A DNA stretch of 64,000 nucleotides from Pagrus major (taxonomy: Eukaryota > Chordata > Actinopteri > Spariformes > Sparidae), in NCBI RefSeq assembly GCF_040436345.1, contig NC_133235.1:17198660-17262659 (forward strand), read 5' to 3'. Shown here in pieces: positions 1 to 64,000 of this stretch. Within the stretch, counting starts at the first letter, position 1. Every line of letters starts with the position of its first letter. The notes under the pieces are model-generated. The model worked only from the letters and a program-made list of their open reading frames with translations, ran no database searches and was not told where the DNA came from. The position numbers and the translations under genes are program-made.

Positions 1-1479
1 TCCCTCTGAACTTAATACACTCTGACATGATTATCCTTAAAAAATGCTCCTTAAAAAACTTCCCAAATCAAACAGAACGGCGTGACTCATTTACAGATCT
101 GCCTTTTGTAAACAAGCTCCGGCCCACGAGTGATAGCAGGTCTTAAAAATGTGGTGTCTCAGACAGTAATTTGAATTTTACACTCCCTTTTTTTAACCCT
201 CTGAGTTATAACACCAGTCGACTGCGTGAAGAAGAGGAATGAGTTTAGCGTTAGCAGGTGTAATTTGTTCCCCCTGAGGAATTCTTAAAAGGAGCTGTTT
301 GAGTAATGACACAAGAGGTTCATTCCAGGGCTTTTACTTTTTTTAACAATGCATGCTAATAGGTGCTTCTCATTCTGACATCATGACATGTATAGGCTTG
401 AAAGTAATCCAAGTCTACTGAAATTCAGGAGCTGCTGTAACTTAGAGCTATCACTTTACAACAGCTTCCACCTGGTCTGAAGTCATGCATTTGCATTTCA
501 TGGGCAGAAAAACACAGTCTGAATATTCATTCGAACCAAAACTATGCAGATTAATTCAGTGCAGAAACAGCGAAACATTTTATTTGAGCAACTACAACAA
601 AGAACATTTTTACCGTGCCCTGATTAATATTAAAGGTGCCCTTTTGAGTTTTTGACCACCAAGAAGCAGTGTTACTATCAGTGGGTCCCTATTTTGTTTG
701 TATCATGCCAAGAGAGGACACGATTGGCAATTTAAAACTCTCAAAAACAAAATCTGCTCCCCAAATGTTTAATGAGGAAGAAAATGTATTCCACATGTTT
801 GCTTAACCTCAAGCATACTCACAATGTGTTTCAGTGGGAAACACGTCACTAACTGTAAACATAATTTTTGCTTGTTTGTGATAATGTTAACCATATTTTA
901 GTACCTCCAGATAGTCAAATAAACTGTACAGGTGGTCCCCAACCTGTGGTGGTCCCCAACTTGTGACCCCCAATCTCTCATTTTAAAGCCTCTAAGAATC
1001 CTTTGAATGAAACAATCTTAAAAGATTTGAGATGTTGTGTTTAGGCACAGCTGTGGTTTAAATGGAATGCTCATGTCAGCAAGCTAACATGCTAATGTTT
1101 AGCAGGTACTGTATAATGTCCCCTGGGTAGATTTTTCCGCTGATTTTGTGGCCAAAGCTGGCTATTTTTCACAGGAGGGCGGACCATCTCCAGTCGTTGT
1201 TGTGGTGACAAAACGGGGTGTTTTTTTTAAGGCCCGAGAGGCCTGATGCTGCCTTATTTTTTTATTTTCCCAAAGACCTCAGAGTTCTTGTGTGTTTTAT
1301 CCAGTTGAAATTGAAAGCTCGTGTCTGCCCAAATTTCAAGTAAACACTCGACCACTGCATCGGGCCAACGTAAACCCTTCGCCGCCATTGTTGTTAAATG
1401 ATTGCAGAGAGGAATGGTCACATTGCTTATACGTCATGTCCACATTGCGCACTCATGCTTGTGCTCGTGCATGAGCAAC

Positions 1480-1640
1480 TGAACCGTGCCGAAGCACACC
1501 TCCTTCAACCGTGCCAGGGCCAAGGAAGCTTACTGTGCTTGAGCACAGTATGGAGCGCTCACACTAGTCAAACAAACTGGACTTTGGGGGTCAAACGTGC
1601 TTGGGCACGGTGCAGATGGCCTAGTGTGAGTGTGCCTTAA
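1480..1640. repeat. interspersed repeat fragment
   Basis: The block contains several copies of GTGC-x-GAGCAC-like palindromes and ends in a stretch reading GGCCTAGTGTGAGTGTGCC. I recall this kind of sequence as a common fish interspersed element, but no clean terminal repeat pair or target duplication was found, so the edges are approximate. Confidence 0.35.
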
Positions 1641-2869
1641 GAGAGAAAAATGAAAAGTGCTCTTTGAATTCCCCTTTTCATTAACTGTTTCTTTTGATAA
1701 CATCTTAGTAACTGCTGCCACATACCATAATATTTACCACGAGGTGCCGCTTAGTACTTTTGATACTCATGCTGATTATGTTGTTCCTGTCATGATTATT
1801 ATCCCTATATGACGCAGGTGCCTAAAGCATACAATAAAAAAGGAAAGGCATGATTCAGAAAAACAGTTGTGTTACTATAGCAACATGCTTTTGCAGAGCA
1901 GGTAAGACCACCTTTGAACAAAACTAACTTTACTTTGGTTATTTTCCAGTGCATGCATTTCTTACGTAACAACTTTTTTGAGGAGAGACTGGCCTGAAGC
2001 CTCATAAATCAACCAAGACTACAAAAGGACAGGAGTGGAGTTTTTTTTTTTTTTTACAGCACAGCAACGTAAACAGAGAGACATCTCAATTTGATCCTAA
2101 TAGAACAGAGGAAAACATTAGGAAATACATTTAAACCCACACATGATAGAACAATTTGCCTAGCTTTTAATACAAATTGTAGTGATATCCTTAGTTCAAG
2201 AAAGATGTATATGTAGAAAACCTCAAATACAAATTACACTATGAAGAATTTATAGCATATCAAAAGGAAAAGGAAGGGAGAAAAAGCCTGGAGATAACTG
2301 GAGAAGATAGGAATAATACATGGGTAAGGAAGAATAAGACAATCAATTCAAGGTTACAAGGTCATCTTTCTGTTGGAAGAACATAAATCCAATATTTTTT
2401 TACTCAAAACTGAAATTCATACAAACAAACTTCCAGAGTCAGAACCAAAGCTGGAGGCAGTGTTGTAAAATAATGTCTGGGCTTGACCTCTAATTCCTGC
2501 AACTATTTTTACAACCAATCTAAAAATGCATGTGACTTTTCAAGCAGGAATTCTAAAACTTTGTTGGTAGCAGCTTCATAATGTGAGTATTTTCTGCTTG
2601 CTCTGTTTTACATGATTGAAATTGATTATGTTGAGGTTTTGGACTGTTTGATCTAACAGAACAAAACATTTGAAAACATTGCTTTCATTTCTGAGATGTT
2701 CTGATGGGCCTTTTTCACAGTTTTTTTGACGTATTATAGGCAAACTATGGAAGCCCTGAGCTGCAAGTGAAGAACTTTTTCTAGTGATCCATTTAATAAG
2801 TCTGATCTATTTTTTGTCTCTCCTGTGTTTATGAGTGGAGAACAGGATAATCGTTCCTTAATTTTTTTT

Positions 2870-3330
2870 TCCATCTCTGAAGGTTTTCAGGAGAATTTTC
2901 TCCCCATGTGTAAAACCGAGTGACATTTTTATTTTCAAGAGAATAATTGTTTTTAAGTGAGACACCGACACACTGTTGATTTGAGACAAAAAAGAAAATT
3001 CTCCTGAACATGTTTTCCCCCACTTGGTTTCACACATGAATAAAAACAATATCCTGGGAGAGGAAAAGAAAAAAAATTCACTTGGTTTTACACATGAAAA
3101 AAAAAATCTCCTGAAATGTATTTTCCCCACTTGGTTACACACAATGAAACATGTTTTTCCCTCCTGTAATACAAAAATGCTCCTTATTTTTTATTTTTTC
3201 ACTCACTTCCACACCTGAAATTCTTCTCCTGGGAAAAGAAATTATTTTTTACTCGGTTTCCTATTTCCCTATTTGGTTTCACACATGAAAAAAAAAAAAT
3301 ACGGAACTGGAGAACTTTTTTTCCATCAGT
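2870..3330. repeat. degenerate minisatellite-like array
   Basis: A phrase close to CACTTGGTTTCACACATGAA recurs at least six times, separated by A-rich runs and TCTCCTG or TTTTCCCC blocks, with unit spacing of roughly 50-110 bases. The copies vary and the spacing is irregular, so it is an old tandem or nested array rather than a fresh satellite. The open frames seen here on both strands are products of the repeat and not genes. Confidence 0.6.
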
Positions 3331-4309
3331 TCTCAAGTCATAAACACAGGAGAGAAAACAATCATCAGAAAAAAGAAAAATCACTGAGACAAAGATCCTG
3401 CTACTGCACAAATATTGTGTCACTCCCAGCCTGAGGCTCAGGACCAACACAAGGAGTCATGAGATGGATCAAAAGGATCACAAGATTATTACCGGGGTTG
3501 AAAAGGGTCAAATAAATCAATAAATAATCAGATTTACTTGTGATAATCACACTTTAGTTGAGCTGCTGAAGAGTTGGACATGCACCCTGTGATGAAACGG
3601 GTACTAAGGGGTTACAACCACTGACCTACAGTATGTCAACCCACTGATGTGGTTTGAAAATATTAAGACAGTAAAAAAAGACGACAAAGAAGAAAAAGAA
3701 GCTGGTAGAACAGAAATCTGTTTGGTACCTGTGGGATCTGCAAGACTTTTCAGGGTCCCCACACCTTCTTTAACACCAAATTCAATGACTTTACAAGAGC
3801 TTTCCATGCCCAATTCCCTCAAATTCAAGGACCCAATGTGGCTTAACTTTAGAAAATGATCGAGGTTAATTACTGTTACAAATGGGGATTTATTTTTTTT
3901 AGAACTAGTGACCATTTGATCTTCAAAATCTTTCAAGGCCTACATTTCCCCCCTCAAATTCACAAACTTTCCAATTTTTATTCATGTAGAAAATGTGGTG
4001 ACCTTGTATCATATGATTTATTCATGCTTATAATACATCTCTGTGCTCTCTGCTTTACATTGTCTCATAAATTCATCGAAGTTTCATCGTCTGCCTGCAT
4101 CTGTTTTCAGTCTCTAAACTGTCCTGAAATGTGATTGATGATATCTCAGTCACTGACAGCGGTGTCATGCTGTCAGCCTAGAGGATCCTGGGAAATCACG
4201 TAAGATCTCATCACATTCATAACAAAAACATTTGTTATTAAATCTAATCCCAATTAAAATGTTGAACTTGATTTGAAATCACATTAGTTCACTCTAGGTC
4301 TCCATTTCC

Positions 4310-4650
4310 TATTAAGCAGTACTGCAAAAGCCAGACCCTTCTTCGACCTAGTGATTTAGAAAGAAGTCACGCCTGGACTTGACTTGTTCACAAAATTCTC
4401 TCTATCTCAGTTCCAACTGCTCCAGGGCTTTAACAGCAATAAAACTTGGATCACACGCTTCCAGTTTTAAGTTCACTCCTCTCCATTGGCTTCCTATTGA
4501 AGGATTGATTTAAAAATTTGTACTTCTGGCATACAGAAAACAACATGGTCAGGCCCCTCTATACTATGTTGTTATGCCCTCTAACCACTGGGAGGAGTTC
4601 ACATCCTCAGAGTAGGAACTGCTGGCTGTTCAAGACTTAACCTGAATATT
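4310..4650 (+). mobile_element. LINE remnant (end of reverse-transcriptase ORF)
   Basis: Reading the plus strand gives a decayed match to the block that follows the reverse transcriptase in many fish LINEs. A segment like SPLASY..RID.KFVLLAYR followed by KQHGQAPLY corresponds to the familiar LHWLPV-x-RI-x-FK-x-LL-x-YK-x-L-x-G-x-AP pattern. Stops interrupt it, so it is dead. The family (Rex1, L2 or another) cannot be settled by eye. Confidence 0.45.
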
Positions 4651-6271
4651 ACAGGTGAAGCAATTGCAGTTTGTTTTCTCTGGCTTTCTTTGTTTTGTTT
4701 TCACCTTATAGTTTGTAGGTTGTACACGTACACCCTTCACTTCTTTTTTTTTTGTTTAATCTCCCTCTCTTCCTCCCAAAAAGCAGTGTGAAACTTCTGT
4801 TTGTAAAAGTTCAATTTAAACAAAGTTTTGCTTGTGTATTTGCTCAGAAAGAGTTCCTGTAAGTTTGTGAAATCATAGTGAGGTGAAACATTTCATGGAA
4901 AACCACTTTAAATTATGCTTACATTTATTTTTTATACTGTCCATCTAAGGTTAGAATTCTTTTTCTTTTGTGACTTTCACTACACCACCGACCGCACACA
5001 TTTACAGGAGACACCATAGAAAAATACTGAGTAACCACAGAAATGCAGATAAGGAGGAGAGTTTGAGAGCGGCTGTTATGTTTCCTAGTTTGGATGTATA
5101 TGATTGTGTCAGGCTGTTTTGATAGATACATGCATCAAAAATTCATGACCTTGGGCATGATGCACTGTACATAAGCAAGTTTTGCTCCGATTCCTGCTCG
5201 GTGCAGTCAGAGCACAGCATACATCAACCTGTAGGCCAGATCCAACACATGAATACAAAACAGATGAAGCTCTTTCCCTGTCTTAAGCTGTTGTTTTGAT
5301 TTAATACAGCTGCACAAGACAATGTCAAAGTATACTGCACTTTGATATCTTACTCTGACTTTGGATTTTAAGTTTGGATCTTGCACAGAAAGCCATGTGT
5401 CAGAAGGAACAATCCCAGATGTCAGTCCAAAATGGTTTATTTTGTAAAGGGGGCAGTTGGAGGAGATGAGAAAACATGGTGCGCTACTAAATGATAATAT
5501 ATTCAAATGTACATGACATTCAAAAAGGTATTACAGTTATCACTCAAATTTTCCACACATGAAGTTAAGTCTTCATTCCAATACGTTTTCCAAATGTAAA
5601 TGGATAAAAAGTTTGTATATTTTCAAAATAAAAAAATATGTATCAACACAGTAAACCCTTGGGATGCTGAAAAGAAAAGAAATAACAGTTACATGCAGAA
5701 TGTAGACTGATGACTTAATTCTCTCGACTTGGAAAAAAAGAAATAAAAAAACACAAAGTGAATGACTAACGCATCTTATTAATTTGGAGAATAATTTGAA
5801 GTGAATCCTTCTGCTCTTTTGTCCTCACATAATTAAGTCACATTGTCGCATTGTTTCACTCGTTTATTCAGTATAATATAGGTCAATAGGAAATATAAGA
5901 AACTGCTATTAATGACAACATGAGTGGTCTTGGCTAGCCAACACAAACGGCACATATGTGTTGAGATGCCTCATGACAATGATGATCCAAAATAAATTAC
6001 ATTTGCCAAAACCTAACGCACGCACTGGTTGGGATGGGGGGGAATAGGAGGGCTGGGCTCAATGTAGGAACAACGGACTCATGACTAGTCAAATACACTG
6101 TGAATGAAGCTCCTCTGGATGTGTGGCGTCCAGAGGTACGACTGTAGAGTGAGTAAAAAGGTCCCAAAGTAGAAACTGCAGTCTTAACATGTGCCATACT
6201 TTAAAATGTAGAGGAATACACCCTTACACTCATCAATATGATGAGCAGAAAAGTCCCAAACCAAAGCTTTG

Positions 6272-6290
6272 AAGTCTTTATTTTTGCTAT
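6272..6290 (-). terminator. ranbp3: possible ranbp3 polyadenylation signal
   Basis: The minus strand reads AATAAAGACTTC about 280 bases past the ranbp3 stop codon. Another AATAAA on the minus strand lies near 5435, so the 3' UTR could be about 1.1 kb. Which one is used cannot be told from sequence alone. Confidence 0.35.
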
Positions 6291-6563
6291 CGGGGAGAGG
6301 AAAAAATACTCGAAAACAAAAATAAAACACAAAACAGGAGAGGGAGGGAAGAAACGACTCCAGATATTACGCTGAATGCAGAGAAGATGAACTGCACGAG
6401 TTGGGTGAGACACTCCGGCACAAGGGGTTATTTCCTGGAGCTAGACTTCTAATATCCAAAAGTACTGGTCTGGAGGACCCATGTTGGTCAAGGGGTGTCC
6501 ATGGAGATGCCTACAGCAAAATGCCTCAACAGCAGCATCTTAGCAGGCTGTCCAAGAGTGGCG

Positions 6564-9500
6564 CTATGTGCTTCCTGCTGCCTGGCTCTCTCCTCCCTCT
6601 GAATTACCTGCAGGAAGAAAGTGACAGCAGGTTGGCAAGGGTTTTTTTTTTGTGTGGTGTGAATTTATATCACAAAACAAAAACTGTTGCAAAATGCAGG
6701 ATCAGACGCCACCAACACTCCATATCATCACATTCATGTGGTTTTTAAGTAAGTAAAACAGGGAATGTTGAAACACACATATTAGGAATAAAAGTCACTC
6801 ACTCGTAGCAGGAGTGGAGGCTGAAGCTGAGGCAGAGGCATTGTCTTCCTCGTCGCTGTCGTCCTCATTGGACTGCGGTACCTCCGCCTCAGGGATGGTT
6901 GTTGTTGGAGTCTCAGGCTCTTGCTCCGCCCTGCTCTTCAGGGCTAAGATACGGTGATGTAACGCTGCAGCCAGTTGACCTACGTCCTTAGAGCTACCCT
7001 GAAGAGAGGAGATAGTGGGAGAGACCATTCAGCCACATCAAAAACAAAATCATTTATCTTCTTACATTAGACAATTGGTATTGTGTAATCAGTGCAGCGA
7101 CTCAAAGCTCCATGTAGATGTTTCACAATTTTGCATCAATTCAAGCAAAACAGGAGTAGATCAGGATATATATACACTGAATATGAAAATCCAGTATATA
7201 GGCCTGTCATGAAGATGAGCCCATCTTAAATTAGGCCCCGATTCCAATTTCCTGCTTCAGTGTCTTTGCAGCCTCCAAAGTTTATGAGACTGTTGTGACT
7301 CAGGACAGCTACCTGGCTCTGGCAACTTCCAGCAAATTTAATAGTGTTGTCAAAATGCTGATTTTACATATCAATTCTGAATATTTAAAACGGTTACAAT
7401 ATTCATTTTCTGCAGAATGGTTAGACTAACACCAGCTGTGCCTTCTTGCTCTCTGTTCTCTCTGACGCGAAGTTGACACACACATAAATTATTTTTATGG
7501 CCTGATCTAGAGAAAAAACAACAACAAATGTTTCTGAAGCCAGGTAGCTAACACAAACTAGCCAGCTGCCTCCAGATATTTCAGAAAGTACCAACAGTGG
7601 GAGCAGGTAAAATTATGACAAGGCTTTTAGTTTCAGTGTGTGTTGAAATTGAGATATTAAAGCAGATGTCTGGGCTCTACTTCACTGAAGTATCTGGTAG
7701 AGACATTCTGTAGCTACAAAGAATAACCTGTTATTGAGTCTTTATGCATTTGTATAGGGGGAAAAGAATAAAATCCTCTCCAAGCTCCAGTGTAATGTTT
7801 GGCAATACACACCGATATTAGGAAGACCTTGACCCCCTGGTCCTCTGTGTCCATGGCAGTGATTCGTACACTCTTCTCGCTGGCCTTGTCCACCTGCATC
7901 TGGGGCCAAAGTTTAGTGTTGAGGATCAACCGGAGGCTGCCCTGGGTCCTCATCACTGGAAGGGTTTAAACACAAAAACATACAACAAAAATGAACTACA
8001 GGCCTAAGAAGCCACTTGTTTGACTGTGATTTGTAGTCCATGATAGTCTACCTGAATCTATTATCTCAGCTCTGCAAGTTATTTTCAAGAAAGATAAATG
8101 ATATACTCTTAATAGTAGGAATAACTATAAGCCTAAATTGCCAGCAAGTGTCCTTTCGAAGGTGACAGGGGATTTTTCATTTGCCATGATTTAACAAGAA
8201 TAATTATACCTGGGTTAACCAGCATAAATACAGTGTCTCCTATGCAGTTCTGGTCTGCAATCAATACTGGTAATGCCAAAGATCCTTAAAAAAATACAAG
8301 GCAAAGAAAATCCACTTCTCAGGAAAGCCTTGTCCTCTTTTGATTTTCTTTATTCGATGACCAAACACGTCATACTTCACATTCCACCATTAGTGTACTT
8401 AACAGCATGCTGTGGTGTCTAGGCCACAGAAATGTTTAACAGAGGAGTGGCTCCCCCTTGTGTTCAAAGTCATGTATTGTAATAACAGTGGCATTGAAAA
8501 GCACAACTAAGTAACTGAAAGTGTTATCTATCCATCCCATAACTATCTAGCACAAACATTCAACTTAAAAACATTACAATGCACTTTTCAATCATTGAAC
8601 CATGGAAGAACGAAGCTGTGCACATTCTTAATAGCAAGTTGTTAATATACTTTTTTCAACTTCCATGAAGATTCGGCTGGTGACTTTACCTAAACGAGAC
8701 TGTAGCGTGCCGTCGTCTGTTGATGCCATGTCGTTGAGCCTCAGCAAACCTCGACCTCTCTCTATCCACGACTGAGCAGTCTTCTCAAATACATATAACT
8801 TGCACTGCATCTGAAGTAAGAAAGAGACGACAAACAAGAACTTAACTTCCTTCTGCCATATTTATTTACTGCATGTGTTAAATCAAGAAATAACCTAATA
8901 ATCTACCTGTAAAACATTGCTTTCTGATTCTTCTCCAGTTTTGACGTCGACTTTCTCTAAGATGCACTTCTTGGCTGTGGCTTTGGTGTAAGCTGCTGCA
9001 GACTCCTCCAAAGACTCTGACACACTGTTCACTGCTGAAAAAAACACAGTTGCGAATGGTGGAGTTAAAATTTGGATACTGATATTTTTATCCTCCTCTC
9101 ACTCTGATGACGTTTTATATTGACACAAAAACGATATTCTGTGCAGTCAATTTTGTGCTAGCTGGTGCTGAAGGGCGATCATGAAGCACCCAGGCTGGCA
9201 CTCCATCACTTAACACAGAAGCTGCACAGGCTGCTGCAGATCATTTGCAGAGAAGAGCCACTTCAGTGCTAAGCCCACATTAATAAATGCCTGTGCACGT
9301 AGCAGCCATGAAAAGCTGAATTTCTTTTCATTTTCACTGGACAAAGTCACTGAAACACACTGGAAATCTACAAAAAATGCATGTACAGTATTATCTCAGT
9401 AGATGATGTAGCCTCGTATGGTTTGCATAAGAACATGCAATTGTGTCCACACATTGACCTTGGATATAAAGCACGAGCTCATGATTGGAACCAACTAAAG

Positions 9501-12500
9501 GAAATGCCATTCTCCAAAACAGAGTTACAAAGTACAAATTACTTACAAAGAGTAGCATAGACATAACCTCTACCTTTGTAAACATTTATTGGGTCAGGTC
9601 ATGCAGTATGAAGTCTTGCATTTATAATGCATCATTTTTAAAAACAAGCAGATGATATTTTCTCATGATCTGAATTAATTTTTCTTCACACTTTGGGCAG
9701 ATGTGCGCCTTATTTCTGTTTGGGAGTTATTTGCATTTGCTGAGAATAAACAGGGACTCTGATTATCTGATTTGGTCAACAGTTGTTTGTAAATGCGGTC
9801 TAGAAATAGACTTAACTTTTTCTGTCACAACATTTAATTACATCTACGACTTTGCAACAAAAAAAAAAGTTACCACTACTCCTTGTGTTATCAAATTCTA
9901 TGGATGATTGTCCATACAGAAAAACTGTCTCAGAAATGTGCGATGTATCACTAGTGATATGAAATGTGCATCTCAAATCTCAAAATGCAGTGTTTATTAC
10001 ACCCACAGCTCTTTACGGAGTGCTAATCAAACACAAGTGCCCAACTACATTTGAAGCAGATATTAACAGACTTTACATAACTTGTCGAATAAATGTAGAT
10101 CTACTTCAGTGACTGTATCTGTTGACATGCTTATTTAACTGTCCCAGGTCTTGTTTTTCTTGTTTGCTGTCATCACTGGAATGTAGCCAAGTGACTGTCT
10201 TAAAACTATCAATAGTCAAGTCGAAAATGAAACATGTTTTCAATAATCAGTGGCATTGTGTCTTTACCCTTCTCTGGGGTGGTTTCCTGTGATGACGGCT
10301 CTGAAGCAGGGGGAGCTGAAACTTCTTTATTTTCCTCATTTGAGGACTCACCCTTTGGGGGACTCTGGAAAAAACAACAAAGCTGATCATTGGAACTCGT
10401 TCAAAGCGCAATCATTAGGAGATTTCCCAATGTGGCAGACAGTAAACTCACTACTCAACAAGCTCCAACTCACCAGAACTCGTTCGGACATGTTCTGCCC
10501 AAATACAAATTTTGCCCCACTGTCTGTACTGTTTGTGGCATTTTTTGAACTGAAAGGACAGGAAAGTGAAAAAAACATTAGTGAGTGGATGGAAGTTAAT
10601 CATGAATGAAGAGGAGTTGCTAAAAATATTCAAAGGACGACACAATTTCATTACCTTGGGGTAGAGATGTACTGTAAGAAATAATTAGTGCCCTCTGATT
10701 GAGAGTCCAGTGGCACACCATCCTTGGACTTTTCTTCTGTACTGTTCTCTTCCAACTAGAGCAACAAACAAATTAGTTAAATTTGGAGTTATGCCTACAG
10801 AAACCACCAAAAAATCAAGAAAGATGAAAAAAGGTATATAAATCCATGTTAATGAAAATCCTGAGCAGTGAGTCACTCCTTGTTGAAATCATATCAAAAC
10901 ATTTCTATCATAACAGCTCCAGACTAACCCCATCCTCATTGTCAAATCATTAAAAAAATATTAGACATTGTACAAACACCACAGGAAATGCACCTCTTAT
11001 CAGGAACTGGAGCCACAAAACACAACAGGAAATTCTCTAAGCAAGGAAACTGAGACCCTTTTTGTAATGTTACTATAGAAATACATGAAAGTCACAAATT
11101 AAACATACCTATAACAAGGCAACTCAGTATTCAGACTATCATCTTAAAAAAACCCTCCCGCTTCTCTGCCTGCCACATCTAACTGCGTTTCTGTTTTTGT
11201 TTGTCACACATTCTCGCCTCAAGTTTGCACGCTCACTGCGTCAGGCAGAGGTGTAAGAGAGGAAAACAACCTACCTTTGCTCTGTCTTTGATATTCTGAC
11301 CAAACACAAAAGATATTGCTACATCTGCCTCCTTCTTCTCTATTCCGCCTCCATCTTTGTTACCACTTGCTCCATCTTCCTCATTTTCATGTTTCTGAAA
11401 TGGGAACAAAATAAATGGCACAGGGTCAGCTTTACATTTCTTTTTCTATATGACATTTCTCCAACAATACTTTTCTGTTCTGAATAGAATAAAAGCATTT
11501 TTACTAAAAAGTGTCACTTCCAATACAGCAATTCTAACTAACATTTGCATAACTTTTTATGAATACCCGACTCAATATACTTCCTCATTACTAAAGGTGC
11601 ATGAAAACAAGGTCTTCTGTAAACGACCTAAAGCTTTATACTTTCCCACACTCTCTGATGTCTTAAACAAAGCCTGTACTGAACTGACTGCCATTGTTTT
11701 TTTAATACCAAGCCCTTGATTATAATACGCAGAGATTAAGCCACTCCTAACCAGTGACTTGGCCAAGGAGGCTGAGTGCTCTGTGTTGTTCAGGAAGAGG
11801 GACTGGGCCCCAGGCGCCCCATCTGATGACTTTTTCACACCGTTGGTTCCACAACTGGAATCTAAATGAACAGACAGAAAGGACAAAGATCATTTACAGG
11901 GTTTTTTTGTGTTTATTTACTGTGCTGAAGAAAATTAAGTGTGAAAGGCACATGCAGAAAACACACTCTGGAATTTAATATTCAACGTTAAATGAGAAGT
12001 CAGAAAGAAAAAGATGTTATAGGTTGACTGAGAACATTTCTAAGCTGCACTCACTGGACTCTATATGTGATTTAGAGGGTGGTGCCTGGAGAACTGCAGG
12101 GCGGAGGACACTGCGTTGCTGTTCCTTAGGTTTCTGACTTGGAACACCTGAAATAGAACCAACTTGTCTCATACTTTTCAAACACAGTAAGATGTTCTGT
12201 GTCTACATGTTCAAGTTGAGATGTTCCATTTCTAAAAAGGGGGCATATAAAAAGGGTGCAAGACTAGGTTCAAGTCTTTCTTTCCATTTCAATAAAGTCG
12301 GTGTGTGAAGAACAACACAAAGAATGCTATCGACTTCAAACACCAACCTGAACTTGGTGCCTGTCCATGTATGAGAGTTGGTGGCTTTAAACGGAATCCC
12401 ATAGGCTTCTCCTCTGGTGAGACGGAGCACAAGAGAAGGCAGACATTAAAAAAAGATCTAAGAGTCACACAGCAACTTCTGAAGGGTGCGTTCTACTGTC

Positions 12501-15500
12501 TTTGCACCTTTCTAACCAAAGGGCCCGTTACCACAGCAACCCTTGTAGAGCCTCAGGAGTTGCAATCCAACTCTTGTGCAGTAACATGGCGGGCTCTAGG
12601 GCCTCTGATCTATTTCTACCACTGACTCTCCATCTCTGTGGCTTTATTAGCCTAACATGACCTGGCCCTAATCAGTGCTAAAGCAAAAAGCTGAAAGCAC
12701 TTTCTAAAAGTGCATCCTCCTCTACCTAAGTTCACTACCGTGTCTAGTGAACATCAAAAATAACACATTTTAACAACCTAGGCCTCATTTTAATTTTATT
12801 AAAAGCTGTGCAATGGAAAGAAACACAACGACAAAAGCAAGCTAAACTGTGCAATTTAACCAAATGAACCAAATCAGCAGTACATGACCAGTGGTCTGCC
12901 ACACTTGCTGTATTTCTGCGTGCGAATACTTTTAAGATCAATTGGTGTTTGATTTTTTGGTTGTTCATATTTGTTTTCACCCCTAAATTTATGCTTTACA
13001 TAATATGCTAAAAATGGTTATTAATTATGCTGTTTGTTTGCTCAAGTGGATGCCCCCTCCTCTCTGTAAAGCTGTGCTAAGGGCAGAATGAGTAGGCTTT
13101 GTCTGTTGTGGTTTGTAAATACAACATTCAGAGTCGGCCCCTCCTCCCCGGCTCAACACCATCAGAATTACACACCCCCTGACTGCAGTTGCCAGAACAC
13201 TGCCCAAAGTAGGCTACCACCTGGTTACTGTTTTAATAGTCCAGCAATTGGTTACTGGCTGGGTGCAACACACACCCACTGCTAAAGGTTGCTGCCCAGA
13301 AACATCCTGAACACAGCAAAATTAGAAAATAACAGCATAGGTCTGAGTCTCTGCAGATAGATATCGCCACACACTTCTAGTGGGTCACAAGTGATGATTG
13401 AGAGGGATTAATTTTGAGTTAGTCCAGACACTTTTCCTACTCATTCTGCCTTTAACTGGTGACATCAACCCTGCAACCAAAAAAGCAAGCAATCCAAAGC
13501 AAAAAATAAATAAGACATTTCATAAACAAAACTTACACTTTAAATAATTCACAAATTACACAGTTTTAAAGTCCCACTGCAGTTGTGATTTATTTATTTT
13601 TTATTTTCATCTTGCCTGTACAACACAGTGCAAATCTCAGCCTGTTTTTAAGTAATGTGAATTTGTGTACATTCAAATATGACTGAGACGCCTCATCGAC
13701 AAATTATTTTAATCAATCAGTTTTGCATTTCTTCCTCCAATGAAATCCACAGGGTGAACTAAAACAAATGTTCTGCCTGAAATGGTGAACAGCATGCTAC
13801 CAACTGTGCCGTAATAAACACTGTATGTGTGACCCACAGGGGATACCCAGCAATTTGAGACACAAACCCAAAGCAACATTTTATTCCTTTTTTTCCAGGA
13901 GAAAGAAATGCTTTTTTACAAATACAAAATGACTAATGTGGGAACGGCTATTAAACATCTAAGGTCTACACATGGCAGGATAAGGCACAGAGGCCCACCA
14001 ATGTGAAACAAAACTGTCTAAGCCCGTCCTCTGACATGTTCAGTAGCACTACACAAACTGCAGCCAACTACCAGCACACGACACTATGGCATCTTACAAT
14101 AAAAACCGTCTGTAGTTACCAATATCAAGCTCAACTTTTTTCCCCAATATTGCCATCATAAATTTGGCTTGTAAACTCAAAATTTGTTTCCCAGCTGAAC
14201 TTGGCAGTTCAAATAGTCATAATCCAGAACAGACCTACATTATGTACAGGCATGACTATAGGTCATACAAGGTCATAATGTTCCCACAAGAAGTCTTCCC
14301 TGCATTACTAGGAATTTTGAGAAGCTCATCTTTAGCTAATTGTTTTTCATTTAATACTGACAAATAAATGAACAAAACGAATTCAACAAATACATTTCAC
14401 CTCTCTCTGCTGGGCATATTGCATGTTTTACTTGCAACACATGATACAAACTGCCACAGACCACAGCCATACACAGAAAGAGAGGAAGCCCAAATTCTTT
14501 TGAAATGACCAAACCTCAACCAGAAGCTTAACACAAGTAGTAAGTTGAGCTTTGCATTCTGTAACTGCACATTTTCCTCCATCCATTTCCTGAATTATGT
14601 CAGACCTCCACAGGAGATACTTAGAGGTTTAGCTCATAAGTAAAAATACAACATGGAGTTAACTGGTGCTGGTCAGAGCAAAGAGGGTGCATTTGTAATA
14701 CGCAAACCTTCACTGACATCTTATTTGCAGCTACTGATGTGACAAAATTAGGAATCATTAACACATGTTCAGAAATCATCACACAATCAATGCAAAAGTT
14801 ATTCTTTACCAATCTCAGTCAATTTATCAGGTTTGTTCCAATAAACTGTTTTAACAAATTCCTTGTCTAACCACTGAAAGTATAGATTTTACTGCAGGGG
14901 GGCTTAAAGCTGTGAAGATTAACTAATGGCGGTCTAGATGCCTCACCTGGCTCAGAGTCAGAGTTCCCAGTCGGAGACTGGCAGAAACTTGAGGGCATGA
15001 ATACATTGTTCTTGGGAACTGCAAAGTAGCAAACAGGCAATGCACTCAGCATACAAATCAATGTGTACACCACAAGCAAGAACCAAGAAAAAACAAATGC
15101 TCTGCTTAGTCACCACGTGCCCTTACCAGAATGTGGGGGTGGGAACGATGAGGTCCTTTCCCTTTTCACAGGGGGGATATAGCTTCCCTCGTCTTTATCT
15201 GAATCTGGAAATGGTGACAAAATATTGTCCAGTTTTAATACATCTATGAGAAAGATAACATTAATAAAGAAAGTAGCTAGTTTGGACATTTAGATTTACC
15301 TTCTCCATCCTCTGCACTTGAGCCTTCTGCAGATCGCTGCAAGAGAACACAATGAGCTTTTTAGTTGATATTTATTCCAAAAGAGTAGTCCTGGTCATTC
15401 ATATTATTTAAAAGAATAAGGTCACTTAAAAAAATAACACTAGTTTGCATCTTGCTTGACCTCAGTGGTATTCAGTCTGGAGCTGAAATAATAGGAAACA

Positions 15501-18354
15501 TTAAAAAGTGGTATCAATTCAAGCAAGATGTACCTGATGTCACCAGATTTTGACATTTCATCAAGACTTTTAACAGCCCTGCAAATGGTCAGGGATTTGA
15601 TCTCAACAAATCTTCTGCAATATGTCAAGAATGCAGTCCAGACTCAATAAACAAAGTCAAATGATATGCAAATCATAATACATGGCTTCAGCTTAAGTAA
15701 ATAAGTGAATAACATGGAGAAACTTACCTTCTGTGCTTTATCTTTTTGGAAAACAAACACAGGAGGCGCTATGGCAGGCTTGTCTGTTAAGAGAAGATGT
15801 AAGCTAGTCATCCAAGCACTCAAAGTGTACAGCAATCCGGTCCATTTGGTTGTTTCTTCATTGTTTACAGTGAGAAACAAATAAGCTAAGGCTATGGCCT
15901 ACTAGTTTCATGGCCCTGATATTCCTCTTTAAAAAGCAGTGACCACATGGGTGTTGATAAAGCTAGTTTTAAAAGCATAATCATCAAGGACTGAATCAAA
16001 CACCCAAGTCTTATTGCACATATGATACCAAAAGTCATCCAAAATATGTGGCGGTGAACTTAAACATCATAGACATCCTATAGTTCACAGATGGTATATC
16101 AGGTGATATTTTTGGTTCACAAACCTGCAGTGCTTGCCTTAAGAAATACTTCCACCTTTATGAAGCTTCCCGTGAGGTAAAACACAAATGCTTACAGTTT
16201 ATTTGAATGTCAGATTTATCTGGGGTCAGTGTGAAAACAATCTGGTGACTCGAGAGAATACTGCTGAACGATGCGTAATTTCAGTGAGCGTCAACGAGGA
16301 AAATGAAATCAACTCTTTATCAGACTATACTACAGTTAATCATGAAATCCTATTAGGAACACCAGGAAGAAAGAGATCACATTAGGGCTGGACAGTATGG
16401 CCTTAAAATCATGATTTTTTTTAGGCTGTATCTCACAATAAATACCTACATATTTTGAAATGTCCTCAAAAGCACCTAATAGATGCTATGATTAAGCATC
16501 ATATCACAATATTTTTGACCAAATTACATCGGTGTTAATATTGTGACAATACTGTAGGAATGACTATTGGTAATTTTACATAACATAAAAACAATGGGGT
16601 TTATGATAAATAATCATCAGTAATGTGGATAAAATGACTAAGTGGGTAAAGACAAGTATTAGCACAAGTAGAACAGTCTGGAAAGTTTAGGAAATTACAT
16701 AATTTTACTGTAATGCGGCATTTAAAAACCAGGAAAAAGACAACACTTATGCCATATCATGATATAATGGTATCCAAAATCTCAGTTGGTATATAGTCAC
16801 ATATCACAATAATGATATACATCATATATTGCCCAGCCCTAGATCACATTATGCTGACCTAATCTGAGCAATTCTCAAAGACCAAACAATATGGCCAAAT
16901 GTAAAATATATTATTGTAAATACCCATATATCAAACAACCATCCAACTTTCAGCCATCCCACATGGCCAAACAGCACCTATAGCTACTTCTGCAACCAAA
17001 AAAGGGATTTTATTCAGCCCACCACCAAAGATGCTGTGGCTGCTATAAGCCATTGTCATAATCAAATAAGCAATCGCCATCCCAGGTGATAACTGATGTC
17101 ACCACGCGTCTACCTTCACACTGTAACCTCTCTCAGATGTGTAATCCTATAATGTTAGCAGACAAAGGTTTTCCTCCGTCTGGGTTGGGCCTATTAGACT
17201 GAGCAGGTGTAGCATCGTTGTCGTTGTGAGCCTTGCTGGGGCATAAAGGCATGCGGTAAAGGCAAAGTAGCCGACAGCACACAGCCAGGATTGTTTACTG
17301 CACCGACATGCAGCATCTCTAACACAACCCGTCATTGCTAATACAAGCTGTTATGTATGAGCGCGTTTAATGGCAGAAAACGTGAAAATGTTGTGTGACC
17401 TATATTTAACATCAGGCTTTGCATCTCTCTGTGACGTGCAGTTAGCTATTTTGGCCAGTGAATGCAACAATTCCAGCATGCAACACATCTATTCATATAA
17501 GACATTCAAGCAACCCGAGATGTTCCCGGCGTATGTTAACTAGCTAGCATTTACACTATATGACCCGCTCCAGCAAATAGTCGGCGCCACCGGTTGTTCC
17601 CTTAAGTACCGAACGTAGCCTAGCTTACTGGCTATAGTTAGCTTGCTAATGCGCTCCATCCCGCATGAGTCATCTCGCCAGACAAGCAAAGGCAAGATTC
17701 TCACTGATTTCTCCCATAGTCAACATTTCATCATAATGACAAACATATCTGATTAAACTAAATGGAGAGCATACAGAGAGCAGTGATTACAACCAAAGCA
17801 TCGTCTCTTAGCTGACGTTTTTCTCTCTGCGCGCCTAAATGAAAGTCAAGCAATCATGCAACTGAGCGCTAACTGCATAAAATAACAAGATGATGTCGAG
17901 CTGTAAGCGTTTCCCCATCACAAGACACAGCATCTAACTCGCGCCGCGCGTACATATGAGCTTTTCCGCTTTGGCCTAGCAAGCTTTGGTTTATTCTCAC
18001 ATTAAATCTTTTAGCTAACCACAAACGGCAAAACATACAGCCTATAAATAGCCGGGTGCTAGCGTTAGGAGGTAAGCCAGCTAGTGACAGGGAGCATTCG
18101 AGGGCGTTCCGAAGCATTCCAGGTATTAGCCGCAGCCCAGTCGTTAGCATTGTTAGCCCGCTTGCTAACGTTGTAGTCTAATGAACGCCGCGAAGCTATA
18201 AATCTCCTGAACTCACTGTTAACATGCAGCCAAGCAGCTTCATTCCAGCTATCAAATATGCAGACAATGTATAGGCGCCGTTTATAACGGCACAGTAGCG
18301 GTATTGTTTTTCTTACACTGCCACTTACTCACCTTCGTTTGCCAAGTCCGCCAT
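6564..18354 (-). CDS. ranbp3: Ran-binding protein 3
   Basis: RanBP3 is a nuclear Ran-GTP-binding cofactor of CRM1 export and also a Smad2/3 export factor. Seventeen coding exons (transcript order): 18354-18333, 15783-15728, 15336-15300, 15204-15127, 15018-14947, 12413-12348, 12147-12055, 11861-11752, 11394-11275, 10755-10655, 10549-10474, 10364-10268, 9034-8907, 8810-8690, 7955-7813, 6998-6803, 6607-6564. All junctions are GT-AG and in phase, giving 519 aa (human 567). Landmarks are the MADLANE start, the PPVKRERTSS basic signal in exon 4, two FVFGQN motifs (about residues 207 and 266), and a Ran-binding domain over about 325-455 with ERGRGLLRLNDMAS and TEDQGVKVFLIS. An acidic Ser-rich tail follows. 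The last exon adds 14 residues ending GST, as in human. It could be one of two teleost ranbp3 copies. Family identity is certain; the alternative exons used are not. Confidence 0.95.
12414..14946 (-). other. ranbp3 intron 5, nothing recognised
   Basis: This 2.5-kb intron separates the exon ending NSDSEP from the exon beginning EEKPMGFRLK. I see no extra exon, RNA gene or clean transposon in it. Confidence 0.5.
16383..16841. mobile_element. hAT-type MITE with 8-bp target duplication
   Basis: The left end reads TAGGGCTGGACAGTATGG. The right end is its inverted partner, ending ATATTGCCCAGCCCTA. An 8-bp direct repeat GATCACAT (16375-16382 and 16842-16849) flanks the element exactly. Eight-base target duplications and short inverted ends are the hallmark of hAT transposons. 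The 459-bp interior has no transposase frame, so it is non-autonomous. It sits in the first intron of ranbp3. Confidence 0.85.
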
Positions 18355-18450
18355 TTTACTTCGACGCTCACACACCCACAACCCACCGCGCAGATAATAC
18401 AAGTTGAGGCAGAGATGTTTCAGTGGCGGCGAGCACATTGCCGCCGTTTA
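18060..18450 (-). promoter_or_regulatory. ranbp3: probable ranbp3 promoter and 5' UTR
   Basis: Sequence around and upstream of the ranbp3 start codon is richer in CG dinucleotides than its surroundings (GCGCCGCGCG, GGCGGCGAGC, CGCCGCGAAG). No TATA box was seen at a sensible distance, which fits a broad housekeeping promoter. The extent is approximate. Confidence 0.45.
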
Positions 18451-18771
18451 TTGATGCAGCCAGCGACCCCCTCTCATCTCCTGTGCCCTCCACTAAGCCA
18501 GAAAGATACTGACTTTCCGTGGCTGTCACTATGTTTATGTTTCCTTTATTGAAAACAATGTCTTTAGCAATCTCAAGCAGCAGCTTAAAGTTTGTTTGGA
18601 AAGCCTGACCTGTCCAAGGCCTATACCATGCTGTGGTAACAGTTTTAAAAAGTGTCATGAGCTATGATGAGGTTGCACAGGAGGTCGAACAAGGAATATG
18701 AATAAGGTTAGATTTCTTTATCCTTGGAAAGAGCAGATTAAAACAAGTGATTAAAGTAATTAAAAAATGAC

Positions 18772-19728
18772 TTAAAGGTGCAATATGTGTTTTTTGGGGG
18801 AAGAAATTGTAATCAGAAGAGACAGATCTTCAGTGACTGATTTTTTATTATTATGGCTAAACAAACTAAATAAACTATCTTAGTTTATGTGACTGAATAA
18901 ACAAACTGACCTTAAAAGACAACACAATAGAGAGCCAAAGTTTGTTTGTCAGTTCAAAAGATAATATTTCAACTTGAGAAAGTCGCAGTTTGTCATAAAA
19001 CTAATGAAATATAAGACTGTGAAAATACGTAATTATGAAGACTACACAGCCAACAGTGGCTTTCACTACTGAACGGTCACTAAAACCCGTAACTTTAACA
19101 TTGTAGAGCTAATCCTGTATATTAGCAGCTCACAGAACTGACAAACTACACTTTCACATAACTGCAGTTGCCAATATGACCAGATTTATTGTGATTTTCA
19201 CCTTTTTTAGTGCCTTTTCTGTGCCGAGTTGGCGGCCATGTTGGTGTTGGTGACGTGTGTTGAGCGAGACGATGTTGATCACTGAGCGGTTTCACACAAA
19301 ACTAGATGATATTTTACTTAAATTATGACAAACTGTGACTTTCTTGACTTGGGAAATGATCTTTTATATTGACTAACATCATATGTTTAATGTTCATGGC
19401 ACAATTCAAGCGAAAATAAGTTTTTGGTAGTTCTTTTTTACTACCAAAATAAGTTTTTTCTGAAATAAAGTCCCACAGGGCAAACTGGAAGGGCTTGACT
19501 TCGGCTCTCCATTTCATACTGTTTTACTTCATTTATATTTGGCGGACCCTGCCACCATTCAAGCGTCAAACAGTGTTCTGGGGACCTTATTTACTTCTGA
19601 GAGAAGATTGTTTACTACATTATGGAAAAAATTAATATCTCTGAGTTTGTATCATCACCTCATTAATATTGTAAATATTAAAATTCTGAGTTTAAATTTC
19701 TTCTCCAAACTACATAGTGCTCCTTTAA
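18772..19728. mobile_element. TTAA-flanked MITE, long copy
   Basis: The element begins TTAA-AGGTGCAATATGTG and ends CATAGTGCTCCTTTAA, so the terminal inverted repeats are flanked by TTAA, as for piggyBac-like elements. Its right part, with GGCGGACCCTGCCACC and TGTTCTGGGGACCTTATTT, is clearly homologous to the shorter copy at 60156-60549. No transposase frame is visible. Confidence 0.75.
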
Positions 19729-19759
19729 GGTCCATTTGCTAGCTTTTTTTCTGGGGCTT

Positions 19760-20986
19760 TCAACCATATCTCAGATCTTCTACATTGTGATGGAGCTGAG
19801 TTGTCATGGAAATATCTTCGCTGGCATCATCATTGTCATAATGACTGATATCATCTAATGAGCACCGAGGCCTTGATGGATGAGAAATAGGCAGATTGCT
19901 TGGAGGAGGAACGCTTGTGCACAGTAAGTAAAAGCTACCACATAAAAAGATGAAAGATGTCCAGAGTGCAACAAAATCAGACCTCAAGAGAGGTTCCTCA
20001 GGACTTCGAAGGACGAGACCTAAAAGAGAAGCTGAAAAAAGTTTTTTTTTTAAAAACTCAAGATAAGTACTACAATGACATGTCACAGGGAGAAGGGTGA
20101 GTCAACAGCAAAGGTGGGTCATAAATAAGTCATAAAGTATATTTATACATTATGTAGAAAATGGACTAAGGAGAAATGAGACTTCCAATGGATTTTTTCT
20201 TACACCCATCCCACATTGAGAGTCATTGTAGTCATGGACTTTCTTTCTAGTTTATTTACCTTTCCAGTTGCAGCTGTAGCTCTGCAGGCTTCTCCAGAAA
20301 TATTACTCAACAGGTAGTGGTGGTGGTGGTGGTGGTGGTGTTGGTGGTGGTATGTAGTATAACAGCCAAAGATATGAAGGTAAACAAACAAGGCATAGTT
20401 CATGTTTCATGGATTCAGATTGTGTTTCTCTGAAAATGATCATGTCTACATTTATACACATGGTGGTGCAGTGCCGCCTCACAGTGAAAAGGTTAATAGC
20501 TTTACAGTAGAGTTGTGCCTTGTGTCTAGAAAAACAACTTCTCTGACAATTATAAGATATAAAAAACGGTCATGATGTTCACTGTGATGGTTTCAGATGT
20601 ATTTTTACAATGAACATTAGTGAAAAAAAAGAAAATTAAAACAAAAACAAACAGCTCTTTGGCAAACGGTCTGCAGTAAGTTCAAGAATGAGTGATTACG
20701 AAACAGATTCAATTAAAAGAAAGTCTTTTGAGTTTTATTGACGGTCATTGTTCCCACTGAAAACAATTATGTGTGTATCCTTGAGGTCTAACACACATGG
20801 GGAATACATTTCCTACCTCATAAGTCTTTTTGAATGTTTTGAAACAAGCATTGTTTACACCAGCTTGTGCTCGCTTTCCAATCTTTTACTGGTGCACTAC
20901 CTTTTATAGAGGCCACATTTGCCATGTTGTGAATCAGACATGAAAGCATGAATGGGCCACTCTGCAGTGCTGATTGGTTCCCAGAA
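19760..20986 (-). CDS. unidentified gene: C-terminal exons of a single-pass membrane protein (putative)
   Basis: Three candidate minus-strand exons join in phase: 20986-20901 (phase 0 start), 20291-20260 and 20031-19760 (stop TGA). Exon 1 reads FWEPISTAEWPIHAF... and ends GKCGLYK; exon 2 reads SLQSYSCNWK. Exon 3 carries a hydrophobic helix (FVALWTSFIFLCGSFYLLC) and then a polar tail with SLDDISHYDNDDASED, ending DLRYG. Acceptors of exons 1 and 3 have pyrimidine tracts. For exon 3 two in-frame AGs are possible (starts 20031 or 20019). The layout suggests an extracellular Cys-containing stem, one membrane helix and a short acidic cytoplasmic tail. Upstream exons were not found, so the N-terminus is missing. 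I do not recognise the family. It could instead be chance open frame, although the phase match and helix argue against that. Confidence 0.4.
20318..20352. repeat. (TGG)n microsatellite
   Basis: About ten tandem copies of TGG with one TTG interruption. It lies just upstream of the candidate second exon of the unidentified minus-strand gene, where its complement CCA-rich run could act as part of the pyrimidine-rich tract. Confidence 0.9.
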
Positions 20987-21369
20987 CTGTAAACACGGAA
21001 AGGCCACTTTACTCTGATCAAAGCCAGGAGTGCCACATGCTCAGACATTTAGGAAGCAAGTCTGAATTCAAGCTTTGACTCCTTTCAGTCTGTAGTTTCT
21101 GCATTATTATTATTATTGCTTGACATATTTATCGAACCCACCTGTTTTCATGTGGATCTTTTAACAGCTTTGTGGTGTATAGACTGTCTGAGCTGATTGG
21201 CCTGTGGGATTTTTCCAAACCAATGCAGTTCCCTTCACCTGCCACCAGAGGGAAAAATAGCATTGAAAACTGGAGATACAATCTCTCCTTTACACATAAA
21301 CATCACATACTATATTGTGTATCAGCTTTTTCAGAAATGTTATTCAGAACATACATAACATACTAATGA

Positions 21370-21905
21370 ATCAGTGCTTTAAATTCTTGAGGTTTGTGAA
21401 TAATTTTATACACATTTTCCCCACATAAAATAACATAACATAACATAACATAATACAACATAACACAACAGTATAACTAAACATAACATAACTTAGTACA
21501 ACATGATGTAACTTAACATAACATAACATAACACAACATAACACAACAGTATAACTAAACATAACATAACTTAATACAACATGATGTAACTTAACATAAT
21601 ATAACATAACACAACATAACACAACAGTATAACTAAACATAACATAACTTAATACAACATGATGTAACTTAACATAATATAACATAACATAACTTACTAA
21701 TAAATTGTTTTCAGTGCTTTGAATTCTTAAAGTTTGTGTATAATCTGATACATATTTTCCCCACATAACATGTCATAATGTAACATAACATAATATAAGT
21801 TAACACAACATAACATACTAATGAATACTTTTCAGTGCCTTTAATTCTTGAGGTTTGCAAATAATTTAATACACATTTTTCCCACATAACATAACATATA
21901 AATGT
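21370..21905. repeat. nested tandem array (AACAT units in a 78-bp higher-order repeat)
   Basis: The block is built from TAACATAACA pentamer runs. Within it a longer unit repeats with a period of exactly 78 bases: GTATAACTAAACATAACATA starts at 21471, 21549 and 21627. A second, longer phrase (CAGTGCTTT-AATTCTT-GGTTTG... to TTTTCCCCACATAA) recurs near 21372, 21712 and 21830 and punctuates the array. The 131-aa open frame over it is a repeat artefact. Confidence 0.9.
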
Positions 21906-21999
21906 TATAACTATATAAATATACTTTATTAAAAATGTTCAAGATTCCAGATTTTTTAGGAGAACATCATTATGTTCCTTAGGTGGGAATGGGCTCATA

Positions 22000-24120
22000 A
22001 CTGAATCAACTGTCACACACCATTTGTGAAGACAAATTCAAATGTACATACAGTGACAAAACTTAAATCCGCCTTTCTGTAACCTGTTTTTTCTGGAGGT
22101 AACTAGAAAATTAACCTTTTATCAATAGAAAATGACACTGTCATCCAGACATAATGAGATGATTATCTTATCTTGACATAATAAGATTAAAACAATAATT
22201 TGAATTGTAGCTGCTCTCTGTTGAGGAATGAAACCCATTTTTGTCACGCTGTCTCTCATTTTCCCTCTAACATTTTCTGTGCTGTGGAATAAGGGTCAAA
22301 GCAACACCTCCAACACAAACATGTTTTAAATGTTTGAATAAGAAAGTGACTATGTGCCAGATAAAGAAACAAGAGTTGGTCAGAAAACAAAGGACAAGTA
22401 CAGAACACACATAAACATAAACCAGTTGTTTGTCTTGTTAGTTCAATTATGGGTAAGGAACACAGAGTAGAACACATTTTATAAGAGTTTATATTGCACA
22501 ATACTAACCAAAAGTTTTGGCTAACTCATACTTCATATTTCCCTTCAGGCACGTCTCAAACAAGCCACTGCTTGCGTTTTATGCTGTTTACCAAAGAATG
22601 CCCTGGCCTGTCAGGAGAGCTTGGCTTGTGCTTCAAGCCATAACAGTTTCACTTCTTCTTATCCTCAGTGTAACCAATGTTCAATGTCCACTGTAAACCA
22701 GTGAGTCAACATTTTTATTGGTAGTAGGCCAGGGAGCCTAACTCAAACCAGAATATAATAGTAGCCCAGCTGAATGTTTGTAGATTTTCTTGTTGTGCCT
22801 GACAAAATGTCCCCACTGAGTGTAGCAGATTCCTAAACAGGCTCTGTAACATTGTTAAAATAGTACAAATGGCTATCTAATCTCAAAATCCATCATAGAC
22901 TGGTACAGCTGGCTTCTTGTCCTCCTGATGTGTGTGCAAGTCCACCTCAGACACCCTCCGTTACATAACAGGCTTCCTTTTTTAATTTGATTGTAACTAA
23001 TACCTAAAGATGAAACCCACACAAATTCCACTGGAAAACAATGAGGGTTATTATGATGCAACAATTTTCCACAAAACCACAAACCATCTTATTTGTTGAC
23101 TGGTATAATATTTGATCTTATCATCTGAGCAGTCTGACCTGAAGAACACAGTGTCTGGGTATTGCTAAATACAGCTCAGTGATGAATACATTTACAATAA
23201 AATTGGAAACGCTTGCTTGAAAGCTGCGCTCACAATAGTGCAGTGGATCAGCTCCAAAATGGGTAATTTAGCGACGTTTGGTATAAAAGGGCATAAATAT
23301 TCATACCCATGTGATTTTTCTTTGTACACAAAACTGCAGTGGCTAGGGAGTGTGCTCTGTACGTCTATCCCAATTTGCCAGTGTCACTTAGACATAGTTT
23401 TTTTGTGTGTCTCGATCCTAACGCCAGAAAGAATTCTAATATTGGAAAACCCCAACATCTATTACTTCTGTCTATAATATCTGATTATGGTTAAAACTAA
23501 AATTAATTGCAGATCTGTGAAGAGACAGGACCTCCTGTATCAAAAGCCAGATGCAATATGCAATCATACACCAACCCAACCCCTAAATCCTTACTTACCA
23601 CTTTGCTGCATAAGAGTTACACTAACTTCTGCGTTGACTGGCAAATTACAGCTATGCTATGCAATAAGTATGCTATGTTCTATACCAAAGTGCTTTTTGG
23701 AAATACTTGAAAGAGGAGGATATTAGGCTATTGCACAAGACAACCAAGGAAGGTTGAGGTGATTTAAACGTGTTGTGATGAGACAGTGTGATGTCACAGC
23801 ACTGTATTTGAGCCACAAAGCGTGCACAATGTGTAGTACAAGTATAACCTGTGGGAAGTAAGTGTTATAAATCTGAAAGTGAAGTTATGGCCCTCTCCCC
23901 ATTTATTCAGATGTGGGCCAGGTCTATTAGCCTGAAATTAGTGTTGCCAAGATGGCTGCTGAGTGACTTGCCTAAAAAAGGGGCTTTGAGAAAGTATGAT
24001 GATGTCTGGAAGTAGCATCGTTGGAGTTGTTGTCTTTTCACTGTTCAATTACACCCATTGCCAGTGAAAATGAATAATCGTGCCCCGACATGAGTAAGCA
24101 ACACAAACAATAAACAGTAG
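22000..24120. other. intergenic, no gene recognised
   Basis: Several short open frames occur on both strands, but none carries a known motif or joins to another through good splice sites. A minus-strand stretch near 22860-22960 can be read as a polar peptide ending VYDGF, but it lacks support. Confidence 0.5.
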
Positions 24121-24142
24121 GGTGGCTAGCTAGCTAGTTAAC

Positions 24143-24484
24143 GGGAGTGTACCTATGTTCCCCGGGTCCTATGTTCCCCACTGTTGCCGGGGAACATAGG
24201 ACCTTTTTTCTAAGAAAGGGTCCTAAGTAACTAACCCTAACCCCTAGCCCTAACCCCTAACCCTTTTGGGGGAAAGTGGGGAACATAGGACCCTTTTTCT
24301 AAAAAAGGGTCTTATGTTCCCCGGTCACATACACAGCGGGGAACATAGGACCCTTTGGGTGAACAGTGGGGAACATGGGACCCTTTTTTTTTTAGAAAAA
24401 GGGTCCTATGTTCCCTGGTCACATACAAAGCGGGGAACATAGGACCCGGGGAACATAGGACTCAAGGAACATAGGGATGATCCC
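24143..24484. mobile_element. palindromic MITE-like element with 9-bp target duplication
   Basis: A 9-bp direct repeat CTAGTTAAC (24134-24142 and 24485-24493) flanks a 342-bp element. Its ends are inverted: GGGAGTGTACCTATGTTCC on the left and GGAACATAGGGATGATCCC on the right. The inside holds about ten copies of GGGGAACATAGGACC in both orientations, forming stacked hairpins, around a short core of CCCTAACCC-type repeats. A 9-bp duplication fits Mutator-like elements, and an 8-bp reading would fit hAT. No coding frame. Confidence 0.75.
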
Positions 24485-24499
24485 CTAGTTAACCAACTA

Positions 24500-27400
24500 T
24501 CTTCCTGACTCTCTGACGTATCATCTCATGTTTTACCCAGAGGTTATAGCAGCTAAAGTGGTTATGAAGCTATTGACAAGCAAACAAATTAAATAGTTAC
24601 CTTGCGAAATGTTAAGAACAACTCAACAAAATATCTAACAAAAGTCAAGTTGTTTTTAGGCATTATAATGTGTAAATGTTACAAATTATGCCTTTAAAAA
24701 CTCCATCACCAATAGCAACTAGTTGATCAGTCAGGGTCGAATGTCTCATTCTCAACTTTCCACATGAGGAAAAACATCCCTTAACAGAAGTAATGATGCC
24801 ATCTCCTATGAATATACTTTTGTCTGTCATTTATTTCTATGTCATGTTGTTTATAGTGTCTGAAAAGTAATGGCTGGACTTTGATGAAGATTGCTGTCTA
24901 CATTGATGCCCCCAAGAGTGAGAAACCTAACCTCATGATGTTTCCTAACCTAAAACAATCAGAGGAAATGTATACTTATCACATCAACTTATCTCCAGAC
25001 ACTTTTGACATTAACATAGACTTTTTTCTTGTTCATGTTCCCAGCATAAGAAAAACTACTGATTTCACAACTCCTTAACTTTTCCGTTTGTCATCACCCC
25101 AACCAGAAAACCCCCCTCTGATGCTTCATAATCAGTAAAAATGAAATATGACAACCGGAAAATTATTTTTTGATGGTTTGCTTCCATTTTTCTTCTCCCA
25201 AGGGACATGCAGTTTACAAATGGATGGTTGCAACACAAGTAAATCTTAAATAAGTGTCATCATTCAGCCTACAGCAGCTTTGAGACAGCTCTGTCTACAT
25301 CTCCTCTCCAGCCTTTTTGTACTGTGTGCCAAAGTAAAGTTTCTCACACACGGAAAAAATGGCTTCTTGGACATGTCTTCTTCATGTGCGTGCATAACGA
25401 CAGTAACAATGATGGTATTAAACAATGCATCAAATTGTCTGAAAGGAATGCTGAAGACAACACACTGTATCATCGCACGCTCTCAGTCCAAGTACCCTTG
25501 GCAGTGGATCATTCTTCTGATAAGTATTCAATGCCATTAATCCATCAGGATATTTCAAATATGCAATCATTACCAGGAATAGAGAAAATCACAGCCAACT
25601 CTATCGTTTTTTTATGTTGAATTTATGGGCTGTTTTGCCAACGAGCGTTCAGATCTCTTTCATGCCGTGCTGTGACGGAAGCCACACTGCTAGCAGGGAG
25701 CCAGACCAGAATCGCACAAAAAGACTGAGGCAATTTATGAATAAATCACAGCATACCAAATTTATATGAACTGCTTGAAAGGCTGGGTGGCAACTGGGAA
25801 GGAGCAATAAATTCTCAGATTCTTTCTGTACAATGCACAGCCATCCATTCTGTGAGTGGAAGTGTAGTAAACAACTGAAGTGAGCCCCAGTATCCTGCAG
25901 GCGAAGGAAATGGAAAGGGCAGGCCCGTGAAATGCCTCATTGACCTTTAGCAGGGTGTTTGGATGTGAGTGTTGGTAAGAGTATAAACAGTGAACAGTGC
26001 TATCAGATGTCCACTCAGGCACTCAAGGCTCATTAATATCTGTCACAAAGCGCTCAGCTAAAATCTCTGTGAAAAGAACACCGTGGCCTGTTTTCAGGAA
26101 CTAAAAGGAAAAGCTTTGGGTGGATACGCAATATGGCAACGCTGACAAGTGTTTTTAATGCAAGGCTTCTCAACTGTCAGAGCTCGATATGGTGGAAGGA
26201 AGGATACTTCTGATTCTGCACAACTGATGTTTCATACACCAAAGAGTCAAGTTAAGTCAAGTCAGTTTTATTCATACAGCACAGAATCACAAATCACATT
26301 TGTCAGGAAAAACGCCTACATTTTCTAAGTGTTTCATTTGTCACACTTTACCTGAGTTGATTTAACTAACATCAGACTAATTGACACATGAAGGCTCATT
26401 AATTTTATAATGACAATAATAAAATGCATTGACCAGTGCCAGATGTTATTTCCTCTTTTCCTGGCAGCTCCAAGGGTCAAAGCAGGGCTATAATGATTAT
26501 CAGAAACAGCCTTTATGGCCTGATAAAACTTGTGTGCCATCTGTTGGGGACTTCCATACACATAAAAGTCAATGAGCAACAGCAACACTTTTGCCTTTAT
26601 GCTGTACACCAACAAAATGTTCTCTAAATAAAATCTAGTGTTCACGTTTCAGGCTAACCACAGACAGTGAACAAGATTTACTCTCTGAATCAGTATAAAA
26701 TGTAACACCAAAACAAACCTTGTAGGTGTACAAAAACTAAAGATTTTAAATCTTAAACATACTACAATAAACCTTTAACTGGTAATAAAACAGTCCCTCT
26801 ATATGACCTACATAAGCAAACAAGTCCATCAGCTAGAAGATTGGCTATTTCTGTCTAATTAACTCCACCAAGGAGGTCATGGTTTCACCCGTCACTGTTT
26901 GTTGGTTGGTTGGTTTGTCAGCAGGATTACACAAAAACTACCAAATGGATTTCCACGAAACCTGGATGGAGGATGGGTCTTGGCCCAGAATAGACCCCAT
27001 TAATTTTTAGCACGGATCCAGGAATTTTTTCTCACTTTTTTTAACATTGTGAGATAGGCCGTTTTTCACAAATCAGGTGTATTTATCTATGAGAGAGTAC
27101 AATTTGATGCAAATCCTAGATCTGGTGAGCTGGGTAAGCAGTGTGATTGATACAGGACTGTTGAGTTTGACGTTGGATTAGGCTTGATTTCATTAATGGG
27201 GATTGTTGGACCTTGGCAGAGGCATTAGTTAATGTTGTTGCGCCATCATCATTTTCTGTCCAAAGGGGCCTCCAGAATCAACAGAATATCTGATCTGTAT
27301 TTATGTCAATACACTACTCTTAAAAATAAAGCCATGGATTTCTGCAGGATGAGCTTCAACGGTTGCATCTTATAGCACAATAATTCACTTGTTTTGGTGT

Positions 27401-28280
27401 GTTATTTCAACCTTTTTGGTTAAATGCTGTTCTTAATCACTTGGAATTTTCTCAGCAAAACTACGTGGATACAAACTGAGAACAGGTTATGTAACAACAA
27501 TGGCAATAAAACCCTTCATTCATCAGCTGTCATTGAAGACTTAGTATTTCTCAACATGTTAGTGTCAATGTGAGGGGCTGTTCAAACCTTTAAGTGTTTA
27601 ACAGGCCAGACTCCAATTACAACATCCTAAGGCGACATGCGAGATTATTTTATGGGGAGATCTGTTTCCTATGAGACTAAGAAAGACACATTTCATTTGT
27701 CTACCACCTCTACATATATGCATTTACAACTTTTTGAGAATTTAAGGCAAACCTATTCAACTTCTTTTTTGTAGGGTCAGATTTGAAAAAAGTGAGGTAC
27801 CAGGAACTGGACTTTTAAGATCCCTATGTCTGACCTGTAAAGCTCGTATTTAAATGTGTTAAAACCATGCAATTATTATTATTTTTTGTTTATTAGTTTT
27901 CACAATTAAAATATAAACTACTGTATATATACAAAAGTACAGCAAAAAAAAAAAAAACAATGCACATTTTTAATCTTAGGAGTAAATTGTCAGTTTGATT
28001 CTTGTAAGTTTCCTCTGCTAAGCCCAAAGGGCCAGAATAAGGTTGTTAAAGGGCTGCCAGTTGAATAGGTCTGATTTTAGGGACTCTAACTGCACTTGTT
28101 TTAGTTAAATCACAAGTATCTCCAGCACTCCCTCTATGAAACCCCTACATCAGGTGGGGTCACACGGTTAGACTTAAATTTCAGCAACATAAAAAAATCC
28201 TCACGTTTATCACGAACTCTTGGGCGGAAACCTTTCAATGTTGGGTTGAAGTAAAAGAGAAAAAAAAAGAAAGAAAGATG
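24500..28280. other. intergenic, repeats only
   Basis: No gene was recognised. The stretch has a short common fish repeat around 26250-26300 (AAGTCAGTTTTATTCATA type) and a longer interspersed repeat at about 26870-27240. Open frames at 25280-25620 and 25762-26645 look random: no domain, and no consistent splice sites. Confidence 0.5.
26870..27240 (+). repeat. interspersed repeat common in fish genomes
   Basis: The sequence runs from CCACCAAGGAGGTCATGGTTT through GGATTTCCACGAAACCTGGA and CAGAATAGACCCCATTAA to TTGGACCTTGGCAGAGGC. I know this as a high-copy dispersed repeat in many fish. The copy is diverged and shortened in the middle. Its class is not obvious here. Confidence 0.6.
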
Positions 28281-28323
28281 AGCTGCAGTACAAAGGTGAA
28301 ACACGATCCATGATCGGGTGGTT

Positions 28324-28329
28324 TATAAG
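28324..28329 (+). promoter_or_regulatory. TATA box of the CC chemokine gene
   Basis: TTTATAAGAG lies about 75 bases upstream of a non-coding first exon whose donor (ATTCAAG then GTGAGTT) is at 28402/28403. Transcription would start near 28350-28355, and the second exon, starting at 28974, carries the start codon. The placement is classic for an inducible chemokine promoter. Confidence 0.6.
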
Positions 28330-28995
28330 AGTGCCTCGCCTTGCCTCACCTGCACAGACACAAGACGAGAGCTTCAAATCACATGTACATCTGAGCATTC
28401 AAGGTGAGTTACCTGTGATCCTAAAACGAGACACTGAACTCTGTTCTCAGTAAGATTTATGTGATTTGTGTCACTTTTGATAGGGTTATTATTTACTTTT
28501 CTTTATTTTACTTAAATATGTACATAAATGTGTCAGATTTATTTTTGTGTTTTGTGTTTTATGCCTTTAGTAGAAAAAAGAGCACAGAGTCAGTTAACAG
28601 ATGTGATTTTCACATTATCACATTAATGTAGCTTCTTACGAAAGTTTAATATTATTTTAATACCAAAAGATAAAAAAAACTTAATGTTTAAGATCGATTG
28701 TTTTATTCAGCATTTGCCCAACGCTCCTGTAATGTACAGAGACTAAAGAGATTTGTTCAACAATCGAGTTGTAGAGTTAAAGAGGTCAAAGTTGTTAGGT
28801 ATTATAGAACACACATGTGCATGTTACACCCAGAGAGCTGATAGGAAATATTTGTTCAAAGCTCAAGGTTTTGAATGTGACCAGGGAAGGTGTGGGAGTA
28901 CAATAATTACAGAGCAATAAAGCTTATTGCTGGTAAACATTTGGATTCTTTGCATCCTTCTGGCTTCTTTCAGATTTGAAACTACAGACTGCACC

Positions 28996-30181
28996 ATGGG
29001 GTTCAACACGCTGTTTTTCCTGCTGATCATATCTTGTGTTTGCCTTGCATTGTCACAAGGTAAGATACTGTAAAACAGGACTATTCAATAACATATTAAA
29101 TCGGACCACATTTTAGAACCAGGAAATGTAGATAAGCCACTCATTTTCAGCAGCCTTTTAAAACCTGTGTGTAGTATGTGTATAGCTAGTTAGTTAGTAT
29201 GTGGTGACTTATATACATGATATCCATAAGCTATATGTTATGTTTACATATTTTTTCATACATGAGGTTTATGTATGCTTGACCACTCTGAGGTTGCTCC
29301 TGGGCCGGATGTGGCCCATGGGACGCCAATTGAATAGGCCTCCTGTAAATGATCAGCTTGTATCTGGCAGGACTGTCACATAGATGGCACATAAAACAAA
29401 TGTGAACGTACAGCAGAGATAAAATGGGGGTCAATCAGGCAGGTTTATTGCTTAAGTACCTGCGTGGGCAGATGTGGCTTCACTGTGTACTTTTGTTTAG
29501 TGCATTTAGTAATCCCTAATTGTGTCGATTACCTGTCTATTGATTTACTTGATGTAATGGACTTTGTCTGAGTTATACAAGTAATGTTGCATCAATTTCT
29601 GACTCTATTGCTGGATTTCTGATCCTCCAGTGGCCTATGATGACTGCTGTTTGAAATATGTGACAAGAATGAGCCATGGTGCAAAGAAACATGCAGTGGA
29701 CTACAGACTGCAGGTGCCAGATGGAGGCTGCAACATGCCTGCTATAATGTAAGTAGACAATAAAAACACAAGACTTCCACAGTTTTCTATGATTGCTACT
29801 CAAAATTAACATCTGTTTGCATCAATTATTCTCTAGCTTCAAAATGAGGAGGGGGCGCAAGATATGCACAAACCCCAGAGACATGTGGGTCATAGAACTG
29901 AAGGAGAGGATTGACAACATCAAAGCCAGAAAGCAGGAAGGCAAGAGACACAGGAAGGTGGGTGATGACTGAAGTTTTTGCAAAACTTTCCATCTTATCA
30001 AGTCATGACTGTCTATAATTGAGTCCTAACAACCTTGTTTCTTAAATTGAGTGAAAGAAGAATGTTTATATATTACAAAATAAGTAATAAGGCATTTACT
30101 GCACCAAAATCAAGAAATGAGATGATGAAATATGAAATCTGCTCTTCACAGCCCGGTTCACAACGCCCGAATAGAGGCTGA
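28996..30181 (+). CDS. CC chemokine (CCL25/CCL19/CCL21-like)
   Basis: A secreted chemoattractant acting on G-protein-coupled receptors. Coding exons are 28996-29059, 29631-29748, 29837-29957 and 30152-30181, all in phase, giving 110 aa. Residues 1-21 form a signal peptide (MGFNTLFFLLIISCVCLALS). The mature part begins VAYDDCC, with adjacent Cys27-Cys28 and partners Cys55 and Cys71, the CC pattern. GGCNMPAIIFKMRRGRKIC and the Trp of MWVIELKERI (the helix) match the homeostatic CCL19/21/25 group, and CCL25 seems closest. A final tiny exon adds a basic tail ending RPNRG. A non-coding exon lies near 28350-28402. Its neighbour nim1k recalls human CCL28-NIM1K linkage, so a CCL28 relationship should also be tested. 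Confidence 0.9.
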
Positions 30182-30757
30182 GGGCAGCCGCCTGCAACAA
30201 TGGTTCCCACTGTTTCCTCCCTCTGCCAAATCTTATCATTAAGCAACAAGCAGTTTTATGGTGTCTTGCTGGAAGCCAAGCGAAGAAGGCTGGCCAAGGA
30301 AATGTTGTCGCACTACTTTCACTTTCACTGTGCACTAAGACAAAGGTCAAAAGCTTGGGTGGAATCGCAGAAGCGATTGGACTACTGATTCGATTGGACA
30401 CCACACACTGCATATAAGATATATATGCCTAGCATGGCTGCTTGAATGAACACATTTGTGACCGCTTTCTTGCCTTTTGAGACATCAGATATTCAATAAA
30501 CTGTTAATTAATGGTGATGGATTGTAAAATGATGATATATATTTGTAAGATTGAGAGTATTTCTTGCACGATGTTGATCAAACACTTGTTTATGTGAAAA
30601 CTTCAATTGTTAAATGTAAATGCCTCTCTGAATGTGTGTCATAGAAAAGGAGAAACTGTCTTAATTGTCTTCTTAATGGTTTATATGTTGGTCTTTTTCA
30701 TACATTTTGTATATAGATTTTATTACAGTATGTTTGTTGTCATATGAGCATTATTAC

Positions 30758-30763
30758 AATAAA
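30758..30763 (+). terminator. polyadenylation signal of the chemokine gene
   Basis: AATAAA followed by TTGCCT about 580 bases after the stop codon. An earlier AATAAA near 30495 (TTCAATAAACTG) could give a shorter 3' UTR. Confidence 0.6.
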
Positions 30764-30799
30764 CTTGCCTATTACCATCCACTTCGTTTTTTTCTCTAA

Positions 30800-33700
30800 A
30801 CCATGAGCATCATATAAAAGAAAGGGAAAGTTATCAAATTGAATGAATGCAGACTTATACATAAACCTTATGTGTTTATTCAATTATTACATATAAAGTA
30901 ACAGTCAACTTCATTACAAACATAATGTGCTTTTTAAGTATTATACACAAAAGTAATGCATTTCAAATGAGTTATTCTGTCTCCTATAATAAATAACACA
31001 TCCAGCTGTTTAAAGCAAATACAAGCAATTATTTGACAACCTGGGAATATGACTCAATTATCAACTGTCCTTCTCTACTAAAGTTTTAATTTATTCACTA
31101 TGGACTATGTTCACTATAGATATAGACTCATCAATATGGAACACTTTGCACTAAATGTGACCCCTTACATTGAACTCATGTGATGGAATTAGATGGAAAA
31201 ATAACATTAAAATACTTAAACTCAATGCTTTAGGCAAATTATTTATTGAGTGTACTATCACCAGCATTGAAGTGACACTCACCATTTTAAACAATGTTTC
31301 CACCATCCTGTATGCAAATGAATTCACAAAGAAGTTAATGTGAATGTGGGCGGCTTTTCACATGTTGTGCAGATATTATAGATATAGCTTTCACAATTTC
31401 ACACACTGTTTCCCTTTAAGATGCATAAAGTCATACATTTTGATGCACTGCACTGCAATTTTGCACCACACGTTTCTTCTACATGTTTCTTGTGTTTCCC
31501 TGCTTCTCAGCCAATGCACGCTGGGATAAGATTCATCCCCCGCTGTGACCTCGAGCAGAGTAGAACATTTATGGCTGAACATTTCTCTTTATTTTGTTCA
31601 TTCTTCTCCTCTCTTGCCATGAACATTTCACAGACAGCAGGGCTTTGACTGCTTTGCATAGGATGCACAGCTAATTAGACCAAACAATAAAGACGTTAAT
31701 TCAGCAAAATCCCAAAATTTGATTGCAGCTGCAGTGCAAAATATCTGCAGAAAGCAAGCAAAGCAGGCACACAGAGAGCTTCAGAGAGGTATCTGTGAAT
31801 GCGTGGTGCTGATTTACAACCTGCAGAATCTGATCTGACATGATGCTGGATTTACTCACTGATCTATGTTTTTTATGCTCTCATTTTCATGGGTATTCAC
31901 AAGAACTGCTGGGACATGCTGCTGATAAAATCTTTCATTGAGTAATGCAATGTGTTTGACTAGGCTGTCTGTGGAGATTGATGACTTCCACACATCCGTG
32001 CCTTGCAGAGACTTAATCTTGCAAAATTTGGGTTACAGTGTGCCTCAGTAACAACACTATCAGACAGTACAGGCCTGTGCAGTACACTGTATTAATTATT
32101 TGATGTTTGTTGATTAAAGGAAAGGTGTGAGTACATCTCCTCGTCTAATGTACATGTGACTGACAGGTGTGTTAAAAAAGTTTAAAAGTAGGGCAATCAA
32201 CGTTAAAAACAGAGAATCCTCCACACACGCAGGTAAAGTATTTGTTTGAATAGGCAGCCAACTTTGCCCAAAGGCAACACTGATGGACAACTTGACAAGT
32301 ACATAATAATTATTCTGACATTATTGGCACATACAATATTGATGGACAACCAAAATTGCATTGAGTATGACTAATGGATGCACCACCTTCAGAGGTCAAA
32401 GAATTGGGTTGCAGCTTGAAAAGGATTTTGGTGCCGAGGCTTCGTTTCTTCTTGTTTATATGACAACAATGCTGACAAATTTGCTCCACTCTTTGCTCTT
32501 GCATGCTAGGGCAGAAAGAAATAGCTGTCTGGCATCGTGACCAGAAACTTTAGCCCTCTTTTATCAAAGGGAAAAACCATGAAAGGAAAGTATGAGATGG
32601 AGAAACAATGTGTGCAAAAAAAATCCCTTTGGACTGAAACAAACACGATGAATTACAGGAAACGGGATGATTGAGCACCAGAAAGCAGAGAAAATGACTT
32701 TCTGAAGTGTTGCAGGAGGTTTTAAAAGACAGAAATGAAAGTGTTTAAAAGTTGCAGCACAGACTTGTTGTTTCTAATTGTTGAATCTTTGCCACCTTCA
32801 TGACAAAAACAACCTGTAAAATTCATGGTAACGAAGTCTGTACATGTTGACTCCTGAGAGTGAAAAGTAGAAAGGGCAACAGTTAAAGGAAGATGAAAGC
32901 AGTCGTAAAACATTGCACACCACAAAGTTATTTGGAAATGACATTATATTTATTGTCATAATATTATGTCGTGTTTAACCTAACTCCAAAACTGTCAGAA
33001 CGGTTACTTTCTTCCACCATGAGCTGTGAACTGTCTTTGTCAAATCATAAATCTCTGGACTATTTTATGCTAATATGTGACAGAGATATTTTTCACCATC
33101 ATGAATGTAGTGAGTAGTGTTTGTCATTTTTAAAGGTCAGTAAAGGTCAATGTGCTGTATGTAGGTTTCAGGAAATCTCTTGAGATCAAAATTTAAATAT
33201 TTATAGGTACATATATATATACACATATTTTGACTTTAAAAAAAATAAAATTACACATACAGTACATAGGAAATATATGGCGATACAAGAAAAAAACCCA
33301 TCAAATTCACAATTTTGAAGAAATAAAAAGGATCCAATTTAACCACTTCCAGATATAAACTTCACATCCTGCTTTGAATAAAAGCTCAGTATGGACATTT
33401 TGTGAAGTTTTGCATTAATATCTACATACATAGATCTACAATAAATAAAATAAAAAATAAAATTCAATGGAATCCATTTAATTATTTTATTAAAAACATA
33501 GTAGCTAACACAAAAAATAAATAACCTATCGTCCAGCAAATTTAATGTATTTACTAAAAAGGGATTCTTCTCTTAAAATGAAAAATCAGATCCCTATTAG
33601 TCTTTCTCTGATTGACGTTTCATTCATGTATAAAAACCACCTTCATATGGTTTTGATTTTTCCACATTCCTATTGCCTGACTAAAAGAGGGATCTCAGGG

Positions 33701-33900
33701 TCACTGTCAGCCCCCTTGTGAAATGTCTTTCATGCTCAGTTGGTCATGCTGCTCATACTGTAAAAACATTGGATTTAATCATAATGTACAAATGAGTGCC
33801 AAGAATAGTCACAGAATATGCCACCGGGTCTACACTTGCATTCACAGTGACTCACATGAGAGTGAGCATGAGAATCTTACCTTTTACCATTGCTAAAAAC
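30800..33900. other. intergenic, nothing recognised
   Basis: AT-rich sequence with no open frame carrying a known motif, and no clean transposon end pair. It separates the chemokine and nim1k genes. Confidence 0.5.
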
Positions 33901-33904
33901 AGTA

Positions 33905-34060
33905 AAGTTATTATAGGAATAATTCAACATTTTGGGATATGCTTATTCATCCTCTTCATCCAAGAGGTGATTAGCCTAGCTTAGCACAAAGACTGGAAGA
34001 ATGGGGAGACAGCTAGCCTGGCTCTCTCAAAAGTACGACCACTAGCACCATTACAGTCAG
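33905..34060 (+). repeat. interspersed repeat common in fish genomes
   Basis: The phrases TTCAACATTTTGGGATATGC, TTAGCCTAGCTTAGCACAAAGACTGG and GACAGCTAGCCTGGCTCT appear in the order known from a high-copy fish repeat. Several interior segments are missing, so this is a partial old copy. Confidence 0.55.
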
Positions 34061-34231
34061 TAAGTTATATGTTGTATTTGGTGTTGATGAATCAGTTTAT
34101 GAATCTGACCAGTACTTTCATGTTTGGCAACCTCATGTGACAAAAAGACTCTGGGAAGTCATTGCATCTTCCTGTCGTCTAACAAGAATTTTTTATAGGA
34201 CGTAACTTTCCCTCAAACCAGACATTTTGTT

Positions 34232-34555
34232 TTAATGGACCGGTATGTAAGATTTAGTGGCATCTAGTGGTGAAGTTGCAGGTTGTAACCCACTCAGCAC
34301 CCCTCGCCTCACCCTTCCCGATGGTAGCCACTAAAAATATCAAAGCCAACTAGCTAGCCAGTGTTTAGTTTGTCCATTCTGGGCTACTGTAGAAACATGG
34401 CGGTGCAACATGACGGACTCTGTGGAAGAGGACCCACTTCCTGTGTAGATATGAGAGACCCATTCTAATTATATACTAATGAAAACATAATTATGAATAC
34501 TATATTCCATTTCTGCCATTGATCCCCCTAAATCCTACAAACTGGACCTTCAATA
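34232..34555. mobile_element. MITE with imperfect inverted ends
   Basis: The left end reads TTAATGGACCGGTATGTAAG followed by ATTTAGTGG. The right end, reversed, reads GAAGGTCCAGTTTGTAGG followed by ATTTAGGGG. The matching inverted ends enclose about 320 bases with no coding frame, including AACATGGCGGTGCAACATG, familiar from a dispersed fish element. The left flank has TTAA and the right one has been lost. Confidence 0.65.
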
Positions 34556-35216
34556 TTGCTGTTTATGTATGGATTAAACAAACAGAATACAACGTGTTGA
34601 TTGTGTTAAAGACGATAATGCGTCGTGACAGCAAATCCATTGTTTTCCTTTGGTAAGGTGTGCCTGGGCTGTGTTCCCCTCTTGCTCTGTGAGTTGTGTT
34701 TTCTCTAGTGGTTTTTAGAAATTGAAATATTTTCAGCCTTTTCTGCAAAAGGCGCAGAGTCGCACTACTTTTTCCATTAATTGCACATGATGGCTGGTTG
34801 CGCACCCCGCCCTGCTCCACATGCGCCCAGTGCTGTTTTGTCCAAAACACACTTTTCCAAGGCGCGTTGAAGCAAGGCTCTGTGTGATCAGGGCCTCAGA
34901 GGTGCTCATAGATGTATCATTGTAACTTTAGTGACAGCAAGACAGGTGAAAGTACAACTGTAAACAGCATGAGACTAATGCAAAGAAGAAATAAAAACCA
35001 ATAAAATAGATTAAAAAATATACAATAGCTAAAATAAAATAAGAATTTGATCAAATAAATACAAGAAATTAATTACAGGGAATAGAACATTTTAAAGCAT
35101 GAATATAATAATCTCACTTTAACACACAAACATGAGCGTGGTATCGATCTTCCCATCAAACTTTTGGAATGAAAGCAAATAAGCCCATTTCGCAAAATGT
35201 TTTTTAAGAGGCTAAA

Positions 35217-38200
35217 TCACATGACGATACAGACTGCAGAGTGCCGTTTGTTCAGCAGGCCATCAGACCCTGCTCTCCCTTTGAGTCTGTTGTGAGACTC
35301 TCTGCTATATGTCTGGCTGTAGCCCACAGCTTCCACAGACCTCCTCTTCTGGATGCGGTGTAGCAAAATCCGGTAAGTTCCAGTGACGGGGCTCCTCAAG
35401 TCTACACTGTTGTTCAGAAGCTGGACCTTGTTGATGCCAAGATCCTCCAGCGCTGCCTTCACGTTCAGTTCATCCGAGCTGAGGATGTGGGAAGGCTCGA
35501 CCAGGTGGTGGGGTGTAGGGCTACAAGATGGATAGGCCTGGGGGTATTCAATACCTCTCATCCAGTCACTGTCTATGATCTCTGCCAGAGTGAGGCGATC
35601 CACAGGAACCGGCCTCAGGAGGCCCTTAATGATCTCCTGGCATGATCCAGGTACATAAGGGGGAATTTCATAGGAGCCCTGCAGGATACAATACTTGAGC
35701 CTGCCTGTGTTAGTAGCTTTAAATGGCATGGAGGCAGACACAATGAAGTAAAGCAAGATACCCAGTGCCCAAATATCTGCGTACTGACCAATGTAACCCT
35801 TGTCTTTGAAGAGTTCAGGGGCTGCATAAGGTGGAGAGCCACAGAAGGTATGTAGGACATCGAGGGGGCGGCAGGAAGTGCTGAAACCAAAGTCACCCAC
35901 TTTAATGCAGTAGGTGTTGGTGTAGAAGACGTTCTCAGCCTTCAGGTCCCTGTGCACGATGTTATTATCATGCTGGGAAAAGAGAAAAATGTTTAAGTTT
36001 GTACTTTCATTTGGTTTTCTTACAGGAGCATGAGAAAGTTAAACAGCCCTCCTGCACATTTTATTTAAAGTATGAGAACTTTCAAATGTGAAATCGCAGG
36101 AAAGCTGCATTCTTGAGTGTTACCTTAACCGCTCTAAAGTATTTAAAATTGATGTGCTGGCCTTTAAATATCTCTTTGTTGTCATCTGAGACTTCTGCGG
36201 TCTTACCATGTGTCTGAGTGCAGACAGGACCTGAGAGAACACAAGCTTGCTCTCCAGGTCCGACAGGCGCCCCCTGGTGCTGATTCGGGAGAACAGCTCT
36301 CCTCCGCTGGCATACTCCATCACCAGGTAGAGCCGCTTGAACGTCTCCACCACCTCGTACAGGCGCACTATGTTGGGGTGAGCCAGCTTCTCCATGCAAC
36401 AGATTTCAGAGGGGAAAAGCGCCTGGGATCGCTTGTCCAGACGCACTTTATCCAAGACTTTTACTGCCACTCTCTCTATCAGATGAGACAGATATGAGCA
36501 AAGGCAGTGAGGCAACAAAGAGTAATCCAGTAGTGGAATGTAACTAAGTAAACTTACTCAAATGATGTACTTGAGTACAAAATAGATATATTTATACTTG
36601 ATATTTTCTTATTTTCTCATGCCAATTTATACTTCTACTCCACTGTAATTCAAAGGGAAATGGTGTACTTTCTACTCCACTACATCTATCAGACAGCTTT
36701 ATTTACAAGTTACCTTCCAAATTCAGATTTCTGCACACAAAACATATGAAAATGTACAAGTATACCTGAAATGATCAGTTGAATCATAGAAAATTAATTG
36801 GCAACTATTTTGATGAATCATTTAAGTCATTTTTTCAGCTGCATTTCAAACATTTCATGGTTACAGCTTCAGAAATGTGTGGAATTGTTACTTCTGCTTT
36901 TGATTATTCTTATTTATTTTGAGGTTTATTGGGCAAAACAAACATGAATGTTTCACTTTGGGTAATTCTGACGATACTTCTCACTTCTTTCAGCATGTTT
37001 TCAAAACAAAAAATCTATCAACTAATTGGCAAAATGATCGATGGATAAATCCATAATGAAAACAATCATCTGATGTAGTCCTCTTTTCTGTTATTTAATC
37101 TCCTTATGTTATCAAGCATTGCTTTTCCTTCCTTCCTTTACTTTATGTTTGTTGATCAGATTCATCTCCATGCTCCACACAAGCTGCTGGCTGTAGACAA
37201 TATGGATTAGTGGATGGCTGGTTGATGACATTAGTTATGTCTTCTGACACCTGGACTTACCCAGACTGGACTTGCATTGTGTAATATGACACACCAAGCT
37301 GACTTAAGTGTCTTTTATTAAATTAATAGATATCTGCACATATATTTGGACTAATATTGAGTTATTTGCTCTTGCAGAAAAGCCTCTGAATCTACAACAG
37401 TATGAGCCACAGGGAGATATAATAACAGTTTCCTTGTGAAGATCATGTAGATGAAACCCTGTGAACAACATTATGTTTCTAGGTTGTAAAAACATTATAG
37501 TGATATTGAAAATCATCTACAGAACTCACAGAAAGTGCAGAACTCCTTTTGTACAGCATTGCTCTACAGCATCATACCTACCTCTATTTGCACATCCATT
37601 TGCACTGTTTACTGTTTGCACTGTTTACTGTAGCTACTGTTAATTTTAATTTTATATATTATATATGTGTAATGTATGTTTTGTAGTTTGTATGCTACTG
37701 GACACTTGAATTTTCCTCGGGATAAATACAGTATCTATCTATCTCATATTTATTACATTTTTCATAGCAAATTAGTTTATTTTCATGAAACTTAAAAGGA
37801 AATGCTATTCAAACACTTAATGGAAAAGTATTTACATTTAAGAAGTGACAGATGAGAAGAGCACCAGAGCACTGATCTGAAATCATTATATGACAGTTAT
37901 ATTCAAGCTAACATGACCCACTCATATTGCAGGGGTGGCTCAGTTTAACCTGGAGGAGATATGAGAGGTGTGGCCTGACCAATTTATCATTACTTTCACA
38001 GATGTATTGAAATAACTCATGCACTTCAATTGCATCAGCATTAGACACCAGAGGCCTTTAAACCAACTAAGCTCACATAGTATAATCATGTTAGTTTAAC
38101 ATGGATAGAGTACTTTCTCATTTTGAAGTATCAACGGAAAATGGTGTTAAAAAACAAATGCAACATCTCACCTTTGGTCAGGTCATGTATCCCCAGTCTA

Positions 38201-38599
38201 ACCTGGGAGAAGTTTCCGGAGCCGATCTCTCCTCTCAGCTCGTAAAGTCCCACCCTCCGTCCAAATGTCAGGTCATTCATCACTTTCTCCGAATGGGTCA
38301 GATCATAAAAGGCCTTCTCATACACAGTGCTCTGCTTCATCTCCTTCTCCTCCATCATGTTCTCCTTTGTTTCCACCTTTCCCCCCACGTTTTGGGAAGT
38401 CAGGGTGATGATGTCCTCCTGACGTGGAGACGTCTTCAAGTGAGCCCCTGAGAAGGAGAAAAGAAAAAAGTTGGTGTCTGTCTAAATCATAAAATCCTAA
38501 TTTAAATTCTGTGGTGTCTCTGTACTCACATGTTTTGCCTCTTATGCTCCTCTTTTTCCTCTCTGTGTTGATGGAGTTATTTCTGTTGTTCAAATACAT
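35217..38599 (-). CDS. nim1k: serine/threonine-protein kinase NIM1
   Basis: NIM1 is a member of the AMPK-related kinase family activated by LKB1. Coding exons (transcript order) are 38599-38530, 38447-38172, 36475-36207 and 35972-35217, all in phase, giving 456 aa (human 436). Visible motifs are the Gly-rich loop [11 protein letters not shown], the ATP lysine in VAVKVLDK (Lys121), HRDLKAEN (Asp214), DFG (232-234), the activation loop Thr247 in [14 protein letters not shown] (the LKB1 site by family rule), and [10 protein letters not shown]. After the kinase domain, LEDLGINK-containing sequence and [14 protein letters not shown] follow the NIM1 C-terminal pattern. The protein ends CIVM, a CaaX box. 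The first exon ([18 protein letters not shown]) is the least sure part. A possible non-coding acceptor lies at about 38661. Confidence 0.93.
36525..36760 (+). repeat. interspersed repeat, AAGTACxTTTACTC family, copy 1
   Basis: AGTGGAATGTAACTAAGTAA followed by ACTTACTCAAATGATGTAC, then TTCTACTCCACTACATCTAT and CAGACAGCTTTATTTACAAG, follows a well-known dispersed fish repeat. It lies in the nim1k intron. Related copies are at 41950-42340 and, reversed, at 60640-60755. Confidence 0.6.
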
Positions 38600-39009
38600 G
38601 ATTTCCAGACGCCTGAAGGTAATTTGCTGCTTTGCTTTGTAGTCTGACTTCTTGAATATTCTAGATAACAACAAGGTGGGAAATTACCAAGAAAACAAAC
38701 TTCCACTAACCAAAAACTGAGGGAAAAACGTGGTCGGAAATGATGTGAGCAGCATGATGTGAATTCAAAACCATCCGCATGCATCAGGAAAAATGTTCTC
38801 CTTGTCCAGATGCTGTAGTACCACTGCTCTTTTCGCCTGCTGTCTCCCTACACTGCAGTATCGTCTCCTGGTGTATAATCCAGAACTGCTGCATGACATC
38901 CTGTAATCCCAGAGTGTTGGACTCCTCCCAAGCAGACAGACAATAGACAGGCTTTACAGAGGCTTCTTTAACCCCTAGACTGATGCAGGTGCTTGAACGG
39001 GACACTGAT

Positions 39010-41600
39010 GGGATTATGTCTACAATAGACTATATAACTATCATTACTGTTAGGGGTCAAGGGCCTGAGGGGAGTAAATATATCTGCAGAAAAAGTCTTT
39101 AAGCTTCCTGTACTGGACTGGCTTTAAATAGCTTTTTATATAAGAATTTAAACTATATTAACTCATCAATTTTTCTACTTTGTCAGAGACAGATTTTTTT
39201 ATATTTTAATGGCTGCACTGGTAACAAATAAACAAAATTTCCCTCTTTTACCACCAAATCAAAACAAAGAAAAAAGCTACTTTATCTTCACAACCTCCAC
39301 CAAAAACTAAAGGAAAGTGAACTCTGAGAGTCTGTAATTGTGGCGTTCTGACCCGACCACACAGTTACACACTGACCCAGACACTGACCATGACACCAGA
39401 CAGACACAAACCCAGACGGTCTGACCAGACGTACTGATGGATCTCTGCTGCACAGACTCGACACAGGGATTGTCTGACAGTTATCGTACATAAGCTGCAC
39501 AGTTATGCCGCAGGTGACTCACTATAATCCAATCATCACCTGAGTGATCATCTCAGCACGTGCAATGTGGAATTAATACTAGGAATCTATAGAAGAAGGG
39601 TTGACTGGGAGGGGAGAGAGGCGGCTTTCAAACACGGGGCTTGTTATAAAGAGGGAGGGCAAAGAACTACAATATCAACTGCTCGGTTCTGAAAAGATTG
39701 ACCCAATTTAAGATTCAAGATTCAGTTTCTCTCAGCCCATAGCAGTGCAACACGAGAAAAAAGACACCAATAAATATCTAAAACATTCCTGTCTAAAAAC
39801 ATATGTAAAAACGGTACGACAGGTAACATAAAAACAGAACAGTAAGCAGCACAGTGTGTTAAAGTGCATATAAGAGAAAGTGCAATTCAGTCAGAATTTA
39901 CATGAAAAAGAAGAGGCTAGTCACTGAGTACCAAAATGTATGATTGGGGACAGAAAATCACTGTGCAGTTTATTATGTGTGCTATTAATAAAGAGGAACA
40001 AGAGATGAGAGCAGATGCAAAAATGCTTTAAAAGGTGCCTCAAGGCAAATTATAATAATCAGGAAGCTAAGACAGAGATTTATAAGCAAAACCGTGTGTG
40101 ACACCAATTTTATACAGCCAAAAAAAAAAAAAAATAAATAAATAGGTTTAGATTCTAAAATCATCCATTTCAAGACAAATCAAAGTATTTTAATATACTA
40201 TTATGATATAATATTATATTTTTATGGTGATATGAGACTATATATCATAGATCTTGGATATTGGTGTATTGTCAGTGTTGTCTTTTCCTGGTTTTAAGTT
40301 TACCAGACGGTTCTACTTGTTCTAATACTTTTACCGTCTTAGTCATTATATCCACATTACTGATGATTATTCAACAAAAATCCCACTGTATCACCAAAAG
40401 TTGTCCCTACAGTGTTGTCACAAATACTAATTTTGAGGTGGGAGTGAGGAGATTTCAAAATATTGAAATGCTCCAGAACAGTTACTAATGGACCTCGAGG
40501 TGAGATTCTCTTGCAAAAAACAAAGTTACATTTTACCTGAAATGTGAGTCTTGGTATCAATCTCACAAGGTTTATTTTTGGTTGTTAGTCTCAAACTTGA
40601 TAACCTGAAACCTAGTTTGAAACCAATTAATCTCTATAGAGTTTTATAGTTTTCTGTTAACATATCACATGATCTACGTAATTAAATCAAGTAATTAACT
40701 ACTAATCTGGGTTTTACCAGGATTATAATAGAATTTCAATAAGATTTGTTGTAACTTCATGAAAGGAATCAACAATTGAAACTTGTTGTAGGCGTCACCT
40801 TAATCAAGGTGTCTGGGTGCTGACGGCTCTCTGAACGATGATCCGTTGATCCCGCTGAAAATGAGGGGATCACATCAACACTTCAAAGGAGGACTAACAC
40901 TTTATTAAGATATGGATTGCAAACCAGTAAATGCCAACATTGTAATATAGCAAAACTTTTATTCCTGTGATTAAAATAAGATTGTTTTAGTCTGACAAAG
41001 AGACAAAAGTATTTAGACAATGTAAGTTTCCCCTTCAGATAAGCTGTATTCTGGGCTGTTTTTGCCAGTTTACTTTGTTCTTAATCAAGTTTCCATTTCA
41101 CCTTTACCTTTAACATGTCAGAAAACATCATACATATAGGGAATGATATTAAAATTCTGAATTTTGCCTCCTTCCTCTGTAGAGAAGCTGAGGTTTGAAG
41201 GGCAACTCTGAGGGGTCTGACCATTTGGTGTCATGTTGAATAAACACAAAGGTGCTGGAGTTTTCTGAAGGGCCCCCACGCTGATCCTGTTTATGTGTTT
41301 GGGCCGGGTTTTGTTTTAAGTCGGAGGTGCTAAACACCTTCCCCCTGAGATAAAAGATGATTAATGCCTTTGAATGAGCGACGCTTTAATGGCTCGAGGC
41401 TACTTAAGCACTTCATTTGGGTGAGCTCGGGCCTGTCGACACACTCAAGCCACTGGGTCTCTCGCAGCAGAAACAGAAAAGCTGGAGAGCTTTCCTTTGA
41501 AGTGGCCCCTGCTTGTAAGAACTCCATCCCACAAAGCATTCGTCATGGAAATTTGATTAGCTCCCACTTTTTTTTGGCTCCACACCACCTTGTTTTCAGG
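39010..41600. other. intergenic between nim1k and pinhead, nothing recognised
   Basis: No coding exon was recognised. A TTATAAAGAG sequence near 39645 resembles a TATA box but has no gene behind it that I can see. Two open frames (41330-41539 minus, 41364-41795 plus) overlap the pinhead first exon by chance. Confidence 0.5.
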
Positions 41601-41626
41601 TCACATTTGGGGCTGAAGCTTGATCC

Positions 41627-41634
41627 CATAAATA
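41627..41634 (+). promoter_or_regulatory. pnhd: possible TATA-like box of pinhead
   Basis: CATAAATA lies 69 bases before the start codon, which would put transcription start near 41657-41665 with a very short leader. The match to TATAAA is imperfect. Confidence 0.3.
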
Positions 41635-41702
41635 TCAGAGGTATCAGAGAGCAGAGGGACACTCGGGATCTGGCAGCTGAAGAGCAGATTTGGATTAAAA
41701 CC

Positions 41703-44700
41703 ATGGACTTACTGCAACCATTCCTTCTCCTCCTGTGTGCCCTCCACCTGACCTGTAAGTACTGTTTGCTCTGTTCTAATCTACTGCTGCTGTGATGTGT
41801 AAAGAAGAAGCTCTTTACCAAGTAGACTGACACCAGGCTGCTCAAATATCCTTGTTCATCCACTGTGATATGACTGGATATGGCTGGGAACCAAATATTT
41901 AATAAATATTGAAGTTCTTCATGCAAATTGAATATGAATACTTCCAGAATAGTGGTGGAATGTAGCTAAGTACATTTACTCAAGCACTGTACTTTAGAAG
42001 AATTCAAGGTAACTTCATCTGAGTAATTCCTTTTCATGCTACTTTACTCCTCATGTGGTTCTCACAGGACAGCCACGCTACAAACATATGATTGTCTTAT
42101 AGGATATGATGCAAGCTGTAGATTAAACTACCCATGGGTATATAAAGTAGTTAAAATTAGCTCAACCTTTAACATCTAGAGCTGCAAAATGACACATACG
42201 CATTAATGCAGCAGTAATATTAATCCAAAAAGATCCTATACAATAGTAAAACATTGACAGGCAGCATTTTACTGCATAATAAATACATACTTTTACTTGA
42301 ATGCAGAATTTTTTACTTAAATTGAGTATTTTCACAGTTGTATTAGTTATTTTAATTAGGAAAAAAAGATCTGAAAAATGTCTAGTCATGTCTGATATAC
42401 AAATTCTTTCAAAATAAAGTAACTGAGAGTGACTTTTTTCTTGGAAAGCTATTTCTAAATATTCACATACTGTCTGGGCTTAATAAACTACTAATGAATA
42501 AATCATTTTAATTAACAAATGACCTCAAAGAAAATGGATGCCTGCACTACTGTGTCCCATGTTTAACTTTAAGATATTGTGTTGTTGTGAATCTTAAGCT
42601 GCTCATCTATAATGTTTTAAATCAATCTCAAGGAATTATGTGAAGTAAAATGCTAATAGCGTTCATTAACTGATGCTCTGTTTTGTTTTCTAGTGACCGG
42701 AGTGTTGAGCAAACACATAGATCACAGAAATCTGTTCACACAGAGAATGTGCTGCAAAAGACAGAGCCACTTCGTCTACATTGGACAAGGTAAAGCACCA
42801 AGTTGCACCACATGTTCAGGGTCATCATTCCGTCAATAAATATTTTAATGTCCCTTTAAATGCACATTTGTAATCCACCAACAGAAACCAAAATAGATTA
42901 CCTATGATTTGTCAAAAAGACTGAGAAATGTCAAAGCATAAAAACTATGTCTGTCTGACATCCAGTTGAATTTCTGTCTCCACAGACATCTCTGGGAGTC
43001 CTGTCAGTGTTGATGTGGGGATGTGCAGGTCGCACTGTGGGGGAGCATCCAGGCCCTCACATGAAGCAGGACAGCAGGAATACTCCAAACATTCCTCAAT
43101 GCTGGAATTTCTCAGGAGCAAAAAGGTGAGTGGCGTTTCCCCACATGGCCACAAGGGCGCGCTGTGACTTTATGACTGTCTGAAGAGGTTGCTGAAACTC
43201 CAAAAATTGTCATTACCTCATGATTAAGATTTTACTAAGGCTTCACAGACTTATTTTAGTATCCAAAGCACCATTCATATAGTTTTGCATGGTCTAATAA
43301 ATAAAACTAATCATGACCTACAAGTGTAAAAAAACTTGACTCTCCAAATAATTTGCATCACTTACATTAAAGCACATAAAAAAAACATGTTGTGACATGT
43401 CTGAACCAAGCATTTATCTCTGTCACCTCCTTGCTGAAGATGAGAACACGGGGACCAGCAGCCGCAGAGATCTCGGAGCCGCTGCACCAGCTGCCCTCCT
43501 GCGGGATGAACCACGTGTGCGAGCCGACCGGGATGCGCATTGACCGGGTGCTTCTGTTCGAGGGGCCCCGGGAGGTGGAGGTGATCGAGGAGTGCCACTG
43601 TGAGATCAAGCTGACACAGTGCATCCGTGTGCCCGCACTCAGGACTTACTACTCCGAGACGCCGTATGAGACTGTGGTCGACGTGGGTGGATGCTCCCGG
43701 TCCAAGGGCTCACCAGGTGTGTGTGCTTACCTGCAGCAAGCCTGTTTGCTTCAGGTAGCAAGGACCAAGACAGGAAGAGGGGCTCAGCTGAACATAGAGC
43801 AGCTTATCATATAAAAAAGAACTGAACATCAACCATCAGACTACAAAAACATGCAGTTTATTGGTCAGCCAATTAGCCTGTTTATAAAGAAAAGGGTATT
43901 AATTGAATAAGATGTGTTCATTTTAACTGATGTCAGGACAGTTTCAACAATTCAAGATGATTTTTAACTAGTTTCACTGGAAAAAGGGCCAATTAAGTCG
44001 GCCTGACTCACACAATTAAGATTTTATGCCCAAATAAACTCGATTTTTTGTTTGTTTTAGTGCATTTAAACCTGTAAAACTCATAATGCAGTGTCACTGT
44101 GTTAATGCACTTCTAACACCATACATATTTAGTAATGATATTCACTGGAGGCCGTCAGTCAAAGCAACCCGGTACTTCTAGCGTTGGATTCCCCACAACT
44201 CACTCTACTGATAAAAATAAAGGCCTGATCCTTAGTTTTCAAGCATCTACATATTTTATCAAAATATAGATAACTTTAGAGTTTAATTTAGTGATGGATA
44301 ATCAGTATTTGGTGTGTTTGAACACAGATACACAGCATCAAGAAATAATACAACTTATACATTTGTCCTCAAGTGTATTAAAAGATCCATCTGTCAGTTT
44401 GAGATGGGTGAATATCAGAGGCTGATCCTGTGTTTTACAGTTATATTTGTTTACATCTTCTCTCCCTGCCCTCATTAACCCAACATTTTCTGTTATCAAT
44501 CCTTCACAGAGGGATTCTCCTGTGTCCCCACAAAGTTTGACTCAGCCTTGGTGGAAACCCCCAACAAAGCGGACCTCATCCAGACTGTGGAGACCTGTGA
44601 GCTGAAGGAGAGCTGCTACAGGGTCCCATATGTGGAGTATTACTATGAAATAGTCCACCATGAAGATGGAGTCAAAGAGGAGAGGCTTAAAGTAGGTCCC

Positions 44701-45643
44701 AACCTCTAAACATGTTTTGTTTTTTTGTATTTGTAGTTCTCGTTAATCATAAGTCGTGTTCATCCCCAACAGAAGTGCTTGAATCCAACTTGATATCTAA
44801 ATCCGTCCTTTCAAACTAAGCTTAATTTCCTCTTAGCAAGGCATAATTAGCACTAGAAGAGTGATTCATTTGCAACACCGGTTTCACACCCTCTTTTATA
44901 ATCAAGTTGAGAGGAAACGGGGGTTCTAGTTGGGTGCCAGACAGTAATGAAGTATCCTTATTCATCAGACACATGTGTGGAAGACAGCACTTAATCAAGC
45001 TAATCCGCTGGCCGGTGGCTGGCACCGCACTGCCTGGTGTGAAGGACTCCAGGATGTGCTTATTCATGCACAGCCTGCAACAATACACATGATAGACTGG
45101 CAGATCTGAGTGCAGTCCCAGTTCATCTTTAATCAGGAAAATACAATTAAAACCTGATTTAAACTGTTTGTTGGCCATGTCAGATTTAGACTCATTATTC
45201 TCCCTTAAACTAACGCCATTCACTAAAGTCCCACTTTAAAGCACATGCTACAAAGGTAATCAACAGCCCTCACAATATCACTGAAGTCAAGGTAATTACT
45301 CGTGATTTTAACACCAGACTTTATGTGCTAAATAACATATTAGACGGAAATTTTAAGACAAGATTTGAGCTGAATTCCTGCACAGTTTGTCCCCTGCTCC
45401 AAAGGTGTGAGCGCAGCGCAAACACAAATGGCCCCTGCAGGTGTCAAAACAAAGCAGTTAACATGCTAAACAGCAGCTGGCCCCTGACTCAACTGGGTCA
45501 ATATTTGTGAGCAGCTGTGAGCTGATTGCCCTCTCTCTGTGCTGCTAATTTTCCACAGGAAATAGATGTGGGCAGATGTTTGGGAGGCTGCACTACAGGA
45601 AACCGATGCCTTCTCAGGTACGTATGAACACAGCTGCCACACA

Positions 45644-45674
<31 letters not shown>

Positions 45675-47361
45675 CCTCTGCCCCTCTCATAACAATTGCC
45701 TGTGAGCTCTGACACTTTCTGCACTCAGCATGTGTCAGCACCTTTTAGTTTAAGCCCCTCACCAAATGTCCCTGTTAAACCTTCTGCTTTAGTTTGAGAC
45801 TGGACAGGATTCTAGCAGTGAGATTTCAGTTTATCTTAAATATATGTTAAGAATAAAAGGTTCACACAAAATTAACACTAAAGGTGCTATTTGTAAGAAA
45901 AGTTGATTTTTGAGTCTCATTTGCAACTCGCTTTGGGGTGGCAGCCGACCCGTCCTACAATCCCAAAGGGTCAGTTGTTGATGAGTTGGGAATGAGACTC
46001 TAAAATCAACTTTTCTTACAAATAGCACCTTTTAAAGCTCCTTTATTGTGTAGTTGTACTGCACAAACAAATACAAAAAGTCTTGAATTCACTCAACCGC
46101 TTGTCGTACAGTTTTCCCCATTTATTTCCCTTTAAAGCTCTTACAAGGAAATAAAGTTTGTTAGTGTTGTACCACCAGACTACAAAGCAGCCTCTTTTCT
46201 CAGGCTGTCAGACTCCTTAATTCGTCCTCAGCACTCAGCCATAAAAAAATAGTTTAAATTTATGACCTTTTCTGGCCCGATGACAGGCATTAAGAATTAC
46301 TATAAGACTTCTATAGAAATGTTCCTTTCAGTATGTTAAAGTAGCTTTACGGTTGTAAAAATACATAAATAATCTTTATCATCCAGTTCCAGCACTTCAC
46401 TGAAGCTATATGTTGTTTACACTGAGTGAATTATTCATGTTTTTATGGCCACACCTATTGTACCCTATTTTAGACACAATTTCCCCTAAATTATGCCGGC
46501 CATAATCTGTTTCTTTGGAAACTTTGAGTTTGTTAGTGGAAGGTTAAAGATCCTATTTGTAAATGGTGGTGGCCGGCCCTTCCTACAATCCCAATGCGTC
46601 AGTATTTGATGAGTTGGGAATGAGACTCAAAAATATACTTTTCTTACAAATAGGTCCTTTAAGATGTTAAAACATGGGATTCATTTTACCAGCCCTTTAT
46701 AATACCAAAACCTGCTATACTGCATGGTTGTAATACATTTATATCAGCAGATTCTTGATATATCATAATACCTTCATAAAGAGGATAACTGAGGAATTAT
46801 CCCAGTTGAAACTGACAGCAACAAATGGCAAAATGTCACATGATACAAGAAAAACAACAACAAAAAACATACTAAATTTAAAGCTCCTGTTAGTTAGACA
46901 GTAATACTGACGCTTCTGGGTTGTAGGTTGGGTCGGGTACCATCCAAAAGCCTCAGGAATAAAGCTCAAAAATCAACTATCTCACTTATTATCAGGATCT
47001 CAGGATTTTTATATTAAATTCAAATTTGAACTTTCAACATGTCAGTGGACAAATATCAACAGTAGGCTACATGTTGATACAGTAATTATGGTGTTTAATT
47101 GATATTTCCTGTGACAGATGTACCCTTTGGGCGACACATACATTATATTAAGTAGTCCTTTGATGTAGTGCACAAATTGATTTTAATGTTCCTTCAATTT
47201 TCTGCTGCAGGAGTCCATCTGATCCAGAAATCTGCCACTTATGGGCTGAGAGACAGCCCAGCTCCTGTGTTCCTCAAGGCTACGACAGCCACAGCTTCCT
47301 GAACCAGCATGGACAGATACGCACGGTCCTCTCCATCACTTCCTGCCTCTGCCAAGACTGA
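41703..47361 (+). CDS. pnhd: Pinhead, secreted cysteine-rich developmental antagonist
   Basis: Pinhead is a secreted protein known from Xenopus, zebrafish and Ciona. It counters Admp signalling and shapes mesoderm and dorsoventral patterning. Coding exons are 41703-41754, 42694-42789, 42986-43125, 43440-43716, 44510-44691, 45559-45617 and 47211-47361, all in phase, giving 318 aa. Residues 1-20 are a signal peptide (MDLLQPFLLLLCALHL). The rest is Cys-rich in three related units (about 38-150, 157-218, 224-316), each with a VDVG-x-C or DVGGC block, a C-x-P block and a closing Cys pair, CTCK-like. The acceptor of exon 4 is weak: an alternative in-frame AG would start it at codon Ile107. Same strand as admp, whose start codon is 1.7 kb downstream. 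Identity rests on cysteine pattern plus that linkage. Confidence 0.88.
41950..42340 (+). repeat. interspersed repeat, AAGTACxTTTACTC family, copy 2
   Basis: GTGGTGGAATGTAGCTAAGT and CATTTACTCAAGCACTGTAC open the copy. TTTTACTTGAATGCAG and AAATTGAGTATTTTCACAG close it. It fills part of pinhead intron 1. The middle has diverged or been replaced. Confidence 0.55.
45634..45674. repeat. (CA)n microsatellite in pinhead intron 6
   Basis: About twenty CA units, starting with two imperfect CACG units, lie only about 15-20 bases downstream of the exon 6 donor. The complementary strand gives a spurious run of Cys-Val codons. Confidence 0.95.
45878..46034. mobile_element. palindromic MITE, family A copy 1
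   Basis: AAGGTGCTATTTGTAAGAAA at the left pairs with its inverted copy ending TTACAAATAGCACCTTTTAA at the right. The two arms continue inward for more than 40 bases (AGTTGATTTTTGAGTCTCAT). The right flank keeps TTAA; the left reads CTAA. No coding frame. Two more copies lie at 46544-46662 and 50421-50600. Confidence 0.8.
46544..46662. mobile_element. palindromic MITE, family A copy 2 (deleted left arm)
   Basis: Starts TTAAAGATCCTATTTGTAA and ends TTACAAATAGGTCCTTTAA, with intact TTAA at both ends. The left arm is shortened, while the centre (CTACAATCCCAATGCGTCAG) and right arm match copies 1 and 3. It lies in the same pinhead intron as copy 1, about 500 bases away. Confidence 0.75.
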
Positions 47362-47525
47362 ACACTGCGCCCCCTACTGGAAAAAAAACAACCTCCAATC
47401 GCTTTACAAACCGTGGCTGCAGCCCATTGACGAGCCCACCAAATACTGTGACATTAGTCTCAGAATTTGCTACCTTAAAGTATTATTGTATATTATGTAA
47501 TATATGTAAAAATGATAATTTTGTA

Positions 47526-47531
47526 AATAAA
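47526..47531 (+). terminator. pnhd: pinhead polyadenylation signal
   Basis: AATAAA occurs 165 bases after the pinhead stop codon in an AT-rich run, giving a short 3' UTR ending near 47550. This leaves about 1.4 kb of spacer before the admp TATA box. Confidence 0.6.
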
Positions 47532-47549
47532 TTTAATACAACAAACTGT

Positions 47550-48956
47550 GAGGACTGCTCACTGGACACCTGGTCAACACGTGTCCCAAACTGCAAATAA
47601 AACATTTAAAAAGGTATCCCAGGTACACTTGTAAGAAAATAAACTATAAATGGCACTGAACACATTCTTCCACAGAACAAATATACACAGAATGTGTCCC
47701 TCTTTTAAATTATTACTGAAAACAAGTTCAACAGAAACCGTCTTTTAAACGACCTAAAGACCAACTAATCAAACTAATGGATGAAATCTGAAATAACTTT
47801 GAGTCAGCATCAGGGTCTGAAGTTTCAAAGAGCCAAAATGAAGCTTTGAAGCGCTGGATCACATGAAGAGTCCCATTGAACAAACACACGTGCAGTCAAT
47901 AGCTCTTAAGTTTGATATGAACGTGTGAAACAACACTACTGTTTCTTCTGTCATCTTAAGAGAAGAGGTTTTATGACTTGCTTTCAAGGTGTCACTTAGA
48001 GCAAAAACTTTGATCTCTTAAATGTTTATTACAGTGGGGGACACAAACTTTTACCGGCTTCAATCTGTATTTTGCTTGTGCGTAACGGTGCGTAAAGATC
48101 AAAGTCGCCAAATGGCGCAGTGCGGAGTTTCCAAGGAAGGAACTGAGAAATAAATGAAAAATTGCAAAGCTGAAAAAAATAAAGTGGGTTTGGATTTGAG
48201 CTCAAGGTTAAAATAACAATTAAAATAACAAAAAATATATGTAATGTATGTGTTTATATTTATCCAAAGCCTTGAAAGGTAAACTCAAACTTTCAGTGTA
48301 CAAACTATCATCAGTGTAACATTTTCAGGGAATTCACGCTGTCTGCTGCACATAACCTGAAGAAAGTTGTCTTTTTATGGGGAAAAATGAAAAACGATAC
48401 AGTCCAGCTGGAGTTCTTCCAAAAAAATAAATAAAATAAAAATAAAACTGCAAATTTGGTGATTATCCAGCTGTGACTGGATAAGCGGTTATGTAAATGT
48501 TGCGACGTGTAGACAGCGACACCCGTCTCTTTGTCGAAGTAATTGGTTTCCACCTAAGACACAGTGCCCATTATTCTAAATTAATGGATTCATTTAGGCG
48601 CAGTTGACCTCCCATGGTGATTGCACTTCCTCAGGAGATCAGCTCCAAGTTGATTCTGTTCATATCTCTACATTCTATAAAATGATGAGAAATATACATT
48701 CCACAACGACAGAGCCACTTGTCGATGAGCACCGAGCCTTTTCAAAGGCTGGATTTAGTTTATTTGAGCCTTTATTGCCAGACGTGAAGACAATGGCCCT
48801 GAATAAAATCTCCAATCGGGTTCACACCTTGTTAACACCGCCATTAGTCCCCCTTTACATTCCCTGATTGGTGATTTACATTTGCGACCAAATAGCATCT
48901 TTACTGCTGTTTACCGAGGCTTTGAGGGGCACTGAAGAGTGAAGGGGAGCATTTGA
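47550..48956 (+). other. pinhead-admp spacer, candidate control region
   Basis: There is no gene here. The right third (about 48600-48950) holds two CCAAT boxes (CTCCAATCGG near 48811 and an inverted one, GATTGG, near 48866) and GGTTCACACCTTGTTAACACC near 48819, which resembles a T-box half site followed by a weaker one. In ascidians the enhancer of Admp and transcription of Pinhead interfere in cis, so this spacer is where a control element would be expected. This is inference only. Confidence 0.4.
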
Positions 48957-48963
48957 TATAAAA
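48957..48963 (+). promoter_or_regulatory. admp: admp TATA box
   Basis: GATATAAAAAGTGG stands 109 bases before the admp start codon, which puts the transcription start near 48988. The match to the TATA consensus is excellent. Confidence 0.75.
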
Positions 48964-49065
48964 AGTGGAGCTTCCAGGAGCCTGCAGTCACTCCAACTCC
49001 AAGCTGCTGGACGGTTGTGTGGATCGAGGACACTGAAGCGCCAGGAATCTACTCAAACCTCCGAG

Positions 49066-51294
49066 ATGTTGATGTTTGTGATCAGCTTTGCCTCTCTGCT
49101 GTGCGCCGCCGCTGCACGGCCTTCACTCAACTACCTGGAGAATCACTTCGCCGCCGAGAACGAGTCAGAGGAAGTCCGCTCAGCTGCCATTAAGAGGCTT
49201 CTGGAGGTTTTTGGGATGGAGGACCCCCCTGCTATCCATGGACACAAGCAGCCACCTCAGTACATGCTTGATCTGTACAACACGGTGGCTGATGTGGACG
49301 GTGTGACCAAGGACCCGTATCTTCTGGAGGGGAATACTGTGCGCAGTTTCTTTGACAAATGTAAGATCAGATTTCTGTGCGCACACGTTTGCGTCTGCCT
49401 ACTATAGAATATGAATCATAGTCGCGTTTGTTGGTGTCTAATGATAAATATTTCCATTGCAGTGCGCAGTGAACAGGTGGAGTACAGGTTCAATTTGTCC
49501 ACGGTTGCCAGGACCGAGAAGATCCTCACTGCAGAGCTCCATCTTTTCAAACTGCGACCTCAGGCATCTCTGACATTCAACAGGCATCATTTCTGCCAGG
49601 TATGTACCATTAAATACAATAAACTGGTCAACTTGATGAATTAAAGTGGAATGCATGTCTCCTTTTTCATTCCTCTAACCCTCCGCCTCTTCTGTTTTCT
49701 TTCAGGTGAGTGTTTATCAGCTGCTTGACACCAGCAGGAACAACAACACACAAGAGAAGAAGCTGCTGTCTTCTCGACTCATCCCAGTCCACTCTACTGG
49801 TTGGGAAGTGTTCACCATCACACAAGCGGTAGGTATCCACTTCTCTTTAAGGCCTGTGTTAACTCCTAAAGGTGAAATCTGAACATTACTGCTTGAATTC
49901 TGTGTTTTAATCGACCAATGTGAATTTTCTTCATGAAGGTTCGCTCCTGGATGGTAGATGAAGGCAGTAACCTGGGGCTCCATGTGGTGCTTCGGACCCT
50001 GGGAGGAAGCCAGATGGATATGAAAATGATCCGCTTTGCTTCAGGGCGCAACCACCACCAGAGCAAACAGCCCATGTTGGTCCTGTTCACTGATGACGGC
50101 CGCCGCTCCACTTCTCTTGAAAGCTTAGGTGAGACTTTAATGCCATTTGATTGCACCCAGTGACAGTAGAAATACACAGTTCTGGTATTTATGTGGTCTT
50201 ACTCATGATGAGCAGGGGTGTAGATTAGAATTATGGGACCTAGGGTAGACCCTGGGTCCCCCAACCCTCCTTTATCTCTTCATCACTGTTACTCAATTTG
50301 TACATTTTATACTTTACAATCAATAACAAGATGTCTTTCTTAAGAAAGATCTGACATCTGATGCTGCTCAGCTACCAGAACCATGCTTTCGTCAGCTGTC
50401 TGCTGTTGAAAAAAATGTGTTTAAAGGTGCTATTTGTAAGAAAAGTTGATTTTTTGAGTTTTATTCCCAACTCGTCAAATACTGATTCATTGGGATTGTA
50501 GATCGGGCTGCCGCCATCCCAATGCGTCAGATTTTGACGAGTTGCAAAACCCAAAGCAGTTCACTCAAAAGTCAACTTTTCTTACAAATAGCACTTTTAA
50601 GTCATCTCGCTGCACTGTAACCCTAATTATTGCAGTCCGTCACAGTTAAAACAAAATTTGCTGTGTCATAGTCGTGAGACAGAAAGTTGATTTCAGTTTT
50701 TCAAGAGAAATGTGGGAAGAAAGAAAACAAATATTTAGAAAACAGAAGATCCCAAATGGTTCTTTCACTTGTGCCCCAATTCACCTGCACCACTTAGAAA
50801 AACTCTTACTCATAACACATACTGTATAAGATAATGTGATTTCTAACAAAAATCTCTTTCCTTCACCAGACCCAAACGATACCACTGCCACTTCCAGCCT
50901 CCTCCAGGCCCCCATGTCAGGCCCGTCCTCCCGCAGCGCCCGCTCTGTAGACTACAGCGAGGAGGAAGGTGTGTCTTCGCCCTGCCAGCGCATGCCCCTC
51001 TACGTCGACTTCGAGGAGATCGGCTGGTCGGGATGGATCGTGTCACCCCGGGGCTACAACGCTTACCACTGCAAAGGCTCCTGCCCCTTCCCCCTGGGTC
51101 AGAACATGAGGCCGACTAACCATGCCACCGTCCAGTCCATCATCAACGCCCTGAAGCTGATGAAAGGCATCGAGACGCCGTGCTGCGTGCCCGACAAGCT
51201 CTTCTCCATCAACTTGCTGTACTTTGACGACGATGAGAATGTGGTTCTGAAACAGTATAATGACATGGTGGCTGGAAGCTGTGGCTGCCACTGA
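49066..51294 (+). CDS. admp: anti-dorsalizing morphogenetic protein (BMP-like ligand)
   Basis: ADMP is a TGF-beta superfamily ligand made in the dorsal organizer. It signals through BMP receptors and lets the embryo self-regulate dorsoventral pattern by shuttling with Chordin. Coding exons are 49066-49360, 49463-49599, 49706-49828, 49939-50128 and 50870-51294, all in phase, giving 389 aa. The start is the ATG before LMFVISFASLLCAAAA, a signal peptide. The prodomain contains NYLENHFAA and WEVFTITQAV. A furin site RSAR (270-273) releases a 116-aa mature chain with all seven cysteines: SPC, HCKGSC, PCC and CGCH. WSGWIVSPRGYNAYHCKGSC is diagnostic of the BMP/ADMP clade. Intact. It lies just downstream of pinhead, the conserved order. 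Known to be absent from placental mammals. Confidence 0.96.
50421..50600. mobile_element. palindromic MITE, family A copy 3
   Basis: Starts TTAAAGGTGCTATTTGTAAG and ends TTACAAATAGCACTTTTAA, with TTAA on both sides and long inverted arms (AAAAGTTGATTTTTTGAG). It lies in the last intron of admp. It is the most complete of the three copies in the pinhead-admp locus. Confidence 0.85.
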
Positions 51295-51529
51295 CATCAG
51301 GTAGTCACTGGTGTTGGACTGCACAGATGTTCATAAAAATACAATCAGGGCCAACTGTCCTTTAAAACTCAATTGCAACTAATGAATAATGTGCAGAGTA
51401 CCATGTGTGGCATTGTAATATATGTAAATATCCATAAATTATAATATATGGCAGTGATGGAAGTGATATCCTGTGAGAGATGTAAATGTGTATATTTTAT
51501 GATTTCTGTTGTGAATTATTACAACAAAG

Positions 51530-51535
51530 AATAAA
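51530..51535 (+). terminator. admp: admp polyadenylation signal
   Basis: AATAAAAGATG follows 236 bases after the stop codon, a typical spacing for a short 3' UTR. Confidence 0.6.
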
Positions 51536-52192
51536 AGATGTAAACAAATGTAAGTTTAATGTGAATTTATTCTTAAAATACTTCATTTCAAGAACATCTG
51601 AAATAATGATGACAGAAGAACAAAATATTTAACTATCAGAACAATCCGTATGGTCACCAATCGGTCAGTGAGGGTGGTTTATTTGTTACCTTGTAATGAC
51701 AGGAATGAATCAACATTCACAATCCTTGAAATATATCCACAAGAAATGGTCAAAATGGAAGAATATTTACAATCTTTTAAAAAGATCACAGTTTCAATAA
51801 TTTGATTAAGAAGAAATGTTACCAACCACTTTCAAACTAAATAAATCCTCAGTCTCAAAAATCCATCTTCCTTGCAGTTCTGTTATCGCTTAAACTTTGT
51901 CGTTCAGGAGGACAGACAACTTCATGTCGACATGAAGGTACTATGTACTAAGGTTGTGAGGGTGTATTCATCCGTGAGGTCACAGTTTGCCACAAATAGC
52001 TGCACATCTGTGGAATTTATCATAAAAAACTTGAGATCCTGCTCAAACTTTTTGAAACAAACTTTTGTTTTCTTCAAACCGCCAGATCTATTCACACAAA
52101 ATACACCTGTTGTATTTTGAAAATATATTCCAAATATATGACATGTATTTTCTAACCATAACTATCTCTAATGAGGAAGGGATCTAAATTAT

Positions 52193-52502
52193 TTAAAGCA
52201 ACATTATGTAACTGTTCTACCTTAATCTAACTTCAAAATCATGTTGATGGTACAGTGTCTTGTAATGGGGTGAATGTTGTCTCCGCCCCCCATCACTTGT
52301 TTCTGCTCAATGTAACTTCAGTGAGAGGGTAGGATCACAGCGTTACAGACATGTTTACTTCAAGATAGTTCGCACATACATTACGTCTGACAAGTTGTTA
52401 CAGACCTGGGATTTGTATTAATGACAGTGATGTTGCACTCAAAGAACTGTGGGGGGCGCCAAATCGCACAAAATGCCAATTTCTACATAATGTTGCTTTT
52501 AA
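52193..52502. mobile_element. TTAA-flanked MITE, family B
   Basis: The left end is TTAAAGCAACATTATGTAAC and the right end TACATAATGTTGCTTTTAA, giving well-matched inverted ends of about 17 bases with TTAA at both borders. The 310-bp interior has no coding frame. It sits between the converging admp and SLC1 genes, beside the 3' end of the latter. Confidence 0.8.
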
Positions 52503-52731
52503 GTACAGTAACTAGCTATCTTTTCTATAACACGGACTGTATTTAATACCACATCGGAGTAGAGGTAGTTATTATTGTATATTAAAAGTAATTTGAGATA
52601 TATCTGTACGGGCACCATCATGTATTTCCTAAACATTCATTTTGCTTGCATCAAAAGACAAAACAAAAAATTAAACAAAACTCTACAGTGACTGAGGAAT
52701 AGTAAGGAGGGGTGCTCTCTGGTATTGCGTC

Positions 52732-55700
52732 TCAGTTGAAAGTTGTCACTCTGTTCTCTGCCACAAAACACTCTTCTGTAGAGCTTGGGCTCTCCAGCTC
52801 GTGTTTGGAGAGATGCTGCACCACACACACACCGATACAGTCACCAAACACATTGGTGGTGGTCCTCAGACGATCTCTATCAACAAACACACAGGAAGTT
52901 CTGAGGTAAGGAACTTGACGTGACCACAACCAAAAACAAAGTTAAGAAGTCTAATGTGTGACAGCAAACAATCCAGCAAAATTGCATGATATGCAAATCT
53001 ACAGCAGATTGTACAATGTTAGCAGCACGTGTGAAGACTCATCTTTTAAATCAGTTTGCTGAAGTCACGTGAACATGACTGGTTGCTCCCAGTATGCTCA
53101 CAAACAAACAGACACACACTTACAGCATCCAGTCAACTGTGATGATGAACGAAATGCTTTCAAGGGGCAGTCCAACTGATGTCAACACTATCGCCATGGT
53201 TACAATGCCGCCCTGTGGGATTCCCGTGGCCCCGATAGCGGCCACTGTGGCTGTGATACTGGAATCACATACAACAAAAAGGGTTTTGTTTATAAATGGG
53301 ACAAAAAAAAATGTAAGCAACCTAAAAATGACACAAATGAATGAAAGTGAATTAAATGAACTATGAAAAACCACTTACCCAGAGACTAATACTTAAAGGT
53401 TCCATATTATGTTCATTTTCAGTTCACACGGTTATTTTGGCTGTCTATTAGAACATTTTTACATGCCTTAATGTCAATAAAACACATTATTTTACTTATA
53501 CTGGTCATTGCTGCAGTACCGCTTGAGGGCCTGTCTCTTTAAGGCATCTTGAAAAGTCCCACTACATATTATTAGTTGTTTCCTTGCCAAGATTTAGTTG
53601 TAAAGATTGATAACACTTTTATGTAGGGGCTGCGACAACCAGCACAAAGTTAGCTTAGTTTAGCAGCCAGGTGAATATGTGATCATTTTTTTATTAGTAT
53701 TATTTTCAGCAGTTGGAACTGATTCTTTGACCTTTAGCATGAAGCTTTAGGGCCCTGTCACACCAAACCGAAACCAAAGAACTATTGGCAAAGAAAGCCA
53801 ACTGTAGCGTTGCCTCACTTCGCCTGTGTCTCAGCCAAAAAGCTGCACATTAACACACAACGACTACAGCTAACGGCCAACTAGCTTGTATGTCCTGCAT
53901 GTGAGGAGGTAACTCTATACCAGGTGACAGTAGTCTGTGTTTGTCATTCATTAAGTGAAACAGTAACGATAAAGCGACGTTTGCCTATCATTTTCACACC
54001 ACTCTCACTCACTCTATAGCAACTTCTAATCAAGCATTTTCGTAAATTTTTCCGATTCTCTTCTCATGCACTGATTTGCTTAGCTGAACAGCCAATCAGA
54101 GTGACATCTCTTGAAGATTCTACTTGCTAAATCAGCTGGAAAGCTTTAAAACGTTTTTTAGATCCTCTACTTTCTGATGTTTATGTAGTTTTTAAAGATG
54201 TAGCATTAGAACATGTGTACAGTCTGCATTTCATCATACCTAATGATGATGATTTGACCCAGATTGAGCTCCATATTATGAACTTGGGCGATGAATATGG
54301 AAGCTACTGCCTCGTAAAGCGCTGTGCCGTCCATGGTCATCGTGGCCCCTACAGGCACCATGAAGCGTGTAATCCGTTTGTCCATGTTTAGATTTCGCTC
54401 CAGACAGCGTAAGGTGATGGGTATGGTCACAGAACTGGAATAAAAAAAATCACATTTATGTAATACAGACTATATTTTCTTAGGCCAGGTCCATCTTTAC
54501 TTAAATGTGTGTACTGTAGCCTGTAAACAACAATGAAAGTGAAACCCACCTGGATGAGGTCCCAAAGGCAGTGGTGAGAGGCTCGAGTAGACCAACCACT
54601 AACTTGAAGGGGTTCTTGCGTGTGAAGATGATATAGATGAGGGGCAGGGTGAAGAAGCAGTGGATTAGTAGGCCAGTGATCACAGTCAGAGAATACATGG
54701 CAAGCTGCAGACCAATAACTCCAATGTCTTTCAGCTGCAAAATCTGTCCTCCAACCAAGAAGACAATCGCCACCGGGGAATACCTGTGGGATTCAGCAAA
54801 GGCAGCATATATTTCAAAGACTAATACATTTTGCTACTGTGTTGCAACACAGGGTCAACATGTTATAATCTACATTTTCATGTAGAAGCTTCTTGTTCTT
54901 ACCAGATGACTATGCTGATAAGATGGATGACGGCTTTATTCAGGCAGTCAACAAAGTTCCTCACAGGTTTTCCCTCATTCTCCATATAGCCCAGGATGAG
55001 GCCAAAGGCGATGCAGAGGACCAATAAACCCAAAATATTGACCCCGTCCGAGGTGCCTGACATCGGAACCGTGTCATCTATAGGGGTCCCAGTAGTGCCG
55101 TTACAGGTCATGATAACAACCAATCATATTAAATAAAATTAATCGGTCACAGTCACATGAAGGGACACAGAAAGTCCTAGTGTACTCACTTGTCTGATTG
55201 ATTTTGGAATAAACAGTTTTATACTGGAAAAAAAAGAAGAACTGTTAACAACTACCATAATGGAAAAAAAAACAAAAAAGGTTTCATGATTGTATCTTAC
55301 ATGATTGTGGCACTATTGCATTGTCAAATGCAGATTAACAAACTGAAAATATTAGCAGCTGACACTGTCAGGGATGCTAAAGAAACCATGACCGCTGCAG
55401 ATCTCACCTGTCTGAAACAGGCAGCCACCAGATTCGGGGGAAACATGTTTCTGCAAAGCAAAAACATTGAGTAAGCTTTGATTGAATGCTGACATGTGAT
55501 TGAGTGGATTGTTCCTTTTTGATAGAGAGACCTGATCAGATCCAGAAAGGCATCCACAGTCTGCACAGCCCTCACATGACCACCAGAGGACGGTGATGTG
55601 TCTCTGGGTGATTTCCCCGGCTGGATAAGAACAACTAGGATGATGCCTGTGGACACAGCCATGATGGTAGTCATTGTGTAATAGCAGAGAGCCCGAAGTC

Positions 55701-57201
55701 CAACTTTCCCATAAGACTTCCTGTCCACAGATGCCATGCCTGTGACAAAAAGAAGGCAACACTTTAACATAACTCCATGTATGTCGAATAGCAATGTCAC
55801 AGTTTGGAGAAATTATATATTTAAAATAAAATATATAAAATTAGTTGTAAAATAATATGCATTAAACTGTTATATATGACAACTCTCTCAAAATAAAAAA
55901 AATACCACTAGAAATAGAAATATATAAAGATGCATGCCTCATAGTAAACTAGGACTACAGTGTAGATAACATTGAGTAATAGGGTTAAATAACAAAAATA
56001 AGCTTTAAGCGACAGTTGCCCCCAAAATTACAAAAACAAATATGTAGTGCTGTTTATCCATCTAGATTGTTTTGGTTTGAGTTGCTGCATTTTGGAGGTA
56101 TGACCTATTTCATGTAGTGGCTAACTAACTAAGCTAACTAAGAAGACAGCTCAGCCTAGGAGGATGCCATTAAGGTTTACATTATGGGCGATATAGTTGT
56201 CAGGTACAGTTTGGTAGAAAGAAAATATGTTCTTCATAAAACCTGTACACAACAAGGTCTGTGGATTATCTCGATCAATTCCCCATCCTAAAACTCTGCA
56301 ACTCACACCACAACAATCAAGATGGATAAATGGCACTAGAGGTAGGAAGAAAGATGTGCCATTAAATCTGCGATGGTTTAGGGCATTTTTCCCAACACAT
56401 CAAACAATGCTAATCGTGTGCACAGTGGCATGTGTGGGATCTAACCTGAAATCACAGAGGTGGTGACGAGAGGAAGCACCAACATCTGTAGCATTTGCAA
56501 AAACATCTCTCCAGGAAAAGTGAAGTATTTTACATCTCTGGCTGTCATCTTACTGGACTGCAGAGCAAAACCCAGGCCAATCCCTCGCAGAAACACAGAC
56601 AAAGGTCAACATATCACTGTGTCTATCAAATGTTAAACACGCTCTGTTTCATGCAGAGAAAATGACAAATGCAGTAAAATCAAAACAAAAAATACTGCAG
56701 GAATAATATCATTATGCTAACAAAAACAGGTGCAGTCTGTCTTCATTATGGCACCTGCAACTCAGTTAGAGTAATCCACTAAATGCAGAAAGAGACATAC
56801 ATGACAGACAGGACAACAGTATCAACCACAGCTTGTTAGGTACATTCCTGACGTACTGACTGCTGGCATGACATGAAACCTAACAACATGAGTTAGCATT
56901 CAAGAGCCATCATTAAAAAATGCTGAGATTAAAAGATTAAAAGACGTACTGTGTCAGAGAAATCAATGAAAACAGCTGACAGTAGTTCATAAAGAGACTT
57001 ACCGATGAAAATAGCAGCTGTCGTGAGAAGAACAAAAGCATTTCTCCTGAGAAAACCTTTAATATTACATTTATTCTGGTGTAAAGACTCCAAACTCGAG
57101 GACTCTGAAGGCTCCTGGCATGTCTCGGTATTGTGGACATCTGCAATGTCCACTGTGCTTAGCTTATACAAACCATTAGAGGTGAGATGCATCTCCTTCA
57201 T
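52732..57201 (-). CDS. excitatory amino acid transporter (SLC1 family)
   Basis: A plasma-membrane transporter that takes up glutamate with sodium and protons and returns potassium. Coding exons (transcript order) are 57201-57003, 56583-56446, 55739-55532, 55450-55408, 55223-55190, 55077-54903, 54783-54550, 54434-54240, 53258-53124 and 52876-52732, all in phase, giving 501 aa. Motifs are [26 protein letters not shown] (TM3), [12 protein letters not shown], the HP1 loop GTSSSSVTIP, TM7 [13 protein letters not shown]2 GATGIPQGG, and TM8 [16 protein letters not shown] with the substrate Arg and Asp. The TM4 loop is short and has one likely glycosylation site (NQT or NDT). TM7 normally reads NMDGT, so Thr377 replaces a sodium-binding Asn. 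The C-terminus with HLSKHELES suggests closeness to EAAT1/EAAT4 or to the fish-only slc1a8/slc1a9 members. The paralogue is not settled. Confidence 0.94.
53393..53760 (+). repeat. fragment of a TTAA-type repeat (TTCCATATTATG family)
   Basis: Starts TTAAAGGTTCCATATTATGT and continues with phrases such as TCTCTTTAAGGCATCTTGAA known from a high-copy fish element. No matching right end was found, so the copy is truncated. It lies in an intron of the SLC1 gene. A second fragment, beginning GGGCCCTGTCACACCAAACC near 53752, may be another element. Confidence 0.45.
55995..56350 (+). repeat. interspersed repeat common in fish genomes
   Basis: ATTACAAAAACAAATATGTA, CATCTAGATTGTTTTGGTTT, GGTCTGTGGATTATCTCGAT and GATGGATAAATGGCACTAGA match segments of a familiar dispersed fish repeat, here rearranged. 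It occupies an intron of the SLC1 gene and contains no exon. Confidence 0.5.
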
Positions 57202-58340
57202 GCTTCATGCAATGTCACAATATAAACTGCAAGAGAAGACAGAAAGGACATTTATCCTCTCGATAGGGCATTACAAAATATGCCTTTTTATGACAACTAT
57301 CCAAAGTAGTGTAAAATCTTGAAAAGGGAGGAAAAGAACAGAATTTACTGTATTTAGTGAAATAAGGTACAATGGTACACTCTATTCAACATGAAAATGG
57401 TTAGAAAGTAAAACAAATGAAGCGAGCCTACAGAAAAGAAATCCCCTTTTCATTTCCTATCAGCCCCAGTGAAGAAATCATTGAATCAAACCTTTTAAAG
57501 ACTGGAAAGGTCCAGATGATTCCCTCTTGCCACAAGTCTGGGTTTTGTGTAAGCTCAACACTAATATTCTTCTTTGAACCTATTTTCTATTCCTCCCATT
57601 CCCTCGAGCCACAAGTTTGTCTAACAGGAAGCACTGGATATTTCATGTTAAAGAAAGCACACATTTGGAAGTAGCACTGCTGTTTGACTTCTGGCCATGG
57701 TTCAACTTTTCAGGAGGAAAAGTATGCTAACAAACATGACTTTGTAAGTCATATCCTTGTTAGAGAGTTGACTCAGGAATATAAACCCTCCAGGCAGGGA
57801 GCAAACAAAGGTGGAGGCTGCTGGAGGAGAGGAATCTTGCAAAACAGCAGCAAAGCACACATCGACTTAATTCTCTTTATTCTAAATGTACTGTAAGCCT
57901 TTAAAGGTATATCAGGTGCGTCAGTTAGGTGTGCAGGATGGGGTAGGATAGCTGCGAGCTGACACAGCAAATGACATAACTGATTCCAGTACTTATAAAG
58001 GCACATTTTTAGAGGCCTGAAGAGGTGAAAGTATCTGATGTTTCCAACCATATCGCCAACCCCTGGACTACGATTAAGTCGCCAACATTTTTAAAACTCT
58101 TGCTTCCTACAAAATCTGAGCATGGCTTTCTTAAGAGCATGGCTTTCTTAAGGTTTGGGAAAGGTTGTCGTCATGGAAAAATTGTGGGTAAAGTTTTGTT
58201 CGGGTTAGGCAACTAAAACACTCAGTTAACATTGGGGCAAGATTGTGTTTGCTGTAAATAAAATGGCAAAGATTAATTGCAGAAGAGGAAAGTTGGACTA
58301 TGTCGACCTCCACTCCATGATTTTCTGCTTTCTGAACATT
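57202..58340. other. intergenic between the SLC1 gene and cib3, nothing recognised
   Basis: This holds the presumed promoter and 5' UTR of the SLC1 gene. No TATA box or further exon was recognised. Short open frames on both strands lack motifs. Confidence 0.45.
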
Positions 58341-58344
58341 TGAA

Positions 58345-59060
58345 GCACCAACAGGTGAAGTGAATGACATTGATCATCTCGTTACAATGCAATGCTGTTC
58401 GGGAAACCCAGAGTCCTGTTTACTTGACAAACACTTCTGCAGATCAAGTACATCCCTCCAAGGCAATGACAGCCCCTAATGACATCGTCCCCCACAGCAG
58501 GACAATCAGCTTACACATCGCAATAAATGCTCATGGATGGCCAAAGGAACGTGATGAGGAGCTTAAGATGTCAACCTGGCCTTCAAATTCCTCAGATTCC
58601 AATACGATCGAGCATCTTTGGGACGTACCGGAACAAGTCTAATCCATGGAGGGCCAACCGTGGATCGGCCTTGGCTCTGATTCATTGAGACATGGAAACA
58701 GGCCCTCTGGTGGCGGATCCTTTGAGTCCTGTGGGTTGTGAAGTGGGGCCTCCATGGATCTATGCCTGACTGGGCTGGGATCTGGGGAATATGTAGATCA
58801 GGCCTTGTGCTCTTTGTCATGTTTCTGGGATATTCCTGATCAGTTTTTGCTGTGTGGCGGGGCACACTGTCCCGCTTAAGTCACTGCAATTAGAGAATGC
58901 TGTTACAATGAGGGGGTGTACTTGGTGTGAAACAGTGTTTGGTGCATTTTCAAATGGTGTCCACATGAATGCCAACACCCAGCAGGGTTTCCCAGCACAA
59001 CATTGCACTGTAGTGGTTATTCACTTCACCTGTTAGTCCTCTTAATGCTGTGGCTGATTG
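58345..59060. mobile_element. two broken Tc1/mariner-like transposon copies in inverted orientation
   Basis: The left end (CACCAACAGGTGAAGTGAAT) and right end (TATTCACTTCACCTGTTAGT) are inverted repeats of each other. A plus-strand piece at about 58440-58650 encodes the end of a transposase catalytic domain (WPSNSSDSNTIEHLWD, equivalent to the usual SPDLNPIEHLW). A minus-strand piece at about 58790-59010 encodes the preceding region (GKPCWVLAFMW, PLIVTAF). Both are decayed and internally deleted; the transposase is non-functional. The 58650-58790 join is rearranged sequence. Confidence 0.7.
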
Positions 59061-59866
59061 CTATATACAGTATGTTACTCCCTGCATTAGTACTTTGGAC
59101 ATAAATCATGAGATAAGCATTTGTCCAATATAGAAATAATTCCTTTATGCTGGAAGACACATTTCAAGAGGAAAAAAAGTTATGTTGTGTCACAGGAGTG
59201 TTACATTTTTAGTGTCCCCCAGTGGGTCCCAACTGACAGAGAGCGCCCTGACTACTCTATGTGGGATTTTACATAAATCCTTTTTTTTTTTGTCACTTAA
59301 ACCACTAATTGTTCTACTTAATGTCTGTTATTCTAAATTATGATAGCAGGATAAAAGGCAATGTTTGATTTGATGCTTTCCCCTACATTTTCAAGTTTAG
59401 TTTAGCTCAGCAATGTAACACCTGAACTAAAAGTGAAACTGAAAATGTATTCAATAACCAGATAAATAGCCCATAATCTAGTTCTCAGCTGAAACAAAAC
59501 GTGTCTCGCATCAAAAAGTCTATTTGCCGGCTACAAAACCCTGTCTCTAAAGAGTGTAACCTGAGCGGTGACCGAGGCGTTGGCCATAGAGTGGCACTAA
59601 AGGGGGTTGATACCACTTGGCATGATGCTGGACGACAGCCCTTATTCATTGTCAGAGGGGCTGCTATTCACAATGGAGAAAACGATGAAATGCTGCCATT
59701 ATAATGGGGACCAAAGGGCCCTGTGGCAGCCCGACACCTGATCTCCTCTTTGGCTCTGGCTTCCTTTTGTCCCAGTATTTCATATCTGACATATCCACAC
59801 ACCCTAAAAAAGCCGTGGATATTGGAGCAGCGATGGACCTGAGGCTTGGTGTTTGCGTGCTCAGAC

Positions 59867-62276
59867 ATGGGGAATAAACAGACCATCTTTTCGGCACAGC
59901 AGCTAGACGCCTATCAGGTTGGTGTCAATCCTGTTTCTGTTTGAATGAGACGATTAGCCTCAGTCACTCTAATGGTGCTTCTCTTATCAATACTAGCTAC
60001 CGGCATCTGTAAACAAGATTAACACACTTGTCAGACTAATTTGCATTTTTTTGTTTGATAACAAATTCCAGAGTCGTGTGCTGCACCTCTTCTATTTTTT
60101 TTTTGTCTTTGTCTTTGTCAGTCAATTCTTCAAGATATTAACAGGATGCATTAAGTTAAAGGTGCACTATGTAATTTTGGGGGAGACATTTCAATAAGAT
60201 GAGAGAGATCTTCCTTGACTGATATTTTAATGCCTAAAAAACTAAATAAACAAACTCTTGTTGTTTTCATGACTGAATAAACTGAATAAACACAATTTCA
60301 CACTGTTTTACTGTTTATATGTGGCAGACCCTGCCACCTTTCTTACTTCAGACAGTGTTCTGGGGACCTTATTTTCCTCTGAGAACAGCTGGTTTATTCA
60401 GTTATGGAAAAAATAAATATTTATGAGTTCGTATTATTACCTCATTAATATTGTAAATATTAAAAATCTGAGTTTGAATTTCTTCTCCAAAACTACATTG
60501 TGCTCATATTTTTAATCAAGCATTCAATTCTTACATATTGCACCTTTAACTATAAACCAATAATACAACAACATAATACTGCCATGGATAACTTTGCATA
60601 ATCACTTATTTCTGATATTTATACATTTTGTTGCCAATACATCTGTACTTTTTCTTGAGTAAAATGTTAAATGCATGACTTTTAATCCTACTGGAGTATT
60701 TTTATAGTGCGGTATTGCAATTATTACTTAAGTAAATTCTTCTTCCACCACCGCATCAAACAATTAAGTGCAGGTTCCACTTATTTCTGTTTGAGTGTAA
60801 GCATGTAAGAGAGTCATGTTCCTGGTTGTTTGTATTTATGTATGATGATGTGAATGTTCTGAGAAATATGCTTTACTTTGTAAGTTTTAACAGTGTGCAT
60901 GACTTTGTGATTAACTTTTATCTCAGGCAGTCCTTATACATGTGCTCTAATGTGTTTTTTAAGTGCTATGTCTGGTCTGATGCAGCAGTTCCCCCACCTG
61001 AGACAATAAACTAACCTCAAGCTTAAGCTTGATTTAGCAGCAGCAGACTGTTTGAACAGCTATATTTCAATATTTGTTGCAATAACTCCACTTTCCTGCC
61101 ATGATCTGATTGTATTTGCAGGACTGCACGTATTTTACAAGAAAAGAAATTCTGAGGTGAGCAATGTAACACTGATATCAAAACCGTACCATATTTTAAC
61201 ATATGTTGGAATCACTGGTGTAAAACAATTTCTGTTCTGCACGATAATATACTGTAACTCTAAACTACAGTATCATTACACCTGTGCTACTGTGGGGCTG
61301 GCTACCATTGAGATCACATGGTGTTTAAAATCTTTCTTTTTGAACTTTACTGCACTGAAACTTTCAGCGTTTTCACCGTTGAGCGCAATAGAGAAAAATA
61401 GCTTGCAGCTTAACAGGAGCTCTCTAAATGAACTTTCCTTAACTACCAAATGCCAATATAAAACACACAACTACATAACATAGACGATATCTTGTAATTT
61501 AATAGTAAAGTAAATTTTTTAAACCTTTCTCTAGGCTCTTCTACCGCTATCGGGATTTGGCACCGCAGCTCGTTCCTCTTGACTACACCAACCACCCAGA
61601 TGTGAAGTTACCATATGAGCTGATTGGCAGCATGCCAGAACTGAAGGTAGACCCACTGGTCCACACACACCCGGCAGACCCGCTCTCTCCCTGTGTTCCC
61701 AATCCATAATTAATGGCCAACTAATCGACAGAATTCTTTGAAAGGTTATACGTTACCCGACTCCTTTAAACTTGAAGAATGCTGGTGAGTCTCTCGGGGC
61801 ACACTTGTTGGAAATGAGTCAATTATATGCCTCTTTACACAATGACAGCAAGGTAAGCATGTGTGTGAACATGCTAGTCACTGACATGTCCTGAGAAAGA
61901 GAGAGCGAGGCTGTAAAGATTATACTTTCCCTTGTGGTACTTAATCAGTCTAAATAATATTTTCTGTAGCTCACTTGAATTCTCATTAATAAACAAAAAT
62001 CAGACTAGAACATGAGATATAAACCAAACACAAACACACATTCGTGGAGCAGATGATGAACTGCACTAAATTGTTTACAGAAGTTTCGATCAGACTGTTA
62101 TGGACAAACTGGTGTCTTCTCTGTCCAGGACAACCCGTTTCGTCAGAGGATCGCTGAGGTTTTCTCCGAGGACGGTGAGGGGAACATGACACTGGACGAC
62201 TTCCTGGACATGTTTTCAGTCCTGAGTGAGATGGCTCCGCGTGACCTCAAGGCCTACTACGCTTTCAAAATTTACG
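59867..62276 (+). CDS. cib3: calcium and integrin-binding family member 3 (5' part)
   Basis: CIB3 is a small EF-hand protein. With CIB2 it binds TMC1/2 and supports the mechanotransduction channel of hair cells, notably vestibular ones. Coding exons seen are 59867-59917, 61122-61156, 61535-61646 and 62129-62276, all in phase, giving the first 115 residues plus one base of the next codon. The N-terminus [17 protein letters not shown] is the family start, with an N-myristoylation signal (MGNKQT). [55 protein letters not shown] and [20 protein letters not shown] match CIB3 rather than CIB2. The last visible exon ends at KIY before a GT donor. The calcium-binding EF hands (DFNNDD onward in the family) should lie past the right edge of the window; I did not find them by 64000. 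Exon 2 is only 35 bases. Confidence 0.93.
60156..60549. mobile_element. TTAA-flanked MITE, short copy of the 18772 family
   Basis: Left end TTAAAGGTGCACTATGTAA and right end TTACATATTGCACCTTTAA give a near-perfect 15-base inverted repeat bordered by TTAA. The interior (GTGGCAGACCCTGCCACC, TGTTCTGGGGACCTTATTTT, TAATATTGTAAATATTAAAA) matches the right half of the element at 18772-19728. It sits in cib3 intron 1. Confidence 0.85.
60640..60755 (-). repeat. interspersed repeat, AAGTACxTTTACTC family, copy 3 (reversed)
   Basis: Reading the minus strand gives GGTGGTGGAAGAAGAATTTA and then CTTAAGTAATAATTGC, the family's start, followed by ACTCCAGTAGG and TACTCAAGAAAAAGTACAG. This is a partial copy in cib3 intron 1. 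Confidence 0.5.
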
Positions 62277-62339
62277 GTAAAATATTCAAAGGAATGGTAC
62301 AATTAAAAAAAAAAGTTTTCCTTGTGTTTTATGTAGCTT

Positions 62340-62545
62340 TGTTTCAAGTCAGTTCAAGTCAAGTCAATTTAATTTAGCTTTATAGCGCCATACACAATTA
62401 AAGTTATCTCATTACACTTTTAATTGGAGCAGGTCAGAGACAGAGACCCAACTTTCTCCAATGAGCAAGTACTACAAGAAAAGGCTGCCTTTTAACAGGC
62501 AGAAACATCAGAGCAGACCCAGACTTAAGGTGGGGGGCCATCTGC
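62340..62545 (+). repeat. interspersed repeat of the TTTATAGCGCC type
   Basis: TCAAGTCAAGTCAATTTAAT is followed by CTTTATAGCGCCATACACAA, AAGTTATCTCATTACACTTT, CAGAGACCCAACTTTCTCC and ATGAGCAAGTACTACAAG. This order is familiar from a high-copy fish repeat. A short related piece lies at 26249-26300. It is located in the intron after the last visible cib3 exon. Confidence 0.6.
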
Positions 62546-64000
62546 CTTGATTAGTTGGGTTGAGAGAAGGAGAAAGATTGCTGCTTTGTTGTTGTTGCTT
62601 GGAGTCCCACACACCCAACTGTTGTGTATGAAGCAAAATTAACATATTTTTTTCTTTTAAATACCCTCTTGCTTTTGTTCACACCTCATTAAAACCCAAC
62701 ATGTGGAAAAGAATTGAAGTGGTACCTCTTCCCTCTGCCACAAACTGAGCTTGGACATTTGGTGAAGGTGACAAAATACAGAAATGAGCACAAAACATTG
62801 ATATTTTACCCTTTGTAAAAACTTCAATAACAGAAATCCAAACAGACTTATTTAGAATTTGGTCAGGGTGAAGCTGATGTGTACAAAGTGTGGTCAACAA
62901 CTATCATAGATATATCGTGTAGCTCATACATTTTCATGTGAATGTTCATTTTCAACAGATAATGTATGGTTTTCTGTGAAGGAATTACGTAGACAATAGT
63001 ATTTCACTATGTATAGCCCAATCAGAAAAGATTGCATCATGTAACCACCTTAATCGGAAGAGTCTGATCCAATCCAGCCTGATCTGAATGAATTGGGTGT
63101 AAACTTCTGATTATCCATTCAATAGGAAACTAATAGCAGCTTATAATCATGTAAATGCTTAATCCGATCATTTCTCTCTGGTTGCAATAAATATATTCAC
63201 TTTTATGTTCACCTCAACTGGGGCTAACATTAGGTGAAATTGCTTCCTGGAGGGACAGAAACATGGTGACAGCAAAACAGAGCTGGTCTGTGGCCGATGG
63301 AACTTTTTTTGTTGTAGATCTTAAAAGATTTGCATATTGTTGAACACCTCAGTGGTCGAAGGGCTCGAAATGAGTTGTTCGAACAAGATGATCCAAGGGG
63401 TATTCTACCAAACCGAGAAATATTGTTCCCAGCACACAATATCCGTCCATCTTGAGAATTCTTGAAAAATAACTTCTTCTTCTCCTTCTTCTTCTCCTGT
63501 TATATTTCTGGCTGATTAGATGCTTCACAGCGTGCAGAACCACTTTGCACGTCAAGTTGCATTCTGATCAAATGCTTTTGGCAGTGTGAACACAGGTGTT
63601 GTAGGATCACTATATTTAGCATCCATGTAAACAGTAAAGTTGAAATCTCTCATCTGTGATTTAAGTCTTTTTGCCTATGTAACCACCGCTATGTAACGTT
63701 AAGCAGGGCCTTAACTGTAACTGAAGAGCTAATATTTACCCATGTAAATTAAGCTCAAGATCATCTTTTTTAATTTTAACATAGTACATGCTTGTGAAAA
63801 GGGAGCGGGGTGAAGGGTTAGGAGCTGTAAGCATGACGGATGGTGCATAGGATGTTATAAATGATTAAGCAGCCCATTATAGAGGCAAAGAGCTTGTCAA
63901 AGCCCAGTTTGTGCTCAGCACCGGGGGTCCCCCCTAATTAACAAACGCTGACAGATGAAGAAGTTACATACACATGACCATGGTCGTGGGTCAAGGAAAC
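62546..64000 (+). other. cib3 intron running to the window edge
   Basis: I searched this stretch for the next CIB3 exon (family sequence DFNNDDYICAWDLEQ) and did not find it. It contains AT-rich sequence and a GAA/CTT-rich run near 63473-63499. Confidence 0.5.

Follow-up and report, generated by a model that had tools for sequence, protein, structure and literature searches.

An intact, compact pinhead-admp tandem in Pagrus major and how its two genes may be kept apart

Introduction

Does the order of two neighbouring genes itself help to keep their expression apart? The tandem of pinhead (pnhd) and admp raises this question because the Pinhead-Admp order is reported from arthropods through vertebrates, and because in Ciona, in work attributed to Imai and colleagues in 2012, transcription of pinhead is said to disturb the admp enhancer in cis, with the Pinhead protein also reported to antagonise Admp. 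For Xenopus, Itoh and colleagues (2021) reportedly described Pinhead as antagonising Admp rather than acting as a ligand, and in zebrafish the two genes are said to form a feedback pair (Yan and colleagues, 2019). If cis interference survives in fish, gene order itself would help to draw the boundary between back and belly, and the very old pnhd-admp linkage would be explained. We analysed a window of 64,000 nucleotides of the Pagrus major genome that carries the pair. It offers a clean and compact vertebrate copy on which the cis rule could be tested, but no new kind of system.

Gene structures and layout

The stretch under study (41703..51294) runs from the start codon of pnhd through the stop codon of admp. 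Both genes are on the + strand in a head-to-tail order, pnhd being the upstream one, and with exon joins placed at GT-AG borders both joined frames are open.

41703..47361, + strand: pnhd (pinhead) coding sequence, seven exons (41703-41754, 42694-42789, 42986-43125, 43440-43716, 44510-44691, 45559-45617, 47211-47361); ATG at 41703, stop ending at 47361, joined frame of 957 nt encoding 318 aa
47362..49065, no strand: pnhd-admp spacer, 1704 bp from stop to ATG, 38.9% G+C
49066..51294, + strand: admp coding sequence, five exons (49066-49360, 49463-49599, 49706-49828, 49939-50128, 50870-51294); ATG at 49066, stop ending at 51294, open joined frame encoding 389 aa

The locus is an intact, compact and ordinary teleost pnhd-admp tandem. 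The preliminary description had put two complete genes on one strand, with pinhead upstream and 1.7 kb between them, and this holds, the frames being uninterrupted and the spacer 1704 bp long; its proposal of the pair as a useful vertebrate test locus is likewise borne out by the intact genes and compact spacing.

Neighbouring genes and synteny

Three further genes in the window place the pair in its genomic context.

35217..38481, - strand: gene for a NIM1-like protein kinase, to the left of the pair (ORFs 35217-36038, 36120-36557 and 38131-38481)
53120..55812, - strand: gene for an SLC1A glutamate/neutral amino acid transporter, next on the right and convergent with admp
61509..62377, + strand: part of cib3 (calcium and integrin-binding family member 3)

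The kinase ORF at 35217-36038 matches Pfam Pkinase at 3.8e-31, with SIK3 and the MARKs as its nearest PDB chains, and we take the gene to be NIM1K. The SLC1A gene, its pieces joined with X, matches Pfam SDF at 2.5e-60, and the nearest PDB chain to one of the pieces is EAAT1 (4.4e-24). The cib3 product has no Pfam match at 0.1; among PDB chains it matches CIB3 at 4.1e-44, followed by CIB2 at 6.9e-27.

A published account of the euteleost lpl1b region lists admp, pnhd and nim1k-like together with cib3 (PMC12111056), and all four are present in the window too. The account names gene sets without strands or spacing, and our comparison rests on nim1k-like, pnhd, admp and cib3, leaving out lpl1b, ccl25b, tpm4 and rab8a. 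With a nim1k-like kinase and cib3 around the pair, the window fits a euteleost-type locus, and the published set agrees with the NIM1K naming of the left-hand kinase and with the Admp naming. In the same source, such neighbours are said to be absent around lpl1a/lpl1b in Otocephala, which include zebrafish (PMC12111056). The zebrafish feedback pair consists of the same two genes, although zebrafish belongs to Otocephala. The neighbourhood is thus one already published for euteleosts; the pairing, its order and its presence in that group were known before, and Pagrus major adds one further copy.

Farther to the left, ORFs at 6795-8861 on the - strand resemble the terminal part of a gene for Ran-binding protein 3 (weak Ran_BP1 match at 0.0017, below the Pfam cut-off). 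An ORF beside them has a weak Striatin match (0.0022, also below the cut-off), and a long tandem low-complexity stretch at 21371-21938 gives a repetitive ORF when read on the - strand.

Identity of the two products

The downstream product is well marked as a BMP-type TGF-beta ligand. It carries a TGF-beta propeptide (PF00688, 2.5e-32), a single RXXR in the form of RSAR at residue 270, which is a minimal furin site, and a C-terminal TGF-beta domain (PF00019, 4.1e-34) whose mature match begins at about residue 278. The top PDB match is BMP2 (5.1e-37), and the nearest solved structures are BMP2, BMP3 and BMP6 among the best 60 of 68 distinct sequences at 0.001. The wording of the mature domain agrees with what we take to be that of Xenopus ADMP, and the earlier assignment of this gene as admp agrees with its propeptide, convertase site and BMP-type mature domain.

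Pinhead is predicted to be a secreted, cysteine-rich protein, with 21 cysteines in 318 aa and a hydrophobic N-terminus (by eye), encoded directly upstream of admp on the same strand at a distance of 1704 bp; presumably it agrees in these features with Pinhead as described elsewhere. Family models do not add to this picture. The protein matched no Pfam family at E up to 1, a TGF-beta domain included, and the whole protein matched no PDB chain at E up to 10; the third repeat alone returned nothing usable from PDB, and the sole match of the profile built from all three repeats, acetylcholine-binding protein at E 1.2, was set aside as a chance hit. Aligned to the Admp mature domain with hhalign, the repeat profile gave a probability of 0.2, so that no TGF-beta relation was detected. 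With Pfam and PDB silent, the gene is named for its place in the locus and for its presumed likeness to Pinhead elsewhere. The identity proposed in the preliminary description therefore stands in part: it agrees with the euteleost gene set of PMC12111056, but no family model confirms the name.

The cysteines of Pinhead are grouped in three stretches, all of which contain the motif (V/I)DVG-x-C, and exons 3-7 (42986-47361) encode a diverged internal repeat. The best self-match of the protein, with borders left unchosen, scored 88; the 500 shuffles that kept the cysteines in place averaged 41.6 (sd 7.6, maximum 74), and none did as well. When the borders were drawn by eye, units 2 and 3 scored 65 against 27.9, a score that 0 of 2000 shuffles reached; units 1 and 2 were weakly alike (99 of 2000 shuffles as good), and units 1 and 3 were at chance level (1020 of 2000). 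A two-unit repeat in Pinhead is supported by these results, the third unit being recognised by the shared motif only. Cystine knots have the spacing C-x-G-x-C ... C-x-C, and cystine-knot motifs may have been noted in Xenopus pinhead; unit 3 fits what we take to be this spacing and unit 2 does not. No paper joining pinhead with cystine knot and BMP was found in the literature searched, which leaves out most subscription journals.

Searches of contig collections gave pattern stretches and no confirmed match: 4 stretches for 89 aa of Pinhead and 8 for the Admp mature domain in a viral collection, and 26 for the latter in a genome collection. These collections are not built for animals, so the misses are uninformative on conservation.

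Signals in the spacer

A poly(A) cluster and a candidate core promoter stand at either end of the spacer, and a weaker box precedes pnhd.

41627..41634, + strand: TATA-like box CATAAATA, 70 bp before the pnhd ATG; a weak candidate, read from the sequence
47526..47643, + strand: three clustered AATAAA after the pnhd stop, at 47526, 47596 and 47638
48867..48871, + strand: ATTGG (CCAAT in inverted orientation), 90 bp upstream of the admp TATA box
48957..48963, + strand: TATAAAA, putative TATA box of admp; the motif occurs twice in the spacer (0.6 expected)

The distance from poly(A) signal to TATA box was earlier put at about 1.4 kb; measured to the TATAAAA at 48957 it is 1425 bp from the end of the first AATAAA, 1355 bp from the second and 1313 bp from the third. 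With this, all figures of the preliminary description are confirmed. AATAAA occurs 13 times on both strands of the spacer against 2.5 expected, and ATTGG 4 times against 4.3, no more than chance.

Fourteen patterns were scanned in five regions (70 tests, 100 shuffles each). In the spacer there are a single T-box site, TCACACCT, against 0.1 expected, five TCF-type CTTTGWW against 2.2 and one FoxA-type TGTTTAC against 0.45, but with 70 tests no excess of activator motifs is notable, since such sizes are expected by chance. Smad-type patterns in the spacer were not enriched either (GGCGCC 0, GTCTAGAC 0, CAGACA 1 against 1.14 expected); CAGACA occurs 9 times in the pnhd body against 4.1 expected, and a Schnurri-type silencer pattern occurs in none of the five regions. 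As no Smad element stands out, direct repression by BMP/Smad is without sequence support at this locus. No spacer motif among the 14 patterns in the five regions distinguishes cis from trans models, and the spacer motifs neither support nor refute the cis logic. An Rfam search and a tRNA scan returned no matches, and a bacterial promoter and terminator scan of the spacer was set aside as inapplicable to an animal genome.

Regulation in trans or in cis

In layout the Pagrus major pair resembles the Ciona tandem reportedly described by Imai and colleagues in 2012: order, strand and close spacing are alike, and the same-strand arrangement with pnhd upstream is the layout that Ciona-type cis interference would call for. 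The two differ in that cis interference is reported for Ciona, whereas at the present locus it is a hypothesis.

Zebrafish offers a different account of how the two genes are kept apart. Reviews describe zebrafish Pinhead as BMP-like, a ligand whose role overlaps redundantly with that of Admp (PMC8753366, PMC8034876), and in this it differs from the Ciona antagonist. According to such reviews, pinhead is expressed ventrolaterally (PMC8753366, PMC8034876, PMC9504399), the two proteins are redundant in Chordin degradation, with strong dorsalisation in the double mutant only (PMC8753366, PMC8034876, PMC9504399), and the two genes repress each other reciprocally and are both directly repressed by BMP/Smad (PMC8753366, PMC8034876). 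Expression of admp is said to rise in pinhead mutants, as is that of pinhead in admp mutants (PMC8034876). The interpretation in the preliminary description was right in identities, order, strand, spacing and the pair being a known one, but omitted these zebrafish data for feedback in trans (PMC8753366, PMC8034876).

Other accounts bear on activation. In Xenopus tropicalis, Otx1, Vegt and Foxh1 are said to occupy super-enhancers in the vicinity of pnhd as well as of admp (PMC10136858), and both genes are listed as FGF-responsive, in different clusters (PMC2659300); together these point to shared activating inputs. PMC3580780 lists a Ciona ADMP element, Pinhead being absent there, and the main text of PMC8282838 has no occurrence of pinhead or admp. 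Two further papers (PMC4571091, PMC6710290) were rejected as sources because their 'pinhead' is one-eyed pinhead only.

On balance we consider it probable that pnhd and admp keep their expression apart mainly in trans, and that the tandem is perhaps kept by shared activating DNA. By this account admp would be a BMP-type ligand from the dorsal organizer and pnhd a secreted, cysteine-rich regulator of the BMP pathway made ventrolaterally, the domains being those given in the literature. Each product would support BMP/Smad signalling, which, to judge from the papers, would repress both genes; as the products feed the pathway that represses both, loss of one would raise the other. The tight tandem may persist through activating regulatory DNA common to both genes, and read-through from pnhd would make at most a secondary contribution. 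Intact genes, their layout, neighbours that match the euteleost set, the mutual repression and redundancy described in zebrafish and the shared activating inputs in Xenopus speak for this account, and the lack of Smad element enrichment in the spacer and the description of Xenopus Pinhead as an Admp antagonist speak against it. The zebrafish data favour a feedback carried by secreted proteins no less than cis interference. Because the loss of either gene raises the other, read-through from pnhd falls short as the sole explanation, and feedback in trans is therefore ranked first. The weight given to trans over cis is our own: we think the trans account the better reading, and it would be incomplete should transcription running on from pnhd turn out to repress admp.

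It is unlikely, in our estimate, that the locus works by Ciona-like cis interference, in which pnhd transcription across the 1.7-kb spacer would disable an admp enhancer in pnhd or in the spacer, the two genes never being co-active in one nucleus. The shared strand, upstream pnhd and short spacer are as such a mechanism would have them, the rule has reportedly been demonstrated in Ciona, and the T-box, TCF-type and TGTTTAC sites of the spacer could belong to an admp enhancer, but motif excesses of that size are expected by chance across 14 patterns and five regions, and the three clustered AATAAA argue weakly for ordinary 3' end formation after pnhd. The rise of pinhead described for zebrafish admp mutants (PMC8034876) is something that read-through from pnhd cannot explain. 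It is similarly doubtful that euteleosts retain cis repression of admp by pnhd through the spacer on top of BMP feedback in trans, as a rule for sharp boundaries that hangs on gene order and predates the chordate split.

That the linkage is a bystander, with an activating enhancer serving both genes or sitting in the other's introns and mutual repression independent of linkage, we regard as improbable, even though the same factors are said to bind super-enhancers near both Xenopus genes (PMC10136858) and the wider block with nim1k-like and cib3 is conserved too (PMC12111056). Conservation of that block implies that linkage is not special to pnhd and admp. A tandem order held from arthropods to vertebrates would, however, be less easily explained by a passive block.

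Repeats in the introns

A MITE-type short palindromic repeat of about 157-181 bp, with ends TTTAAAGGTGCTATTTG and with TTAA flanking two copies at both ends, is confined, as far as the 64-kb window goes, to pnhd intron 6 and admp intron 4 (blastn, E up to 1e-4).

45879-46035, 46545-46662 and a fragment at 46906-46978: MITE-type copies in pnhd intron 6
50420-50600: MITE-type copy in admp intron 4

The same pnhd intron carries a (CA)n microsatellite at 45649-45672, just past exon 6.
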